A DNA stretch of 64,000 nucleotides from Eubacteriaceae bacterium ES3 (GTDB lineage: Bacteria > Bacillota > Clostridia > Eubacteriales > Eubacteriaceae). The position numbers were made by a program, and so were the translations under genes. Under the pieces are notes generated by a model. That model saw nothing but the letters and a program-made list of their open reading frames with translations, was not told the origin of the DNA and made no database searches. Of the stretch, positions 1-64,000 are shown one piece after another. Each line of letters begins with the position of its first letter. Position 1 is the stretch's first letter. Location of the stretch: the NCBI GenBank assembly GCA_030586155.1, contig CP130741.1, positions 1,048,680 to 1,112,679 on the forward strand, read 5' to 3'.

Positions 1-43
1 CATTTTTATGACTCCAATATCTGGAAGATGGTATTTATACTAT

Positions 44-73
44 CAAAAAGCCAGCTAAATCAGCTGACTTTTT
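44..73 (-). terminator. Bidirectional hairpin terminator after tupA
   Basis: A 9-bp stem with one mismatch (48-56 with 62-70) has a 5-nt loop and T-rich tracts on both sides, so it could stop transcription in either direction. It lies just downstream of tupA. On the minus strand a GGAG and an ATG (complement of bases 1-3) sit at the very window edge. A further gene, perhaps the permease tupB, may begin there, and the hairpin would then tune expression between the two. Confidence 0.6.
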
Positions 74-117
74 AATAGTATATTTCAGATTCTCGAGGGA
101 TCTGATGCTACATTTAT

Positions 118-987
118 TTATTCACCAGCGTTAGGTGTGAATAAAGGATCGCCGGCAATTGTATACTCGCCAATTAATGTTTGAGTTTCAGCTGAAAGAA
201 TCCAGTCAATAAAAGACTGAGCACCATCTGCATTAATCTGTTCATTGATCTCAGGATTAACAGCAATAACACCATACTGGTTAAAGAGTAAAGGATCGCC
301 TTCACATACTACATCAAGGTCAATTGTGTCTTTCATGTTAATATAAGTTGCTCGGTCAGAAAGGGTATATCCCAGCATTTCATTGGCTACTGTGATGGTA
401 TCCCCCATGCCTGATCCAGTTCTGACATACCAGTCACCATCAGGAGTAATACCTGCAGCTTCCCAAATGGCCAACTCTTTTGAGTTAGTACCGGATTTGT
501 CATCACGAGATACAAAAGTAGCTGGAGTTGTAGAAATCTGTGTAAAAGCAGCAACAACATCATCGGCGGCTGAGGTCATAACCATAGCTGGATCAGTTGT
601 TGGTCCCAGTACGACAAAGTCGTTGTACATTACATCGAACCGTTCAAGGCCGTAACCATCAGCGACAAACTGTTCTTCCTGTGATTTGGCATGAACAAGC
701 AGCACATCGGCTTCACCGTTTTGTCCCATTTCCAGGGCTTTACCAGTACCGACAGCAACAACTTTTACAGCAATGCCAGTCTGGGCTTCAAAATCTGGAA
801 TGATAACATCAAGCAAACCACTGTCCTGGGTACTGGTCGTTGTAGCCAGAATAATTTCACCATTTGAGCCGGCTTCGAGAGGCTCATCACTTGCTGTGTC
901 AGTGCTGCTGCAGGCAGTAAAACTTAAAACAGTCAGAATACTTAATAACAATACTCCTAGTTTAACCGAAAATCTTTTCTTTTTCAT
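118..987 (-). CDS. tupA: Tungstate ABC transporter substrate-binding lipoprotein TupA
   Basis: This is a 289-residue extracytoplasmic binding protein that captures tungstate (possibly molybdate) for a TupABC importer. The N terminus has a lipoprotein signal peptide with a lipobox ending at Cys26 (FTAC). It is followed by the TTTSTQDSGLLD motif typical of the TupA/PBP-like family, and a central GTGKALEMGQNGEADVLLVH segment matches the oxyanion-binding fold. A good AGGAGG precedes the ATG. Tungsten would feed enzymes such as formate dehydrogenase, and the large molybdopterin operon at 7.5-12.6 kb fits this need. The gene is preceded by a promoter and a terminator-bearing leader, which suggests conditional expression. 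Specificity for tungstate over molybdate is inferred from the family only. Confidence 0.9.
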   Translation of the reverse strand: MKKKRFSVKLGVLLLSILTVLSFTACSSTDTASDEPLEAGSNGEIILATTTSTQDSGLLDVIIPDFEAQTGIAVKVVAVGTGKALEMGQNGEADVLLVHAKSQEEQFVADGYGLERFDVMYNDFVVLGPTTDPAMVMTSAADDVVAAFTQISTTPATFVSRDDKSGTNSKELAIWEAAGITPDGDWYVRTGSGMGDTITVANEMLGYTLSDRATYINMKDTIDLDVVCEGDPLLFNQYGVIAVNPEINEQINADGAQSFIDWILSAETQTLIGEYTIAGDPLFTPNAGE

Positions 988-1035
988 TTCTTCCTCCTAA
1001 AATATATAATACAGGTATCCCTGTTTTCAGGGCAA

Positions 1036-1172
1036 TAAAAAACGACTGAAATCAGTCGTGCAGAATAAAAACCATCCTCTACACACTGGAAAGCGCAACC
1101 GTTTCCAGTTGCACTCTATCGACTTGAAAACCATAGATAACCTTTAGGCCTGCAAGTTCGGATTGCTTCTTG
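1036..1172 (-). ncRNA. Structured 5' leader with intrinsic terminator upstream of tupA (riboswitch candidate)
   Basis: Between the predicted tupA promoter and its ribosome binding site lies a ~135-nt leader that can fold. Reading on the minus strand, ACTGGAAA pairs with TTTCCAGT around a 9-nt loop. An alternative GTGCAAC/GTTGCGC pairing overlaps the same bases. The leader ends in ACGACTGATTTCAGTCGT followed by six T residues, a clear intrinsic terminator placed before the start codon. Mutually exclusive stems plus a terminator are the layout of a transcriptional riboswitch. Because the gene is tupA, a molybdenum/tungsten-cofactor riboswitch is the natural guess, but I could not match the consensus by eye. 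Confidence 0.55.
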
Positions 1173-1178
1173 CTAGCT

Positions 1179-1207
1179 AGTGTAACAAAAAACCTGATGT
1201 CAGTCAA
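1179..1207 (-). promoter_or_regulatory. Sigma-A type promoter for tupA
   Basis: On the minus strand a TTGACT -35 box and a TACACT -10 box are separated by exactly 17 nt. Transcription would start near 1172 and give the structured leader described above. Position and spacing both support it. Confidence 0.6.
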
Positions 1208-1333
1208 TATAAACATAAGTGAACAAGAATCTATTAATGATTTTAAAGTCTACGAGAATATAAAAATAAAAGGGTTATGATCAGGAGATTCTGGAGATGA
1301 CAAAAAATCATCAGTGCTAGTAAGGCAGACGTG

Positions 1334-1362
1334 TTGACAGTGTACATAGTGAGTGATACTAT
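1334..1362 (+). promoter_or_regulatory. Sigma-A type promoter for the sensory hydrogenase operon
   Basis: TTGACA at 1334-1339 and TACTAT at 1357-1362 are separated by 17 nt. The promoter overlaps the upstream part of the longest open frame, which argues that translation of the first gene begins later, at 1391. Confidence 0.6.
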
Positions 1363-1390
1363 GATGAAAATAGTAAAGTTGGGGAAAAAC

Positions 1391-1630
1391 ATGAAAATGA
1401 TAAAAGTATGCATCGGCAGCTCCTGTCATGTCAGAGGATCTTATCAGGTGGTGCAGATTTTTAAACGTTTACTTAAAGATAAAAATCTTCAAGAAGATTT
1501 TGTACTGGAAGGCTCATTTTGTATGGGACATTGTCAGGATGGGGTGTCAGTGGAATGCGAAGGGAACTTTTACTCGGTAACAGAGGACACGGCAGAGTTT
1601 ATATTCACTCAGATAACAGGAGAAAAGTAA
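1391..1630 (+). CDS. Thioredoxin-like [2Fe-2S] ferredoxin-type protein (NuoE/HydA-associated type)
   Basis: A small 79-residue protein with the four-cysteine pattern of thioredoxin-fold 2Fe-2S domains: CIGSSC near the N terminus and FCMGHC in the middle. Such domains relay electrons in NADH dehydrogenase subunit E and in trimeric hydrogenases. I chose ATG 1391 because the longer frame overlaps the promoter and this ATG follows a GGGG stretch. The next gene begins immediately after its stop codon, so the pair is translationally coupled. In this operon it most likely exchanges electrons with the H-cluster sensor encoded downstream. That partner assignment is inference. Confidence 0.75.
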   Translation: MKMIKVCIGSSCHVRGSYQVVQIFKRLLKDKNLQEDFVLEGSFCMGHCQDGVSVECEGNFYSVTEDTAEFIFTQITGEK

Positions 1631-3334
1631 TTGGGAATTATTGATTTTTCTAAGGATAAGTGCCGGAATTGCTATAAATGCATCAAGGTTTGTCCGGTAA
1701 AAGCCATAAAACTAATGGATAAGCATGCCCAGATCGTTTCTGATAAGTGTATTGGCTGTGGCGACTGTATAAAGATATGTCCACAGAATGCTAAGGAAAT
1801 TCAAAGTGATCTTAACCTGGTCAAAGAGTGGTTGGGCAATGTACAGATAGCAGTTAGTCTGGCAGGTGTTTTTCCGGCTACGGCTGACCTGCCTCATCCC
1901 CGACAGTATTTGGGGGCTTTACGAAAATTGGGCTTTACCGTTATCGAAGAGATGTCTGTGGCTATCGATGAGCTTGCCCGCGAAATTGAGCTTGAATTTA
2001 ACAGCGATAGGCAATTTGTGATTAACTCTTCCTGCTCGGCCATTAATAATTTGATTGAAAAGTATTACCCTGATTATATTGGTTACCTCAGCAAGGCTGT
2101 TTCACCAATGGTAGCCCATGGAAAAATGCTAAAGAGCCGATATCCTGAGTATAAAATTGTTGTGATAGGGCCCTGCCTGGCAGCAAAAAACGAAATTGCA
2201 GAGCCGCAGGTTGAGAATATAATCGATGCTGTTTTAACTTTTGATGATTTAAGACAATGGTTAAGTGATGAAGGGATTAACCCGCAAGAAAGCGAGTTGG
2301 AAGAATTTGATGCTTTTGACGGCAATCAGTATGAAAGTTGGCCAATGGCATTTGGATTAACCGATAATGATACGAAAAAATTCACGACTGATCGAAAAAT
2401 TATCCGCATCGAAGGAGTCGAAAACTGTATGGCTTTTTTTGCGGATATTGGAAAGCTCAAGAAAAATTATTGGATCCAGATGCGGACTTGTGAAGAGGGA
2501 TGCATGAATGGTCCGGGAAATATTCTGACCAGGCTGACCAAATATGAAAAAATTGAAATGATTAATACTTATCTGGATCTAAACGCTGATAAAAAAATTA
2601 AGATCGGTATACCGGGTCTTGATTTTAAAAGAGAATTCACTGAGAATCCGGTCAGGCAGCTAGAAAAGATACCCGAAAAGGATCTGGAAGAGATTTTAAT
2701 TCAAATGGGCAAATTTTCGCCTAAAGATGAACTCAATTGCGGGATATGCGGTTATGATTCCTGTCGGGATAAAGCCCGGGCTGTTTACTGGAATATGGCA
2801 GAAGTAGAAATGTGTCTGCCCCTGATTACAAATAAAAATGAGGCTATATCAAATTTGATCATTACAACGACACCGAATGCCATTGTGGTACTGGATAAAA
2901 AGTTTAGGGTTATCGAATTTAATGATGCAGCAGAACGCTTATTTAACATTAAACGGGAAGAAATCTTCCATTACAGGTTCATGGATATTTTGGATTACAA
3001 TCCCTTCAAAAAGCTGAAATTTTCTAATGACAACAATTACACTGGCAAGGGGACTTACGAACGGGAAAACCGCGTTTTTATGGAAATTCTGACTTTTATT
3101 CCTGCTCAACAGCTATATATGGGGATTTTTATCGATGTGACAAAACAGGAACGGCAGGAAAAAGCGCTTCTTAAAATGCAGGAAGAAACCCTGAGTATGG
3201 CTCAGAAGGTGATCGATAAACAAATGCGGGTGGCTCATGAAATAGCGGGTTTATTGGGAGAAACCACAGCAGAAACCAAGGTCACTTTAACCAAGCTGCA
3301 AAAAGTGGTCAGAAATAGAGAGGAAGATATCTGA
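1631..3334 (+). CDS. Sensory [FeFe]-hydrogenase-like protein: ferredoxin, H-cluster, FeS and PAS domains
   Basis: This 567-residue protein starts with two 4Fe-4S motifs (Cys11/14/17/21 and Cys40/43/46/50). An H-cluster domain follows with all three cysteine regions kept: SSCSAINN around Cys135, GPCLAAKNE around Cys182, and CEEGCMNGP with Cys287 and Cys291. A further FeS motif (Cys370, 373, 378, 395) and a PAS domain (about 405-510) come next, and the C terminus looks helical. This order matches the putatively sensory group C hydrogenases, which are thought to detect H2 or redox state rather than turn over rapidly. The motifs differ from catalytic HydA (no TSCCP). The start is TTG, adjoining the previous stop, with GGAG upstream. 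The next gene overlaps it and encodes a phosphatase, the expected output. Confidence 0.85.
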   Translation: MGIIDFSKDKCRNCYKCIKVCPVKAIKLMDKHAQIVSDKCIGCGDCIKICPQNAKEIQSDLNLVKEWLGNVQIAVSLAGVFPATADLPHPRQYLGALRKLGFTVIEEMSVAIDELAREIELEFNSDRQFVINSSCSAINNLIEKYYPDYIGYLSKAVSPMVAHGKMLKSRYPEYKIVVIGPCLAAKNEIAEPQVENIIDAVLTFDDLRQWLSDEGINPQESELEEFDAFDGNQYESWPMAFGLTDNDTKKFTTDRKIIRIEGVENCMAFFADIGKLKKNYWIQMRTCEEGCMNGPGNILTRLTKYEKIEMINTYLDLNADKKIKIGIPGLDFKREFTENPVRQLEKIPEKDLEEILIQMGKFSPKDELNCGICGYDSCRDKARAVYWNMAEVEMCLPLITNKNEAISNLIITTTPNAIVVLDKKFRVIEFNDAAERLFNIKREEIFHYRFMDILDYNPFKKLKFSNDNNYTGKGTYERENRVFMEILTFIPAQQLYMGIFIDVTKQERQEKALLKMQEETLSMAQKVIDKQMRVAHEIAGLLGETTAETKVTLTKLQKVVRNREEDI

Positions 3335-4497
3335 TGCCATTATTTATGGATATTGCCACTGATTCGGTTAATAAAGTCAATGAAGAGTTGTGCGGGGACA
3401 ATGTAGAAATTAGGATAAATGATGAAAGTAACATAGTTGTGCTGTCTGATGGGCTGGGAAGTGGTGTTAAAGCCAATATCCTGTCCACATTGACTTCGAC
3501 CATTGCGGCAACCATGCTTGAAGAGAAAATGAGTCTTCAGGATGTTTTAGAAACACTTGAAGCGACCCTGCCGGAATGCCAGGTTAGAAGATTGGCCTAT
3601 TCGACCTTTACCATTGTTCAGATCTTTCGCAATCAGATGGTCTACATTGTTGAATTTGATAATCCGCCTCTGGTTTTTATTCGTGATGGTGAAGTCCTGG
3701 ATTTAAGAAGACGAAAAATTGAATTTCAGGAAAAGTCCATTTACGAATCAATGATCATTATCGAAAAAGGAGATGTAATGGCCTTTTTTAGTGATGGGGT
3801 GATTCATGCCGGGATTGGTAATTGTCTCAATTTTGGCTGGGAGTGGGAGGAAGCTGCAGATTATATTTTGGCCCGTACCTATGAAAACAAGCGGGCTAAA
3901 GAGATTTCCATGGCACTCATTGATACCTGTTTTCAGTTATATGGAGAAAAACCCGGAGATGATACGACGGTTGCTGTGATTAGAGCAGAGGAACACAAGT
4001 ACCTTACTTTATTCACCGGTCCGCCCCTTGACCGGTCAAAAGATGCAGAGATAAAAAAAATGCTGGAATATGGAAGAGGTAAAAAAATTATCTGTGGCGG
4101 TACTGCCGGCAATATGATGGCCAGAGAATTTGGTGAAGAAATAAAGATCGATCTTTCAACCATGTCGGAAAAACTGCCTCCGGTTGGGAGGATGGAAAGC
4201 ATTGATTTAGTGACAGAAGGTGTTCTGACTATTCAGGAAACGGTAAAATTGATTGAAAGCTATTTAAATAACCAGGTTAGCAGTGAAATTTTTAAAGAAA
4301 AAAATGCGGCATCGATTTTGGCGAATTACCTGATTAATGAATGTACAAACATCGATGTTATAATGGGGAACTCGATCAATCCTGCGCACCAGAACGCTGA
4401 TTTCCCGGAAGAATTAAGTTGTAAATGGCGAATCACCCAAAAACTAATTGCTTTGCTGGAAGTTTTTAATAAGGGTATCAACATTATATATCTGTAA
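3334..4497 (+). CDS. SpoIIE/PP2C-type serine/threonine phosphatase, output of the hydrogenase sensor
   Basis: A 387-residue protein whose first ~230 residues form a SpoIIE-like PP2C domain. The metal-binding aspartates are visible in LSDGLGSG, FFSDGVIHAG and GDDTTVAVI. The remaining ~150 residues form a second domain that I do not recognise, containing KIICGGTAGNMMAREFGEE. The ATG lies inside the TGA stop of the upstream hydrogenase-like gene, giving tight coupling. PP2C phosphatases of this type usually act on anti-anti-sigma or other phospho-serine regulators. Here the protein probably converts the H-cluster/PAS signal into dephosphorylation of an unknown partner. Confidence 0.8.
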   Translation: MPLFMDIATDSVNKVNEELCGDNVEIRINDESNIVVLSDGLGSGVKANILSTLTSTIAATMLEEKMSLQDVLETLEATLPECQVRRLAYSTFTIVQIFRNQMVYIVEFDNPPLVFIRDGEVLDLRRRKIEFQEKSIYESMIIIEKGDVMAFFSDGVIHAGIGNCLNFGWEWEEAADYILARTYENKRAKEISMALIDTCFQLYGEKPGDDTTVAVIRAEEHKYLTLFTGPPLDRSKDAEIKKMLEYGRGKKIICGGTAGNMMAREFGEEIKIDLSTMSEKLPPVGRMESIDLVTEGVLTIQETVKLIESYLNNQVSSEIFKEKNAASILANYLINECTNIDVIMGNSINPAHQNADFPEELSCKWRITQKLIALLEVFNKGINIIYL

Positions 4498-4565
4498 ATA
4501 GATTTATAGTTAAGAACAGCTCAGTTTTGCTTTTAAAACAAAAGAACCGATAGTTGAAGTACAAA

Positions 4566-4607
4566 AAAGAAAAAGAACCACCAGCAAGAGGTGATTCCTT
4601 TTCTTCA
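4566..4607. terminator. Bidirectional terminator between the phosphatase gene and upp
   Basis: A long imperfect stem (arms about 4568-4582 and 4590-4605) carries an A-rich tract on one side and a T-rich tract on the other, so it can end both converging transcription units. The remainder of 4498-4743 is AT-rich with nothing else I can name. Confidence 0.65.
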
Positions 4608-4743
4608 TAATATACTTTTGAGGAGAAAAGCTATATTCATTTTATACCCTGAATCTGAAGGATAAACACGAATAAAATAAATTAAGAAATATTTAATTAT
4701 TATTGATATAGATTAATTAAATAAGAATTAAAATCAATAGCAA

Positions 4744-5373
4744 TTATTTCGTTCCAAACAATCGGTCTCCAGCATCGCCAAGTCCAGGGACGATATAAGC
4801 ATGGTCATTGAGTTTTTCATCGATTGCAGCACAGAAAATGGGAATATCGGGATAGGCGGAGGTTAAAGCATTAATTCCCTCCGGGCAGGCGAGAATGTGT
4901 ACAACCTTGATGTTTTTACAACCAGCTTCTTTTAAAAGGTGAATGGTATGGATAACTGAGACACCAGTAGCAAGCATGGGATCGACGATTATGGCTTCAC
5001 GTTCGGAAATATCACTTGGCAGCTTTTTATAGTATTCTACAGCTTCAAGCGTTTCTGGATCCCGGTAAAGACCAATATGACCAATTTTTGCTTTGGGAAT
5101 AATATTGGTAAAGCCTTCAACCATACCCAGGCCAGCACGGAGAATGGGGACAATGACGACATCTTTTTCAGCCAGTACCTGTTTAGTTGTTTTAGCTACG
5201 GGAGTTTCGATTTCGATATCCTTTAACGGGAAATGTTTGGTGACCTCCCAGGCCATTAAACTTGACAGTTCTTTAACCAGTTCTCTGAATTCTCTGGATG
5301 GGGTTTCCTTTTTTCGAAGGTGGGTTAGTTTGTGTGTGACCAGAGGGTGGTCTACAATGGTTACATTTTCCAT
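4744..5373 (-). CDS. upp: Uracil phosphoribosyltransferase
   Basis: A 209-residue cytosolic enzyme, the usual length for Upp, that makes UMP from uracil and PRPP in pyrimidine salvage. The PRPP-binding loop is visible as IIVDPMLATGVSV. The uracil-binding C-terminal stretch reads IPGLGDAGDRLFGTK-like (IVPGLGDAGDRLFGT), both strongly conserved. An AGGAGC-like site precedes the ATG. It is monocistronic, divergent from the glutaredoxin gene and ends against the bidirectional terminator. Confidence 0.97.
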   Translation of the reverse strand: MENVTIVDHPLVTHKLTHLRKKETPSREFRELVKELSSLMAWEVTKHFPLKDIEIETPVAKTTKQVLAEKDVVIVPILRAGLGMVEGFTNIIPKAKIGHIGLYRDPETLEAVEYYKKLPSDISEREAIIVDPMLATGVSVIHTIHLLKEAGCKNIKVVHILACPEGINALTSAYPDIPIFCAAIDEKLNDHAYIVPGLGDAGDRLFGTK

Positions 5374-5519
5374 GATTAGCTCCTTTTTCTTTTTTCAGAA
5401 TTAATGATACGATATATTTAAGAATATTACTAGATTTTTTTAAGATTTTCATAAAGTCAGTTTACAAGTTCGATTTAATGTGGAATAATAATGGAAAGAA
5501 TTTTAAGTGAGGTAAAATA

Positions 5520-5774
5520 ATGCAAAAAGAAATTCGCTTATATATTTGGACACATTGTCCTTATTGCCGCGGTGCTAAAAAACTGCTGGATGAGAAAAAT
5601 CTGGACTATAATGTAATTGATATTTTTCAGGATAATGTCATGCGCAAAAACCTGGAGAAGCAGACTGGTCACTATACGGTTCCCTTTATATTTATTGGGG
5701 ACAAGTTTATTGGCGGATATTCGGAAATGAAAGCATTAGATGAAAGCGGGCAGCTCGACGAGATGCTTAAATAA
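5520..5774 (+). CDS. Glutaredoxin (Grx3-type, dithiol CPYC)
   Basis: An 84-residue thioredoxin-fold protein with the dithiol active site CPYC near residue 13. It also has the cis-proline loop TVPFIFIG and the glutathione/substrate-binding GGYSEM segment. It reduces disulfides in the cytosol, or in a Clostridium lacking glutathione it may use another thiol donor. A GAGGTAAAATA site precedes the ATG. It is followed after 9 nt by the PC4-like gene, with which it probably forms an operon. Confidence 0.93.
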   Translation: MQKEIRLYIWTHCPYCRGAKKLLDEKNLDYNVIDIFQDNVMRKNLEKQTGHYTVPFIFIGDKFIGGYSEMKALDESGQLDEMLK

Positions 5775-5783
5775 GGAGGAGTT

Positions 5784-6005
5784 ATGGCAAATATTACTTT
5801 TGATATTGTAGAGGAGATTGGGGTATTAAGTGAACTTCCCAGCGGATGGCAAAAAGAGCTGAATCTGGTGAGCTGGAACGAAAGGGATCCTAAATATGAT
5901 CTTAGAGACTGGAATGCAGATCATGATAAAATGCGAAAAGGGATTACTTTGACAGTTGACGAACTGGTTCAGCTTCGGGAGATATTAAATGGTATGGACC
6001 TGTAA
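5784..6005 (+). CDS. YdbC/PC4-like single-stranded nucleic-acid-binding protein
   Basis: A 73-residue protein resembling the bacterial YdbC family, which shares the fold of the eukaryotic coactivator PC4 and binds single-stranded DNA. The pattern seen is ELPSGWQKELNLVSWN, then YDLRDW, then KMRKGITLTVDELVQLREIL, typical for that family. A strong AAGGAGGAG precedes the ATG. It is co-transcribed with the glutaredoxin and followed by a terminator. The role in the cell is not established for most members. Confidence 0.8.
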   Translation: MANITFDIVEEIGVLSELPSGWQKELNLVSWNERDPKYDLRDWNADHDKMRKGITLTVDELVQLREILNGMDL

Positions 6006-6007
6006 AC

Positions 6008-6053
6008 AAAAATGTTTCTTCAATAAATAGTCATATTGAAGAAACATTTTTTA
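6008..6053. terminator. Bidirectional terminator between YdbC-like gene and mogA
   Basis: A near-perfect 16-bp stem (6008-6023 with 6036-6052) is rich in A on the left and T on the right. It lies between two convergent genes and would terminate both. Confidence 0.8.
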
Positions 6054-6063
6054 TTTGTCGTAA

Positions 6064-6570
6064 TTATTTTTTTAAGGGCTGAGCACAGTCGGCTGAACCG
6101 CTGCCAAGAAGCATTTCCAAACCATGATCCAGGGAGGGAAGGATTGCCTCAAGGTTTTCTTTAACGGCTTTTGGACTGCCAGGGAGATTGATAATCAGGG
6201 TTTTATTGCGAATTCCGGCGGCACTGCGGCTGAGCATGGCCTTGGGAGTAATCTGCAGGCTGTAATAGCGCATTGCTTCGGGGATTCCAGGCGTTAGGCG
6301 GTCACAAACCTCAATGGTCGCTTCTGGGGTTTGATCTCTGGGGGAAAACCCAGTCCCTCCGGTTGTCAGGATCAGATCCAGTTTTTCCTGATCGGCCCAC
6401 TCAATCAGTTTACTTTTTATCGTTTCCCGATCATCCGGTAGAATTTCAGCTTGCACAATTTCATAAAGATTTGTGGCAGCAAGCATAGTCGCGATTTGGG
6501 GACCGCTTTTATCTTCACGTTGACCTTGAGACCCTTTATCACTGAGGGTCAAAATTCCTGTTCGATACAT
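6064..6570 (-). CDS. mogA: Molybdopterin adenylyltransferase-type protein (MogA/MoaB family)
   Basis: A 168-residue protein of the MoCF-binding family that activates molybdopterin with ATP before metal insertion by MoeA. Seen: an N-terminal GILTLSDKGSQG, the LILTTGGTGFSPRD nucleotide/molybdopterin loop, TPEATIEV, and the C-terminal NLPGSPKAVKENLEAI motif. It is the second gene of a short minus-strand operon, 9 nt after the ThiF/MoeB-like gene. It lies divergent from the moeA-moaAC operon, so all act in one pathway. MogA and MoaB paralogues cannot be separated firmly by eye. Confidence 0.9.
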   Translation of the reverse strand: MYRTGILTLSDKGSQGQREDKSGPQIATMLAATNLYEIVQAEILPDDRETIKSKLIEWADQEKLDLILTTGGTGFSPRDQTPEATIEVCDRLTPGIPEAMRYYSLQITPKAMLSRSAAGIRNKTLIINLPGSPKAVKENLEAILPSLDHGLEMLLGSGSADCAQPLKK

Positions 6571-6579
6571 AATTTCTCC

Positions 6580-7254
6580 TTAGATATTAAATTTAAAGAT
6601 TTCATTGGATAACAGATCAATATACAAAAGCTGATTCCTGAGTAAATCTTCTTTATCGGTGATGACTTTTAAGGCTTCAGAAACTTGAATGGAAGCAGCC
6701 AGGGCCGGTGTGAAGGAAGGGTTTCCCATAGATTTTGAATCGTAATCTTTTTCTTCGGAATAGAGCCGTGAGAGGGTGTTATCTTCAGGAAAAACTGTTG
6801 TTATCTGGGCAAACCAGCCGCCGATTGCCCCATGAATAAGGGGAATTCCCTTATTTTTACAGAGATCCTGTAAAATGAGCCGGGCTTTGACATTATCAAG
6901 TGCATCGATTACAATATTAGCATCGTCAATAAGCTGGGCGCCATTTTCTGCAGTTAAGAATTCTTTATAGTGACAAGTGTTAACATCTTTATTAATAAGT
7001 TTAACCCGCAGCGCTGAGGCCTTGGCTTTGGATGTACCCAGGTTTTTCTGGGTGGAATTCAGTTGCCTGTTCAGGTTTGATTCTTCAAAAACATCGCCAT
7101 CGATTAAAATAAGAGAACCGATACCAATACGTGTCAGCATTTCGATAATGTATCCGCCTAAACCGCCGCAACCGACGACACAGACTTTGGTCTGGCGAAT
7201 TTTTTCAAAATCATTTTCAGTAAATGCCGGGAAATTTCGCTCATAGCGTGACAT
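6580..7254 (-). CDS. ThiF/MoeB/HesA-family adenylyltransferase
   Basis: A 224-residue E1-like enzyme that adenylates the C-terminal glycine of a small sulfur-carrier protein. It shows the VVGCGGLGGYIIEMLTRIG nucleotide loop, an acidic LIDGD, and the NLNRQ arginine finger region. The paired CxxC zinc motifs of E. coli MoeB are not evident, so HesA/ThiF-like is the safer name. I moved the start to the ATG at 7254 because AAGGAGGTGACTGTC sits directly upstream. Its setting next to mogA suggests MoaD activation, although no moaD or moaE is visible here. Confidence 0.85.
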   Translation of the reverse strand: MSRYERNFPAFTENDFEKIRQTKVCVVGCGGLGGYIIEMLTRIGIGSLILIDGDVFEESNLNRQLNSTQKNLGTSKAKASALRVKLINKDVNTCHYKEFLTAENGAQLIDDANIVIDALDNVKARLILQDLCKNKGIPLIHGAIGGWFAQITTVFPEDNTLSRLYSEEKDYDSKSMGNPSFTPALAASIQVSEALKVITDKEDLLRNQLLYIDLLSNEIFKFNI

Positions 7255-7495
7255 GACAGTCACCTCCTTGTTGGGAAACATGACGTTTATAAGTTAAACT
7301 TGTTTAATAATTATATCAATTTTTAAAGATTATTAAAAGACCTAAAATAGTCGGGTTAAGAATTAAACTAAAATAATTTTGCAGGGCCTGGAGAAAAAGT
7401 GTGATTTAATCCAAGTGCCGGTTAATAAAATGAAGAATGACTTTAAGTGCTAATAATTTTTTGCAAGCAGCTTGATAGGAAGTCAGGGAGAAATA

Positions 7496-8719
7496 ATGGA
7501 ATTATTAAAAGTAAAATCAGTGGATGAAATGAAAGAAATTATGAAAATAAAATTCGAAGGGATAGAGCCAGAGTCAGAAACGGTAAATCTGCAGGAGTGT
7601 CTAAACCGGTATCTGTTTAATGATCTGGTAGCAGACCTGAATGTCCCCCATTTTAACCGCTCAGTGGTAGACGGTTATGCGGTTAAATTAGAAGATGTTC
7701 AGGGAGCAAGTGAATCTATTCCCGGCTTTCTAAAAATTATTGGTTGTGCTCAGATGGGAAAAGAAACCAAACTCTGCTTAAATCAGGGCCAGACAGTATA
7801 TGTGCCGACCGGCGGGATGGTTCCAGATAAAACGGATGCTATGGTTATGATTGAATATACGGAGAAAATGGGAGATTCGGATCTGGCCGTTTACTCCAGT
7901 GCCGGCCTTAATGAAAATATGATGCTGGTTGGAGATGATATAAAAAAAGGCCAGGTGGTTCTTAAAAAAGGTCATCGCCTGAGACCCCAGGATATCGGGG
8001 CCTTATCAGCGATCGGATATACTCAAATTCAAGTATTTAAAAGACCTAAAATTGGGATTATTTCGACCGGTGATGAGGTTATCAGACCGGGGCAGATGCC
8101 CAGTCCAGGAGAAATTATTGATATCAATACGCCGGCATTAAGTGCTTTGGCAATCAGCCGCGGTTTTGAGGTTGTAAAAACTGATTATGTTCATGATTCA
8201 TTTGCAGCAATTAGTGAAAAGTTAAAGGAATTTATTGATAATTGTGATGTCGTCGTTCTTTCAGGTGGAAGCTCTATGGGAGAAAAAGATTATACAGTCA
8301 AGGTTATTGATGAATTGGGTGAAGTCTTTCTTCATGGCCTGGCAGTAAAGCCGGGAAAACCGACTATCCTGGGAAAAGTTGAAGGTAAGCCTGTCGTTGG
8401 TCTGCCGGGACAACCGGCGGCAGCGATTATGGTTTTTACAATGATCAGTGATTATCTAAATGATTTATTTTACGGGACGACAGCAGGTGATTTGAAAAAA
8501 GTGACTGGACGCTTAATGGAAAACATTCATGCAGCACCGGGCAGACGGACATTTCAAACCGTTAAAATCATCAAAAATGACGGACAGATCGAGGTATGGC
8601 CGACATATGGAAAATCAGGAATGATCACCCTGCTTTCAGATTCTCACGGCTATCTTGATATCGCCGAGGACACTGAAGGCCTAAACGCTGGGGAGTCGGT
8701 ACAGGTCAATCTGTTCTGA
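7496..8719 (+). CDS. moeA: Molybdopterin molybdenumtransferase MoeA
   Basis: A 407-residue MoeA that inserts molybdate or tungstate into adenylated molybdopterin. Typical blocks are visible: NVPHFNRSVVDGYAV near residue 50, PTGGMVPDKTDAMVMIEYTE, and IISTGDEVIRPG. VVLSGGSSMGEKDYT is the MoCF loop, and HGLAVKPGKPTILG and VGLPGQPAAA follow. I place the start at 7496, where AGGGAG precedes the ATG, rather than at an upstream TTG. It heads a five-gene plus-strand operon with 2-15 nt gaps. A second MoeA follows directly, so the pair may divide labour, for example molybdenum versus tungsten. Confidence 0.95.
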   Translation: MELLKVKSVDEMKEIMKIKFEGIEPESETVNLQECLNRYLFNDLVADLNVPHFNRSVVDGYAVKLEDVQGASESIPGFLKIIGCAQMGKETKLCLNQGQTVYVPTGGMVPDKTDAMVMIEYTEKMGDSDLAVYSSAGLNENMMLVGDDIKKGQVVLKKGHRLRPQDIGALSAIGYTQIQVFKRPKIGIISTGDEVIRPGQMPSPGEIIDINTPALSALAISRGFEVVKTDYVHDSFAAISEKLKEFIDNCDVVVLSGGSSMGEKDYTVKVIDELGEVFLHGLAVKPGKPTILGKVEGKPVVGLPGQPAAAIMVFTMISDYLNDLFYGTTAGDLKKVTGRLMENIHAAPGRRTFQTVKIIKNDGQIEVWPTYGKSGMITLLSDSHGYLDIAEDTEGLNAGESVQVNLF

Positions 8720-8732
8720 TTAGGAGGAAACG

Positions 8733-10673
8733 ATGAATACAGAAAATCAGTCAAAAAAAAATGAACGTAATCTCTATCTTAAAAATGAATCATTAGAAGG
8801 GGCAATTGCCCTCTTTATGGATGCCTTTGAAAAAAACGAATGTTACATCAGCACTGAGAAAGTAGCGGTAACAGAATCTTTGAATCTGGTCACAGCTCAG
8901 CCAGTTTTTGCCAAGATTTCATCACCTTATTATAATGCTTCGGCAATGGACGGTATTACTGTTAATGCCCTGGAGATGAAGGGAATAGATGAACGTCATC
9001 CCAAAACGCTGGTAAAAGGCCAGGACTTTAATTTTGTGGATACCGGGGATGTGATTAAAGACCCCTTTAATGCCGTAGTGATGATCGAGGATGTTCGGGT
9101 TGACAGTGAAGAAGAAGTGACAATTAACAATCCGGTGGCAATCTGGCAGCACGTTAGACCGATTGGTGAAGATATCGTGGCCGGTGAACTGATTGTCCCA
9201 GCCTATTCAAAAATTCGGGCAATCGACTTGGGTGCACTTTTGGCTGGCGGAATTACCGAAATAGAAGTGCTTAAAAAACCCAAAGTGGGGATTATTCCCA
9301 CGGGGACAGAACTGGTTGACGCCGGGGCCCAAATGAGTGAAGGCAAGATCATTGATTCCAATACTCATATGTTTGCCGGGCTTGTCAATGAATATGGTGG
9401 CGTGGCCCACCGTTACGAACCGGTTAAGGATCAGTATGATTTAATTAAAGAAAGAATTATTCAGGCTGTTTCAGAAAATGATATGGTTCTGATTTCGGCC
9501 GGATCTTCGGCTGGAACTGAAGACTACACCCGCAAACTGATGGACGAACTGGGCCTTGTTCTGGTTCATGGGGTTGCCATCAAACCTGGCAAGCCGGCTG
9601 TCCTGGGCTTTATTCAGGGAAAACCGGTGATTGGAATTCCCGGCTATCCGGTCTCTGCTTACTTTGTTTTTGAGAACTTTGTCAAGCCCTGTTTAATGGC
9701 TTTTACCAGACAACTGGTTACAGAGGGGGAAAAGATCAAAGCAGTCCTTTCAAAACGGGTTATGTCGACGCTTAAATATCTGGAGTTTGTCCGAATGAAA
9801 TGCGGCCGGGTTAACGATAAAATTATTGCAATTCCTTTGGATAGGGGGGCCGGTGTTACTATGTCGCTGGTCAATGCCGATGGTGTATTGAAAATACCTA
9901 AGAATGTCGAAGGGTATGAAGCCGGTGAAGAAGTCGAACTGGTGCTGATGCGTTCAGCTGAAGAGATTTCAAGGACCCTGGTTTCCATCGGCAGTCACGA
10001 TGTGTTAATGGATTTAATTTCTGATATTATCCATCAACAAAAGGGCATGGTGAGCCTGTCTTCTGCCCATGTTGGCAGTCTTGGTGGAATTATGGCGTTA
10101 AAAAAGGGTGAATGCCATCTGGCGCCCATTCATCTTTTAGATGAAGAAAGTGGGGTTTACAACTTACCTTATTTAAAGCGTTACCTGAGTGAGAAGGAAC
10201 TGGTCCTGATAAAAGGAGTTAAAAGAACCCAAGGATTAATCGTACCTAAAGGAAACCCGAAAAATATAAAATTGATTGGGGATCTGGCTGGGACTGGAAT
10301 TTCTTTTGTCAATCGGCAGCGGGGGTCTGGAACCCGGGTTTTATTTGACTATCTGCTCAAACAGGAAGGGATCGAGTCGACTGAAATATTAGGCTATTCA
10401 CGTGAAATGAACACCCATATGATGGTGGCTTCGGCAGTTAAATCTGGAAGCAGTGATGTGGGGATAGGGGTTTTATCGGCAGCAAATATGATGGGCCTGG
10501 ATTTTATTCCGATTGGCGATGAAGAATATGATTTTGCAATGTTAAAAGCTAATTTAACTGATTCGAGAGTCGAACAATTTATTGAAGTTTTAAAATCCCA
10601 GGCTTTTTCCCAGGCTCTGGAACAATTAGGGGGCTATCGACTGGAAACCCCCGGCCAAATCATCATGGTTTAA
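8733..10673 (+). CDS. MoeA fused to a C-terminal periplasmic-binding-protein-like domain
   Basis: This 646-residue protein has a complete MoeA-type first part (about 1-410). It contains SSPYYNASAMDGI, DTGDVIKDPFNAVVMIEDV, IIPTGTELVDAG, LISAGSSAGTEDYT and VIGIPGYPVSAY. The last ~225 residues form a PBP-like domain recognisable by RTQGLIVPKGNPKNIK, FVNRQRGSGTRVLFDYLL and AVKSGSSDVGIGVLSAA. There is no signal peptide, so the binding domain is cytosolic and presumably holds molybdate, tungstate or a related ligand. An AGGAGG precedes the ATG, 13 nt after moeA. Fusions of this kind are known in Clostridia and archaea, but the role of the added domain is unclear. Confidence 0.9.
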   Translation: MNTENQSKKNERNLYLKNESLEGAIALFMDAFEKNECYISTEKVAVTESLNLVTAQPVFAKISSPYYNASAMDGITVNALEMKGIDERHPKTLVKGQDFNFVDTGDVIKDPFNAVVMIEDVRVDSEEEVTINNPVAIWQHVRPIGEDIVAGELIVPAYSKIRAIDLGALLAGGITEIEVLKKPKVGIIPTGTELVDAGAQMSEGKIIDSNTHMFAGLVNEYGGVAHRYEPVKDQYDLIKERIIQAVSENDMVLISAGSSAGTEDYTRKLMDELGLVLVHGVAIKPGKPAVLGFIQGKPVIGIPGYPVSAYFVFENFVKPCLMAFTRQLVTEGEKIKAVLSKRVMSTLKYLEFVRMKCGRVNDKIIAIPLDRGAGVTMSLVNADGVLKIPKNVEGYEAGEEVELVLMRSAEEISRTLVSIGSHDVLMDLISDIIHQQKGMVSLSSAHVGSLGGIMALKKGECHLAPIHLLDEESGVYNLPYLKRYLSEKELVLIKGVKRTQGLIVPKGNPKNIKLIGDLAGTGISFVNRQRGSGTRVLFDYLLKQEGIESTEILGYSREMNTHMMVASAVKSGSSDVGIGVLSAANMMGLDFIPIGDEEYDFAMLKANLTDSRVEQFIEVLKSQAFSQALEQLGGYRLETPGQIIMV

Positions 10674-10687
10674 GAAAGCAGGACAAT

Positions 10688-11647
10688 ATGAAGGACCACT
10701 ATGGACGAAGAATAAATTATATGCGTATTTCGGTTACCGATCTGTGTAACCTAAGATGTGTTTACTGTATGCCGGAAGAAGGGGTGGTTAAACATCCTCA
10801 TCACACTAATATGTCTTTTGAAGATATTCTTTCATTAATCAAAGCCGGGACAAAAATGGGAATCGATAAAATCCGTCTGACAGGTGGGGAACCCTTGGTT
10901 AGAAAAGGGATTGTCGAACTGGTTAGGGCCATAGGTGAAATTGAAGGAATCAAAGATTTGACAATGACGACTAACGGGATTTTACTTCCTAAGTACGCGA
11001 AGGATCTTAAAAAAGCCGGTTTAAATCGGGTGAATATCAGTCTGGATACATTTGATGAAGAAAAATATCATCAAATTACCCGACGGGGGCAATTAAATGA
11101 AGTAATGGCTGGGATTGATGCGGCAATGAAAGCCGGTATGAGTCCAATCAAAATTAATACCGTTCTGATTAAAGGATTTAATGATGATGAAATCAGTAAA
11201 TTTGTTAACTTCACTATCGATCACCCGGTTGATGTGCGCTTTATTGAATTAATGCCGCTAGGCGATTCCAGTGATTATGCGCAAAATCAGTACCTGTCAA
11301 ACGTTGAAGTTTTAAAAGAAGTGCCTGAACTGGTCGCGGTTTTGGAGCCGGATAAAACTGGTCCTGCTGAATATTATCAGTTGCCGGGCGCGCAGGGACG
11401 GGTAGGCCTGATTAATCCAATCAGCAAACATTTTTGCAGTAATTGCAATCGCATCAGAGTGACCACAGATGGGAAAATTAAACCCTGTCTGCATTCGGAT
11501 TATGAAATTGATATTTTAAAACTGAAAAAAGAGGGTTTAACCTACTTAGAAATTCTTGAACAGGCGATTGGTGCTAAACCCGAACGTCATTTACTTGAAG
11601 ATAATGAAAAGCAGATGATTCGAAATATGAATGAAATTGGAGGATAA
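10688..11647 (+). CDS. moaA: GTP 3',8-cyclase MoaA (radical SAM)
   Basis: A 319-residue radical SAM enzyme that starts molybdopterin synthesis from GTP. The SAM cluster motif is Cys20, Cys24 and Cys27 (CNLRCVYC). The second cluster uses HFCSNCNRIR plus KPCLHSD near the C terminus. The protein ends in Gly-Gly, the tail that enters the active site in MoaA. The RLTGGEPL motif is present. It is spaced 14 nt after the fusion gene and only 1 nt from moaC. Confidence 0.97.
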   Translation: MKDHYGRRINYMRISVTDLCNLRCVYCMPEEGVVKHPHHTNMSFEDILSLIKAGTKMGIDKIRLTGGEPLVRKGIVELVRAIGEIEGIKDLTMTTNGILLPKYAKDLKKAGLNRVNISLDTFDEEKYHQITRRGQLNEVMAGIDAAMKAGMSPIKINTVLIKGFNDDEISKFVNFTIDHPVDVRFIELMPLGDSSDYAQNQYLSNVEVLKEVPELVAVLEPDKTGPAEYYQLPGAQGRVGLINPISKHFCSNCNRIRVTTDGKIKPCLHSDYEIDILKLKKEGLTYLEILEQAIGAKPERHLLEDNEKQMIRNMNEIGG

Positions 11648-11648
11648 G

Positions 11649-12155
11649 ATGAGCGAAAAAATACAGGAGTTTACCCATTTTAATGAAGCTGGCAGGGGAA
11701 AGATGGTTGATGTTTCTGAAAAAAAAGAAAGTCACCGTGTAGCTACAGCTAGGGGTTCCATTTCAATGAACAAAGAAACCTTTGAAAAAGTTGTTGCCGG
11801 AACGATGAAAAAGGGAGATGTTTTAGGCGTCGCTCAAGTGGCAGGGATAATGGCTGTTAAGCGAACGGCTGATCTGATTCCCATGTGTCATAATATCTTT
11901 ATATCCGGCAGTGATATCAATTTTGAAATGGACGAAAAGAATTCTAAAATTAATATAATAGCGACGGTAAAAAATACCGGTCAGACCGGGGTTGAAATAG
12001 AAGCTTTAACGGCTGTTTCGGTAACGGCCTTGACTATTTATGATATGTGCAAGGCGATAGATAAAGAAATGGTCATTGAAGAGATTTATCTGGAAGAGAA
12101 AACCGGCGGTAAATCCGGCCGATTTGTCCACGAAAGAAAGCAGGAAAAGAAATGA
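11649..12155 (+). CDS. moaC: Cyclic pyranopterin monophosphate synthase MoaC
   Basis: A 168-residue protein that completes the first molybdopterin step after MoaA. Motifs seen are MVDVSEKKESHRVATARG at the N terminus, LIPMCHNI in the middle and EKTGGKSGRF at the C terminus. The ATG at 11649 has TTGGAGG upstream, within the end of moaA, and is preferred over a start inside moaA. Its stop overlaps the start of the MOSC gene by 4 nt. Confidence 0.96.
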   Translation: MSEKIQEFTHFNEAGRGKMVDVSEKKESHRVATARGSISMNKETFEKVVAGTMKKGDVLGVAQVAGIMAVKRTADLIPMCHNIFISGSDINFEMDEKNSKINIIATVKNTGQTGVEIEALTAVSVTALTIYDMCKAIDKEMVIEEIYLEEKTGGKSGRFVHERKQEKK

Positions 12156-12589
12156 CAGGAAAAGTAATTGCCATTAATATCAGTGAGAAAAAAGGCGAAA
12201 TGAAAAAGCCCATCGATGAAGGGGTTTTTGTGGTTAATCATGGGATTGAGGGCGATGCCCATGCTGGTGACTGGCATCGACAGGTAAGCCTGTTGGCCCA
12301 AGAGAGTATCGATAAAATGATAGCCCTTGGTGCAGACGGTCTGGTTCCGGGAAATTTCGCCGAGAATATTACCACTGAAGGAATTTGTCTGTACGAATTA
12401 CCAGTTGGCACAAAACTAAAAATTGGTCAGACACTGCAGGAAGTGACTCAGATCGGCAAGAAATGTCATTCAGGTTGTGAAATCTCAAAAAAAGTTGGGG
12501 ACTGCGTCATGCCCAGAGAGGGGATTTTTACAGTAGTCCTTGAAGGCGGTATTATTAAGCCTGGCGACACGATTGAAATATTGTCATAA
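12152..12589 (+). CDS. MOSC-domain protein
   Basis: A 145-residue MOSC (molybdenum cofactor sulfurase C-terminal) domain. The signature is VNHGIEGDAHAGDWHRQVSLLAQESI near residues 29-54. A cysteine segment KKCHSGCEI follows at about 107-115; a conserved cysteine there is thought to carry sulfur or bind cofactor. It overlaps moaC (ATGA) and ends the operon before a clear terminator. Standalone MOSC proteins are presumed to sulfurate or deliver Mo/W cofactor; the exact substrate is unknown. Confidence 0.88.
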   Translation: MTGKVIAINISEKKGEMKKPIDEGVFVVNHGIEGDAHAGDWHRQVSLLAQESIDKMIALGADGLVPGNFAENITTEGICLYELPVGTKLKIGQTLQEVTQIGKKCHSGCEISKKVGDCVMPREGIFTVVLEGGIIKPGDTIEILS

Positions 12590-12595
12590 AATTTT

Positions 12596-12616
12596 GCTCC
12601 CTTAGAGGAGCTTTTT
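12596..12616 (+). terminator. Terminator of the molybdopterin operon
   Basis: GCTCC pairs with GGAGC around a short loop (CTTAGA), followed by TTTTT, seven bases after the stop of the MOSC gene. Confidence 0.8.
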
Positions 12617-12747
12617 ATTTATCGTTAAAGTTTATCGATAGTGGAAAAAAATAGGAAAAAATTGACTCCTGCGACTTGTATTATTGGAATTTAGTGTTAC
12701 AATAGTAGATGTTATAGCCGTACAGGTGTCTTTTGTAGGAGGACAGA

Positions 12748-12966
12748 ATGGAACAGTTTTTAAATAACATGGCAGGTGCAGCCTGGACAATTATCCCCAT
12801 CCTAGGTATATTTTTTCTGATGTCAGGGATAATGTTTGTCTTTTATTTTCGGATGAAAATGGATGAATGGACGCTTTATCTAAAAAGTATTGCTGCATCT
12901 CTGGAAAAACTATCAAATCGGCGAAATGACTATTATGATCATAATGGAGGAAGAGATGTATTTTGA
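12748..12966 (+). CDS. Small single-pass membrane protein upstream of glyA
   Basis: A 72-residue protein of no family I recognise. Residues about 10-33 ([24 protein letters not shown]) form one membrane helix, and the rest is polar and charged with a DYYDHNGG tail. GTAGGAGG precedes the ATG with good spacing. Its end overlaps the glyA start by 11 nt, so the two are probably translationally coupled. Its role in relation to serine hydroxymethyltransferase is unknown. Confidence 0.6.
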
Positions 12967-14200
12967 AAAATTGAAACAGGAAGATCCTGAAATTTATCAA
13001 CTAATGGAAAAAGAACTCAAACGGCAACAGGATCACCTGGAGCTAATTGCATCTGAAAATTTCGTTTCGGAAGCGGTGATGTCTACCATGGGGAGTCATC
13101 TGACAAACAAATATGCGGAAGGTACGCCTGGACATCGTTTCTATGGTGGTTGCGTCCATGTGGATGAGATCGAAAGAATTGCCATTGACCGGGCCAAGAA
13201 GATTTTTGGTGCCGAGCATGCCAATGTTCAGCCGCACTCTGGTGCTCAGGCCAATTCAGCGGTTTATATCGCCATGCTCGAGCCAGGTGATACAGTATTG
13301 GGAATGCGTCTTGATCAGGGCGGTCATTTAACCCATGGGAGTCCGGCAAATTTATCCGGTCAATATTATAATTTTATTTCTTACGGTGTTGACCAGGAAA
13401 CGGAAACTATCGATTATGATGAAATTGAAAACCTGATCAAAACCCATCAGCCTAAACTGGTCGTTGTGGGTGCCAGTGCCTATCCTCGGGCTATTGATTT
13501 TGAGCGAATTTCTAAAATGACGAAAGCAGCTGGATGCTACCTGATGGTTGATATGGCTCATATTGCCGGATTGGTGGCAGCCGGGGAGCATCAGAGTCCG
13601 GTTCCCTATGCTGAATTTGTAACAACTACTACTCATAAAACCCTGAGAGGTCCTCGAGGCGGGGTCATTCTTTGTAAAAAGGAATTTGCCAAGCAAATCG
13701 ATAAAGGCGTCTTTCCCGGCACCCAGGGGGGACCGCTGGAACACATTATTGCGGCTAAAGCGGTTGCTTTTAAAGAAGCCATGTCGGATGAATTTAAAGC
13801 CTATCAGAAACAAGTTGTCAAAAATGCCAAGGTCCTCAGCCAGGCACTGGAAAAGAGAGGTTTTCGAGTTGTATCAGGGGGAACCGATAACCACCTGATG
13901 CTGATCGATGTCAGTCAGGTTGGTCTGACCGGTAAAGAGGCGGACGATACTCTGGGGAAAATTAATATAACAGCTAATAAAAATGCCATTCCTTATGATA
14001 AGGAAAGTCCTTTTGTGACCTCCGGTATTCGGATCGGGACTCCCGCTGTCACAAGCAGAGGCCTAAAAGAAGATGATATGGAAATCGTGGCAGATGCCAT
14101 TGAAGCGGCGCTGATAAAAAAAGACGCTGACCTGGCGCTGGAAAAAGTCAGGTTTTTAACTGAAAAGTATCCGCTGTATCCGGGACTGATGGAAGCGTAA
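12956..14200 (+). CDS. glyA: Serine hydroxymethyltransferase
   Basis: A 414-residue PLP enzyme that interconverts serine and glycine with tetrahydrofolate, supplying C1 units. The N terminus shows [15 protein letters not shown], then [10 protein letters not shown], and the PLP lysine lies in [14 protein letters not shown]. The ATG at 12956 directly follows GGAGGAAGAG and fits the family N terminus. The longer frame reading back to 12890 is spurious. In an acetogen this would link serine/glycine metabolism to the folate branch of acetyl-CoA synthesis. Confidence 0.97.
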
Positions 14201-14211
14201 GATTAAGAAAA

Positions 14212-14275
14212 CCTGAAAACAATGGAAATTTAAGCCTGAATTAGGGTATTTATCATACCATTGTTTTCAGGGTTT
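14212..14275 (+). terminator. Inverted repeat / terminator after glyA
   Basis: A perfect 14-bp inverted repeat (14212-14225 and 14258-14271) with a 32-nt loop is followed by a T-rich stretch. It lies between glyA and the DUF1294 gene, and the long loop makes it a weaker but plausible terminator. Confidence 0.55.
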
Positions 14276-14314
14276 GTTATTTTTAAATTTGACAGATCTG
14301 GAATTGAGGTTTTA

Positions 14315-14593
14315 ATGGATCTGATCAATATTTTGACTATTTATTTTTGTATGGTAAATCTGATAACATTTTTAATGTTTGGCATCGATAAAAGAAAAGC
14401 GCAGAAAGACAAGTGGCGAATTTCTGAAAAAGCCCTCCTGCTTTCTTGTCTGGCCGGGGGAAGTCTTGGTGGTACTATCGGAATGCGATATTTCCATCAT
14501 AAAACCCGTAAAAACATTTTCTGGATTGGCGTACCGCTGATTTTTATTGTCCAGGCAGCTGTAATAATATTTATTAAAATTTATTTTTTTTAA
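14315..14593 (+). CDS. DUF1294 small membrane protein
   Basis: A 92-residue inner-membrane protein of the DUF1294 family. The hallmark is FGIDKRKAQKDKWRISEKALL, followed by GGSLGGTIGMRYFHHKTRK. Hydrophobic helices lie on either side (about 3-20 and 70-90). I start it at ATG 14315, preceded by GAGG, rather than in the terminator region upstream. Function is unknown. Confidence 0.8.
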   Translation: MDLINILTIYFCMVNLITFLMFGIDKRKAQKDKWRISEKALLLSCLAGGSLGGTIGMRYFHHKTRKNIFWIGVPLIFIVQAAVIIFIKIYFF

Positions 14594-14650
14594 TATCAGC
14601 CTTGACAACCATGCTTCAACGCTGTATACTATTCAAGTACCTTAATTTTA

Positions 14651-14735
14651 GCGAGAGTGTTGGAACTGGCAGACAAGCACGTTTCAGAGGCGTGTGCCGA
14701 AAGGCGTACGGGTTCGACCCCCGTCTCTCGCACCA
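14651..14735 (+). tRNA. tRNA-Leu(CAG)
   Basis: The acceptor arms GCGAGAG and CTCTCGC pair and are followed by encoded A-CCA. The D-arm segment TGGAACTGGCAGACA is typical of leucine tRNAs. The anticodon loop is TTCAGAG, closed by CACGT/GCGTG, giving anticodon CAG. A variable arm (GCCGAAAGGC) identifies a class II tRNA, and the T-arm is GGGTTCGACCC. It sits at the left edge of the accessory island, but I found no second copy of its 3' end within the window to act as an att site. Confidence 0.95.
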
Positions 14736-14750
14736 ATAAGGAATCTTAGA

Positions 14751-14776
14751 ATCGGCATGAGAATGCCGATTTTTTT
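14751..14776 (+). terminator. Terminator after tRNA-Leu
   Basis: ATCGGCAT pairs with ATGCCGAT around GAGA and is followed by T residues. Confidence 0.85.
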
Positions 14777-14786
14777 CGTGAAACAA

Positions 14787-14866
14787 CGAGCCATGCGGCT
14801 CGATAAAAAAAGAGAAAAGCTAAAAATCAAGCTCGCTTGGTTTTTAGCTTTTCTCTTTTTTTATCG
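14787..14866. repeat. Pair of hairpins including a 31-bp stem-loop
   Basis: CGAGCC and GGCTCG form a short stem (14787-14802). The next hairpin has arms 14801-14831 and 14836-14866, 31 bases each with a single T-G mismatch and a CTCG loop. The stem contains runs of A and T. Farther right, 14901-14924 offers another imperfect stem (GGTG..GCT.CACC). It is too long and perfect for an ordinary terminator and may be a mobile palindromic element or a very strong bidirectional terminator. Confidence 0.7.
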
Positions 14867-14933
14867 AAGACAGGAGCCATCTGGCGACTGACGCGACGAG
14901 GTGGAGCGTGAGCTACACCGAGTGCCGCATTAA

Positions 14934-15671
14934 TCACATCTCCAAATATAATGCTTCTATCTCTACATAGTGGTCAAATACACTAACATCCAAAATATTC
15001 TTAGAAACCTCTTCCAATAATTTTATTTCTGATTTTGATATATATTTAGGGGCTTGTAGTTCTTCTTCAATTTTAAAAGTAACCGCTAAATACTGTCCCC
15101 AAAATTGGGCCAACATATACTTTCGCTGATAACCAAGTAACGAAGGTAATTTTTTGCGGTAATCATTTACAATATATTCAAAGCCAGTTAATAAAATTTC
15201 TGTCGTAAATGATTCAAGTTCATATAACAATAATGAACTTCTAAAACGTGCTCTGATCTCAGAATAGAATTGAAAAGGAATTGGAGTTTCATTGTTGCTA
15301 TTTCTCAAATCTTTTATATTATACTTTTCTTTCAATTCGAAGTAATCAATCAGGTGGGTATATTCGTGAAAAAATGTTTTCGAACAAACGTTTTCAAAAT
15401 GCGCATATTGAGATAAATATGTGCTGGAAAACAGAATATAAAAATTGGGGTCTATGCTATTGGGAAGCACTAATAAGCCGCTGTACTGATTGACTTCATC
15501 CTTGGATTCATTGAGACATAAAGCCTGCTCATTTTCATTATATAATTGCCTTATAGATTCATAAAGATCGTCTGAAAGAAAGGCTTCGAAAGGATATGTT
15601 TCATTGATTTCATAGGTTTTATTATATAATTTAACGGGATCTTCTAAAGACACTTTATTTCCTAATTCCAT
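14934..15671 (-). CDS. HExxH-motif protein of unknown function (putative zinc metallopeptidase)
   Basis: A 245-residue protein that I cannot place in a named family. The only clear motif is HEYTH within FFHEYTHLIDYFELKE (about residue 103), the HExxH pattern of zinc-dependent peptidases. There is no signal peptide or membrane helix. AGGAGG lies 5 nt before the ATG. An IS1182-like insertion sits only ~28 bp upstream of the start and has probably cut the gene from its original promoter. Cargo of a mobile region is a reasonable reading. The third zinc ligand cannot be assigned with confidence. Confidence 0.6.
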   Translation of the reverse strand: MELGNKVSLEDPVKLYNKTYEINETYPFEAFLSDDLYESIRQLYNENEQALCLNESKDEVNQYSGLLVLPNSIDPNFYILFSSTYLSQYAHFENVCSKTFFHEYTHLIDYFELKEKYNIKDLRNSNNETPIPFQFYSEIRARFRSSLLLYELESFTTEILLTGFEYIVNDYRKKLPSLLGYQRKYMLAQFWGQYLAVTFKIEEELQAPKYISKSEIKLLEEVSKNILDVSVFDHYVEIEALYLEM

Positions 15672-15698
15672 AAGAACCTCCTAATTATAATCATGTTC

Positions 15699-17450
15699 TT
15701 AGGCATTTGCGAAATGCCATAACCCGCATAATAGCGGGATATTTTTAACATAAAAAAATATAACTCCTCACCAGATTATGATAAAATTGAGTTACAACCA
15801 CAACAATCCATCATCCTGAAAGGAGTTATATATGGATATTTTACCACAAAAACAGCTTTCGTTTGCTGAAATTTATGCTGATTGCACTCATTTTTTTGAA
15901 CAGGACAAACATCACTTTCTTTCACTGCTGGAAGAAAAACTTGACCTTCATGCTCTGGTTCCACATTCTTTTTACAGTCATTACTATGCTTGTAATGGGC
16001 GACACCGTGATTTTGAGCTTTGTTCCATTCTTTGGGCATTCATTCTGCAGCGAATTTTTTCCATTCCCACTGACACCCTGCTGATCACTTTTCTCAAGTT
16101 TTCCAGCGAATTAAGGGATTTCTGCGGTTTCAGCAGAGTTCCCCACGCATCCCAGCTGACTCGCTTCAAGCAAGATTATCTTCCGGACTTACAATCGTTT
16201 TTTCATCAACTTGTTGATGTAACTGAACCAATCTGCCAAAAGATCGATGCTCATAAGGCCATGATGACCATCTTTGATACTTCGGGAATTGAAGCCTATG
16301 TTACTGAAAATAATCCCAAATTTGCCAATAAAATCATCAAACAGCTCAAAGCTTTCAAGAAAACCCATCAGCTGAATGATTCCTATGATCCCTACAAGGC
16401 CGCCTATGGCGCCATGCCCACCCACGCTAAAGCCAATTCTTCTATTAAACAGCTTTATATCAACGGTCATTTCTGTTATGTCTATAAATTCGGCATGATC
16501 ACCAACGGCCTTGGCATTGTCCGGGATATCTCTTTTTATGATGCCAACTTTCTGGTTGATCATCCTGATATTGCTGTTGAGAAAAAGTCTGATTCTCCCG
16601 ACGAGGACAAGTCGCTCCATGATACCAAAGCACTTATTCCTGTTCTTTCCGACTTTTTTAAAAAGCATCCGCTGATTGTTCCCAAACTTTTTATTGGTGA
16701 TGCCGCTTTTGACAGCTCAGTCATTTATCACTCGCTGCTGACTGATTTAAAGTTTGAAAAAGCCTTCATTCCCCTCAATTCGCGGGGCTCCCTTTCTTAT
16801 TCCGATTGCCCGGTTAATGAGCATGGTATCCCCTGTTGTCCGGACAACCCTTCACTTCCCATGAAACCGGAAGGTAAAACCAGGCGTAAAAATGGTCTCG
16901 TCCGCTTTAAATTTACCTGTCCCAAAACCCGATGGGTCAGGCAGCAATCCGGTAAATCCAAACGTCAGTGTTTCTGCGAAAAACCCTGCACACCTTCTTC
17001 CTGTGGCCGGATGTTCTATGTTTACCCTGAAAAAAACCTTAGAGCTTACCCAGGTACGCTTCGGGGTACTGACGAGTGGCAGCAAATCTATAAAATTCGC
17101 GGTGTTGTTGAACAGTCACTCAATCATTTCAAAGATTCTTTCTGTGTTGCCGGTCGCAAAACAAGAAATGCTCGGACGCTTCGCGCGGATCTGCTCCTGG
17201 CTGGCATTACCCAGCTGATTACTGTCATTCTTGCTGACAACATTCATCAGCTTCAATACATCCGCAGTCTTAAAAAACTGATTGCCTAACTGCTAAAATA
17301 AAGTTTTTTTCAGGCTTTTCTCAGGCTTTTATTTTTGCGCCTTTTTTTTGCAACGCTTCCTGCTTTTTTTGTCATACTTTTTTAATCAGCTCTCTTCATG
17401 CTCTACTTTCTCATTTTTTTCATTTTTGTTTTCATTTCGCAATTACCTAA
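15699..17450 (+). mobile_element. IS1182-like insertion sequence
   Basis: A 1.75-kb element bounded by imperfect 18-bp inverted repeats (15699-15716 and 17433-17450) sharing TTAGG and TTGCGAAATG. The flanks carry the same 11 bp, TAATCATGTTC, at 15688-15698 and 17451-17461, consistent with a target duplication. The exact boundary is uncertain by a few bases because TTA also recurs beside it. It carries one transposase gene and looks intact and recent. Confidence 0.85.
15832..17289 (+). CDS. IS1182-like DDE transposase
   Basis: A 485-residue transposase with the N-terminal domain seen in IS1182/IS5-group enzymes (YACNGRHRDFELCSILWAFI). The DDE core follows, with candidate acidic residues in TIFDTSGIEAY, LFIGDAAFDSSVIY and RGVVEQSLNHFKD. 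A cysteine-rich insertion (CEKPCTPSSCGRMF) lies before the last part. AAAGGAG precedes the ATG. It is full length and uninterrupted. It sits within matched inverted repeats and direct repeats, so the element may still be able to move. Confidence 0.88.
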   Translation: MDILPQKQLSFAEIYADCTHFFEQDKHHFLSLLEEKLDLHALVPHSFYSHYYACNGRHRDFELCSILWAFILQRIFSIPTDTLLITFLKFSSELRDFCGFSRVPHASQLTRFKQDYLPDLQSFFHQLVDVTEPICQKIDAHKAMMTIFDTSGIEAYVTENNPKFANKIIKQLKAFKKTHQLNDSYDPYKAAYGAMPTHAKANSSIKQLYINGHFCYVYKFGMITNGLGIVRDISFYDANFLVDHPDIAVEKKSDSPDEDKSLHDTKALIPVLSDFFKKHPLIVPKLFIGDAAFDSSVIYHSLLTDLKFEKAFIPLNSRGSLSYSDCPVNEHGIPCCPDNPSLPMKPEGKTRRKNGLVRFKFTCPKTRWVRQQSGKSKRQCFCEKPCTPSSCGRMFYVYPEKNLRAYPGTLRGTDEWQQIYKIRGVVEQSLNHFKDSFCVAGRKTRNARTLRADLLLAGITQLITVILADNIHQLQYIRSLKKLIA

Positions 17451-17514
17451 TAATCATGTTCTTACTAATATCTTACCCATATTTATTAAATATGATCATC
17501 ATCAGGGCGGTTTT

Positions 17515-17730
17515 TCAAACTTTATAGCGTCTTACCATTTCAAACCGGTTCAGATGTGAAGAGTACTTCTGGAACTGCTGAAAAATTTGATGCTTTTTCC
17601 ATAAGCATATAAAACCATAGCTCAGCTCTATACGGTATTGATAACATTCTTTAGAAGCCAGTATAAATAGGTTCACGCTTTTTAAATATCTCCAGTTTCT
17701 ATCAATGTAGCTATCTATTTTAACCTTCTT
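17515..17730 (-). pseudogene. Unassigned coding-like remnant
   Basis: On the minus strand a start-less open frame of about 65 codons ends at a TGA (17515-17517). Its composition (NWRYLKSVNLF, YRIELSYGFICLWKKH) looks protein-like. A second short frame (KYLNNLNEIAVNERR) precedes it in another phase, suggesting a frameshifted relic. I do not recognise the family. The rest of 17451-18016 shows only the small frame at 17810. Confidence 0.25.
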
Positions 17731-17809
17731 TCATTTACAGCAATTTCATTTAAATTATTCAGGTATTTAATAAATCTGCTTAATCAATCCTTAACGGTAA
17801 GTCTATTTT

Positions 17810-17977
17810 ATGCCTAAATCTTTTCTAAAGTGTATAATATGCAAACATTACGAAAAAGATCATACATGTTCATTTAAAGCAACTCAATTTTTATTTCGGA
17901 AAACCTGCGATAAGCAAGATAAAGATGCAAGCAAAAATCAGCTTAATCATTTCATCCATCAGATGAATAGAAAATAG
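17810..17977 (+). CDS. Possible 55-residue cysteine-containing small protein
   Basis: This short frame begins MPKSFLKCIICKHYEKDHTC and has four cysteines spaced as CxxC, then C, then C, followed by a basic, Asn/His-rich tail. That pattern could bind a metal ion. The Shine-Dalgarno signal is weak (AACGGTAAG). It lies just before the decayed replication gene, as small accessory frames often do in integrative elements. Without homologues this is a candidate only. Confidence 0.35.
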   Translation: MPKSFLKCIICKHYEKDHTCSFKATQFLFRKTCDKQDKDASKNQLNHFIHQMNRK

Positions 17978-18016
17978 AAAAAGAAGGGAACGGGTTTAAG
18001 ATTTGTAGGGTAATTT

Positions 18017-18967
18017 ATGAATTATATTTTGGAAATCAATGCTTTCGAACGATGGATCGAAACAAATCACTTGTCAGCTACATCCCAATTGTTATGGTAC
18101 AGATTAGTGGCACTTTTCAATCGGTGCGGTTAGGCTGAGTGGGTTACAGTAGATAACTAGCGTCTGATGGCCCTGATCCAATGTAAGTCAGAAAAAACAT
18201 TTATCTGAGCCAGAGATGATTTGATTAATAATGGTTGGTTTGAATATCAGAGAGGGAAAAAGGGTAGCCCTAACTGGTATAAAATGATCAGTTTTAAAGA
18301 CCAAAACACTGTAAATAATACAGTGAATTCGATAGTAGATATGACAGTAAATATGGGAGTGTTTACGACAGTGGGAATTCAGGATAAGGTACTCAGGTCT
18401 GCACGCTTTGACTTATCAGATGGCAGCAATTTAAAAAATATGGAGATGGCCCAAATCTATGCCGACAAGTTCAGGAAAGAATTTTTTCAGAAGGGAAGTG
18501 GCATGATCTTCTGGGGTAATTTCGGCAGGGGCAAAAGTTATACCGCGGCCTGTATTGCCAATGCTCTGATTGACAAAGGGATTCCAGTTCTGATTACAAG
18601 CTTCACCAGGCTCAGCCAGCAATTATATTCAGAGCAGGATAAAAACGCCTTTCTTGCAGCCCTGAATCGATACGATCTTTTGAACATTGATGATCTGGGC
18701 GTAGAGCGAAAAAGCGACTATATGCTGGAGAATATGTTTAATGTCATAGATGAGCGCTACAAAAGTAATAAACCAATGATTATTACCACTAATCTGACCC
18801 TGGAACAACTGGAAAATCCGTCATCGCTGGCACTGAGTCGCCTGTATGAAAGGATTCTGGAAAAGTGTACGCCGCTGGTCTTTGATGGGGAAAATTTGCG
18901 GGATGACAAGCGGGTACAAAATTTTGAAGAGGCTAAAAAGGTGTTTAGGGGGAGAGGAATAAATTGA
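18017..18967 (+). pseudogene. Decayed replisome-organiser / DnaC-like helicase loader
   Basis: One reading frame runs from ATG 18017 to 18967 but is broken by three stops (codons 39, 48 and 64). The first part (MNYILEINAFERWIETNHLS...LLWYRLVALFNRCG) resembles the DnaD-like winged-helix N terminus of phage and plasmid replisome organisers. The second part, open from 18221, is a DnaC-type AAA ATPase with Walker A WGNFGRGKSYTAACIA and Walker B LLNIDDLGVERKSD. These domains are normally separate genes, so a deletion may have fused them before the stops arose. It marks an old integrative or phage element. About 400 bp of it recurs beyond the CRISPR array. Confidence 0.75.
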
Positions 18968-19231
18968 TTTACTCGTTTTGACGTATTTTTAAAAGAAATA
19001 CAAAACAATAAGATAGATAATTGTAAATTTAAAATAGTAATTCAGAAAGTGCGAAATTTGTGATATGCGAAAAGGTAGCATTATGATAGATCAAACTTCG
19101 AAATTGACGTATAAACGGGTTAATACTGTCAAAAATTTATAGGGAAGGCGTTGATGAGTGCGTTTGTTTATGATCTTAATTATTTTTGATTATGTAAATT
19201 GTAAAAATGATGATAGTTCAATAGTATGGTC

Positions 19232-19345
19232 CCATTTTTGGTACAATTAAGATGTTATAATAAAGAAAACAATCCATTTTGGTATGATTATCAACTATTT
19301 TAATAAAATTATCAAAATATTTACAATCCATTTTGGTAATGATTA
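19232..19345 (+). promoter_or_regulatory. Three repeated motifs upstream of the cas operon
   Basis: Copies at 19232-19249, 19274-19290 and 19328-19345 share CCATTTTGGTA followed by an ATGATTA-like tail; the first has an extra T. Spacings are 42 and 54 nt. They lie 50-170 nt upstream of the predicted cas promoter. They could be operator sites for a regulator. They also resemble the 3' half of the CRISPR repeat (CCATATTGGAATG), so a crRNA-like regulatory RNA is an alternative. Confidence 0.5.
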
Positions 19346-19397
19346 GATACAAATTTTATCATAAAATTTGTAAAAAATCAAAATTTTAAAATATAAC

Positions 19398-19425
19398 TTG
19401 ACAAGTCATATTTTAGGAGTATTAT
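19398..19425 (+). promoter_or_regulatory. Predicted promoter of the cas operon
   Basis: TTGACA (19398-19403) and TATTAT (19420-19425) are separated by 16 nt, upstream of cas6. It overlaps the start of a longer cas6 frame, which supports the later start at 19487. Confidence 0.55.
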
Positions 19426-19486
19426 GAAAGTAGAATTTTATAATAAAATTATTAAAATGGGTAGAAAAAATAAAGGAGGTGATTTT

Positions 19487-20209
19487 ATGAGGCTAAAACT
19501 TTTATATGAATTCGAACATCCTGAAATCCCAGTTAGTTATCGAAGGGCCATTATGTCATTCATAAAAAAAGCATTATGCGAATATGACCAAAAGCGTTTT
19601 GACAATTTATATGACCAATTTGCTTGTAAGCGCAAAAGTTACTCATTTGCGGTTTCGTTGCCACCAGGTTCACGTTTTCTAAAAGATCGGATTCATTTAA
19701 ATGGTAATAGTGTGACACTCTATCTTTCAACAGCAGATTTTTCAGACCTGATTCTTTTGTACAATGCTTTTATGGAACAAGTCAACAAGCCATTTTTGTT
19801 TCCGCTGCAAAACAAATTGACACTAAAAAAAATTGATAATATTAATGTGCAGCCTATATTTGCAGATTCAGTCGATATCAGAATGCTTTCCCCGTTGGTT
19901 CTACGAAATCATGATCGGGAAACAAACAAAGATCAGTATGTGATTTTTAGTGATTCAAATTTTAACGAACAATTTAAATCGGTAACGTCGAATATGTTGA
20001 AGGACATGCAAATGAATTACGATAGCGAAAGCTTGATGATCGAACCAGTCCAGGCGAAAAAAACAGTAATTTCTGAATTTGATACCTGTTTTGCTGTCAG
20101 CATTGGGAATTTCAGGCTTAGCGGAGATCCAAAATTATTGACCTTTTTGCAGTATTCAGGTGCTGGGGTGAGACGTTCTCAAGGCTTTGGATTATTTAAA
20201 GTATTATGA
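19487..20209 (+). CDS. cas6: CRISPR RNA endonuclease Cas6 (type I-B)
   Basis: A 240-residue RAMP-fold protein that cuts the long repeat transcript into crRNAs and stays on the 3' handle. The N terminus MRLKLLYEFEHPEIPVSYRR is typical. The C-terminal glycine-rich loop GAGVRRSQGFGLFKVL is the Cas6 signature. ATG 19487 follows a strong AAGGAGG. An alternative ATG at 19424 would add 21 residues but overlaps the -10 box. It is the first gene of an eight-gene operon ordered 6-8-7-5-3-4-1-2. Confidence 0.92.
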   Translation: MRLKLLYEFEHPEIPVSYRRAIMSFIKKALCEYDQKRFDNLYDQFACKRKSYSFAVSLPPGSRFLKDRIHLNGNSVTLYLSTADFSDLILLYNAFMEQVNKPFLFPLQNKLTLKKIDNINVQPIFADSVDIRMLSPLVLRNHDRETNKDQYVIFSDSNFNEQFKSVTSNMLKDMQMNYDSESLMIEPVQAKKTVISEFDTCFAVSIGNFRLSGDPKLLTFLQYSGAGVRRSQGFGLFKVL

Positions 20210-20223
20210 AAGGAAGGTTTTAA

Positions 20224-21921
20224 ATGTCAAAAGATTGGACATTATTCAGGACGAATGATTTCATCCAGAATGCCGGAATTGTCGGTTTGATAGGCCTTCT
20301 TGAACATCAGGGGGCTGTTGAAGGACAAGATTATTGTATTGATGGATCTATCTTAAATGTTGCGACGGACTATTTGATGTCGTTAGATTTAGCGAAAGCA
20401 TATATGAATGTATTAATCGACAAGTATTATGATGAAACCCACCATGCGATTGCGCTTAAAAAAATTGGCCAGCTTCGTTATCTGCTAGAAAATCAAGAAG
20501 AAAAAGATATTAAAGAAAAGCAGAAAGACATTATTGACTATCTTCATGATAAACTTTCTTCTGCAAGCTATCAGTCGGGTTATGCTATTCTTGAGGGACA
20601 AAATATTGAAACGCATATCGTGGCGGTGGTTAAAAAATTAAAAAAAGAAAATGATAATGAGAAAATCCTACAGCTTTTAGATGAGTTAGAAGCAGAACTG
20701 AATAAGCCGCTAGTAAAGGACATATTGGCTTTTAAGTCAATTATTTATGCAAGGATTAATATGTTTTGGGAGAATAAAGCTTTTTTACTGCCAGTAAATT
20801 CAAAAAAGCAGTTTGAAGAAGTTTTTTCTAAAGATTTTTCTGAACCGTTGAAAACTTATATTCAAAATGACAAAAAGAGAAAAGACCATTGTATTGCATG
20901 TGGAAATCCGATCAGCGGGTCAAAAGAAAAAATATCCATTGCCTTTATGAAGGATATGGCCGATGATCTTACTCGAAAAACATCTGCTTTCTGGAATTTT
21001 AAGGTTGATGCTTTCATTTGCCCCTGTTGTGCTTTTTTATATGCGCTGGTGCCTCTGGGCTTTGTGGCAATCGGCAATAATATGGTTTTTGTCAATACCA
21101 ATTCCAATATTGAATTTCTTTTGCAGAGCAATCGAGCGGATAAACTGAAAACGGAGAAAGAAGAGCCCAATAAAAAAATAAGTCTTCTATACAATGTGAT
21201 TATTGCCAATCTTATTAAAAAGACTAAATTAAAGGCCAGCAATATTCAAGTTATCACACGCAGGAAGTTTGAAGAACGGTATGATTTGAATATTATTGGA
21301 AAAGATGTGATTGAGATTTTGTTAAACGCTGGCCAACAAATTGAAAATCTGATGAAGTGGCATGTTAAGGATGGTGATCACTATATTAATGTTTATGAGC
21401 AAACGATTGAAAACGTTATCAATCATCAAAACCAATATTTGCTGATCAATCGTTTGTTTCGTTTGAATCTTGATCAGCTAAGCATTGTTTTTGCAATTTA
21501 CAATGTATTAATGGTTCAGCTTTACCAATGTAATTATAGAAAAAGAGAAGGAGGGAAGGAAATGAATAAAGCCAGATTGAGTTTTGCTAGTAAAGGTGGA
21601 AATGATTTACGCCGGACAATTCTTAACTACAGCGGTACAGGTAGTGAGAATCAGGATGAATCCGATAATAAATTAAGAGGAACGGTCTATCAGCTATTAA
21701 ATGCATTGCAGGTAGGTGATCAGTTTGCTTTCATGAATATGCTTCTAAGGCTAAGTACCTCATATAATATGAAATTGCCATCTGTTTTTATGGATGCATT
21801 TCTATCCGAAGAGGATTTCCTTAATATTGCCTATGCTTTTTTAGTCGGTCTGAAAGGCGGCTATTATGAAAAAGGCAAAAATGAAACAATGGATGAACAG
21901 AATCAAGAAATGAAAGGATAA
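20224..21921 (+). CDS. cas8: Cascade large subunit Cas8 (CXXC-CXXC / Cst1 type, subtype I-B)
   Basis: A 565-residue large subunit of the type I-B effector complex, which recognises the PAM and helps unwind target DNA. It carries the two pairs of cysteines that name the CXXC-CXXC family: HCIACGNPI near residue 224 and CPCCAFLYALVPLGF near 263. These probably form a zinc site. It starts 14 nt after cas6 with AAAGGAAGG upstream. The C-terminal ~119 residues are preceded by an internal ribosome binding site and may also be made separately as Cas11. Confidence 0.88.
   Translation: MSKDWTLFRTNDFIQNAGIVGLIGLLEHQGAVEGQDYCIDGSILNVATDYLMSLDLAKAYMNVLIDKYYDETHHAIALKKIGQLRYLLENQEEKDIKEKQKDIIDYLHDKLSSASYQSGYAILEGQNIETHIVAVVKKLKKENDNEKILQLLDELEAELNKPLVKDILAFKSIIYARINMFWENKAFLLPVNSKKQFEEVFSKDFSEPLKTYIQNDKKRKDHCIACGNPISGSKEKISIAFMKDMADDLTRKTSAFWNFKVDAFICPCCAFLYALVPLGFVAIGNNMVFVNTNSNIEFLLQSNRADKLKTEKEEPNKKISLLYNVIIANLIKKTKLKASNIQVITRRKFEERYDLNIIGKDVIEILLNAGQQIENLMKWHVKDGDHYINVYEQTIENVINHQNQYLLINRLFRLNLDQLSIVFAIYNVLMVQLYQCNYRKREGGKEMNKARLSFASKGGNDLRRTILNYSGTGSENQDESDNKLRGTVYQLLNALQVGDQFAFMNMLLRLSTSYNMKLPSVFMDAFLSEEDFLNIAYAFLVGLKGGYYEKGKNETMDEQNQEMKG
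21562..21921 (+). CDS. cas11: Predicted Cas11 small subunit from internal start in cas8
   Basis: Inside cas8 and in frame, AAGGAGGGAAGGA (from 21549) lies just before ATG 21562. Translation from there gives a 119-residue helical protein (MNKARLSFASKGGNDLRR...) matching the usual Cas11 size. Internal translation of Cas11 from cas8 is established in other type I-B, I-C and I-D systems. No separate cas11 gene is present in this operon, so this start likely supplies the small subunit. The evidence here is the unusually strong internal Shine-Dalgarno only. Confidence 0.7.
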   Translation: MNKARLSFASKGGNDLRRTILNYSGTGSENQDESDNKLRGTVYQLLNALQVGDQFAFMNMLLRLSTSYNMKLPSVFMDAFLSEEDFLNIAYAFLVGLKGGYYEKGKNETMDEQNQEMKG

Positions 21922-21926
21922 TAATT

Positions 21927-23496
<1,570 letters not shown>

Positions 23497-23563
23497 TACA
23501 GTAGCGTTAAGAGGGGTCTCTTAACGCTGTTTAAACAGTTGAAATTACCAGAAAGGATTGCAA

Positions 23564-25795
23564 ATGGAATATCTGGCTAAATCAAAACCACAGGAAACAT
23601 TAGCGGAACATACCCAAAATGTGTTAAATCAGTATGATTTGCTGATGTCACTTTATGGGGAGTTGTTTACGAAGACAGAGAAAGAATTAATTCGAACGGC
23701 CTGTGAAATTCATGATTACGGAAAAATCAACCTTGCTTTCCAAAGTAAAATAAAAGGAGACAAAAAATATTCGGATGAAATCCCTCATGGCTTTTTAAGT
23801 GTACTTTTTCTCAATAGAAAAGAGATCGAGAATAGCTATGGGAAAGATTATCTTTTTGCTTTAATCACAGCGGTCTATTATCATCATGTTCGCTCTGAAA
23901 AAATAACTGACAACCACCAGTTTAAAGAAACAGCCAACAAATTTTTGACGGATGAAACCATTCTTGATTATTTTGGAAAAGAAATGAATTTGTCTTTTAT
24001 AAATCGTAAAAAGCGGATTTTTGATCTGGATGAAGGCAGTGTTCATCAATTTGATGAAAAGAATTATCAGCGCTGGATCTACTACCTGGTGATCAAAGGG
24101 ATTCTTAATAAACTGGATTATGCAGCCAGTGGTTACTATCGGAGTGAACAAAGGCTGGATCAGGCAGAAAAAGCGGTTACGACTTGCGTGCAGGATTTTT
24201 TTAATGAGAATCCGGATATAAAAGGTCTTTTGCCGGCACAAGCTTTTATGGCCGAGAATTGTGACCAGAATTTAATTGTGATTGCCCCAACCGGGTCTGG
24301 AAAAACGGAAGGGGCTCTGTTTTGGCTGAATAATGCGAAAGGATTTTATACGCTACCGATGAAAGTGTCGGCCAATGCTATTTATGAAAGAATTAAAGAT
24401 ACGTATGATTTTAAAAAAGTATCACTACTGCATTCAGACGGTTTGGCTTTTTTTCTAAAAAACAGAGAAAGTGCGGATGAAGATCTGTTTATCCGCTATA
24501 CAGAAGTGAAGCGTCTGTCTTCACTACTAACAGTGTGTACTATCGATCAATTGTTTAAGTTTGTTTTCAAAAGTCCAGGGACAGAAATTTTTCCGGCAAC
24601 GCTTCGTTATTCGAAACTGATCATCGACGAATTACAGATGTATTCGCCGGAAATTATCGCCTTTATTCTGTATGGTTTGAAAATTATTAACGATTTGGGT
24701 GGAAAATTCCTGATTATGACAGCCACCTTACCTCCTTTTATAATCCAGTTGATGAGAGAACAATCCATCCAATTTAAATTTGAGACTTTTGCACAGGGTC
24801 GTTTTTCATATCGACATCGAATTTCATTACGTGAAGGTGAGTTTGATACGCAAATGATTCTAAAAGCTGGCGTAAGCAAAAAAGTTCTGGTGCTGTGTAA
24901 TACCATTAAAAGTGCTCAAAAACTCTATCAGGAGATCAAAGAAAAGGCATCTGTGCCGGTAAAGTTACTGCATTCCGGTTTTATCAAAAAACATCGAAGT
25001 ACATTGGAAGCGGAAATTATCGGTTTTACAGAGAAGTCTCAAGAAAACCAGGAGCCGGGAATCTGGATCAGCAGCCAAATAGTGGAGGCGAGTCTGGATA
25101 TTGATTTTGACATGCTGTTTACAGAGCTTTCTCCAATTGACAGTTTGTTTCAACGTTTCGGACGCTGTTATCGAAGTCGTAATTATGACGGGAAAAAGCC
25201 AAATATCATTATTTTTAAAAATGATAATGGAAGAAAGATTATTTATGATGAAGAAATATATGATCGGACTTATGAAGAATTAAAAAAATGGGAAAACTGT
25301 CTGATAAATGAGGAAGATAAACAAAAAATGATTGAAGCTGTATATGATGAAAAGAAAATTATGGAAACAAACTATTATCAGACCATCAAAAAGACTTTTA
25401 AGATTGTCAAACAGATCATTCCTAATGAGGTGAAATCGGAAAAAGTAAATTATCTCTTTCGGAAGATCAATAGTGTCTCGGTCATTCCCGATTCTGTTTA
25501 CAGGGCCAATCAGGATGAAATAGAAACTTTAAAAGAAATTATCTGTTCACCCGGAGGCAAGGACGGTTATTCAGCAGAAGAAATGATCAAAAAAAGTAGG
25601 GCACAGGATGATTTGAATCAGTTTACGGTCAACATTAATCTCTATCATAAATGGCCGAAATCTATAGATAAAGCTCCAATAAGTCCGCTAATTGATATTT
25701 ACAGAAGTGCTAGCCCGTATGATTTTGATGAAAAAAAGATGACCGGCGGGGGTATTTTCATAAATGAACAGGATGTAAATGAACAGTGTTTGTGA
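23564..25795 (+). CDS. cas3: CRISPR-associated nuclease-helicase Cas3 (HD + SF2 helicase)
   Basis: A 743-residue single-chain Cas3 that shreds target DNA after Cascade binding. The N-terminal HD nuclease shows CEIHDYGKINLAFQSK and YHHVRSE. The helicase has Walker A VIAPTGSGKTEGALFW, the DExH-box variant LIIDELQM, and LIMTATLP. Motif VI is SLFQRFGRCYR. I start at ATG 23564 with GAAAGGA seven bases upstream, not at the TTG touching that site. No inactivating change is visible, so interference is probably functional. Confidence 0.93.
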   Translation: MEYLAKSKPQETLAEHTQNVLNQYDLLMSLYGELFTKTEKELIRTACEIHDYGKINLAFQSKIKGDKKYSDEIPHGFLSVLFLNRKEIENSYGKDYLFALITAVYYHHVRSEKITDNHQFKETANKFLTDETILDYFGKEMNLSFINRKKRIFDLDEGSVHQFDEKNYQRWIYYLVIKGILNKLDYAASGYYRSEQRLDQAEKAVTTCVQDFFNENPDIKGLLPAQAFMAENCDQNLIVIAPTGSGKTEGALFWLNNAKGFYTLPMKVSANAIYERIKDTYDFKKVSLLHSDGLAFFLKNRESADEDLFIRYTEVKRLSSLLTVCTIDQLFKFVFKSPGTEIFPATLRYSKLIIDELQMYSPEIIAFILYGLKIINDLGGKFLIMTATLPPFIIQLMREQSIQFKFETFAQGRFSYRHRISLREGEFDTQMILKAGVSKKVLVLCNTIKSAQKLYQEIKEKASVPVKLLHSGFIKKHRSTLEAEIIGFTEKSQENQEPGIWISSQIVEASLDIDFDMLFTELSPIDSLFQRFGRCYRSRNYDGKKPNIIIFKNDNGRKIIYDEEIYDRTYEELKKWENCLINEEDKQKMIEAVYDEKKIMETNYYQTIKKTFKIVKQIIPNEVKSEKVNYLFRKINSVSVIPDSVYRANQDEIETLKEIICSPGGKDGYSAEEMIKKSRAQDDLNQFTVNINLYHKWPKSIDKAPISPLIDIYRSASPYDFDEKKMTGGGIFINEQDVNEQCL

Positions 25796-25807
25796 GGTCA
25801 AGACGCG

Positions 25808-26293
25808 ATGAAAGAAATTACAGGAGTGATGGTTTCATACAGTTATTTGTGTTTGCGAAAGTTGTGGCTCTTTTCAAATCACCTAAATATGGAAGAGAAT
25901 CATGAAAATGTCACTATTGGTAAACTATTGGACGAACATACCTATGAAAGGGAAAAGAAACATTTTTCAGTAGATGGGATCAACATCGATTTTATAAAGA
26001 AAAATGTGATCTATGAAATTAAAAAAAGCGATGCTGAACTGGAAATGGCGGTGAATCAGGTAAAATATTATCTGTATACGCTTCAGAAAAGAGGAATGGT
26101 CGTAAAATATGGGGTGATCAATGTCCCGACTAAAAAAATGACGAAAAACGTTGAGCTGACTAACAATGACATAATTGTGATCGAAGAGCGGCTGGCGTTT
26201 ATACGGGAAATTATTGACAATTCGGTTATTCCTGAAAGAAAAAGAATTCCTGCCTGTAAAAGTTGTGCATATTTTGAATTGTGTTTTATTTGA
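25808..26293 (+). CDS. cas4: CRISPR adaptation nuclease Cas4
   Basis: A 161-residue RecB-like 4Fe-4S nuclease that trims prespacers and helps select PAM and orientation with Cas1-Cas2. The cluster cysteines are in SYLCLRKLW near the N terminus and CKSCAYFELC at the end. The nuclease core shows VDGINIDF, VIYEIKKSD and AVNQVKYYLY. It starts 12 nt after cas3 and overlaps the upstream extension of cas1. Confidence 0.92.
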   Translation: MKEITGVMVSYSYLCLRKLWLFSNHLNMEENHENVTIGKLLDEHTYEREKKHFSVDGINIDFIKKNVIYEIKKSDAELEMAVNQVKYYLYTLQKRGMVVKYGVINVPTKKMTKNVELTNNDIIVIEERLAFIREIIDNSVIPERKRIPACKSCAYFELCFI

Positions 26294-26304
26294 GAGGTGA
26301 ATGG

Positions 26305-27297
26305 ATGAATCAGAGTTATTATATTTTTTCCGCGGGTGAATTGAAAAGGAAAGATAATTCATTGGCTTTTCTAAAATCGGATGGTTCAAAAACCGACATT
26401 CCGATTGAGCGTGTCTATGACCTTTATATTTTTGGAGAAATGACCTATAACACAAAACTTTTTAATTTTCTAGCTACGAAAGGGGTATGTGTACACTTAT
26501 TTAATTATTATGATTTTTATACCGGCAGTTTTTATCCGAGGGAACAGCGAAATTCGGGAAAGCTCTTGGTGCAACAGGTCAGTTTTTATACAGATGAAGA
26601 AAAGCGTTTGAAATTGGCAAAAAATTTTATTGAAGCAGGTAGTTATAATATTTTTAGAAACATGCGCTATTATCATACTCGTGAAAAATGTAGTGGTGAG
26701 GCATTGGAAAAAGTTTCTGATTTAAGAAATGAAATTAATGATGCAACAGATATTCATATGTTGATGGGGATTGAAGGAAACATAAGGAAAGTTTATTATG
26801 AAACCTGGACGGATATTTTTTCGAAAGATGTTGAATTTGAAAAAAGAGTGAAGCAGCCACCGGATAACATGGTTAATACACTGATATCATTTCTAAATAC
26901 CATGATGTATACTAAGGTGCTTTCAGAAATATATCAGACCCAATTAAATCCAACAATCAGCTATCTGCATGAACCAGGGGAGAAACGTTTTTCATTAGCA
27001 TTGGATGTGGCAGAAGTATTTAAACCACTACTTGTGGATCGATTGATTTTTTCGCTAATCAATAAAGGTATCATTTCAGATTCTGATTTTTCGAAAGAAG
27101 AAAATTTTCTCCGAATGAAGGAACATACGGTTCAGAAAATTGTGCAGGAATTTGAGAATGAATTAAAGAGAACAATTAAACATAAAAAACTTAATCGTAC
27201 CGTTTCTTATAATCACCTTATTCGCTTGGAATTGTATAAACTAATAAAGCATTTAATAAATGAAAAGTCTTATGAAGGGTTTAAAATGTGGTGGTAG
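26305..27297 (+). CDS. cas1: CRISPR integrase Cas1
   Basis: A 330-residue spacer integrase. The catalytic residues appear as the glutamate in GIEGNIRKVYY, the histidine in YLHEPGEKRFSLALD and the aspartate in LDVAEVFKPLLVDR. Start ATG 26305 fits the family N terminus (MNQSYYIFSAGELKRKDN) and follows GAGAGGTGAATGG. It is intact, so new spacers can probably still be added at the leader end of the array. Confidence 0.95.
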   Translation: MNQSYYIFSAGELKRKDNSLAFLKSDGSKTDIPIERVYDLYIFGEMTYNTKLFNFLATKGVCVHLFNYYDFYTGSFYPREQRNSGKLLVQQVSFYTDEEKRLKLAKNFIEAGSYNIFRNMRYYHTREKCSGEALEKVSDLRNEINDATDIHMLMGIEGNIRKVYYETWTDIFSKDVEFEKRVKQPPDNMVNTLISFLNTMMYTKVLSEIYQTQLNPTISYLHEPGEKRFSLALDVAEVFKPLLVDRLIFSLINKGIISDSDFSKEENFLRMKEHTVQKIVQEFENELKRTIKHKKLNRTVSYNHLIRLELYKLIKHLINEKSYEGFKMWW

Positions 27298-27298
27298 T

Positions 27299-27577
27299 AT
27301 GTACATTGTGCTGGTTTATGATATCAAGTTAAATGAAGGGGGGAGTAGGGTACTGAGAAATGTTTTTAAAAGCTGTAAGAAGTATCTGGTACATTTGCAG
27401 AATTCAGTTTTTGAGGGAGAAGTATCCCGTGATCAGCTTTTAGCGCTCAAGCTGGAACTGAAACAATATTTAAGAGAGGATGAGGATTCTTGTATTATTT
27501 TTAGAGCTAGAAACAATATTTGGATGAATAAAGAGTACCTTACAAATGAGGTGGATAAGAATACACAATTTCTCTAA
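27299..27577 (+). CDS. cas2: CRISPR adaptation protein Cas2
   Basis: A 92-residue ferredoxin-fold partner of Cas1 in spacer acquisition. The N-terminal MYIVLVYDIKLNEGGSRVLR with the conserved aspartate and the LVHLQNSVFEGEV strand are diagnostic. The ATG is one base after the cas1 stop. It is the last gene of the operon and the array begins 163 nt downstream. Confidence 0.95.
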   Translation: MYIVLVYDIKLNEGGSRVLRNVFKSCKKYLVHLQNSVFEGEVSRDQLLALKLELKQYLREDEDSCIIFRARNNIWMNKEYLTNEVDKNTQFL

Positions 27578-27740
27578 AATGCAACTGTCGATGCTTGATA
27601 ATGTAAAAAATATTGGAGACCGACAGATTTTTATGAGAAAACTAATGTTATTGTCTAATGATAAACTTGATATGTGAGGGCAATTGTTATAAGATTTATA
27701 TAAGTAAGAAATATTATTCAGAAAATAAACTAAATGACGG
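27578..27740 (+). promoter_or_regulatory. CRISPR leader
   Basis: This 163-nt AT-rich gap between cas2 and the first repeat has no open frame and sits at the conserved-repeat end of the array. It fits a leader that holds the array promoter and the Cas1-Cas2 integration signal. Its edge with the first repeat is at 27741. Confidence 0.75.
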
Positions 27741-30668
27741 ATTGATAATCGAACCATATTGGAATGTAAAGTCCTGCTCAAGACAGGTAAAAATTTTAAT
27801 CAACTAGATATTGATAATCGAACCATATTGGAATGTAAAGAGAACCTTTAAAGATGTATGAGCTTTAAGTTCTTCATTGATAATCGAACCATATTGGAAT
27901 GTAAAGTTCTGTTTCTGAACGCAATGCAAAGCTTTATTATTGATTGATAATCGAACCATATTGGAATGTAAAGGTGTTATAAAGCAATCGGTAAGGGAAT
28001 TCGATGACAGATTGATAATCGAACCATATTGGAATGTAAAGTGACCTTTAAAGATGTATGAGCTTTAAGTTCTTCCATTGATAATCGAACCATATTGGAA
28101 TGTAAAGTATAACAAAATCGAGATTTGACGCATCACAAAGCCAATTGATAATCGAACCATATTGGAATGTAAAGGTATATAAAGAATTAGTTTGATGTGC
28201 CAATGTGTCAAATTGATAATCGAACCATATTGGAATGTAAAGACATTTTTACGTCTTTTCTTAAAGTGCCCATAGTAATTATTGATAATCGAACCATATT
28301 GGAATGTAAAGTTGGGATCGCAACGTGCTTACTTCCTTTTACACTAGCATTGATAATCGAACCATATTGGAATGTAAAGGATGATATACCAACGGAAGAT
28401 ACTGACCCTGTAGAATATATTGATAATCGAACCATATTGGAATGTAAAGGAAGTAGTTAATAATCGTGAAGAATTAAATCATTGGATTGATAATCGAACC
28501 ATATTGGAATGTAAAGCTATAAAACAGATATTTGCTTGACTCGAATTAAAACATTGATAATCGAACCATATTGGAATGTAAAGCGATTCAAAATCATAGG
28601 ACTTTTTATAATCTTCATATTGATAATCGAACCATATTGGAATGTAAAGCTTCGATTAGACGGAGATGCTTATGAAGTCAACGACATTGATAATCGAACC
28701 ATATTGGAATGTAAAGTCCATCGACACATAGCCGTCATTTTCTTGTCTTGCTATTGATAATCGAACCATATTGGAATGTAAAGTTCTTAAGACCGTATTT
28801 TGCCATAAAATCTGTTTTTATTGATAATCGAACCATATTGGAATGTAAAGTAAAATCTGTTTTTTAATGGGTATTCGGATTTCGGTATATTGATAATCGA
28901 ACCATATTGGAATGTAAAGAATATCAACAGTTTTTCGTTTATACATTGTTTTCGCCATTGATAATCGAACCATATTGGAATGTAAAGAAAAAAGTTGAAG
29001 CAATAGCAGGTGTCGATGATATAATTGATAATCGAACCATATTGGAATGTAAAGTATAATTCATCAGAGAAAACAGGATTAAAAACAATATTGATAATCG
29101 AACCATATTGGAATGTAAAGGCAGATTTAATATACCTTATGGGATTATTAGCTTCTATTGATAATCGAACCATATTGGAATGTAAAGTGATATGGACAGG
29201 TGGCAGCTGTTTAAAGATTACTGTATTGATAATCGAACCATATTGGAATGTAAAGTTAAACTTTCAATATGTATCAATGTCAATCGGTATTAATTGATAA
29301 TCGAACCATATTGGAATGTAAAGAAAATACGATGAGCGTTTAGAGCTGAAAATCGTTAAATTGATAATCGAACCATATTGGAATGTAAAGATAGCTGGGA
29401 CTTGCGTAAGTGATTGTGAACTATGCTATTGATAATCGAACCATATTGGAATGTAAAGCAAGATTACCATTATGGCGAGGATTGGTTAGCTTATCATTGA
29501 TAATCGAACCATATTGGAATGTAAAGTTAATTCAAGTACCCATAATCATCGTATTCAATCCGCATTGATAATCGAACCATATTGGAATGTAAAGTGATCT
29601 GGCAAACTTCTCAACTTCTCTGGAATACTCATTGATAATCGAACCATATTGGAATGTAAAGAAAGCTTCGTGACACTCTCCGCATTATCAATAATCAATT
29701 GATAATCGAACCATATTGGAATGTAAAGGAGAATTAGGTAATGGGTCCAGATATGGAGAGATTGATTGATAATCGAACCATATTGGAATGTAAAGAGTCA
29801 AAAAGACGATTTAGAAACACAAGTTAATAACATTGATAATCGAACCATATTGGAATGTAAAGTCCAAAATGTCCCCTGATTATCAGAATGCTAGGTTGAT
29901 TGATAATCGAACCATATTGGAATGTAAAGATGTCAATGATTAACAAGGCACTCATTGAAGATTTTCATTGATAATCGAACCATATTGGAATGTAAAGTGT
30001 ATGATTGATTATATTGATAAAATGCATCTTGTTCATTGATAATCGAACCATATTGGAATGTAAAGCACTGTACGTTGAAGCACTCCAAAATCTCCCTATT
30101 GCTGATTGATAATCGAACCATATTGGAATGTAAAGGAATACCAGGTTGATATAATGATTCAAACCGTATTCATTGATAATCGAACCATATTGGAATGTAA
30201 AGGCTTAATCATCTGCAGGTCTGTTTCCAAAAGCTTCGATTGATAATCGAACCATATTGGAATGTAAAGCTTAGTCACCCAAGTGATTGCAATAATGTCA
30301 AAGGCTATTGATAATCGAACCATATTGGAATGTAAAGATGATTGTCTCGTACAGTAAAGCTGCCCCTTCAAGAGATTGATAATCGAACCATATTGGAATG
30401 TAAAGTCCTCAAATTCGAGCTTAATTTCCCATACTTCTCATTGATAATCGAACCATATTGGAATGTAAAGTAATAAATTAGGAGTAGCCGACATCGATTC
30501 ACAATTATTGATAATCGAACCATATTGGAATGTAAAGCGCCACCACAAAACCCATTCTTCGATATTGGAATAATTGATAATCGAACCATATTGGAATGTA
30601 AAGAAAGAACCAAAAATTGATAAAAACGAGTATATCCATTGATAATCGAACCATATTGGAATGTAAAG
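27741..30668 (+). CRISPR. CRISPR array, leader-proximal part (44 repeats, 43 spacers)
   Basis: I count 44 copies of a 31-base repeat (30 if the invariant first A is not counted). It begins ATTGATAATCG and ends TTGGAATGTAAAG, with a repeat-to-repeat distance of 65-70 nt and spacers of about 34-39 nt. All copies here appear identical. Direction follows from the cas operon and leader on the left. Spacer 11 recurs in the second part. Spacers 2 and 5 share a 32-nt core, and spacers 16 and 17 overlap by 14 nt. The part ends abruptly at a transposon inserted in the following spacer. Confidence 0.98.
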
Positions 30669-30842
30669 TTTCACTATCTGTAAATTTTCACATTATTTCG
30701 GACTGAATTAGTCACAATAAATCGGATGAAAAAGGAAGAAATAATGCGAAAATAATGGCTTATTAAGAATATAAATCTCGTTTTTAATCACATAATCACG
30801 TTCCATTTTTCCAGAAAAAAAGGGAGATAACGCTGTCAGGCG

Positions 30843-31643
30843 TTAAATCCCGGCTTCTGCCGAAGCGGCAAAAACAATCTCTTCATCGATGAGATCAGTT
30901 TGCTTTTGAAAGGCGAGAATCAGACATTGGGTAACGAGATTGCCGACTAATCGAGGATAACCGCCAGTCGAAGACGAAATAGCTGCATAAGCATTCTCGT
31001 TGATCAGATTTCGTGAAACACCGGCATGTTTAAAGCGGTGTTTGATATAGTCTCTGACCTCATCCGGTGTCAGTGGTGAAAAATGAAAACGGGTCACCAG
31101 CCGCTGATCCAGCGAACGGTTCTGGTTTAAAGCCAGGCGGTTGGCCAGCGTTGGTAAACCGGTGAGTATCAGAATAAAAGGATTGCGTTTGTCCATGTCA
31201 AAGTTAAAAATGATGCTCAGATCGTGAAGAAACTGAGCTGAAGCCGACTGCATCTCATCGAGGATAAAGACAGGCGTGATGCGGCGCTTATCATAAAGAT
31301 CGATAATCGCGTTCTGAATCTGAAAGAACAGCTCCACTTTGCGGAATTTCGGCTGTTCCCCGAGCGAAAAGGCCAGACCCCGGTAAAAGTCCATAGTTGT
31401 TCCGGAAGACATCGGGAAATACATGACCTTATATAAGGACGGATTCAAATTGTCGGCAAAGACCCGCAGGGTCGATGTTTTACCAACCCCGGGGTCACCG
31501 GTAATCAGACCAAAACCTTTGGTGGTTTTGAGATAATCCAGTCGGGCCAGAACTTCCCTGTAAGCTTCGGACTGAAAGAGCATCGATGAATCAATGCTTT
31601 TGTCAAAGGGTGCCTGCCGGAACCCGAAAAATGATTTATACAT
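30843..31643 (-). CDS. ExeA/TniB-like AAA ATPase of the transposon
   Basis: A ~266-residue ATPase with Walker A ITGDPGVGKTSTLRVFA, Walker B VFILDEMQSAS and an arginine-rich NRSLDQRLVTRFHF sensor segment. Proteins of this kind (IstB, TniB, MuB, TnsC relatives) choose target DNA and activate the transposase. I take ATG 31643, which overlaps the end of the transposase gene by 8 nt; a GTG three codons earlier is possible. It is the last gene of the element. Confidence 0.85.
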   Translation of the reverse strand: MYKSFFGFRQAPFDKSIDSSMLFQSEAYREVLARLDYLKTTKGFGLITGDPGVGKTSTLRVFADNLNPSLYKVMYFPMSSGTTMDFYRGLAFSLGEQPKFRKVELFFQIQNAIIDLYDKRRITPVFILDEMQSASAQFLHDLSIIFNFDMDKRNPFILILTGLPTLANRLALNQNRSLDQRLVTRFHFSPLTPDEVRDYIKHRFKHAGVSRNLINENAYAAISSSTGGYPRLVGNLVTQCLILAFQKQTDLIDEEIVFAASAEAGI

Positions 31644-32895
31644 GAGGAACACCGCCTAACGTGCTGTAGCTGATAACATTGTTATTGCGTTTGGCAATGG
31701 CATTGTCCGCCATGATGACTTTTTTGCAGGTAAGAATCCGGACACTGTTTTCATAAAGATAGATCTCATCAGGGCATTCATTGGGATAGCGGATATCCAC
31801 GCTCTTGCCGATAAACATTGGCGAAGCTTCGAAAAGGGCGTTGTGCAGCGAAATGGTGGCATCCGACTTGACCTTTCTGGTTGCCCGGATCAGAAAGGCT
31901 TCATCAATGATCCGGGGATCAGAGAAATGTTTGATTCGGTCGCTCCCCCGCATATAAAAGACCATCGGTGCTTCATTGAGACTTGAATGAAGCTTATGAT
32001 GATAATCCCGGGCCAGCCAGGCCTCAAAGCGCTGGTTGAGGACATCCAGATCCATCAGGTCGGAATCCGTCAAAAGCGGATAAAAACGACTGCGGACGGT
32101 TTTGAAAAAGCGCTCGATTTTGCCTTTGCTTTTGGGATCGTAAGGTCTGGTATTGACCAGTGCAATGCCCAGAGTGGCACAGGAAGTATTCAGTTGGTGA
32201 GAACGGAAAATCTTGCCATTATCAGCATAAAGCATGGTGGGCTTGCCACAGGTAAGTAAAGCAGATTTAAGGACATGAAGGAGATCTTCATTCTTTTCAG
32301 CCAGCATGAACTGAGCCCCGGTAATTCGCCGGGAAGCATCATCGATAAAAGCGATCAGATAGGTTTTGCGCTTTTTACCGTTAAGAGTCAGATATGGGCC
32401 GTGGGAAACATCGGTCTGCCACAGGGTGTTGATATCAACATGGGCAAAACGGCGGCGGTCAGCCGTATCCGTCTGGGATGGCTTTAACAGCTGATGTTTT
32501 TTCAGCAGCCGATACACTGTGGAATAGGAACAGTCAGAGCTGGTGAAGTGCCCTTCATGAATGAGCCACTCATGGAACAACTTCACCGATAAATGGATGT
32601 TTTCCGTTCGTAACGTAAGGAGCAGTTTAGTCGATTCCGCTGATAAAGCCCGGGAAGAACCCTTGTCTGTCCGAACCTTGGGCTTGAGCGCATCAAAACC
32701 ATGACGCCGGTACAGACGGAGCCATTCCAGCAGGGTTTTGCGGTTGTAGGTGCGCGTGCCATAATGCGGAACATCATGGGTTTTGGCACTGATCTCATCC
32801 AGATAAGCGGCGTGGGACGAGACGGTATCCGTAAGCAATGGCGCAATCAGGCCATAGCGAAATAAAGCAATCAGTTCTTTGTCTTTTTCAGTCAT
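31636..32895 (-). CDS. DDE integrase-type transposase (rve domain)
   Basis: A 419-residue transposase. The N terminus has helix-turn-helix segments (TYNRKTLLEWLRLYRRHGFDALKP). The catalytic core shows the first aspartate in WQTDVSHGPYL, the second in LYADNGKIFR, and the glutamate in SKGKIERFFKTVRSRF. A Mu-type beta-barrel region follows. ATG 32895 with CGGAGG upstream is preferred over the 78-codon upstream extension. It is intact and operonic with the ATPase. Confidence 0.9.
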   Translation of the reverse strand: MTEKDKELIALFRYGLIAPLLTDTVSSHAAYLDEISAKTHDVPHYGTRTYNRKTLLEWLRLYRRHGFDALKPKVRTDKGSSRALSAESTKLLLTLRTENIHLSVKLFHEWLIHEGHFTSSDCSYSTVYRLLKKHQLLKPSQTDTADRRRFAHVDINTLWQTDVSHGPYLTLNGKKRKTYLIAFIDDASRRITGAQFMLAEKNEDLLHVLKSALLTCGKPTMLYADNGKIFRSHQLNTSCATLGIALVNTRPYDPKSKGKIERFFKTVRSRFYPLLTDSDLMDLDVLNQRFEAWLARDYHHKLHSSLNEAPMVFYMRGSDRIKHFSDPRIIDEAFLIRATRKVKSDATISLHNALFEASPMFIGKSVDIRYPNECPDEIYLYENSVRILTCKKVIMADNAIAKRNNNVISYSTLGGVPHV

Positions 32896-33043
32896 TGTAA
32901 AAAAACCTCCGTTTTTAAAGAATTGAGGTTTTAAGGATCCATAAAACTCAGTAAATAGAGCATAACGGATCAATGGATAAAAGGCAAAGCAAAAGCTCTG
33001 TGGGCTAAATAGTTCTTCAAAAAAATGCGGAAGGATGGTACAA

Positions 33044-33580
33044 TTAATGTGCCATAAATCCTTTCTTAAAATGATCGTGATATCTTTTGCCGAAGATGGG
33101 GGGCTTGCCCACCGAGTAGACCATTTCAAGAAGCTTTATGGCTTTTTTATGCCAAAAATCAGGAAAGTCGATTAAAGGATCATGGCAGATGCGAAAAAAT
33201 TCAATCAGCCGGTTCAGACAAAGTAAAAAACGCCGGGTGATAAAGCGACGATGCTGATGCGCTAAAGTATTGGCATAATGAGCCCCGTTAAAGAAGGCCC
33301 AAAGCAGTTCCAGCAGAAATGGAAGCGCCAGCTGAAATCCTGGATGACAGAAAGAAGGCAGGACACTGACTGTCTTACCGCAATGAATACAGTAATGACG
33401 TTGGACCGGAATGGAGAAGACATCCTCATACCAGATCACATGCCGGTGATAGATACCATGAAGATGAAGTCGATGGCGGGTGTAACAATGTGGACAGCTG
33501 TCAATACGAACTCTTTCAGTGGTGTAGAATTCGGTGATATAATCCAGCGGGTGGTCAGAAAAGTGTTCCAGATGAACCAT
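33044..33580 (-). CDS. DUF6431-like zinc-ribbon protein of the transposon
   Basis: A 178-residue protein with a CPHC...CIHC zinc ribbon in its first 60 residues and a helical remainder (FLLELLWAFFNGAHYANTLAH). AAGGAAG precedes the ATG. Proteins of this kind often precede rve-type transposases with ExeA ATPases in Firmicutes. They may help recognise DNA ends, but their function is not established. The family name is from memory. Confidence 0.65.
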   Translation of the reverse strand: MVHLEHFSDHPLDYITEFYTTERVRIDSCPHCYTRHRLHLHGIYHRHVIWYEDVFSIPVQRHYCIHCGKTVSVLPSFCHPGFQLALPFLLELLWAFFNGAHYANTLAHQHRRFITRRFLLCLNRLIEFFRICHDPLIDFPDFWHKKAIKLLEMVYSVGKPPIFGKRYHDHFKKGFMAH

Positions 33581-33734
33581 GGTTTGTGCTTCCTTAAAGT
33601 GACTAATGATTAATCATTATACCATAATTGAAAAGCCAGGTTTGCCGGAATAATTTGATTAGTTCAGGGCTCTTTTGACATTTATAATTTGCTAATTAAC
33701 AACTATCCGGTATGTGTTCTGTCGGTCGTCTGCC

Positions 33735-36110
33735 ATTGATAATCGAACCATATTGGAATGTAAAGGGAAAAAGGAAGCCCTTCAAGGAAACGGTGGAATC
33801 CATTGATAATCGAACCATATTGGAATGTAAAGTTTATCTTCATGAATAGAAAAATGGATTCTTCTATCATTGATAATCGAACCATATTGGAATGTAAAGC
33901 CAACAAGCTCATCTATTATTGACCCAAAACTTGAATTGATAATCGAACCATATTGGAATGTAAAGATATTTATTAAAGAGGTATAAACATGGACCAGGCC
34001 AATTGATAATCGAACCATATTGGAATGTAAAGAACGATTATATGGAACTGGGAAACCACTCGGAATTATTGATAATCGAACCATATTGGAATGTAAAGAT
34101 GATTACGATCCAATCTCTGAATACTGGGAGTTAAATTGATAATCGAACCATATTGGAATGTAAAGCGCTACGGAGTTGGCGGCCTTGATTTATCTAATAC
34201 GATTGATAATCGAACCATATTGGAATGTAAAGCCTGATCCGGTACTTGAACAAATAGAACGACTTCTTATTGATAATCGAACCATATTGGAATGTAAAGT
34301 TTGATTCGGTATCAATATCAGCAGCACCAAGCGAATTGATAATCGAACCATATTGGAATGTAAAGTCCAGCATGTTGGCCAGCTGATTCCAGATGGTTGC
34401 ATTGATAATCGAACCATATTGGAATGTAAAGGAAAATTGATGGAGCAGTGGCCATGATTATTGCCATTGATAATCGAACCATATTGGAATGTAAAGGAAG
34501 TAGTTAATAATCGTGAAGAATTAAATCATTGATTGATAATCGAACCATATTGGAATGTAAAGTCTATCAGTGGTGGTGCTAGGTTGGGTAGATCATCCAT
34601 TGATAATCGAACCATATTGGAATGTAAAGGTATTAACATCGACAGTATTTCCTAGGCCATCATAATTGATAATCGAACCATATTGGAATGTAAAGTAAAT
34701 CATAACCTTTCATCGCATTCCTCGGCTTTCAATTGATAATCGAACCATATTGGAATGTAAAGTTGTGCGAAAAACCCATGTTTGCATAGGTTTCAAGCAT
34801 TGATAATCGAACCATATTGGAATGTAAAGCCTCTCATTACTGTGAAGCAGAAATATCTAACCGCAATTGATAATCGAACCATATTGGAATGTAAAGTTCG
34901 ATAAAGAATGGAGTGCTTACGTTCAAACTTTCATTGATAATCGAACCATATTGGAATGTAAAGTTTTTTATAGAATGGTATAAGTCTAAAACTAATAATA
35001 TTGATAATCGAACCATATTGGAATGTAAAGATAACAGATACATATTCTGATGCATCCGTAAATACTGATTGATAATCGAACCATATTGGAATGTAAAGTA
35101 GAATAAGTCATATTATTTCCCCTCTCTTTAATATATTGATAATCGAACCATATTGGAATGTAAAGTTGTAGGAAGATGATGTATGGATCGAAACGAACGA
35201 TATTGATAATCGAACCATATTGGAATGTAAAGATTGAAGATCTGGTTTATGTGACCGCCACAGGAAGTAATTGATAATCGAACCATATTGGAATGTAAAG
35301 ACTTGTTACTGATCCAAAAACAGCTGAATCATTCAGATTGATAATCGAACCATATTGGAATGTAAAGATTCTCACGCCCTACTGGATTACATGATAAGAT
35401 AAATTGATAATCGAACCATATTGGAATGTAAAGACGCTGTAAGATCATTGCAATTGGATGGCGTTCAGGATTGATAATCGAACCATATTGGAATGTAAAG
35501 CACGTTATAACCATAGGTGTATTAAAGTGTTCACGTAATTGATAATCGAACCATATTGGAATGTAAAGTTAACAGAAAAGAATCATCAGTATATTCATAA
35601 TGAGATTGATAATCGAACCATATTGGAATGTAAAGTCAACACAATGCCAGGTACTGGCAAACGGGGATATGAATTGATAATCGAACCATATTGGAATGTA
35701 AAGTTTGATAGGTAGGCTTTTTAATTAGGGGTTTAACAGTATTGATAATTGAACCATATTGGAATGTAAAGTTTAAGGGCCTCAATTCGCCGTGATTCAT
35801 CAATTGTTATTGATAATCGAACCATATTGGAATGTAAAGTATGTAGAGCCATAACTATAATCAGAAAAACAAGCTAATTGATAATCGAACCATATTGGAA
35901 TGTAAAGTCCCAATGTTTCATCTGCCTGATTTCTTATATCTTCATTGATAATCGAACCATATTGGAATGTAAAGTATATTGTTTTAAAGTCAGGAGATAA
36001 ATATATGCTTGATTGATAATCGAACCATATTGGAATGTAAAGTCCTTATTCTTAAACCGGCGATCAATAGCCAGGGTGGAATTGATAATCGAACCATATT
36101 GGAATGTAAA
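33735..36110 (+). CRISPR. CRISPR array, leader-distal part (36 repeats, 35 spacers)
   Basis: Thirty-six copies of the same repeat in the same direction continue the array beyond the transposon. One copy (35741) has a C-to-T change in the eleventh base. The last copy (36081-36110) has lost its final G. Decay confined to the right end marks the old, leader-distal terminus. There is no leader on the left of this part. Its twelfth spacer (34497-34531) repeats spacer 11 of the first part. Confidence 0.98.
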
Positions 36111-36147
36111 TGTTAATCTACCTCTCCCCATATCAGCCATCCACCTT

Positions 36148-36177
36148 ATTGAAGTCATGCCATATTTGAATGCAAAT
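36148..36177 (+). repeat. Decayed terminal CRISPR repeat
   Basis: After a 37-nt spacer-sized gap, this stretch keeps ATTGA, CCATATT and GAATG of the repeat but differs elsewhere. It is best read as the fossil 81st repeat of the array. The dnaC fragment begins within a few bases of it. Confidence 0.7.
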
Positions 36178-36183
36178 CATTCT

Positions 36184-36592
36184 TGGCCTGTATTGCCAAT
36201 GCTCTGATTGATAAAGGGATTCCAGTTCTGATGACAAGCTTCACCAGGCTCAGCCAGCAATTATATTCAGAGCAGGATAAAAACACCTTTCTTGCAGCCC
36301 TGAATCGATACGATCTTTTGAACATTGATGATCTGGGCGTAGAGCGAAAAAGCGACTATATGCTGGAGAATATGTTTAATGTCATAGATGAGCGCTACAA
36401 AAGTAAATAACCAATGATTATTATCACCAATCTGACACTGGAACAACTGGAAAATCCTTCATCGCTGGCACTGAGCCGCCTGTATGAAAGGATTTTGGAA
36501 AAGTGTACGCCGCTGGTCTTTGATGGGGAGAATTTGCGGGATGACAAGCGGTCTCAAAATTTTGAGCATGTTAAGAAGGTGCTGGGGTCCTA
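36184..36592 (+). pseudogene. Second dnaC-like fragment, frameshifted
   Basis: About 400 bp that align closely, by eye, with the 3' half of the dnaC-like pseudogene at 18548-18955, in the same orientation. It lacks the Walker A region and begins at the GGCCTGTATTGCC that encodes the ACIAN segment. Rearranged bases near 36405 create an early stop, and the end has diverged. It is not functional. Together with the first copy it brackets the CRISPR-Cas locus. The AT-rich stretch 36593-36661 after it shows no gene. Confidence 0.85.
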
Positions 36593-36661
36593 GGAAAAGT
36601 CTTGATTTGTAAGGAAATTAAAATATAATATACATACAATAATTTAAATAATATAAGTTAT

Positions 36662-38313
36662 CCTGAATTATTCATCCAGCAATGAGCAATCTTAAAATCG
36701 AGAAACAACATCTTTTTCAAGGATTAAATACACAGACGGTTGAATTTCAACCCAAAAAGGGTAGACGAATCCCGTAGATGTTATTTTCAAGATTTTAAGT
36801 TGCCAAAGATCATCAGTTACTGTTATTCCAGCTGCGGAAGTTGTCTGATATTTTCTAAAGTTTTATAAAATTCATCTTTGTAGGGACAACTGCTACATAG
36901 CTTGAAATAAATATAGCTTGCTGCTTTTACGATTTTCGAAGCAATTTTTAGCAGCTTTAAACGAATGGTATCGATCTGCATCTTTTTCATGCTCTTCGGC
37001 AGAACCAATCGTCTGAAACAATTAAACAGATTATAAGCCAACACATGCAGTTGCAGTCGGTTGGCATTGACTACTTTGGATTTACTTCCGGTAGAAGCGA
37101 AGCCAAATCCGGACTTGCTTTCTTTGATGAAATTCTCCATAGTGCCTCGGTTACGATAGTATCTTAGGATTTCTTCAGGTTTCAAGTCCATATTGGTTAC
37201 AATGAAGGAATGCTGAATGGTGAACTGATTGCAAGGTTTCTCCACTTTAACAACTACCCTGCGCGGGTACTCCCACTTGCCTGCTTTGTAATAAAACTCA
37301 TCATAGCGGACAATATACTGGGACATATCTTCTTTCATCGCTTCAAATATTTCATGATCAAGATGTTTCGCTTTGTCATTTAAAACACTGTTCGCTTTTA
37401 AACGGATCGCATAAGACACACCATTGGTTTCGCATTGCTTGTACAAATCAGGCGTTGCAAACCCGCTGTCACCACGTAAATACAGCTCTATGTCGGGATA
37501 CTCCGTGAAATATTCATCAAGTAGAGGTTGCATAAAATCAACAACCCCAGTGGAACTGTAGTCCGTTCCATCACGGAGATCTGCTTTCAGCAGATCACCG
37601 GTTAATCCGTCGTAACAAAGTAATGGATGATAACCATGTACCCTGTAATGATAGTTGAAACCTTCACCTTCCTGTTTTCCATAGGTATTCAATAGGGTGG
37701 AGTCCAAATCCAGCAATACCTGTTTTGGACGTTTTATTTTATAAGCAGATGTCCGCATTGCTTTAATGATGGCATCAAATTTTGGCAGCGTTTTATCATC
37801 CATCCGGTTCCAGAATCTTGACAGAGTCGGTTGAGAAGCCAGTGCTTTTTTACCCAGAATGTTTGTAAAGACAGGTTCATTTGTCAATTCATCAGCATCG
37901 TCATCTTCAAAGTAACCAGCAATGATCTGATATACCATTTGGCACAGGTTTTGATCATCCTTATGCTGACGACTGGTCTTCTCATCAGTTTTGAAGTTGC
38001 TGACATGTTTATGGAAACTGAATTTATGAGCAAATTCTTTGATCAGAATCAGTCCGGAATCAGAGGATAAATCACCGCCATCGAAATTTATTTTGATTTT
38101 TTTATTGCTTTCTAACTGAAGTGCATCTAAACTAGACATATGAAGAGTTTCTCCTTTGTTTGGTTTTGGTTTGGTCACTTAAATTTTAACAAAGTTGGAG
38201 CTCTTTTTCTATTGTCTTAGCTTCACTTATTTAGTGAAAAGCAAAAATAATCAAAAACACTGTATCTATGCGGCACAATGTGCCGTTAATTGTATCTGGA
38301 TGAATAATTCAGG
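36662..38313 (-). mobile_element. IS1380-family insertion sequence
   Basis: A 1652-bp element with perfect 18-bp inverted repeats beginning CCTGAATTATTCATCCAG (36662-36679 and 38296-38313). It is flanked by a 5-bp target duplication GTTAT at 36657-36661 and 38314-38318. One transposase gene fills it. Perfect ends suggest a recent insertion. It landed 38 bp before the C_GCAxxG_C_C gene and so may have replaced that gene's promoter. Confidence 0.95.
36823..38139 (-). CDS. IS1380-family transposase
   Basis: A 438-residue DDE transposase. Typical blocks are SDSGLILIKEF near the start, QVLLDLDSTLLNTYG with the first catalytic aspartate, LYLRGDSGFATPDLY with the second, and YRNRGTMENFIKESKSGFG with the glutamate. 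I use ATG 38139, which has AAAGGAG ten bases upstream; the longer frame starts 13 codons earlier. The frame is intact. Confidence 0.93.
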   Translation of the reverse strand: MSSLDALQLESNKKIKINFDGGDLSSDSGLILIKEFAHKFSFHKHVSNFKTDEKTSRQHKDDQNLCQMVYQIIAGYFEDDDADELTNEPVFTNILGKKALASQPTLSRFWNRMDDKTLPKFDAIIKAMRTSAYKIKRPKQVLLDLDSTLLNTYGKQEGEGFNYHYRVHGYHPLLCYDGLTGDLLKADLRDGTDYSSTGVVDFMQPLLDEYFTEYPDIELYLRGDSGFATPDLYKQCETNGVSYAIRLKANSVLNDKAKHLDHEIFEAMKEDMSQYIVRYDEFYYKAGKWEYPRRVVVKVEKPCNQFTIQHSFIVTNMDLKPEEILRYYRNRGTMENFIKESKSGFGFASTGSKSKVVNANRLQLHVLAYNLFNCFRRLVLPKSMKKMQIDTIRLKLLKIASKIVKAASYIYFKLCSSCPYKDEFYKTLENIRQLPQLE

Positions 38314-38351
38314 GTTATAAATGCTAATATCTTTTTTAGAGGAGGAATATA

Positions 38352-38783
38352 ATGAATAAATCTGAGCAGGCTTTAGAGCTTTTTAGTCAGGGGTTTAATT
38401 GCGCGCAGGCGATTTTATCGGTCTTTTGTGATGAATTTGACTTAAAAAGGGAAGCGGCATTAAAAATGACAAGTGGCTTTGGTGGTGGTTTGTGCCAGGG
38501 GGAGTTGTGTGGAGCTGTAAGCAGTGCTGTCATGGTACTGGGTCTAAAATATGGGCAAAGTGAAAAAGAAGATAATGAGGCCAAGGAAAATACTTATGAT
38601 GTAGTTAATGACTTTTGCCGGAAGTTTAAGGCAATCAATGGTTCTATCATCTGCAATGGACTGCTAGATACTGATTTGAGCCAGACAAATGCCCGAAAAG
38701 AGGCCCGAGAAAAAGGACTCTTTAAAAAAATCTGTCCAAAAGTCATTGCTGATGCGGTGGTTATTCTGGAAGAAATGATCTAA
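38352..38783 (+). CDS. C_GCAxxG_C_C family redox-type protein
   Basis: A 143-residue protein of a family named for its cysteine pattern. Seen here are NCAQAILSVFCDEF, TSGFGGGLCQGELCGAVSSAVMVLG and, later, single cysteines in FCRKF, IICNG and KICPK. The family is thought to be redox-active or metal-binding, but no reaction is proven. AGAGGAGG precedes the ATG. The IS1380 copy ends only 38 bp upstream, so present transcription may rely on the IS end or a hybrid promoter. Confidence 0.85.
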   Translation: MNKSEQALELFSQGFNCAQAILSVFCDEFDLKREAALKMTSGFGGGLCQGELCGAVSSAVMVLGLKYGQSEKEDNEAKENTYDVVNDFCRKFKAINGSIICNGLLDTDLSQTNARKEAREKGLFKKICPKVIADAVVILEEMI

Positions 38784-38878
38784 GCGATTAACATTTTAAC
38801 GGTTATGGACTGTCACAGACAATAAATTGGGAATAAGGCCTTTTCTATCTGTTTGGGAGTTCGTCTTCTGCTAACAAA

Positions 38879-39070
38879 TAAAACGGCTTTTAAAGACGTC
38901 TTTATCTCTTTCTAGGCAAATTAATAAAGTCAGTTGCGTCTTTTAATGACCAACATAAGGTCTAATCATTCATTCATTTCCCAGCTGATGCAATTTTACC
39001 AGGCAGCGTCAAGCATTCTCTGAAGGCCATTGCAATCAGACTGACGAGGTTTTCCTTTATTAGTGATAAT
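38879..39070 (-). pseudogene. Relic of the 101-residue gene and its terminator
   Basis: This stretch resembles 41172-41345 by eye. It has the same degenerate terminator (ACGGCTTT...GACGTCTTT), then TAATGACC, ATTCATTCATTTCCCAGC and AGGCAGCGTCAAGCAT. In 41239-41544 these encode the C terminus of the unknown 101-residue protein. Here the frame is lost. The remainder of 38784-39380 shows no gene. Confidence 0.6.
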
Positions 39071-39380
39071 TATTTTGTTGTCGATATTACATTGAAATAT
39101 TATTCATGAAAGCGTATACTATATTTCTACAGTTAATGAGTTGTAGCTGTTGTCCGTTTGCAAAATAGCTGTGAAAAAGCCGGTCTGGTATTTTTGACGA
39201 TTAAAAAGAGGCAGTTGAGTCCAGCTTTAGTGTATAAAACTGAAAGAATGTGGGATTCAAAAGTTGAAAAACGGCAGAGTTAAAATTGTTGCTGGAATTT
39301 AATACAATCAGGCAAGATGTTTGAGTTGGAAATTGCTGCGCTCAGAGGATTTGAAATTCGGGAACAGAAAGGATTTAGGG

Positions 39381-41114
39381 ATGAGAAGAAAGAAGATTTC
39401 GACTAGTAGATCGGTGGTGGCATTAGCCATTTTAGTGCTAATACCGCTGATATTCCCGTTGGGTGCTTTTGCCAAGGAAAGCGAGGACTCTTCGATTAAT
39501 ATCGGTACTGAATCAGAAATTGGTGTTAGCTACGGCGGCCATATTGAAAACTATGGTGATATAGCCTCAGTTTCTGGACCGGAAACCCTTGGTAGCAGTG
39601 GTCAGGGACTTCGAATTGAAGGCGTTTGGATCGAGCTGACTGGCGATGTTCCTGAAAGCGCAAGCATTAACTATCAGGTGCATGTCCAGGATCAAGGCTG
39701 GATGAAAGCAGTGAGTGATGGTGATTTTGCCGGAACTAGCGGTAAAGGACTGCGGGTAGAGTCGATTAAGATCTGGCTGGAAGACTTAGACGGATATGAT
39801 GTATATTATCGCGGCCACGTTCAAAATGAAGGCAATATGCCGACGGAAGACGATGGAACATGGGGCTGGGTTAAAAACGGCCAGGAACTGGGAACAACCG
39901 GTTCGGGCTTAAGACTTGAAGAACTCCAGATAAGAATTGTCAAAGCAGAAGATTCGGAAAACGGTGATGAGGGTGAAGATGAGACATCGACACCAGTCGC
40001 GGTTACGGGGATAACCCTTGATAAAGAGTCCGTGACGCTGATTGCCGGTGGAGAAACTGATACTATCACGGCAACGGTATCGCCCTCAGATGCAAGCAAC
40101 AAAGATATTATATGGACAACCAGCAATAGCGATATTGTTACCGTCAATAACGGGACTGTCACACCAGTAGAGGCTGGAACAGCTACGATTACTGCAACTG
40201 CGGCTTCTAACAGCGGCAGGACAGCGACGGTAGCGGTGACGGTTAAAGCTGGCACCTCGGCTATACTGATAACTTCTAAGACTTATTTTCCGAATGTGAT
40301 TGTGAGATTAACCGGGGATAGCTTTTTATCAGAATCCCTTGAAGTCAGAGATTGGGTAATCGATACCGGGACAACCGGTATGTATAATAGTAGTAGTGGA
40401 TGGGACCATGGAACATTGTATTTTGGCTTTTCACCGCATAGTGGAAATGAATATTCTGCGGGTACAATAACAATCCAATTAAACGGTGGTGTTTTGGCCA
40501 GTGGTGTTGATGCGGAACCGCTTACTGTTCAGCTCAGCGATACCCATGGTATTTCAACAACGCCAGTTGCCGGTGCCATCAGTATCGCAAAAACAGCTAT
40601 AAGACAATCGAGTGTGGATTTTAATATTATATCTTCCCATACTGGCGGACTTTGGTATGTCTATTCAGATAGTAGAGGAGGACGAGTGGCTTCAGGGATC
40701 AGTGCCAGTTTTAACAATGGAATATTGACCTTATCCCATGAAGAAAATATACCTTCAGGTACATACTACATCGGCTGGATTGATGGACTTGGTGACTACC
40801 AGAGTGAGCTTTTAGCGTTAACCGTTACAGATTATTTTGTTCCGAGTAATGTAAAAGTCATCTCGGATACAAGTGTCGGCTCATTATATAACGGCAATCT
40901 GGTTGGTGTTCCGGAAGGGACAAAGGTCAGTGACTTAAAAGCCGGATTAACAGTATCTTTGTATGCAAATGCTGAGATTCTAAAAGGAGCAGGTGGGGCG
41001 GTTGTCGCAGACCAGGAAAATACAGATGTGACAGCCGAGATGGTAATTCAAGTGACTGCTCTGGATGGTTCGACAGCAGAGTATACCATTGCCATGGATT
41101 CGGCCACTGAATAG
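39381..41114 (+). CDS. Secreted surface protein with ChW repeats and a bacterial Ig-like domain
   Basis: A 577-residue exported protein. Residues 1-31 are a signal peptide ending near AFA. Three ChW-type repeats follow (about 40-190), recognisable by GHIENYGD, VHVQDQGWM and GHVQNEGNM, each leading to a GTSGKGLRVE-like loop. A Big_2 Ig-like domain (about 195-275) begins VAVTGITLDKESVTL and has IIWTTSNSDIVTV. The last ~300 residues are beta-rich and unassigned, with a DGSTAEYTIAMDSATE end. There is no sortase or S-layer motif. ChW repeats are common in clostridial surface proteins and may bind carbohydrate or protein. AAAGGATTTAGGG precedes ATG 39381. Confidence 0.85.
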   Translation: MRRKKISTSRSVVALAILVLIPLIFPLGAFAKESEDSSINIGTESEIGVSYGGHIENYGDIASVSGPETLGSSGQGLRIEGVWIELTGDVPESASINYQVHVQDQGWMKAVSDGDFAGTSGKGLRVESIKIWLEDLDGYDVYYRGHVQNEGNMPTEDDGTWGWVKNGQELGTTGSGLRLEELQIRIVKAEDSENGDEGEDETSTPVAVTGITLDKESVTLIAGGETDTITATVSPSDASNKDIIWTTSNSDIVTVNNGTVTPVEAGTATITATAASNSGRTATVAVTVKAGTSAILITSKTYFPNVIVRLTGDSFLSESLEVRDWVIDTGTTGMYNSSSGWDHGTLYFGFSPHSGNEYSAGTITIQLNGGVLASGVDAEPLTVQLSDTHGISTTPVAGAISIAKTAIRQSSVDFNIISSHTGGLWYVYSDSRGGRVASGISASFNNGILTLSHEENIPSGTYYIGWIDGLGDYQSELLALTVTDYFVPSNVKVISDTSVGSLYNGNLVGVPEGTKVSDLKAGLTVSLYANAEILKGAGGAVVADQENTDVTAEMVIQVTALDGSTAEYTIAMDSATE

Positions 41115-41174
41115 CATTTAAAATTGAATTAGTCACCAAAGGCTATAAGTAACTGGACTCAAATAGTTAGTATC

Positions 41175-41204
41175 AAAAAAGACGGCTTTCACAGCCGTCT
41201 TTTT
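41175..41204. terminator. Bidirectional terminator after the ChW-repeat gene
   Basis: AAAAGACGGCT pairs with AGCCGTCTTTT around TTCAC, with A- and T-tracts on both sides. It lies between converging genes. Confidence 0.85.
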
Positions 41205-41238
41205 CATTGATTATGCTTATTTTAAAGTCCTTAGTGCC

Positions 41239-41544
41239 TTAATGACCCATCATACTTCCTAATCGTTCATTCATTTCCCAGCTGATGTAAACTTCCCAGG
41301 CAGCGTCAAGCATATCCTGCAGGCTGTGGAATTCGGATTTTGAGGCGATGATCTTGTTGAGCTTATTCTGGTCAATGGCATCAAAAGCTTCCTGTGACTC
41401 AAAGGTTAAGCCGGTTTCCTCGATGAAGCTGTCATAATCGGCGAAAGATGTTTTTTCTTTCAGAAATTCATCGGTCAGAAGATTTTCAATTGGAATAATT
41501 TTATCTTCAGGGATTTCTTCGCTATTGTATTTGTTATCGGCCAT
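41239..41544 (-). CDS. Acidic 101-residue protein of unknown function
   Basis: An acidic, probably helical protein (MADNKYNSEEIPEDKIIP...) with no family I recognise. The C-terminal AAWEVYISWEMNERLGSMMGH is aromatic and may be a binding helix. AGGAGC precedes the ATG. A decayed copy of its C terminus lies at 38.9-39.1 kb, on the other side of the surface-protein gene. The 300-bp gap to the methylase gene (41545-41846) holds a TATAAT at about 41682 but no further gene. Confidence 0.65.
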   Translation of the reverse strand: MADNKYNSEEIPEDKIIPIENLLTDEFLKEKTSFADYDSFIEETGLTFESQEAFDAIDQNKLNKIIASKSEFHSLQDMLDAAWEVYISWEMNERLGSMMGH

Positions 41545-41846
41545 AGTAATGCTCCTTCTTTTGAGAATTTAAGCGTTGCTTATAATTAAATTATAGGGGA
41601 AGAGCGGTCAGCTTGCAAGCTAAAAGGGTCAAAATTCCGTTGATAACGACCAGCAATTTCTTTTAATTTAAGAAACGATGTGGTATAATTTGCCTTAACA
41701 AACAAAACACGCAGCTGATTATTATAAATCGGTTTTGATCAATTGGTGGGAGAAGGAAGAAAGTTATTAAAATAGCTTGCAGGCCTTTTTTTTATGTCTA
41801 AAAGAAAAAGTGGGCAATAGCGATAAAAGACAGTAGGAATATTTAT

Positions 41847-43868
41847 ATGGAAAAAAAAGTAATTCGAGAAATCGAAGTAAAATTTAAAATTTTTGATAAA
41901 CTGCAGCTGGAAGAAGATGATCAGAAGTCGCTTTTTTTTCTGTTGAAATGTTTAGTTCTAAAATATCTGGTCAATAATGATTTGATTGATTTTCCAAAAC
42001 ATCAGTTGGCAATCAGAAAGGATTTCACTTTTGATGGTTTTCTGGAAATTTGGGACAACAATACAAGTGAACGAGAATTTTTTCCGGAAACGCCAATAGA
42101 AATTGATGAACCGCTTTGGCGGTGGATTGCCTCATTTATTGAAGAATTACCCTTGTTTAGGGGGATAAATCCCGATATAATTGGTTATATCCATGAAAAA
42201 GTATTAATGAAGCGATATCGAAAGCAGCATGGTGTTTTTTATACACCCCGGGATATTGCCGAGTTTATGGCTTCTTATCAAGATATCATCAAACGCGAAA
42301 AAATAAAAGTTCTGGATCCGGCCTGCGGCAGTGGAGCGCTTTTAAGTGCCCTATACGATTATTTATCTGCTAAGCTTTTACGAGAGACCCAGATGGATCG
42401 GGCACAGATTCACCGAACCCTGCTGATGGAGGTTCTTTACGGCAGTGATCAGGACCCAGTGGCCTGTCTGGTGACAAAACTGATCCTCATTTTAAAAGGG
42501 GAGTCTTTTATTGAACCTGCGGGCATCGTATGTAAAGATTTTTTGATCGATCAGGGCCCTTATGAGCTTTCCTTTGATCTGATCATTGCCAACCCGCCTT
42601 ATGTGGGCCATAAGCAGATTAGCAGTGACTATATGAAGCAGCTTAAGAAACAGTATGCCCAGGTTTATTCGGATAAAAGCGATCTTTCATATTGTTTTGT
42701 ATATCGCAGTTGGGAGTTGCTTAAAGAAAATGGTCTGATTGTTTATATCACTTCACGATATTTTATGGAAGCTCTCAATGGCAAAAATATCCGAAACTTT
42801 ATTGCCAGGCATTTTGAAATTTTAGAACTGATTGATTTTAATGGAAACCGTGTCATTAAGGGAGTGGGAGTTGATCCGGCAATTCTGGTGCTAAAGAAAA
42901 AAAGCCTGATAGCGGCTGACCATTCAATTGCGGTTAAACGCTTTACAGTCCCCAAAGACAGCAGACATATTTATGGACTGGTGGGGGAGCTCATTAATAA
43001 AGATTCATCGATGGTTGAAACTTTTTCGGTCAGCCAGAACAATCTGTCCGACCATTGCTGGCGATTGTATCAGCCGATTAGAGAGGCCATCATTAAAAAA
43101 ATTGAAAACCGGTCTGATCTGGTCCTGAATGATATAGCAGAGTGTTTTCAGGGAATTATTACCGGCTGTGACAAGGCCTTCGTTTTTGAAAAAGATAATA
43201 TTCCCTTTAAACTGAGAGATGAAAAGCTTAAAAAGCCCTGGTTAAAAAGTAAAAACCTTAAGGCCGGGCAGATAGAAGCGGCTCAAAAGGTGCTGATTTA
43301 TACGAAACAGTTAGAAAATCTTGAAACCGAACCCCAACTGACTGATTATTTGAGCGATTTCAAGGAAAAACTTTCAAACCGCCGGGAATGTCGGCTGGGA
43401 AGACGACCCTGGTATGGTCTGCAGTGGGGGCGTGAACCGGAAAACTTCGAGAGTCGAAAGATTATTTTTCCCTATAAAGCGAGTGAAAACCGCTTTGTGG
43501 TGGATGAGAACGGCGCCTATTTCAGTGCTGACATCTATGGCATGCAATTGAGACCATTATTGCAAAGACATTTCACGGAAGATACTTTAACGGCTGTTTT
43601 AAATAGCAGAGTCTATAATTATTATTTTAAATCATTTGCCAAGAAGCTTGGTCATGACCTTTATGAATATTATCCGAATACGGTCTTAATGCTGCAATTA
43701 CCTGATTTTAACCGGGAAGAAATAATTCAAATTAAAGAAAAAAATGCTATGATGAAAAGATATCACTCTGAGCATTTGGACACAAGTAAAAACAGTGTTC
43801 TGGATGAATGGCTGTATCAGTATTTCGATTTATCCGAACAGGAAATTGGCGAAATCATAAGGAGGTAA
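41847..43868 (+). CDS. N6-adenine DNA methyltransferase (Eco57I/TaqI-like, orphan)
   Basis: A 673-residue methylase. The SAM-binding motif I is VLDPACGSGALLSALYDYL, and the catalytic motif IV is LIIANPPYVGHKQ. A target-recognition region of TaqI type follows in the C-terminal half (DIAECFQGIITGCDKAF). The N-terminal ~130 residues are helical. No restriction endonuclease gene is adjacent, and the protein is followed 6 nt later by rarA. It could be an orphan epigenetic methylase or a bifunctional enzyme of the Eco57I type, although I see no clear PD-(D/E)xK nuclease motif. Confidence 0.82.
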   Translation: MEKKVIREIEVKFKIFDKLQLEEDDQKSLFFLLKCLVLKYLVNNDLIDFPKHQLAIRKDFTFDGFLEIWDNNTSEREFFPETPIEIDEPLWRWIASFIEELPLFRGINPDIIGYIHEKVLMKRYRKQHGVFYTPRDIAEFMASYQDIIKREKIKVLDPACGSGALLSALYDYLSAKLLRETQMDRAQIHRTLLMEVLYGSDQDPVACLVTKLILILKGESFIEPAGIVCKDFLIDQGPYELSFDLIIANPPYVGHKQISSDYMKQLKKQYAQVYSDKSDLSYCFVYRSWELLKENGLIVYITSRYFMEALNGKNIRNFIARHFEILELIDFNGNRVIKGVGVDPAILVLKKKSLIAADHSIAVKRFTVPKDSRHIYGLVGELINKDSSMVETFSVSQNNLSDHCWRLYQPIREAIIKKIENRSDLVLNDIAECFQGIITGCDKAFVFEKDNIPFKLRDEKLKKPWLKSKNLKAGQIEAAQKVLIYTKQLENLETEPQLTDYLSDFKEKLSNRRECRLGRRPWYGLQWGREPENFESRKIIFPYKASENRFVVDENGAYFSADIYGMQLRPLLQRHFTEDTLTAVLNSRVYNYYFKSFAKKLGHDLYEYYPNTVLMLQLPDFNREEIIQIKEKNAMMKRYHSEHLDTSKNSVLDEWLYQYFDLSEQEIGEIIRR

Positions 43869-43874
43869 GGTATT

Positions 43875-45215
43875 TTGCAGAAAAGCTTTTTTGACTTGAA
43901 CTATGACGAAAAAATATCTGATCAGGCGCCTCTTGCTGTTCGGATGCGGCCTCGAACCCTTGATGAATTCGTGGGTCAGGACCATATCATCGGAAAAGGA
44001 AAACTTTTGTATCGGTTAATTATGGCCGACCGCCTGACCTCGGTTGTATTTTACGGTCCGCCAGGAACGGGAAAAACCTCACTCGCAAAGATTATTGCCA
44101 ACCATACCCATTCAAAGTTTTATGAACTCAATGCGGTAACTTCGGGAAAAAAAGAAATCACAGAAGTACTTGAAATGGCAAAAACCAATTTAGGGGTTTA
44201 TAATCAGAAGTCGATTCTCTTTATTGACGAGATCCACCGTTTTAATAAGGCCCAGCAGGATGCCCTTCTGCCCAGTGTAGAAAAGGGCCTGGTGACCTTA
44301 ATCGGCGCAACCACAGAAAACCCTTACTTTGAAATTAACTCACCGCTTTTGTCCCGGTCGACGATTTTTGAATTTAAAGGTCTGACCAGTGACAATCTAA
44401 TCGATGTGATAAAAACTTCTATTGCCGATCGCGACCGGGGTTACGGTATGATGAAAATAAGCCTCGATCCCGAGGCCCTCACCTATCTGGCTGAGGTCTC
44501 AAATGGGGATGTCAGACGGGCCTTAAATGCCTTGGAGTTAGGCGTTTTAACCATCGATAAAAATGAAAATGGCGAAATCCATTTTGACCTGGAAATCGCT
44601 CAGGAATGTATTCAGAAAAAAGCCGTTCAATATGATAAGGATGGCGATAATCATTACGATACCATTTCTGCTTTTATCAAAAGTATCAGAGGCTCGGATC
44701 CCGATGCCGCCCTTTATTGGATGGCAAAAATGCTGGCAGCTGGTGAAGATCCGAAATTCATCGCCCGGCGGATTGTTATTTCCGCCTCTGAAGATATTGG
44801 AAATGCTGAACCCCTGGCCCTGACTGTTGCCATGGCCGCAGCCCAGGCGGTTGATTTTATTGGCATGCCGGAAGCGCGAATTAATCTGGCCCAGGCTGTG
44901 GTTTTTCTGGCCTGTTCGCCCAAAAGCAACGCTTCCTATATGGCGATCGATGATGCTTTGGAAGCGGTGAGACAAGCTTCCAACAGCCGGGTTCCGGCCC
45001 ATTTGCAGGATAGTCATTATAAAGGCAGCAAAGATTTGGGGCGGGGACTTAATTATTTGTATCCCCACAGTTTTCCGGGACACTATATCCCCCAGCAGTA
45101 TCTGCCTGATGATTTAAAAAATACAAAATTTTATACACCAGGTGAACTGGGGCATGAAAAGAAGATGAAAGCTTATCTAGAAAGAATTGATGAAATAAAA
45201 AAGAACCAGGATTGA
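43875..45215 (+). CDS. rarA: Replication-associated recombination protein RarA (MgsA)
   Basis: A 446-residue AAA ATPase of the clamp-loader family that acts at stalled replication forks. Seen are [16 protein letters not shown], Walker [17 protein letters not shown], Walker [16 protein letters not shown] and sensor 1 [13 protein letters not shown]. The C-terminal tetramer domain has [11 protein letters not shown]. The start is TTG 43875, with GGAGGTAAGG upstream. It lies 6 nt after the methylase gene, so both are probably co-transcribed. Confidence 0.95.
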
Positions 45216-45227
45216 AAGGAGCATAAC

Positions 45228-48182
45228 ATGAAAGAAGATTACAAAAATAAACAGGCAAAACTTTTTGAAATTGGTGAAGAAGTAGCTGGATTTGTCCTCA
45301 CAAAGCAGGAAATGATCGAAGAGGCAGACGGTTTTGCCAGAACCTTTGAGCATAAAAAAACCGGAGCCAGACTGCTGTATTTATCAACAGAAGACGACAA
45401 CAAGGTCTTTTCCATTGCCTTTAAAACCCCTTCCATTGACAGCACTGGAGTTGCCCATATTCTTGAACATTCAGTGCTTTGCGGGTCCAGAAAATATCCT
45501 GTCAAAGAGCCTTTTGTGGAACTGGCTAAAGGTTCCATGAATACCTTCTTAAACGCCATGACCTATCCGGATAAAACCATGTATCCTGTTGCCTCGACCA
45601 ACGCGACGGACTTTATGAATCTGATGGATGTTTACCTGGATGCGGTTTTTTATCCCAATATTTATGATAATCCATATACCTTCTACCAGGAAGGCTGGCA
45701 TTATCATATTGAAAATGAAGAGGATGCCATTCACTATAATGGTGTTGTCTATAATGAAATGAAGGGGGCTTTTTCGAATCCGGAAGAGATTCTGCAGAAT
45801 AAGATTTTTGAATCCCTCTATCCCGATAGCCCTTACCGTTTTGAGTCAGGCGGCGATCCGGATGTGATTCCAGAACTGACCTACGAGGGCTTTATTGATT
45901 TTCATCGGCGATATTATCATCCTTCAAACAGTTATATTTACCTCTATGGCGATGGGGATGTGCGTGAGCATTTAGCCTATCTGAATGATTCCTATCTGTC
46001 CAACTTTGAGAAAAAGGAAATTGATTCATCAATAGAAACGCAAAAAGCTTTTACCGAGCGCGCTAATCTTTCGGCATCTTATGGGATTGCCAGCGATGAA
46101 TCAACTGAAAAGAAAGCCTATATGGCACTCAATTATGTTTTGGGTGAGACCATGAGTTTTGAAAAGGGCTTGGGCTTTTTAATCCTGGCTCATATCCTTT
46201 TAAACAATAACAGCTCACCGCTTAAAGAAGCCCTGCTGGAACTTGATATTGCCGAAGATATTTCCTATCATTACAGCAATTCCCTTAAGCAACCCTATTT
46301 TTCAATTGTGTTAAAGAACACAGATGCTGAGAAACAGGCAGTTTTTTTGGATACCGTTGATTCAGTCCTTAAAAAACTGGTCACTGAAGGTTTAGATCCG
46401 CTGGCGGTTGAAGCCGGGGTTAACATTCACGAGTTTTCTCATATTGAAGGTGAATATGGAACCTATCCTAAAGGGCTGGTCTTTATCATTGATATGATGG
46501 AAACATGGCTTTATGGAAAAGAAGCAACGGACTATTTAAAATATAAACCTGTTTTTGAAACCATTAAAGCGGAAATGAAAAATGGCTATTTTGAAAAGAT
46601 GATTACAGAAATGCTGCTTGAAAATACTCATCAGTCTTTTGTGTGTATCACCCCCGAAAAAAATTATCAGGAAAAGGTGGATCAGTCTATTGCCGAAAAT
46701 CTAAGCGAGTTCAAAAATAGCTTAAGTCCGCAAGCATTGACAGATCTGGTTGCTGAAACCCATACCCTAATCGAAAAACAAAACGAAGAGGATGCGCCGG
46801 AAGATCTGGAAAAAATTCCCAAGCTTTCTCTGTCGGAGATTCGTAAAGAGGCCAAAACCTACCCCCTTGCGGTGTTAGAAGCGCTTGATACAAAACTGTT
46901 ATTTCACGAAGGCTTTACAGGAGACATCGCTTATTTAAAACTGTATTTTGATTACAGCGACCTTGACCAGGACGAACTTAAGATGCTCTCCCTGATGTGT
47001 AAATTTTTAGGCAGTCTAAGTACTAGAGAAAAAGATTATCGACTGTTAAATCAGGAAATTGAAATTAATACCGGCGGGTTATCCTTTGGGATTGAGTCTT
47101 TCGATAATTATCAGGAGCCTGGCCAGTACCAGAGTTTTGTTTATGTCAAAGGAAAGGCTGTCAAAGATAAAATTAAAGAGATGGCAGACCTGATTCAGGA
47201 GATTTTAACCGGAACTTTGTTTAGTGAAAAAAATCTTATTCGCGACCTGGTTCGAGAAATTAAAAGTCAGAAAGAGACACAGTTCTTAACCGCGGGTCAT
47301 GTGGTAGGGGTACAGAGGCTGCAGTCTTATTATTCTAAAACCGCACGATTGTTTGAAGAATTCGGAGGAATTGAATTTTACCGCTTTATTGCCGATTTGG
47401 ATTTGAATTTCTCAGAAAAATTTGATAAACTGTGTGAAACACTTAACGCTGTTTCGAAAAAGATTTTCTTAAATAAAAAACCAATTATAAGTATTACCGG
47501 TTCCCAAGCCTTAAAAGATCAGGTGCTTAGCTCCCTTGAGTCTTATATGACACAATTAAAGGTAGAGAAATTTGGTGAAAACAACTACCAACTGGAACAA
47601 GAAATCCGCAATGAAGGCTTTATGACGGCGGCCAAAATTCAATATGTCACCCAGGGATATAATTTTAAAAAGCTGGGTTATGATTATTCCGGCAGTATGC
47701 TGGTGCTTAAATCGATTATCTCCATGGATTATCTCTGGAACAAGGTTCGTGTCCAGGGTGGGGCTTATGGGGCTTTCATGAATGTCGGACGCACCGGAGA
47801 AGTCTATTTTGGGTCTTATCGTGATCCCAAGCTTTCCAAAACCCTTGACGCATATCAGGGAATCGTCGGCTACCTGAAGGACCTTAATTTGTCTCAGCGG
47901 GAACTGGAAAAATATATTATTGGCAGCATCAGTAACAAGGATGTTCCAATTAGCGTATACGTTAAGGGCGAAGTGGCAGATAATTTCTACTTTTCAAATG
48001 TAAGCTGGGAAGATCAGCAAAAGGAACGGGATGAAATTCTGGGGACCAGTTTAGATGATCTGAAAGCATTTATTTCAATGATTGAAGAGATTTTAGAGAA
48101 GCATATCATTTGTGTGCTGGGCAGCGAAGAGGTAATTAAACAGGAAACAGATTTATTTATGGAAGTTCGTTCGATTAAATAA
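45228..48182 (+). CDS. M16C zinc metalloprotease (presequence protease/HypA-like)
   Basis: A 984-residue clamshell peptidase. The inverted zinc motif is HILEHSVLCGS near residue 78, and the second glutamate appears in YNEMKGAFSNPEE. The M16C-type hinge and C-terminal half (GYDYSGSMLVLKSIISMDYLWNKVRVQGGAYGAF) are complete. It lacks a signal peptide, so it degrades peptides in the cytosol. AAAGGAGC precedes the ATG, 12 nt after rarA. Confidence 0.93.
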   Translation: MKEDYKNKQAKLFEIGEEVAGFVLTKQEMIEEADGFARTFEHKKTGARLLYLSTEDDNKVFSIAFKTPSIDSTGVAHILEHSVLCGSRKYPVKEPFVELAKGSMNTFLNAMTYPDKTMYPVASTNATDFMNLMDVYLDAVFYPNIYDNPYTFYQEGWHYHIENEEDAIHYNGVVYNEMKGAFSNPEEILQNKIFESLYPDSPYRFESGGDPDVIPELTYEGFIDFHRRYYHPSNSYIYLYGDGDVREHLAYLNDSYLSNFEKKEIDSSIETQKAFTERANLSASYGIASDESTEKKAYMALNYVLGETMSFEKGLGFLILAHILLNNNSSPLKEALLELDIAEDISYHYSNSLKQPYFSIVLKNTDAEKQAVFLDTVDSVLKKLVTEGLDPLAVEAGVNIHEFSHIEGEYGTYPKGLVFIIDMMETWLYGKEATDYLKYKPVFETIKAEMKNGYFEKMITEMLLENTHQSFVCITPEKNYQEKVDQSIAENLSEFKNSLSPQALTDLVAETHTLIEKQNEEDAPEDLEKIPKLSLSEIRKEAKTYPLAVLEALDTKLLFHEGFTGDIAYLKLYFDYSDLDQDELKMLSLMCKFLGSLSTREKDYRLLNQEIEINTGGLSFGIESFDNYQEPGQYQSFVYVKGKAVKDKIKEMADLIQEILTGTLFSEKNLIRDLVREIKSQKETQFLTAGHVVGVQRLQSYYSKTARLFEEFGGIEFYRFIADLDLNFSEKFDKLCETLNAVSKKIFLNKKPIISITGSQALKDQVLSSLESYMTQLKVEKFGENNYQLEQEIRNEGFMTAAKIQYVTQGYNFKKLGYDYSGSMLVLKSIISMDYLWNKVRVQGGAYGAFMNVGRTGEVYFGSYRDPKLSKTLDAYQGIVGYLKDLNLSQRELEKYIIGSISNKDVPISVYVKGEVADNFYFSNVSWEDQQKERDEILGTSLDDLKAFISMIEEILEKHIICVLGSEEVIKQETDLFMEVRSIK

Positions 48183-48204
48183 TCTGTAGGCGCGAGGAGG
48201 GGAA

Positions 48205-49716
48205 ATGAAGCAGAAGATAGCAATACTGATTATTTTCAGTATGCTGATGATGACAGGAACAGTTTTTTCACAGACTTTACCAGCTTATGGTTCAGATGAA
48301 GGGGTTGTTTTATTCGAATTAAATAGTGGTGATATGGTTTTTATGCAAAATGAGGGGAAACAAATGTACCCGGCCAGTACCACTAAACTATTAACGGCTT
48401 TAGTAGCGGTTGAAAATGGTGATATGAATGAAAATATTACCATTGGTGAAGAGGTATATGATATTGACTCTGACAGCAGCGTTGCAGGTCTGGCGTCGGA
48501 AGAAGTAATGAGTTTGCGTGATCTGATGTACGGACTCTTACTCCCTTCCGGCAATGATGCTTCCAATGTTATTGCAATAAATGTTGGCAGAAAGATTTCA
48601 GGTAACGCTGAAGCTACTGATTCAGAGTCTTATGATGCATTTATTGAAGCAATGAATCAGAAAGCAGCCAGTTTGGGGATGAATAACTCACATTTTACCA
48701 ATCCCCATGGCCTGCAGGATTCCGATCATTATACAACACCGGAGGATATGTTAAAACTTGCCCGGGCAGCATTTAATGATCAGACCATTGCCTCGATTAC
48801 CAGAACCAAGATGCATGAGGTGACAACCAACAAAAGCACCCATACCTGGTATAATACCAATATGCTTTTATATGCCAGCTTTGATGAGTTTCCGGAGGAC
48901 TATCAGACTTTATATGGTATTTCTGGTGATAACCCTGATTTTAATGGTTACGCCAACAGCGGAAAAACCGGGACGACTGAAGAAGCCGGTAATTGTCTGG
49001 TTTTTCAGGCTGAAGGTAATGGGAAAAAAATGATCGGAGTCATTCTTTATTCTGATGCTGATTTATTATATGGTGAGGCAAATCAGACGATTGATGCAGT
49101 GATTAAGGACTACGACTTTATCACCTGGACTCAGGAAACAGAAATTAAAAACTTTTATTCGGAAGTAAAGGTTGAAAATTACCATATTTTTGATGGCTCA
49201 ACCTTGACGCTTAAAACCAGTGAGCCTTTAATTACTTTGGTCAGAACCGATGAAGCAGATAACTATACAACAGAAATCGTTTGGGATGATTCAAAGGTAA
49301 CCGGAAGTGAGGAATTAATAGCAATCAGTGAAGACATTGGTGCGGATGAGCAGGTTGGTGAACTGCAGGTATATAATGGTGATACTCTCGTTGAATCGGC
49401 ACCGCTTTATGCCAATAACCAAGTGGCCATGCGAAGTTTCATCGATTATCCCTTAATCTACTGGTATGTAACTATTGTCCTGATACTTTTAGCCGCAGCG
49501 CTGTTACGTATTGCTTATGTTCATTTTATGCGGACCAATAATATTCGCTATAAAAAGATTAAAATTAAGGGTTCAACAGATAAAAAGCCCCAGCGAAAGA
49601 CAAGCAGCAGGAATTCTTCGGGACAAAGATCTTCTTCCCAAAGTGGCAAAAACCAGACCGTCAGGAAAAGGCCAAGTAGTGGAAATAGCAGAAATAGAAA
49701 TAACCAAAATAGATAA
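48205..49716 (+). CDS. D-alanyl-D-alanine carboxypeptidase (peptidase S11, PBP5-like)
   Basis: A 503-residue penicillin-binding protein that trims peptidoglycan stem peptides. A signal peptide covers residues 1-30. The active-site motifs are ASTTKLLTA (SxxK), SGNDASN (SxN) and SGKTGTTEEAGNC (KTG). A membrane helix (WYVTIVLILLAAALLRIAYV) follows at about 420-440. A basic Ser/Arg/Asn-rich cytosolic tail comes last, which is unusual for the family. GAGGAGGGG precedes the ATG. Confidence 0.93.
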   Translation: MKQKIAILIIFSMLMMTGTVFSQTLPAYGSDEGVVLFELNSGDMVFMQNEGKQMYPASTTKLLTALVAVENGDMNENITIGEEVYDIDSDSSVAGLASEEVMSLRDLMYGLLLPSGNDASNVIAINVGRKISGNAEATDSESYDAFIEAMNQKAASLGMNNSHFTNPHGLQDSDHYTTPEDMLKLARAAFNDQTIASITRTKMHEVTTNKSTHTWYNTNMLLYASFDEFPEDYQTLYGISGDNPDFNGYANSGKTGTTEEAGNCLVFQAEGNGKKMIGVILYSDADLLYGEANQTIDAVIKDYDFITWTQETEIKNFYSEVKVENYHIFDGSTLTLKTSEPLITLVRTDEADNYTTEIVWDDSKVTGSEELIAISEDIGADEQVGELQVYNGDTLVESAPLYANNQVAMRSFIDYPLIYWYVTIVLILLAAALLRIAYVHFMRTNNIRYKKIKIKGSTDKKPQRKTSSRNSSGQRSSSQSGKNQTVRKRPSSGNSRNRNNQNR

Positions 49717-49748
49717 GTATATAAACGTTAAAAAATAGACAAATGCAC

Positions 49749-49777
49749 TTGACGAAAACCGTTTTCATCGTTATACT
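49749..49777 (+). promoter_or_regulatory. cbiM promoter with palindromic operator candidate
   Basis: TTGACG (49749-49754) and TATACT (49772-49777) are 17 nt apart. The spacer contains GAAAACCGTTTTC, a 13-base palindrome at 49754-49766. A perfect palindrome between -35 and -10 is the classic place for a repressor, here possibly one responding to cobalt or nickel. The repressor is unknown. Confidence 0.6.
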
Positions 49778-49807
49778 TAAGAAGTAATATTAATAAAGAC
49801 TAAAAAT

Positions 49808-49862
49808 GCCATGAAGGTATCAACGTTGCCGAAGCAATGTTCTTATTTTCTTGGCTTTTTTT
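49808..49862 (+). ncRNA. Terminator-like structured leader of cbiM
   Basis: Within the cbiM 5' leader AACGTTGC pairs with GCAATGTT around CGAA. An outer stem, GCCATGAAG with CTTGGC, closes it and is followed by seven T residues before the Shine-Dalgarno. The layout suggests attenuation or a small riboswitch. It does not look like the long cobalamin element. Confidence 0.45.
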
Positions 49863-49880
49863 ATTGAAGGAGGAAATGTT

Positions 49881-50891
49881 ATGCACATGGCTGATGCTCT
49901 TGTTTCACCAGCGGTCGGCGGGATTATGTTAGCTGCCAGCGCCGGTGCAATTGCTTATTCATCTTATAAATGTAAAGATGATCTGGACGAAAAGAAAATC
50001 CCTTTAATGGGAGTAATGGGGGCCGTTATTTTTGCCGGTCAAATGATTAACTTCACGATTCCCGGAACAGGTTCCAGTGGACATATCGGAGGCGGAATTC
50101 TACTCGCAGCGCTATTAGGACCTTATCCGGCATTTTTAACCCTGTCAGCGGTTCTTTTGATACAAGCCCTGTTTTTTGCGGACGGTGGACTCCTGGCTTT
50201 GGGAGCTAATATTTGGAATATGGGCTTTTACGCCTGCCTTTTAATTTATCCCCTGGTCTTTAGACCATTAGTTAAAAAGGGCATTACCAGAAGCCGACTA
50301 ACCCTGGCCTCAGTTTTATCAGTAATCCTGGCACTGCAATTAGGTGCATTCTCAGTTGTTATTCAAACCCTGGCATCAGGTGTGACCGAACTGCCTTTTT
50401 CCACATTTGTAGTAATGATGCAGCCGATTCATCTGGCTATTGGTCTGGTGGAAGGTCTGGTAACGGCAGGAATCCTAATGTTTGTCTATAATATGCGTCC
50501 GGAACTGATTGAGGCTTCGGTTGCAAATCAGAAGCTGAGTGATAGTGTATCGCTTAAAAAAGTCATGGGCATTCTGCTGGTTTCGGCGGTAGTCGTTGGT
50601 GCCGGTGTGTCACTATTTGCCTCTGCTAATCCTGACGGGCTGGAGTGGGCAATGGAAAATGTAGCTGGAACTGCAGAGCTTGAATCAAGTGGGAATATTT
50701 ACGAAACGGCTGAATCAGTCCAGTCATCCACTGCTTTTTTACCGGATTACAGCTTAAAGTCTGACGAGGATGGTTCAGCGGTCGGAACCAGTTTATCAGG
50801 TGTTGTTGGGGGCGCAATTACCCTTTTTCTGGCAGCAGGAACGGGATATCTGATCTATTTCGTTAAAAAAAGAAAAGAAAAAACAGCATAA
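49881..50891 (+). CDS. cbiM: ECF cobalt/nickel transporter component CbiM fused to a PDGLE (CbiN-like) domain
   Basis: A 336-residue membrane protein that binds the metal for an energy-coupling-factor importer. The mature N terminus MHMADALVSPAVGG is critical in this family, because the amino group and His2 bind the metal. This supports ATG 49881, which follows GAAGGAGG. About six helices follow. The C-terminal part has NPDGLEWAMENVAG and a last helix, the PDGLE domain that replaces a separate CbiN/NikN. Whether Co or Ni is carried cannot be read from sequence. Confidence 0.92.
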   Translation: MHMADALVSPAVGGIMLAASAGAIAYSSYKCKDDLDEKKIPLMGVMGAVIFAGQMINFTIPGTGSSGHIGGGILLAALLGPYPAFLTLSAVLLIQALFFADGGLLALGANIWNMGFYACLLIYPLVFRPLVKKGITRSRLTLASVLSVILALQLGAFSVVIQTLASGVTELPFSTFVVMMQPIHLAIGLVEGLVTAGILMFVYNMRPELIEASVANQKLSDSVSLKKVMGILLVSAVVVGAGVSLFASANPDGLEWAMENVAGTAELESSGNIYETAESVQSSTAFLPDYSLKSDEDGSAVGTSLSGVVGGAITLFLAAGTGYLIYFVKKRKEKTA

Positions 50892-50908
50892 TCAGTTGTT
50901 TTTTTAAG

Positions 50909-50945
50909 AGACCATGCTAAAATAATAGCATTGGTCTTTTTTATT
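50909..50945 (+). terminator. Intercistronic hairpin between cbiM and cbiQ
   Basis: AGACC-ATGCTA pairs with TAGCATTGGTCT with one bulge, followed by a T-tract. It may lower cbiQO expression relative to cbiM, or the downstream genes may rely on readthrough. Confidence 0.65.
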
Positions 50946-50967
50946 ATGTTTTATGAAAGGAAGTTGT

Positions 50968-51768
50968 ATGGCTGGTATTTCCGAATCCATGTCCACGATC
51001 CAGTCGCTGGAAGAACTGGCGGACAAACAAACCGTAATTCATCAGATTCATCCCCGGGTTAAGTTACTGATGACATTACTTTATATTGTTCTGGTTATTT
51101 CATATAAACCTTATGATGTGACGGGTCTGACATTTTACGCATTTTATCCGGTGATCTTAATGGTTCTGGGAGAAATTCCGGTTAAGCCATTACTAAAACG
51201 ATTGTTGATTGCGCTGCCCTTTTCATTTTTTGCCGGAGTATCTAATATATTTTTTAATCGCGAAGCGGCATTTTATATTGGCAATCTGGCCATTAGTTTT
51301 GGTCTGATTTCATTCTTTTCGATTATGTTAAAAACGGTTTTTACAGTTATGGCTGTACTAATCTTAATCGCAACAACTTCAATGCCGAAAATTGCCTATC
51401 AGCTCTTATCCTTTAAAATTCCACAGATGATTGTGGAACAGATTATGCTGACTTATCGTTATATTTCTGTACTCTTGGAAGAAGTATCATGTATGTATAC
51501 TGCTTATATTTTACGCTCACCTGGAGCAAAGGGGATTAAGATGCAGGATATGGGCGTTTTTGTCGGGCAGCTCCTTTTAAGAAGCTTCGATCGGGCAGAA
51601 AGCATTTATTTGGCGATGAAGTGTCGAGGCTATGACGGGAAATTTTTGTATGCCAAGCCGGAACCTTTTTTGAAATCAGACTGGGTCATTTTACTTTTGA
51701 CCAGCGGTCTGTTGCTGTTGATGCGTTTTTTTGACTTGGGATTGTTTATAGGAAACTTTGTGAGGTGA
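50968..51768 (+). CDS. cbiQ: ECF transporter T component CbiQ
   Basis: A 266-residue membrane coupling protein that links CbiM to the ATPase. It has about five helices and, in the cytosolic loop, LRSPGAKGI and the second AMKCRGYDGKF, the two Ala-Arg-Gly-like coupling motifs of EcfT proteins. The ATG at 50968 follows AAAGGAAG. The next gene starts 3 nt after its stop. Confidence 0.9.
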   Translation: MAGISESMSTIQSLEELADKQTVIHQIHPRVKLLMTLLYIVLVISYKPYDVTGLTFYAFYPVILMVLGEIPVKPLLKRLLIALPFSFFAGVSNIFFNREAAFYIGNLAISFGLISFFSIMLKTVFTVMAVLILIATTSMPKIAYQLLSFKIPQMIVEQIMLTYRYISVLLEEVSCMYTAYILRSPGAKGIKMQDMGVFVGQLLLRSFDRAESIYLAMKCRGYDGKFLYAKPEPFLKSDWVILLLTSGLLLLMRFFDLGLFIGNFVR

Positions 51769-51771
51769 ATC

Positions 51772-52500
51772 GTGTTAGAAATATCTGATTTATGCTATTC
51801 TTACCCGGATGGCCATCAAGCTATCGAAAATATCAGTTTAAAGCTTACTGAGGGTGAATCCGTGGCCCTGGTTGGTGCTAATGGAGCAGGAAAATCCAGT
51901 TTTTTCAAGCTCATTATTGGAATTGCTGAAGCCAGCGCCGGAACGATAAAAATGGATGAACTGCTTGTCGAAAAAAAGAATCATAAAATTTTGCGGGAAA
52001 GAATCGGAATGGTTTTTCAAAATCCCGACGATCAGCTGTTTATGACTAAGGTTTATGACGATGTTGCTTTTGGCCCCCGCAACCAGCTCTTATCAGAGGC
52101 AGAAGTCGACCAGAAGGTAATGGCAGCATTGGAACAGCTCGATATCCTTCATTTAAAGGAGCGAATGCCCCATCGGTTATCAGGCGGTGAGAAAAGAATG
52201 ATTGCGATTGCTACAGTTTTATCGATGGAGCCGGAATTGATACTGTTCGATGAACCCTCATCTTTTTTAGATCCTAAAGCCAGACGTAAGGTGATCAATA
52301 CATTAAAAAAATTACCGATGACAAAGCTTATTGCTACCCATGATCTGGATATGGCACTGGAAGTTTGTGATCGGGTGGTAATACTTAATAAAGGAAAAAT
52401 TTTTGCAGACGGAGCGGTAAAAGAAATTTTATACAATGAAAAACTTCTGCTTGAAGCAAGCCTGGAGTTACCGCTGGGACTGCAAAAGATCAATCAGTAA
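51772..52500 (+). CDS. cbiO: ECF transporter ATPase CbiO
   Basis: A 242-residue ABC ATPase that powers the importer. Walker A is VGANGAGKSSFFKL, the Q-loop VFQNPDDQLF, the signature RLSGGEKRMIAIA, Walker B LILFDEPSSFLD, and the switch histidine ATHDLDMALE. The start is GTG at 51772 with GTGAGGTG upstream. A single CbiO suggests a homodimeric ATPase. Confidence 0.95.
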   Translation: MLEISDLCYSYPDGHQAIENISLKLTEGESVALVGANGAGKSSFFKLIIGIAEASAGTIKMDELLVEKKNHKILRERIGMVFQNPDDQLFMTKVYDDVAFGPRNQLLSEAEVDQKVMAALEQLDILHLKERMPHRLSGGEKRMIAIATVLSMEPELILFDEPSSFLDPKARRKVINTLKKLPMTKLIATHDLDMALEVCDRVVILNKGKIFADGAVKEILYNEKLLLEASLELPLGLQKINQ

Positions 52501-52570
52501 AAGTAAGTTAAGCACAAAACACCGTCGATTGTTTTTTAAATTGGTCGGCAAGCGGCTTGCCCAGATATCC

Positions 52571-52597
52571 AAGTATGCATCTCGCATACTTTTTTCT
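52571..52597 (+). terminator. Terminator after cbiO
   Basis: AAGTATGC pairs with GCATACTT around ATCTC and is followed by T-rich sequence. Confidence 0.8.
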
Positions 52598-52690
52598 TTT
52601 TTAGCATCTAAACTAAAGGTTAATTCTTTTTCTGTTCGTTGTATTTTAAGTTTTGATAAGCTATAATGATAAAGAGCTGGAGGATTAAGA

Positions 52691-53941
52691 ATGGGAAAGA
52701 AAAGCTACTCAAATATCGGTGATGATATCAAAAATATTGTTCAGGATGCACTGGAATCCACCGATTTTAAGCAATTAAATAAAAATATAACTGAAACCGT
52801 TAATCGCGCCCTTGAAGAAGCCAGAAAAAGCAGTGATCAATGGCAAAAACAGGGGAAAACCAGAGTCAGCAATAAAAAGAAGGCAGACCTGGATCAAATG
52901 GCCTACACTGATTATGAGACGGTGGAAATTGACGAAGCAGCAAAATCCTCTTACTATGATCGACAGCAAAGACGAGATACGAGAAAAAATCGCAAAAAAA
53001 ACCTGATTGCCAGGTCTCCGGCCGGTCGTGTGTCGGGTATATTAATGCAGATATTTGGAAATCTGGGTCTGGTGATGACCATGATGATGCTTCTGGGAGC
53101 CTACTTTATGTCAGAAATCATGGCCGGTTCGATTTTTTTGATTCCTCTGGCAGCAGTTTTCACCGCGCTTATTATTCGTGGGACCGGCCTGCGGAATCGA
53201 TTTAAACGCTTCCGACAATACGTAGAGCGCTTAAATGGGCGGTCGTTTTGTAAAATCAGTGAGCTGGCAGAGCCGGTTCAGCGAAGTAATAAATATGTGG
53301 TTAAAGATTTGCGAAAAATGATAAACGCTTTAATGTTTCCCCGTGGTCGGATCGATAAAACGGAAACCTACCTGTTTTTGGATGATGAATCCTATCAGGC
53401 CCACATGCAGTTGGAAGAAGGGAAACGCTTAAAAGAAGCCGAAGATTTTAAAAAAGAACAGAAAAAAGAAGTCATTAATCCTGAAGAAAAGGCTGTTAAT
53501 GAGGTTATTTCGGAAGGAGCGGCAATTATATTGGAAATTCGTGAAGCCAATGCTGAAATTGAAGAAAAAGAAATTTCTGTAAAGCTTGAGCGACTGGAAA
53601 AAGTGATTTCAAAAATATTCGAGTATGTTGAAAAAAATCCTCAGGAGGTTTTAGAGATCAGAAAATTTATGGGATATTATTTGCCGACAACCCTTAAGCT
53701 GGTAAGAGTATATCGCGATCTTGATCGGGAAGCCATTCAGGGAGCCAATATTCGGTCAACAAAAAAAGAAATCGAAGAAACCCTGGACACTATTAACCAC
53801 GCATTTGAAAATCTGCTTGACGGTTTCTATCAGGATACCGCCATGGATATAGCCAGTGATATTTCGGTTCTTAATACCATCCTGGCACAGGAAGGATTAA
53901 CAAAAAAAGATTTTAAACAAGGAGATCAGAATGGACAATAA
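52691..53941 (+). CDS. xpaC: XpaC-like protein (5-bromo-4-chloroindolyl phosphate hydrolysis family)
   Basis: A 416-residue protein with a polar helical N terminus (~110 residues) and two membrane helices (about 115-160, LVMTMMMLLGAYFMSEIMAG and IFLIPLAAVFTALII). A long coiled-coil-like helical C-terminal half (EVISEGAAIILEIREANAEIEEKE) follows. XpaC and TelA genes are commonly paired in Firmicutes and linked to cell-envelope stress and toxic-anion or bacteriocin tolerance. The name does not prove a hydrolase activity. It overlaps telA by 11 nt. Confidence 0.82.
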   Translation: MGKKSYSNIGDDIKNIVQDALESTDFKQLNKNITETVNRALEEARKSSDQWQKQGKTRVSNKKKADLDQMAYTDYETVEIDEAAKSSYYDRQQRRDTRKNRKKNLIARSPAGRVSGILMQIFGNLGLVMTMMMLLGAYFMSEIMAGSIFLIPLAAVFTALIIRGTGLRNRFKRFRQYVERLNGRSFCKISELAEPVQRSNKYVVKDLRKMINALMFPRGRIDKTETYLFLDDESYQAHMQLEEGKRLKEAEDFKKEQKKEVINPEEKAVNEVISEGAAIILEIREANAEIEEKEISVKLERLEKVISKIFEYVEKNPQEVLEIRKFMGYYLPTTLKLVRVYRDLDREAIQGANIRSTKKEIEETLDTINHAFENLLDGFYQDTAMDIASDISVLNTILAQEGLTKKDFKQGDQNGQ

Positions 53942-55073
53942 AACCTATGATGCAGAAACCCCAACCCTGACCTTTGAACCTTTTGCGGATGATTTGAATA
54001 CCAATGAAATTAAAAGTCAGGAAGCGGAAGCACCGGTTTTTGACGAAAGTCAGCTTTCACCGGAAGAACGTAAAATGGTAGATGATTTTGCGCAAAAAAT
54101 TGATATTTCCAATTCGGCCCTGATCATGCAGTATGGCGTGGGTGCCCAGAAAAAAATTGCAGAATTCTCAGAAAGCGCTCTCAACAATGTTCGGTCAAAA
54201 GATCTTGGCGAAGTTGGAAAAATGCTCACTGACATGGTCAATGAACTGAAAAGTTTTGATATTGAAGAAGATGAGAAGGGCCTCTTTGGTTTCTTTAAAA
54301 AAAGCTCCAATAAGTTGGCCTCAATGCAGTCGAAATACGCTTCAGCCGAGACAAATGTTAATCGGATTATCGAAGAATTGGAGAAACATCAGATCCAGCT
54401 GCTTAAGGATGTGGCCATGCTCGATAAGCTCTATGAGGTTAATAAATCCTATTTTAAAGAGTTATCCATGTATATTTTGGCTGGTAAGAAGAAATTAAAA
54501 GAGATTGAAAACAGAGATTTGCCGGCCCTGATAGAAAAATCTCAGAGGTCTGGCCTGCCGGAAGATGCTCAGGCAGTCAATGATCTTTCGGCCATGCTGA
54601 ATCGTTTCGAAAAGAAGATTCACGACCTGGAATTAACCCGGATGATCTCTATTCAGATGGCTCCGCAAATCAGATTAGTGCAGAATAATGACACGCTAAT
54701 GGCTGAAAAAATCCAATCATCAATTGTAAACACCATCCCACTCTGGAAAAGTCAGATGGTTTTGGCATTGGGAGTGGCACACTCGGCACAGGCGGCGAGA
54801 GCACAGCGAGAAGTAACGAATATGACCAATGACCTCCTAAGAAAAAATGCAGATACCCTAAAAATGGAAACCATTGCGACAGCTAAAGAGTCCGAACGGG
54901 GAATTGTGGATATCGAGACTTTAAAACATTCCAATGAGTCGCTGATCACTACCTTTGATGAAGTTCTTAAAATCCAGGCTGAAGGTCGGCAAAAACGAAA
55001 AGAAGCAGAAGTGGAATTACAGCGGATTGAAAATGATCTTAAACAGAAAATGTTGGAAATTAGACGTAAATAG
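53931..55073 (+). CDS. telA: TelA-family toxic anion resistance protein
   Basis: A 380-residue, largely helical cytosolic protein of the TelA family. Seen are SALIMQYGVGAQKKIAEFSESAL near residue 55 and IQLLKDVAMLDKLYEVNKSYFKELSMYI in the centre. QMAPQIRLVQNNDTLMAEKIQSSIVNTIPLWKSQMVLAL near residue 250 is the most conserved stretch. AAGGAGATCAGA precedes the ATG, inside the end of xpaC. Family members have been linked to tellurite and bacteriocin tolerance; the mechanism is unknown. Confidence 0.92.
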   Translation: MDNKTYDAETPTLTFEPFADDLNTNEIKSQEAEAPVFDESQLSPEERKMVDDFAQKIDISNSALIMQYGVGAQKKIAEFSESALNNVRSKDLGEVGKMLTDMVNELKSFDIEEDEKGLFGFFKKSSNKLASMQSKYASAETNVNRIIEELEKHQIQLLKDVAMLDKLYEVNKSYFKELSMYILAGKKKLKEIENRDLPALIEKSQRSGLPEDAQAVNDLSAMLNRFEKKIHDLELTRMISIQMAPQIRLVQNNDTLMAEKIQSSIVNTIPLWKSQMVLALGVAHSAQAARAQREVTNMTNDLLRKNADTLKMETIATAKESERGIVDIETLKHSNESLITTFDEVLKIQAEGRQKRKEAEVELQRIENDLKQKMLEIRRK

Positions 55074-55119
55074 AATTCTATTTCAGATTGAAGACAAAGT
55101 AAATATACTACAAGAGCAC

Positions 55120-55300
55120 CGACAATTTGCTTTTCAGTTGTACCCAAGGGGGCAGACCCGCTGCATCGGGGCGAACAGTTGCTAGAAAACGCTTTAAATT
55201 AGAGCTTTCTAATTGGGCAACTGTATGAATCCGCAGCAGCCTACGAAATTCAATTGGTCGGTGCGGGGTTTGTATACGCACTGAATTAGATTTCTTTCCT
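55120..55300 (+). ncRNA. Candidate structured noncoding RNA between telA and the CNNM transporter
   Basis: This GC-richer block inside an AT-rich 415-bp gap has no open frame. It folds by eye: ACAGTTGC (55175-55182) with GCAACTGT (55217-55224), and inside it AATTAGA/TCTAATT (55197-55203, 55208-55214). Other stems are GCTGC/GCAGC, CCCGC/GCGGG, and a 3' hairpin GTGCG/CGCAC with AATTCA/TGAATT. Pseudoknot-like alternatives exist. A TATACT lies upstream at about 55104. It may be a standalone RNA or a leader. Clostridial families such as raiA should be tested; I cannot name it. Confidence 0.5.
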
Positions 55301-55406
55301 CTGGTTTAAAACAGGTTAAAAAATTTTAAGAATACTTTAAAAAGTTGTAAATTTATGGTAAGATATTTTAAATAATTTGCAGTTACTGCAGGAAAGAGGA
55401 CATTAC

Positions 55407-55487
55407 TTGGAGGACCCTTTAATACCTGATTCTGAAGATGAATATCGGATGGCTTTTGTAGTGAAAATTATGGAGGCTGTGCAATAA
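55407..55487 (+). CDS. Possible 26-residue upstream peptide
   Basis: A TTG at 55407 follows AGGAAAGAGG with fitting spacing and opens a 26-codon frame (MEDPLIPDSEDEYRMAFVVK...). The frame ends one base before the transporter ATG. The acidic, short product and its coupling to the next gene suggest a leader peptide or small regulatory protein. Support is limited to the binding site and position. Confidence 0.4.
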   Translation: MEDPLIPDSEDEYRMAFVVKIMEAVQ

Positions 55488-55488
55488 T

Positions 55489-56760
55489 ATGGACAACTAT
55501 ATCACAATTGCTGTTCTGATAGTTTTAATTTTACTCTCCTCGTTTTTTTCAGCAACTGAAACTGCTTTCTCATCACTCAATCGGATTCGGGTCAAAAATC
55601 TGGTAAAAAATGGAAATAAACGAGCAGAAAAAGTGCTTGAGTTATCGGAATCATATGATCGTGTATTGTCAACAATTCTGATCGGAAATAATATCGTTAA
55701 TATTGTTTCAGCTTCAATGGCAACCGTTTTGTTTGTTGGCATTTATGGAAGCTCGGGTGTGACAATATCCACAATTGTAATGACTGTAGTGGTTCTGATT
55801 TTTGGTGAGATTACACCCAAAAGTTTAGCCAAGAAATCACCTGAGAAATTTGCGATGATGGCATATCCGCTGTTGCGAATATTTATGATCGTTTTAATCC
55901 CACTGAATTTTATCTTTATGCAATGGCAAAAGCTTATTTCTGTTTTGTTTAAAACGAAAAATGATTTAAGTATCACCGAAGAGGAATTACTGACAATTGT
56001 TGAAGAAGCTGAAAATGAAGGTGGAATTGATCTGCAGGATGGTGAATTGATTCGCAGTGCAATCGAGTTTAATGATCTTGATGTGGTTGATATCCTCACT
56101 CCCAGGGTTGATGTAGTAGCTATCGATGAAAATAGTACCCAAGAAGAAATCAGACAACGCTTCTTTGAAACAGGTTATTCAAGACTTCCAGTATACAGAG
56201 ATACGATCGATCATATTATTGGTTTTATCAATCATAAAGATTTCTCACATTATGTGGATAATGGTGGTTTACCCCTGTCAGAAATTATCAAACCGGTGGA
56301 AATGATTACCGCTTCCATGAAAATCTCAAAACTGCTGACACTTTTACAGCAAAAGAAATGCCATATTGCAGTTGTCTTTGATGAATATGGCGGAACAGCG
56401 GGGATTGTAACTCTTGAAGATGTGATAGAAGAGTTGGTCGGAGAGATTTGGGATGAACATGATGAAGTCATTGATGAAATGATTAAAATCTCCGAATCTG
56501 AATATAAAGTTCTGGGTAAAGCAAGTCTTTACAAGCTCTTTGATGCCTTTGAAATGGAAGATGAATTTGATGTCAATACTGTTGGCGGCTGGATTGTCGA
56601 AGAAATGGAAAGGGTTCCTGAAATTGGGGAAAGCTACCAGTATAAGGACTTGACGATTACTATCACCGATGCGGATGATCGCCATGTTATTGAAATGAAG
56701 ATTGTTAAGGAAATTAGACACGAAGAAGAATCAAGTAAAACCGAGAGGATCAAGATATGA
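55489..56760 (+). CDS. CNNM/CorC-family membrane protein with CBS domains
   Basis: A 423-residue hemolysin-C/CNNM type protein, now viewed as Mg2+ (or Co2+) efflux or homeostasis factors. Residues 1-~190 hold the transmembrane DUF21 domain ([33 protein letters not shown]). Two CBS domains follow ([14 protein letters not shown] and [15 protein letters not shown]). The C-terminal CorC_HlyC domain has [30 protein letters not shown] lies 13 nt before the ATG. The next gene overlaps its stop. Confidence 0.93.
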
Positions 56761-57119
56761 AATTAGGATGGGTTACTTTAATGGTTAAGAATTTGGATGA
56801 GTCACTTGCTTTCTTTATGGACGTTGTCGGCTTGGCAATAACCAGAAGGATACAGGCTGGTCCCGGCGTTGAACTGGCTTTTTTATGTGATGGAGAATCC
56901 CAGGTTGAGTTGATCTGCAATCAGAATAATCCGGAAATAAATCCCGGCAATGCGATATCACTTGGTTTTGAAGTAAACTCACTTGAAGCGAAAATGGCTT
57001 CACTTAAAGAACAGGGAATTGAGATTCTTGGTGGTCCTTTGAAACCTAACCCGCATATTCAATTCATTTATGTATTGGATCCCAACGGTTTTAAAATTCA
57101 ATTCTTTGAAAATATCTAA
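56757..57119 (+). CDS. VOC-superfamily (glyoxalase-like) protein
   Basis: A 120-residue single VOC domain pair: LGWVTLMVKNLDESLAFFMDVVGL at the start, FLCDGESQVELI in the middle and FIYVLDPNGFKIQFFE at the end. Such proteins bind a divalent metal and act as lyases, dioxygenases or resistance proteins. The substrate cannot be told. The ATG overlaps the CNNM stop, so both are co-translated. Confidence 0.85.
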   Translation: MKLGWVTLMVKNLDESLAFFMDVVGLAITRRIQAGPGVELAFLCDGESQVELICNQNNPEINPGNAISLGFEVNSLEAKMASLKEQGIEILGGPLKPNPHIQFIYVLDPNGFKIQFFENI

Positions 57120-57120
57120 A

Positions 57121-57163
57121 AAAAGCCGAAGAACGCTTCAAAAAAAGTGCTCTTCGGCTTTTA
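57121..57163. terminator. Bidirectional terminator after the VOC gene
   Basis: AAAGCCGAAGA pairs with TCTTCGGCTTT, A- and T-tracts included, between converging genes. Confidence 0.85.
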
Positions 57164-57181
57164 GTTTTTTAGACTTATGAT

Positions 57182-57775
57182 TTAGAGATTCAAGGAATCG
57201 CCTGGTTTAAGAATAATTCGCCCCTCAGCATTAAACTGCTCAGCCATAGTAGGATCGAATAATGCTCCGGCTTTCATATGAATAGGAATACTGTGTCTGG
57301 CACCGACGATTCGGGCACATTCGGAAGCTTCCTTGGCATCCATATTATAGACACCATCGATAGGAAAGAGTGCATAATCAATAGACTGATTGGCTAAATC
57401 TGTTTTCATGTAGTCGGTGGTGGACGTATCACCCGAGGCATAAATGGTCAGACCATCAACAGTAATCAGGAATCCAACACAATCATTTATATGATGATTT
57501 TGATTATAGGCAGGGACTGCCTGAATGTTAATGCCGGAAATATTCTGAGTGCCATAAATGCCATTATTTAAAATCGACTCAGGTCTTATGATTACACAGT
57601 CTGGTTTTGGGTTGATTTTTGAGAGGTCGTTATGGTCATGATGTTCATGGCTGATCAGAACCAAATCAGCTGGCAGATCGTAGCCATCACCGGCAAAAGG
57701 ATCGATGTATACCACTATTTGATTATCACTTACAATCCGATAACTTCCATGTCCCTGATAAAATAAAGTTGCCAT
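57182..57775 (-). CDS. Metallo-beta-lactamase-fold hydrolase
   Basis: A 197-residue MBL-fold protein with the HxHxDH metal motif in LISHEHHDHNDLSKI near residue 46. Later ligands appear in YASGDTSTTDYM and IPIHMKAGALFD. It resembles the UPF0173/UlaG-like subgroup of small hydrolases. A GGGGGAAAAA site precedes the ATG. Substrate unknown. Confidence 0.85.
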   Translation of the reverse strand: MATLFYQGHGSYRIVSDNQIVVYIDPFAGDGYDLPADLVLISHEHHDHNDLSKINPKPDCVIIRPESILNNGIYGTQNISGINIQAVPAYNQNHHINDCVGFLITVDGLTIYASGDTSTTDYMKTDLANQSIDYALFPIDGVYNMDAKEASECARIVGARHSIPIHMKAGALFDPTMAEQFNAEGRIILKPGDSLNL

Positions 57776-57938
57776 TTTTTCCCCCTATTTTTTTAATATA
57801 GTTTAAATTTAGAACAAATAAATAAATATGTCAAACAAATTTTTAAAGAAAAATCGTTAGCTTTGCCTGTTGTAAAATAAAGAAGTTAAGTTCTGGAGAA
57901 ACGAATCTGTACTATTGCTTACTGAGCTGGAGGTCAAC

Positions 57939-58895
57939 TTGAAAAAATATCCTATCCTAGCGGATTTTGAGAAATACGAAAAACTAAAAACACCGATTAA
58001 TCGACTTCTTCTTCCATTTATGAATATGATTTTAGAAAGCAGTTACAATAATAGAAAGACAGCTGAAGGTGTCAAAGAAGAAATTGTCAGAATTGACGGA
58101 TATTTAAATGAAAAGATTGAAATCAGAATCTATCAACCTGAGGATATTAAGGAAGATTTACCATGTCTGATTTATATGCATGGAGGTGCTTTTGTACTTA
58201 AATCTGCTGCTTTTCACAAGCAGCTTATCTGTGAATACGTAAAGACAACCCCTTGTAAGGTAATCTTTGTAGATTATCGCCTGGCACCCCGACATGTTTT
58301 CCCGGTTGCCCTGGAGGATTGTTATAAAGCATTGGAGTGGACAATTGAAAACGGGATGAAGTATGGCATCGATATAAATAGGATTGCGGTCGGAGGAGAC
58401 AGTGCAGGTGGAGCTTTGGCAGCAGGTGTTTGTCAACTGGCCCGTGATCGAAAAGGTCCACAAATTCTATTTCAGATGCTTATTTATCCGGTGATAGATT
58501 CTCGACTTATAACGGATTCTATGAAAAACTTTGTTGATACTCCCTTATGGAATGCGAGACAAAATAAAAAAATGTGGAAATTATACTTGGGTAAAAAAAC
58601 AGGTCATCCAACATTAAATGTTTCACCAATGGAAGCAGAGTCTTTAGAAAATTTACCACCTGCTTATGTTGAAGTCGCTGACTTTGATTGCTTGCGAGAT
58701 GAAGGCATTCATTATGCCCGTGCACTTCAAGAGCAGGGGGCATGTGTAGAATTAAACCAGACAAGGGGGACAATACACGGATTTGAAATTGCCGAAGACA
58801 GCGATATTGTAAAAAAAAGTATTGATAGACGTGTAAGGTTATTGAAGCATTTTTTTTATAATTCCTTCAAAAGGACGGATTTTCCAGTTCGATAG
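57939..58895 (+). CDS. Alpha/beta hydrolase of the hormone-sensitive-lipase type
   Basis: A 318-residue esterase. The oxyanion motif is MHGGAFVLKS, the nucleophile elbow GGDSAGGALAAG, and the acid and histidine occur in VADFDCLRDEG and GTIHGFEI. TTG 57939 has GGAGG five bases upstream and is preferred over the earlier TTG at 57915. No signal peptide. The acyl substrate is unknown. Confidence 0.87.
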   Translation: MKKYPILADFEKYEKLKTPINRLLLPFMNMILESSYNNRKTAEGVKEEIVRIDGYLNEKIEIRIYQPEDIKEDLPCLIYMHGGAFVLKSAAFHKQLICEYVKTTPCKVIFVDYRLAPRHVFPVALEDCYKALEWTIENGMKYGIDINRIAVGGDSAGGALAAGVCQLARDRKGPQILFQMLIYPVIDSRLITDSMKNFVDTPLWNARQNKKMWKLYLGKKTGHPTLNVSPMEAESLENLPPAYVEVADFDCLRDEGIHYARALQEQGACVELNQTRGTIHGFEIAEDSDIVKKSIDRRVRLLKHFFYNSFKRTDFPVR

Positions 58896-59047
58896 AGGGA
58901 AGGACAATCACATTTTTGCTGTAATGTTCAAGGGCTTTAGTATTGAAGATTATATACGCAGAAAAGGAGTTTTGTTTCCTGTTTACTAATAGTTAAATAA
59001 TAGGAAAAAAATTATTTCGACACATATAAAACGTTTACAAAAAACAC

Positions 59048-59075
59048 TTGCAATTTTATTTTAAAGTGCTATAAT
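59048..59075 (+). promoter_or_regulatory. Promoter of a long leader before the HD-GYP regulator
   Basis: TTGCAA and TATAAT are separated by 16 nt. If used, the transcript has a ~660-nt A-rich leader before the next large gene. The 58896-59742 gap has no frame of useful length apart from the leader peptide described next. Confidence 0.55.
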
Positions 59076-59498
59076 GAAATCAAATCAAAGATCAACCAGA
59101 TTTTTTAAAATGATTCGATCATTGAAAAGTAAAAAGCCGTCAATCTTCCTATAAATTGGTAGTGTTAGATACAGTTAAACTGAAAATAACAAAATCGGTC
59201 AGGGAAGAGATTCGAAAGAGATTCACAAGAAATTAAGAAATTCGGGAACACTCACAAGAATTAAATGAACGATGAATGAAAGCAAAATGAAACAGAAAAG
59301 TTTTAACGATTTATAAAAATCAATTCCGTAAAGAAGGAAAAAGAAAGCCGTTCTCTATCAGAAAAAGCAAGTAAACATCTAGTAAATAATCCTCTGGTGA
59401 GTATAAAACAAAAGATTCTTAAAAGTAAAGATTGACGAGCATTACAAGAAAAAGATGGAAGGTTTTTGATAAAAAATCAATAGGAGGAATCCCAACGG

Positions 59499-59567
59499 AT
59501 GACAACAGAGATTTTGGGCTGAGCCGGTTTATCAGATGAAAATGATGAACCGGTATCAGTCTTTTTT
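59499..59567 (+). promoter_or_regulatory. Mini leader peptide and hairpin (attenuator candidate)
   Basis: A strong TAGGAGG precedes an ATG opening a seven-codon frame (MTTEILG, 59499-59522). Two bases after its stop an 11-bp stem (59524-59534 with 59543-59553, one G-T pair) begins, followed by a T-run at 59562-59567. A short peptide placed on top of a terminator-like hairpin recalls ribosome-dependent attenuation. The 8-nt gap before the T-run makes the terminator imperfect. Confidence 0.45.
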
Positions 59568-59742
59568 GGGTGAAAAATTTATAGTGATAATGTGGTTTTA
59601 AGTTGACTTTTCAGTAAAAGAACTTTCAGTGTTCTGTGGCAGTAAATGGTTAATATGAATCTTTCCGTTTGAAGTCTGGAGTTTTTGGGTATGTATAAAA
59701 AATCGAGATTTCTAAAAAAGATACGGGAAGGTTCGGAAACAA

Positions 59743-60828
59743 ATGGACACAAAAATTTTGATTGTAGATGATTCATTAACAGATCGCATCATGATAGAAA
59801 CAATGCTCGCGGAATATAATACCTTAACGGCGGAGAATGGTCTGGAAGCTCTAATGCAGCTTGAGAAAACCCCTGATATTGACCTGATGATTTTGGATTT
59901 GAATATGCCGGTAATGAATGGATTTGAAGTATTACAGCGGCTTGGTGATGAATCGAGGTATCCGCAACTGAGAACCATAATTCTGACAAATTATGATGAG
60001 ATCGATAATGAAGTGAAAGGGCTGGAACTTGGTGCAGTAGATTATATCAGGAAACCATTAAATATGGAATCACTGAAAATTCGCATCAACATTCATATCA
60101 GGCTGAAGAATAATCAGAAACGCATTGAAGATGACAACAAAAGACTGGACGCCATCGTTCTTAAGAAAACCCATGAATTGGCGGCAGCAAGAGATATAAC
60201 GATTCAGGCGATGGTAAGTCTGTTAGAGGCTAGAAATATTGAAACTTCAAAGCATACCATTCGGACGCAGAAGATGATGCAGCTTCTGTGTCGGCATCTT
60301 AGTCAAAAGAAGCAGTATCAGATGCTCCTGACAGGTCCCGTAGTGCGGGAATTAGTGACCACAACCCCTTTGCATGATATTGGAAAAGTGGGCATCCCGG
60401 ATAGTATTTTATTAAAACCAGGACGACTTACCAGTGATGAATTTGAATTAATGAAAAAACACGTCGAATTTGGAGTTTTGGCATTAAAAAATGAACTTTA
60501 TTGTGATGATGAAGTCCCCAATTTTATTAGGCTAGCAATGGAGCTGGTCGGCGGACATCACGAAAAATTTGATGGCTCCGGATATCCAAATGGTTTAAAG
60601 GAAGATAATATTCCCTTTCCGGGACGGCTAATGGCAATAATTGATGTCTATGATGCTTTGACAAATGAGCGGGTTTACAAGCCAGCCTATGATTTTGAAT
60701 ATACAATTGAATATCTGGAAAGTGAGAGTGAAAAACACTTTGACCCCGATATTCTAAAAGGATTTCTGGAAATTAAAGAAGAAATCAGAGAAATTTCATT
60801 GTTGTTTAAGCAAAATGATAAGCTGTGA
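59743..60828 (+). CDS. Response regulator with HD-GYP cyclic-di-GMP phosphodiesterase domain
   Basis: A 361-residue protein. The receiver domain (1-~120) has the phospho-acceptor in LMILDLNMPVMNGFEVL and the conserved lysine in IRKPLNM. A short coiled coil leads to an HD-GYP domain with HDIGKVGIPDSILLKPG and HHEKFDGSGYPNGL, all residues kept. It should hydrolyse cyclic di-GMP when phosphorylated. It precedes by 9 nt the hybrid kinase that probably controls it. Confidence 0.93.
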   Translation: MDTKILIVDDSLTDRIMIETMLAEYNTLTAENGLEALMQLEKTPDIDLMILDLNMPVMNGFEVLQRLGDESRYPQLRTIILTNYDEIDNEVKGLELGAVDYIRKPLNMESLKIRINIHIRLKNNQKRIEDDNKRLDAIVLKKTHELAAARDITIQAMVSLLEARNIETSKHTIRTQKMMQLLCRHLSQKKQYQMLLTGPVVRELVTTTPLHDIGKVGIPDSILLKPGRLTSDEFELMKKHVEFGVLALKNELYCDDEVPNFIRLAMELVGGHHEKFDGSGYPNGLKEDNIPFPGRLMAIIDVYDALTNERVYKPAYDFEYTIEYLESESEKHFDPDILKGFLEIKEEIREISLLFKQNDKL

Positions 60829-60837
60829 GGTGCGAAG

Positions 60838-63768
60838 ATGAAAGGTGCAATCCGCTTTCTTGCTAGTTTCCTGACTTTGTTTATGATAATATGTCCGGTA
60901 ACTGTTTTGGCTAGAGATGAGAGTATAGACTGGACGCCAGAAGAAGTTGCTTTTATGGAAGCCCATCCGGTCATTACAGTTGGGGTTGATCCGCAATTTG
61001 TCCCTTTTGAATTTTTTGATGATACTGGGGACTACCAGGGGATAGCCTCAGATTATCTGGAAATTATCAGTCAGAAGACCGGACTGACAATGGAGATTCA
61101 AGAGGGACTAACCTGGACCCAAGCATACGACCAGGCACTTTCGGGAGAAATTGATCTTTTACCAGCTATCTCCAAGACTAGCCTTCGTGAGGAAAGCTTT
61201 TTATTTTCTGAGCCTTATTATAATTTCAAGCGAGTCATAGTCATTCGAGATTCAACAGATGGGATTAGTGGCATCGATGATCTTTACGGACAGACTGTAG
61301 CAGTACAAAAAAACAGTTCACACCATAGTTTTCTATCAGAATATGATGATATTAATTTAAGTTTGTATGATACGGTAGAAGAGGCGCTGACAGCGGTTGC
61401 CAATGGAACTGAAACAGCCTTTGTTGGAAATCTGGCGACGACTAATTATTTAATCCGATCAAGTGGACTGACCGATCTGAAATATATCGCCTTTGATGCA
61501 GACGATGGACAGGGCATTTACTTTGCGGTACAAAAAGATATGCCGGAACTGGTGGAGATTCTTAACAAGAGTATTGATTCAATTTCTGCTGAAGAAAAAA
61601 TCGCCATCAATAACCGTTGGGTTGGCGTGGACATTGAAACTGATTATAGTGAAATTTTTAGAGTGATTTTTATTGTAGCAGGTTTGATTATCTTAATCTG
61701 GCTGGTGTCAGTTTACTGGATAATCAGGTTAAGGCGTGAAATCGAGACCAGAAAGCGCGTGCAGGCTGATCTGGAAATTGCCACAGAAGAAGCTGAGAAG
61801 GCGAATCAGATTAAATCGAGTTTTATGGCCAGGATGTCACACGAAATAAGAACGCCGCTCAATGCCATTATGGGAATGTCCTATCTTGTGAAAAAAACAC
61901 CACTAAATCTGACTCAAAAAATGTATCTGGATCGTATAACCCAATCAGCTAATACGATGTTGAGTATTATTAACGACATTCTTGACTTTTCAAAAATTGA
62001 AGCCGGGAAAATTGAAGTGGAAAATGTTCCTTTTAATATGGATCAGGTTATTCAGGATGTGATCAACATTGTTTCGCACAAGATCGAAGAGCAAAGAATT
62101 GGATTTAATCTGACCAAAGATCCCCGAATGCCCAATTGCTATTTTGGCGCTCCCAAAAGGATCGAACAGATATTACTGAATTTAATCAATAATTCAGCTA
62201 AGTTTACCAATGAAGGTGAAATTGGGCTGGATATAAGAATGATTGCCAAGACTTCAAACCGGATACAGCTGGCTTTTACGGTATCAGATACAGGGATTGG
62301 AATGTCTGAAGAACAGACAAAAAAATTATTTGAGCCTTTTACCCAGGCGGATGCAAGTATCAACCGAAGATTTGGTGGAACGGGCCTGGGCTTATCAATC
62401 GTCAAAAACCTGGTGGAAATGATGGCGGGCTCTATAAAGGTATTTAGCGAGCAGGGAGAAGGGTCTACCTTTATCATTGAGCTTGAACTGACAATTGATG
62501 AAGAAGCAGAAGCAACATATAAAGACTATGTTTCCTCCCTCTATTTTAAGGAAATCAAAACTCTGGTTTTAGATAAAAGCGGAAGCAATATTAATATGCT
62601 GGATAACTATCTCAGTGCTTTTGGGATCAAGTGTGAATTCACGACTTCCGCAAAGGCGGTTGTTAATATTCTGGAGACCGGAGCTGGTAAGTTTTCCAAG
62701 CCTTTTGATTTATTGATTGTAGATTATGAGACGCCACCCGGAGACGCTTTAAAGTATATTGAGCAACTGCTTGAAAACAGTAAGATTATCCATAAGCCCA
62801 AAATATTGATGCTGATTCCAATGATGAGGGATGATTTGTTTGAGCTGCTTGAAGGAAGCGGGATTGATGTTGGCGTTCTAAAGCCGGTCATTCCATCTGT
62901 TTTATTCAATGGCATTATGGAGATTTTTAGAACTAAGGCAATTGTCGCCAATGAAGCGTATAAGTCGGAATCGGAAACCCTTCAAGTCCAGGAATATGAC
63001 TATGGTGTTTTGATTGTTGAAGATAACAAAACCAATCAATTGATTGCAAAATCTTTGCTTGAATCTGAAGGTTTCAAAGTATTTATGGCTGATAACGGGG
63101 AAGATGGCGTTGAACAGTTTAAAATCCATCAGGATGAAATTAATCTGATACTAATGGATTTGCATATGCCAGTTCTCAACGGCTACCAGGCGGCAGAAAA
63201 GATTCATTCGATTGCTGATACGGTTCCCATTGTCGCGATGACTGCAGATGTAATCGACGGCGTGATTGAGAAATGTCGGGAGTATGGGATGGAAAATTAC
63301 ATCAGTAAGCCTTTTGATCCGAGCAAGATGATCCAATTGGTCATAGAGCTGATAGAATCCCAGGGGCAAAATGTTTCGGATAAAGAAAAATCAAAAGGGA
63401 TAAATCCGGAGCATTCAGAAGAAGATGAGATTTTAAACTCCGAAGCTGGGATAAAATATATGGGTGGGAATGAAACCTTGTACAGAAATGTCGTTGAAGC
63501 TTTTTTCAAGGAGAATAAAGATATTTTGAATGTGATAAGCCCAATGATCGATTCCCATGATTATAAAGAGGCCGCATTGACTGTCCATAAAATTAAAAGC
63601 AGTTCGGGCAGTATTGGAGCTAAAAACTTAGTGAAACTCGCTTCTAAATTTCAGAAGGCTCTTGAAGCCAAAGATTCAGAAGAAATTCAAGAGTTCTACG
63701 TTTATTTTGAAAAGCAGATTGAATTATTAATGGAAATGATAGAAAGCTATTTGATGAAAAAAGATTAA
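60838..63768 (+). CDS. Hybrid sensor histidine kinase (PBP sensor, HisKA, HATPase, two receivers, HPt)
   Basis: A 976-residue unorthodox kinase of the BvgS/EvgS layout. It has a signal peptide (1-22) and an extracellular solute-binding domain (about 40-265, ITVGVDPQFVPFEFFDD). One membrane helix (IFRVIFIVAGLIILIWLVSVYWII) and a short coiled coil follow. Then come HisKA with MSHEIRTPLNAIMGMS, HATPase with NLINNSAKFTNEG and FGGTGLGLSIVKN, and a divergent receiver (FDLLIVDYETP). A typical receiver (LILMDLHMPVLNGYQ) and a C-terminal HPt with TVHKIKSSSGSIGA end it. Phosphate can flow to the HD-GYP regulator encoded upstream. The binding domain suggests sensing of an amino acid or other small solute. 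GAGGTGCGAAG precedes the ATG. Confidence 0.95.
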   Translation: MKGAIRFLASFLTLFMIICPVTVLARDESIDWTPEEVAFMEAHPVITVGVDPQFVPFEFFDDTGDYQGIASDYLEIISQKTGLTMEIQEGLTWTQAYDQALSGEIDLLPAISKTSLREESFLFSEPYYNFKRVIVIRDSTDGISGIDDLYGQTVAVQKNSSHHSFLSEYDDINLSLYDTVEEALTAVANGTETAFVGNLATTNYLIRSSGLTDLKYIAFDADDGQGIYFAVQKDMPELVEILNKSIDSISAEEKIAINNRWVGVDIETDYSEIFRVIFIVAGLIILIWLVSVYWIIRLRREIETRKRVQADLEIATEEAEKANQIKSSFMARMSHEIRTPLNAIMGMSYLVKKTPLNLTQKMYLDRITQSANTMLSIINDILDFSKIEAGKIEVENVPFNMDQVIQDVINIVSHKIEEQRIGFNLTKDPRMPNCYFGAPKRIEQILLNLINNSAKFTNEGEIGLDIRMIAKTSNRIQLAFTVSDTGIGMSEEQTKKLFEPFTQADASINRRFGGTGLGLSIVKNLVEMMAGSIKVFSEQGEGSTFIIELELTIDEEAEATYKDYVSSLYFKEIKTLVLDKSGSNINMLDNYLSAFGIKCEFTTSAKAVVNILETGAGKFSKPFDLLIVDYETPPGDALKYIEQLLENSKIIHKPKILMLIPMMRDDLFELLEGSGIDVGVLKPVIPSVLFNGIMEIFRTKAIVANEAYKSESETLQVQEYDYGVLIVEDNKTNQLIAKSLLESEGFKVFMADNGEDGVEQFKIHQDEINLILMDLHMPVLNGYQAAEKIHSIADTVPIVAMTADVIDGVIEKCREYGMENYISKPFDPSKMIQLVIELIESQGQNVSDKEKSKGINPEHSEEDEILNSEAGIKYMGGNETLYRNVVEAFFKENKDILNVISPMIDSHDYKEAALTVHKIKSSSGSIGAKNLVKLASKFQKALEAKDSEEIQEFYVYFEKQIELLMEMIESYLMKKD

Positions 63769-63901
63769 GGTTAATTAAAAGAAGTGTTGCCTTTCTAACA
63801 ATTTGCTGGCAGGCTTTATTAAATATTGCAAAAAATGCTTATTCATTGTAAGATAGTAATGCAATACTGACAACAAAGATGTTGTCTAAAGGAGCAATTT
63901 A

Positions 63902-64000
63902 TTGAACAATTCCGACCTATCCAAGAACAAAAAACATTCAAACCAGTTTATGACTGGTTTAGTTTTGTTTGCCATTCTGGTGTTTATTGGATTTGTTCTA
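63902..64000 (+). CDS. Start of a membrane protein cut by the window end
   Basis: TTG 63902 follows AAAGGAG and opens a frame reaching the window edge. Its product starts MNNSDLSKNKKHSNQF and enters a hydrophobic helix (MTGLVLFAILVFIGFVL). The gap from the kinase gene (63769-63901) has only a weak inverted repeat. The family cannot be told from 33 residues. Confidence 0.6.
   Translation, partial: MNNSDLSKNKKHSNQFMTGLVLFAILVFIGFVL

Follow-up and report, generated by a model that had tools for sequence, protein, structure and literature searches.

The CRISPR repeats on either side of a 3.0-kb transposable element in Eubacteriaceae bacterium ES3 almost certainly stem from one type I-B array, at least 81 repeats long and with the leader adjoining cas2, that was split at spacer 44 by a DDE transposon that carries a helper ATPase and generated a 6-bp target duplication. 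The window analysed is a stretch of 64,000 nucleotides of contig CP130741.1, and coordinates below are those of the window. The features on which the argument draws are as follows.

19424..27577, + strand: complete type I-B cas operon (cas6, cas8b1, cas7, cas5, cas3, cas4, cas1, cas2), all frames open
27578..27740, + strand: leader region, from cas2 to the first repeat, assigned by position, with a layout as in the Acetobacterium woodii-like locus L366
27741..30668, + strand: leader-proximal part of the array, 44 repeats and 43 complete spacers
28450..28485, + strand: spacer 11, sharing its protospacer with distal spacer 56 (34497-34531)
30669..30678, + strand: left fragment of the interrupted spacer 44, whose last six bases (30673-30678) are the target copy ACTATC
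30679..33701, - strand: three-gene transposable element, 3,023 bp, TG...CA ends, five genome copies 100% identical
30828..30845, - strand: terminator-like hairpin after the last element gene, a consensus match only
30843..31652, - strand: AAA ATPase gene (Pfam AAA_22)
31636..32895, - strand: DDE transposase gene (rve and Mu-transpos_C), 419 aa from the ATG common to aligned relatives
33044..33580, - strand: gene for a small cysteine-rich protein, with a weak DUF6431 match under the Pfam cut-off
33616..33624, - strand: extended -10-like sequence TGGTATAAT, found by eye, facing the element genes and away from the distal array
33702..33734, + strand: ACTATC target copy on the right (33702-33707), followed by the right-hand fragment of spacer 44 (33708-33734)
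33735..36111, + strand: leader-distal part of the array, 36 repeats with 35 complete spacers between them
36112..36147, + strand: spacer 80, which differs at 7 of 36 positions from a matching genus-mate locus flanked by 5' CCA
36148..36177, + strand: decayed repeat 81

The 31-nt repeat, ATTGATAATCGAACCATATTGGAATGTAAAG, occurs 80 times between 27741 and 36111, 44 copies to the left of the element and 36 to the right, all on the + strand, and only repeats 75 and 80 deviate, by one base each. A scan of the complete 3,392,449-base genome at up to three mismatches found the repeat nowhere else, and the exact repeat had no match in the contig collection searched, a collection that may omit ES3's own genome. 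Spacers are 34-39 nt long, with a mode of 36 and 37 the next commonest length (n = 79, including the restored spacer 44). Repeat 80 is followed by an 80th spacer of 36 nt and then by an 81st repeat, strongly decayed; none of 20,000 shuffles of the same stretch attained the alignment score of this repeat. The array therefore comprises no fewer than 81 repeats and 80 spacers. A preliminary description of this DNA had counted 80 repeats and 79 spacers, divided 44 and 36; the division stands, while the total is one spacer and one decayed repeat too low. The same description had confined decayed repeats to the right part, yet decay there is almost absent: it affects repeat 75 and the final ones, and the distal repeats, otherwise intact, have not decayed further. 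Two pairs of spacers overlap, with 35 bases in common between spacers 11 and 56 and 32 between spacers 2 and 5, both of which are on the leader side.

The junctions carry the case for a single array. ACTATC stands at both flanks as an exact 6-bp duplication, and within it the element has short, imperfect terminal inverted repeats that agree at 14 of the outer 18 positions and 21 of the outer 40. Joining 30669-30678 to 33708-33734 brings half-spacers of 10 and 27 nt together into a spacer of 37 nt, and the array rejoined without the element has lost no sequence. These results bear out the preliminary proposal of one array, with the same repeat in the same direction on both sides, interrupted within a spacer of normal size by a 3.0-kb element with TG...CA ends, imperfect inverted repeats and ACTATC flanks. 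Copies of the element with different boundaries, or a separate leader for the right part, would have spoken against that proposal; four further copies in the ES3 genome end identically, and since the bases up to 33701 are the element's own and are identical at those four other sites, the right part is preceded by no leader. That the two parts were always separate arrays, the element having come to lie between them by coincidence, has practically no probability: their present-day distance is the sole point in its favour, and against it stand the half-spacers that total 37 nt, the exact duplication, the element sequence in place of a leader before the right part, and the repeat and direction common to both. 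The junctions rule that reading out. We found nothing that contradicts the split.

Turning to the single array's intruder, all five copies of the element in the ES3 genome are 3,023 bp long, have the same ends and are identical base for base. Four of the five are flanked by perfect 6-bp duplications (ACTATC, ATGTAG, CTACAT and GATAAG) and the fifth by none. A genus-mate genome of 4,044,777 bases (G017) likewise holds five full copies at about 88% identity, with the same ends and 6-bp duplications at four of the five, so that each genome has one copy without a target duplication (L004 and L070). In the three genus-mate copies viewed, the counterpart of the -10-like sequence is TGATATAAT. Over 202 residues the transposase is 94% identical to one from a contig of Acetobacterium wieringae, which, together with the A. 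woodii repeat carried by G017, suggests that the host is an Acetobacterium. The identity of the five ES3 copies shows that the element has moved recently.

Its transposase passes none of the NCBIfam cut-offs, those for IS481 (193.4 against 224 bits) and IS21 (56.4 against 160 bits, the IstA model) included, and in Pfam the ATPase is of the AAA_22 rather than the IstB_IS21 type; we rejected membership of either family. IS481 elements are also not known to carry an ATPase gene, in contrast to the element here. The third protein matches DUF6431 alone in Pfam, and weakly (E 0.001), and has no NCBIfam match. Compared with solved structures, the transposase gave weak matches to retroviral-type integrase cores (best 6.6e-8) and the ATPase none at 0.001. 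Tn7/Tn5053-like elements are defined by a DDE transposase with Mu-transpos_C beside an AAA ATPase gene and by TG...CA ends; they also make a 5-bp target duplication and have a TniQ or TnsD targeting protein. The ES3 element resembles the TniA/TniB and TnsB/TnsC pairs in architecture, with its Mu-transpos_C transposase, adjacent AAA ATPase and TG...CA ends. However, its duplications are 6 bp and a TniQ match is absent, and for these reasons we do not assign it to the Tn7/Tn5053 group.

An element found inside an array might belong to a family that seeks arrays out. A relative, with a transposase 46-49% identical, does lie within a CRISPR repeat in another genome (G151, locus L228), flanked by the target duplication AGGTAG, and two others lie against arrays, one at the right end only (L086) and one with a decayed repeat some 50 bp away (L091). 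In a first look, arrays were present at 2 of 104 loci, both near the element end; some of these loci overlap, and 80 represent the top-ranked of 365 relatives found. We surveyed the family in 398 genomes, where 92 places were listed outside the ES3 genome and 80 of these examined; one of the 80 was inside an array (L228), and at L214, L246 and L274 arrays lay at least 2.6 kb from the transposase. As a control we used the unrelated IS66 elements in a 398-genome draw, with genomes listed as in the family survey (99 places listed, 90 examined), scoring up to six candidates per genome as against up to four for the element family. Four of the 90 IS66 places, from three genomes (two in G151, one each in G251 and G109), had an array no more than 100 bp from the transposase, and another two had one at a distance of 1.2-1.3 kb. 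The comparison of 1 in 80 with 4 in 90 places in or against an array is a coarse one, as transposase-to-end distances differ between the families, the detector needs three repeats and small contigs clip the flanks; it nonetheless gives the family no excess over IS66, and we rejected family-specific targeting. The very array in G151 that holds the relative also hosts IS66, no array was found beside the other four ES3 copies or those of G017, and the ES3 site is in a spacer whereas the L228 site is in a repeat, leaving no target sequence common to the two. A preference of the family for arrays is therefore very improbable, and the counts make arrays look like generic landing sites, which suggests that they are tolerant, ordinary places for insertion sequences to land.

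Insertions that split arrays, even within a spacer, have already been published, and the ES3 case is another, clean example. The available part of one report describes an IS21-family-like element in spacer Xcc_18 of Xanthomonas citri pv. citri LG097, and another insertion within a repeat (PMC6889575); in contrast to ES3, the insertion sequence is of another family, the interrupted spacer has lost 4 bp at the insertion point, and PCR across strains brought the case to light. In Mycobacterium tuberculosis, mostly one copy of IS6110 splits a repeat of the CRISPR (direct repeat) locus, and spacers are hit as well, according to the portion of PMC7708916 consulted; there, recombination between insertion sequences deletes spacers, whereas the ES3 locus has a single copy and rejoins without loss. 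Insertion sequences that weaken CRISPR-Cas systems by entering cas genes are treated in PMC10359306, whose introduction, in the part seen, also mentions insertion into CRISPR loci; in ES3, unlike in those cases, every cas gene is open and the leader has been severed from just a part of the memory. Locus type and element family also set the M. tuberculosis case apart from ES3: that locus is of type III-A, and IS6110 is an IS3-family element.

The type of the system follows from Cas8b found together with Cas3, Cas5, Cas6 and Cas7, with cas1, cas2 and cas4 adjoining the array. Cas8b1/Cst1 scored 36.7 bits with TIGR01908 (cut-off 19.4) and 3.5e-99 in PADLOC, and the Cas7/Cst2, Cas3 and Cas6 models were all above cut-off. 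Cas5t was just short (92.1 against 96.7), with the general Cas5 model above (46.6 against 17.8). Cas1, Cas2 and Cas4 passed their Pfam cut-offs and were found by PADLOC too; the NCBIfam comparison left out Cas1 and Cas2, and in it Cas4 was below cut-off (54.1 against 65). ES3 Cas8b had a match in none of 39 other family genomes.

A phage collection searched with both array parts gave no match at E 0.01, nor did exact searches of viral contigs with one 26-base probe from spacers 11/56 and another from spacers 2/5. Protospacer matches come instead from searches of 40 family genomes, in which the loci of the best matches were followed, not exhaustively: 18 named loci (10 with a match at up to 10 mismatches) and 12 fetched stretches (10 with a match). 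Ten spacers, six of them distal, match their own or related genomes at up to nine mismatches, a tally that omits spacer 76 (10 mismatches, without CC). Over 20 rounds on the 12 fetched stretches, which do not include the spacer 31 locus, shuffled spacers gave no match at up to nine mismatches and four at 10. Spacers 53, 54 and 55 all hit a single prophage-like stretch, of which G017 has two copies and G004 one, at 4 to 10 mismatches, and in G017 they fall in genes matching major tail protein, major head protein and large terminase, respectively. Spacer 72 hits an HNH endonuclease gene adjoining a large terminase, spacer 79 a single-strand binding protein gene, and spacers 26 and 80 frames with matches to phage families that have no assigned function; spacer 27 matches the own genome at 8 mismatches and has no CC flank. 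One prophage-like stretch, in G014, is matched from both sides of the element, by leader-side spacer 8 (8 mismatches) and distal spacer 53 (6 mismatches). The matched sequences are relatives of the original targets and not the targets themselves.

These matches also bear on direction. On the spacer's own strand, CC occupies the second and third positions 5' of the protospacer for 7 of the 10 (spacers 8, 26, 31, 53, 72, 79 and 80, read on the + strand) and is absent for spacers 27, 54 and 55. In A. woodii, CCA and GCC were tested as 5' PAMs and the leader drives low-level transcription (both from the part of PMC10328091 available), and ES3 shares with it a CC-type 5' PAM, the order of cas operon, leader and array, and a closely similar repeat in the same direction. 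G017 carries the A. woodii repeat, as printed in that paper, in 46 copies; its array (L366) has the 46 repeats evenly spaced and no insert, unlike that of ES3, and ES3 Cas8b finds no match there. Similarity between the ES3 leader and the A. woodii-like leader was not above that of shuffles (31 against a mean of 29.4, sd 4.6), and since the leader sequences are not alike, the placement leans on layout, decay and PAM. The cas2 side, the decay at the right end, CC at 7 of 10 and the layout of L366 agree with the earlier assignment of a leader to the left part only. The leader is on the left.

With the leader there, the insertion left a leader-fed part with 43 whole spacers and a leaderless part with 36 (counting the 80th), and spacer 44 would be lost as a guide. 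Transcripts from the leader would have to run antisense to the element's genes for 3 kb and would seldom get across, and such rare read-through would cut distal crRNAs strongly; we judge a strong fall in distal crRNAs somewhat more likely than not. Between 27550 and 36300, terminator-like sites are in excess of shuffles (12 against 5.2, sd 1.8), and two on the + strand within the element, at 31461 and 31697, face the leader transcript. The alternative is that a promoter in the right end of the element or inside spacers keeps the distal part expressed, so that the insertion is near-neutral for immunity; this is the less likely outcome, albeit one with an appreciable chance. A weak + strand promoter-like site at 33599-33628 (9/12, background level) could read into the distal part, which has several more, some repeats forming -35/-10-like pairs with flanking spacer bases, and cryptic promoters within arrays are described for Sulfolobales in the accessible part of PMC10883916. 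However, promoter-like sites over the same interval are not above shuffles (33 against 38.2, sd 5.0), and the element reads away from the distal part, as the preliminary description had noted: its genes are on the - strand and its own -10-like sequence points inward. The intact distal repeats might also be taken as a sign of continued use, yet given five identical copies the insertion may be too recent for decay to be visible either way.

Should distal crRNAs indeed fall, leader-side spacers might gain, as crRNAs compete with one another according to the part of a review consulted (PMC8047081). Another way to view the insertion is then as a memory trimmer: the array, a very long one, would no longer supply its older half to the pre-crRNA pool, the newest spacers would gain a share of the effector complexes, and the old half, stored, might return on precise exit of the element or through an outward promoter. 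We regard this as very improbable. Were it true, the acquisition of spacer 11 from the protospacer of spacer 56 would be a mark of lost distal immunity. As proof of such loss we rejected the duplication, because spacers 2 and 5 overlap as well, both on the leader side, and repeated capture thus needs no silenced copy.

The significance of the ES3 locus is that it constitutes a natural experiment, in which one system with open cas genes has phage-matched spacers on either side of an insertion and one prophage-like stretch matched from both. It is suited to a direct test of how far leader transcription reaches, and of whether removing old spacers sharpens new ones.

Spacers 11 and 56, which lie on either side of the transposable element that interrupts the array, have one protospacer in common.

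28450-28485: spacer 11, protospacer shared with spacer 56
34497-34531: spacer 56, protospacer shared with spacer 11

Because both derive from this single protospacer with lengths one base apart, we conclude that it was captured twice. Shorter overlaps join spacers 2 and 5 (32 bases in common) and spacers 16 and 17 (14 bases). Spacers 53-55 match prophage-like stretches that are related to one another, found twice in the genus-mate G017 (L393 and L394) and in genomes G004 (L395) and G014 (L397, which is matched by spacers 53 and 8).

A CRISPR locus of genome G151 (L228:1500-11750) is a collector of insertion sequences: a relative of the window's element sits within a CRISPR repeat, with a 6-bp duplication (AGGTAG), and two IS66-like sequences lie within or against the array locus. 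In three distant relatives of the element the same motif lies downstream of the ATPase gene; it is rich in GC, resembles a hairpin and reads GGGAAGCAACCCGAG, with one mismatch tolerated.

L086 near 3804: hairpin-like motif
L090 near 3884: hairpin-like motif
L091 near 4621: hairpin-like motif

The motif, which had one extra match on the opposite strand of another locus (L121), may represent a transposon-borne non-coding RNA; an Rfam search at the site in L086 and L091 returned no match, and the motif is absent from the window's element even when as many as 4 mismatches are allowed.

Other possible marks of mobile elements, and a direct repeat, surround the CRISPR-Cas module.

14651-14867: tRNA-Leu gene, then a 68-bp palindrome (14800-14867, 94%)
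18547-18943: dnaC-like helicase-loader gene, left repeat copy, in an open frame
36185-36581: dnaC-like helicase-loader gene, right repeat copy, a fragment
36651-38178: transposase with DDE_Tnp_1_4, adjoining the dnaC fragment

The tRNA-Leu gene and palindrome may mark the edge of an integrated island; they lie upstream of transposase and dnaC-like genes. The transposase at 36651-38178 is IS1380-like, and the stretch preceding it recurs at seven more places in the genome with at least 93% identity. The two dnaC-like copies form a 397-bp direct repeat (95% identity) that encloses the entire CRISPR-Cas module, the right copy starting 7 bases past the decayed 81st CRISPR repeat. Read beside the absence of Cas8b from the 39 other family genomes searched, this repeat may be a trace of the route by which the locus arrived, and recombination between its two copies would remove the module.
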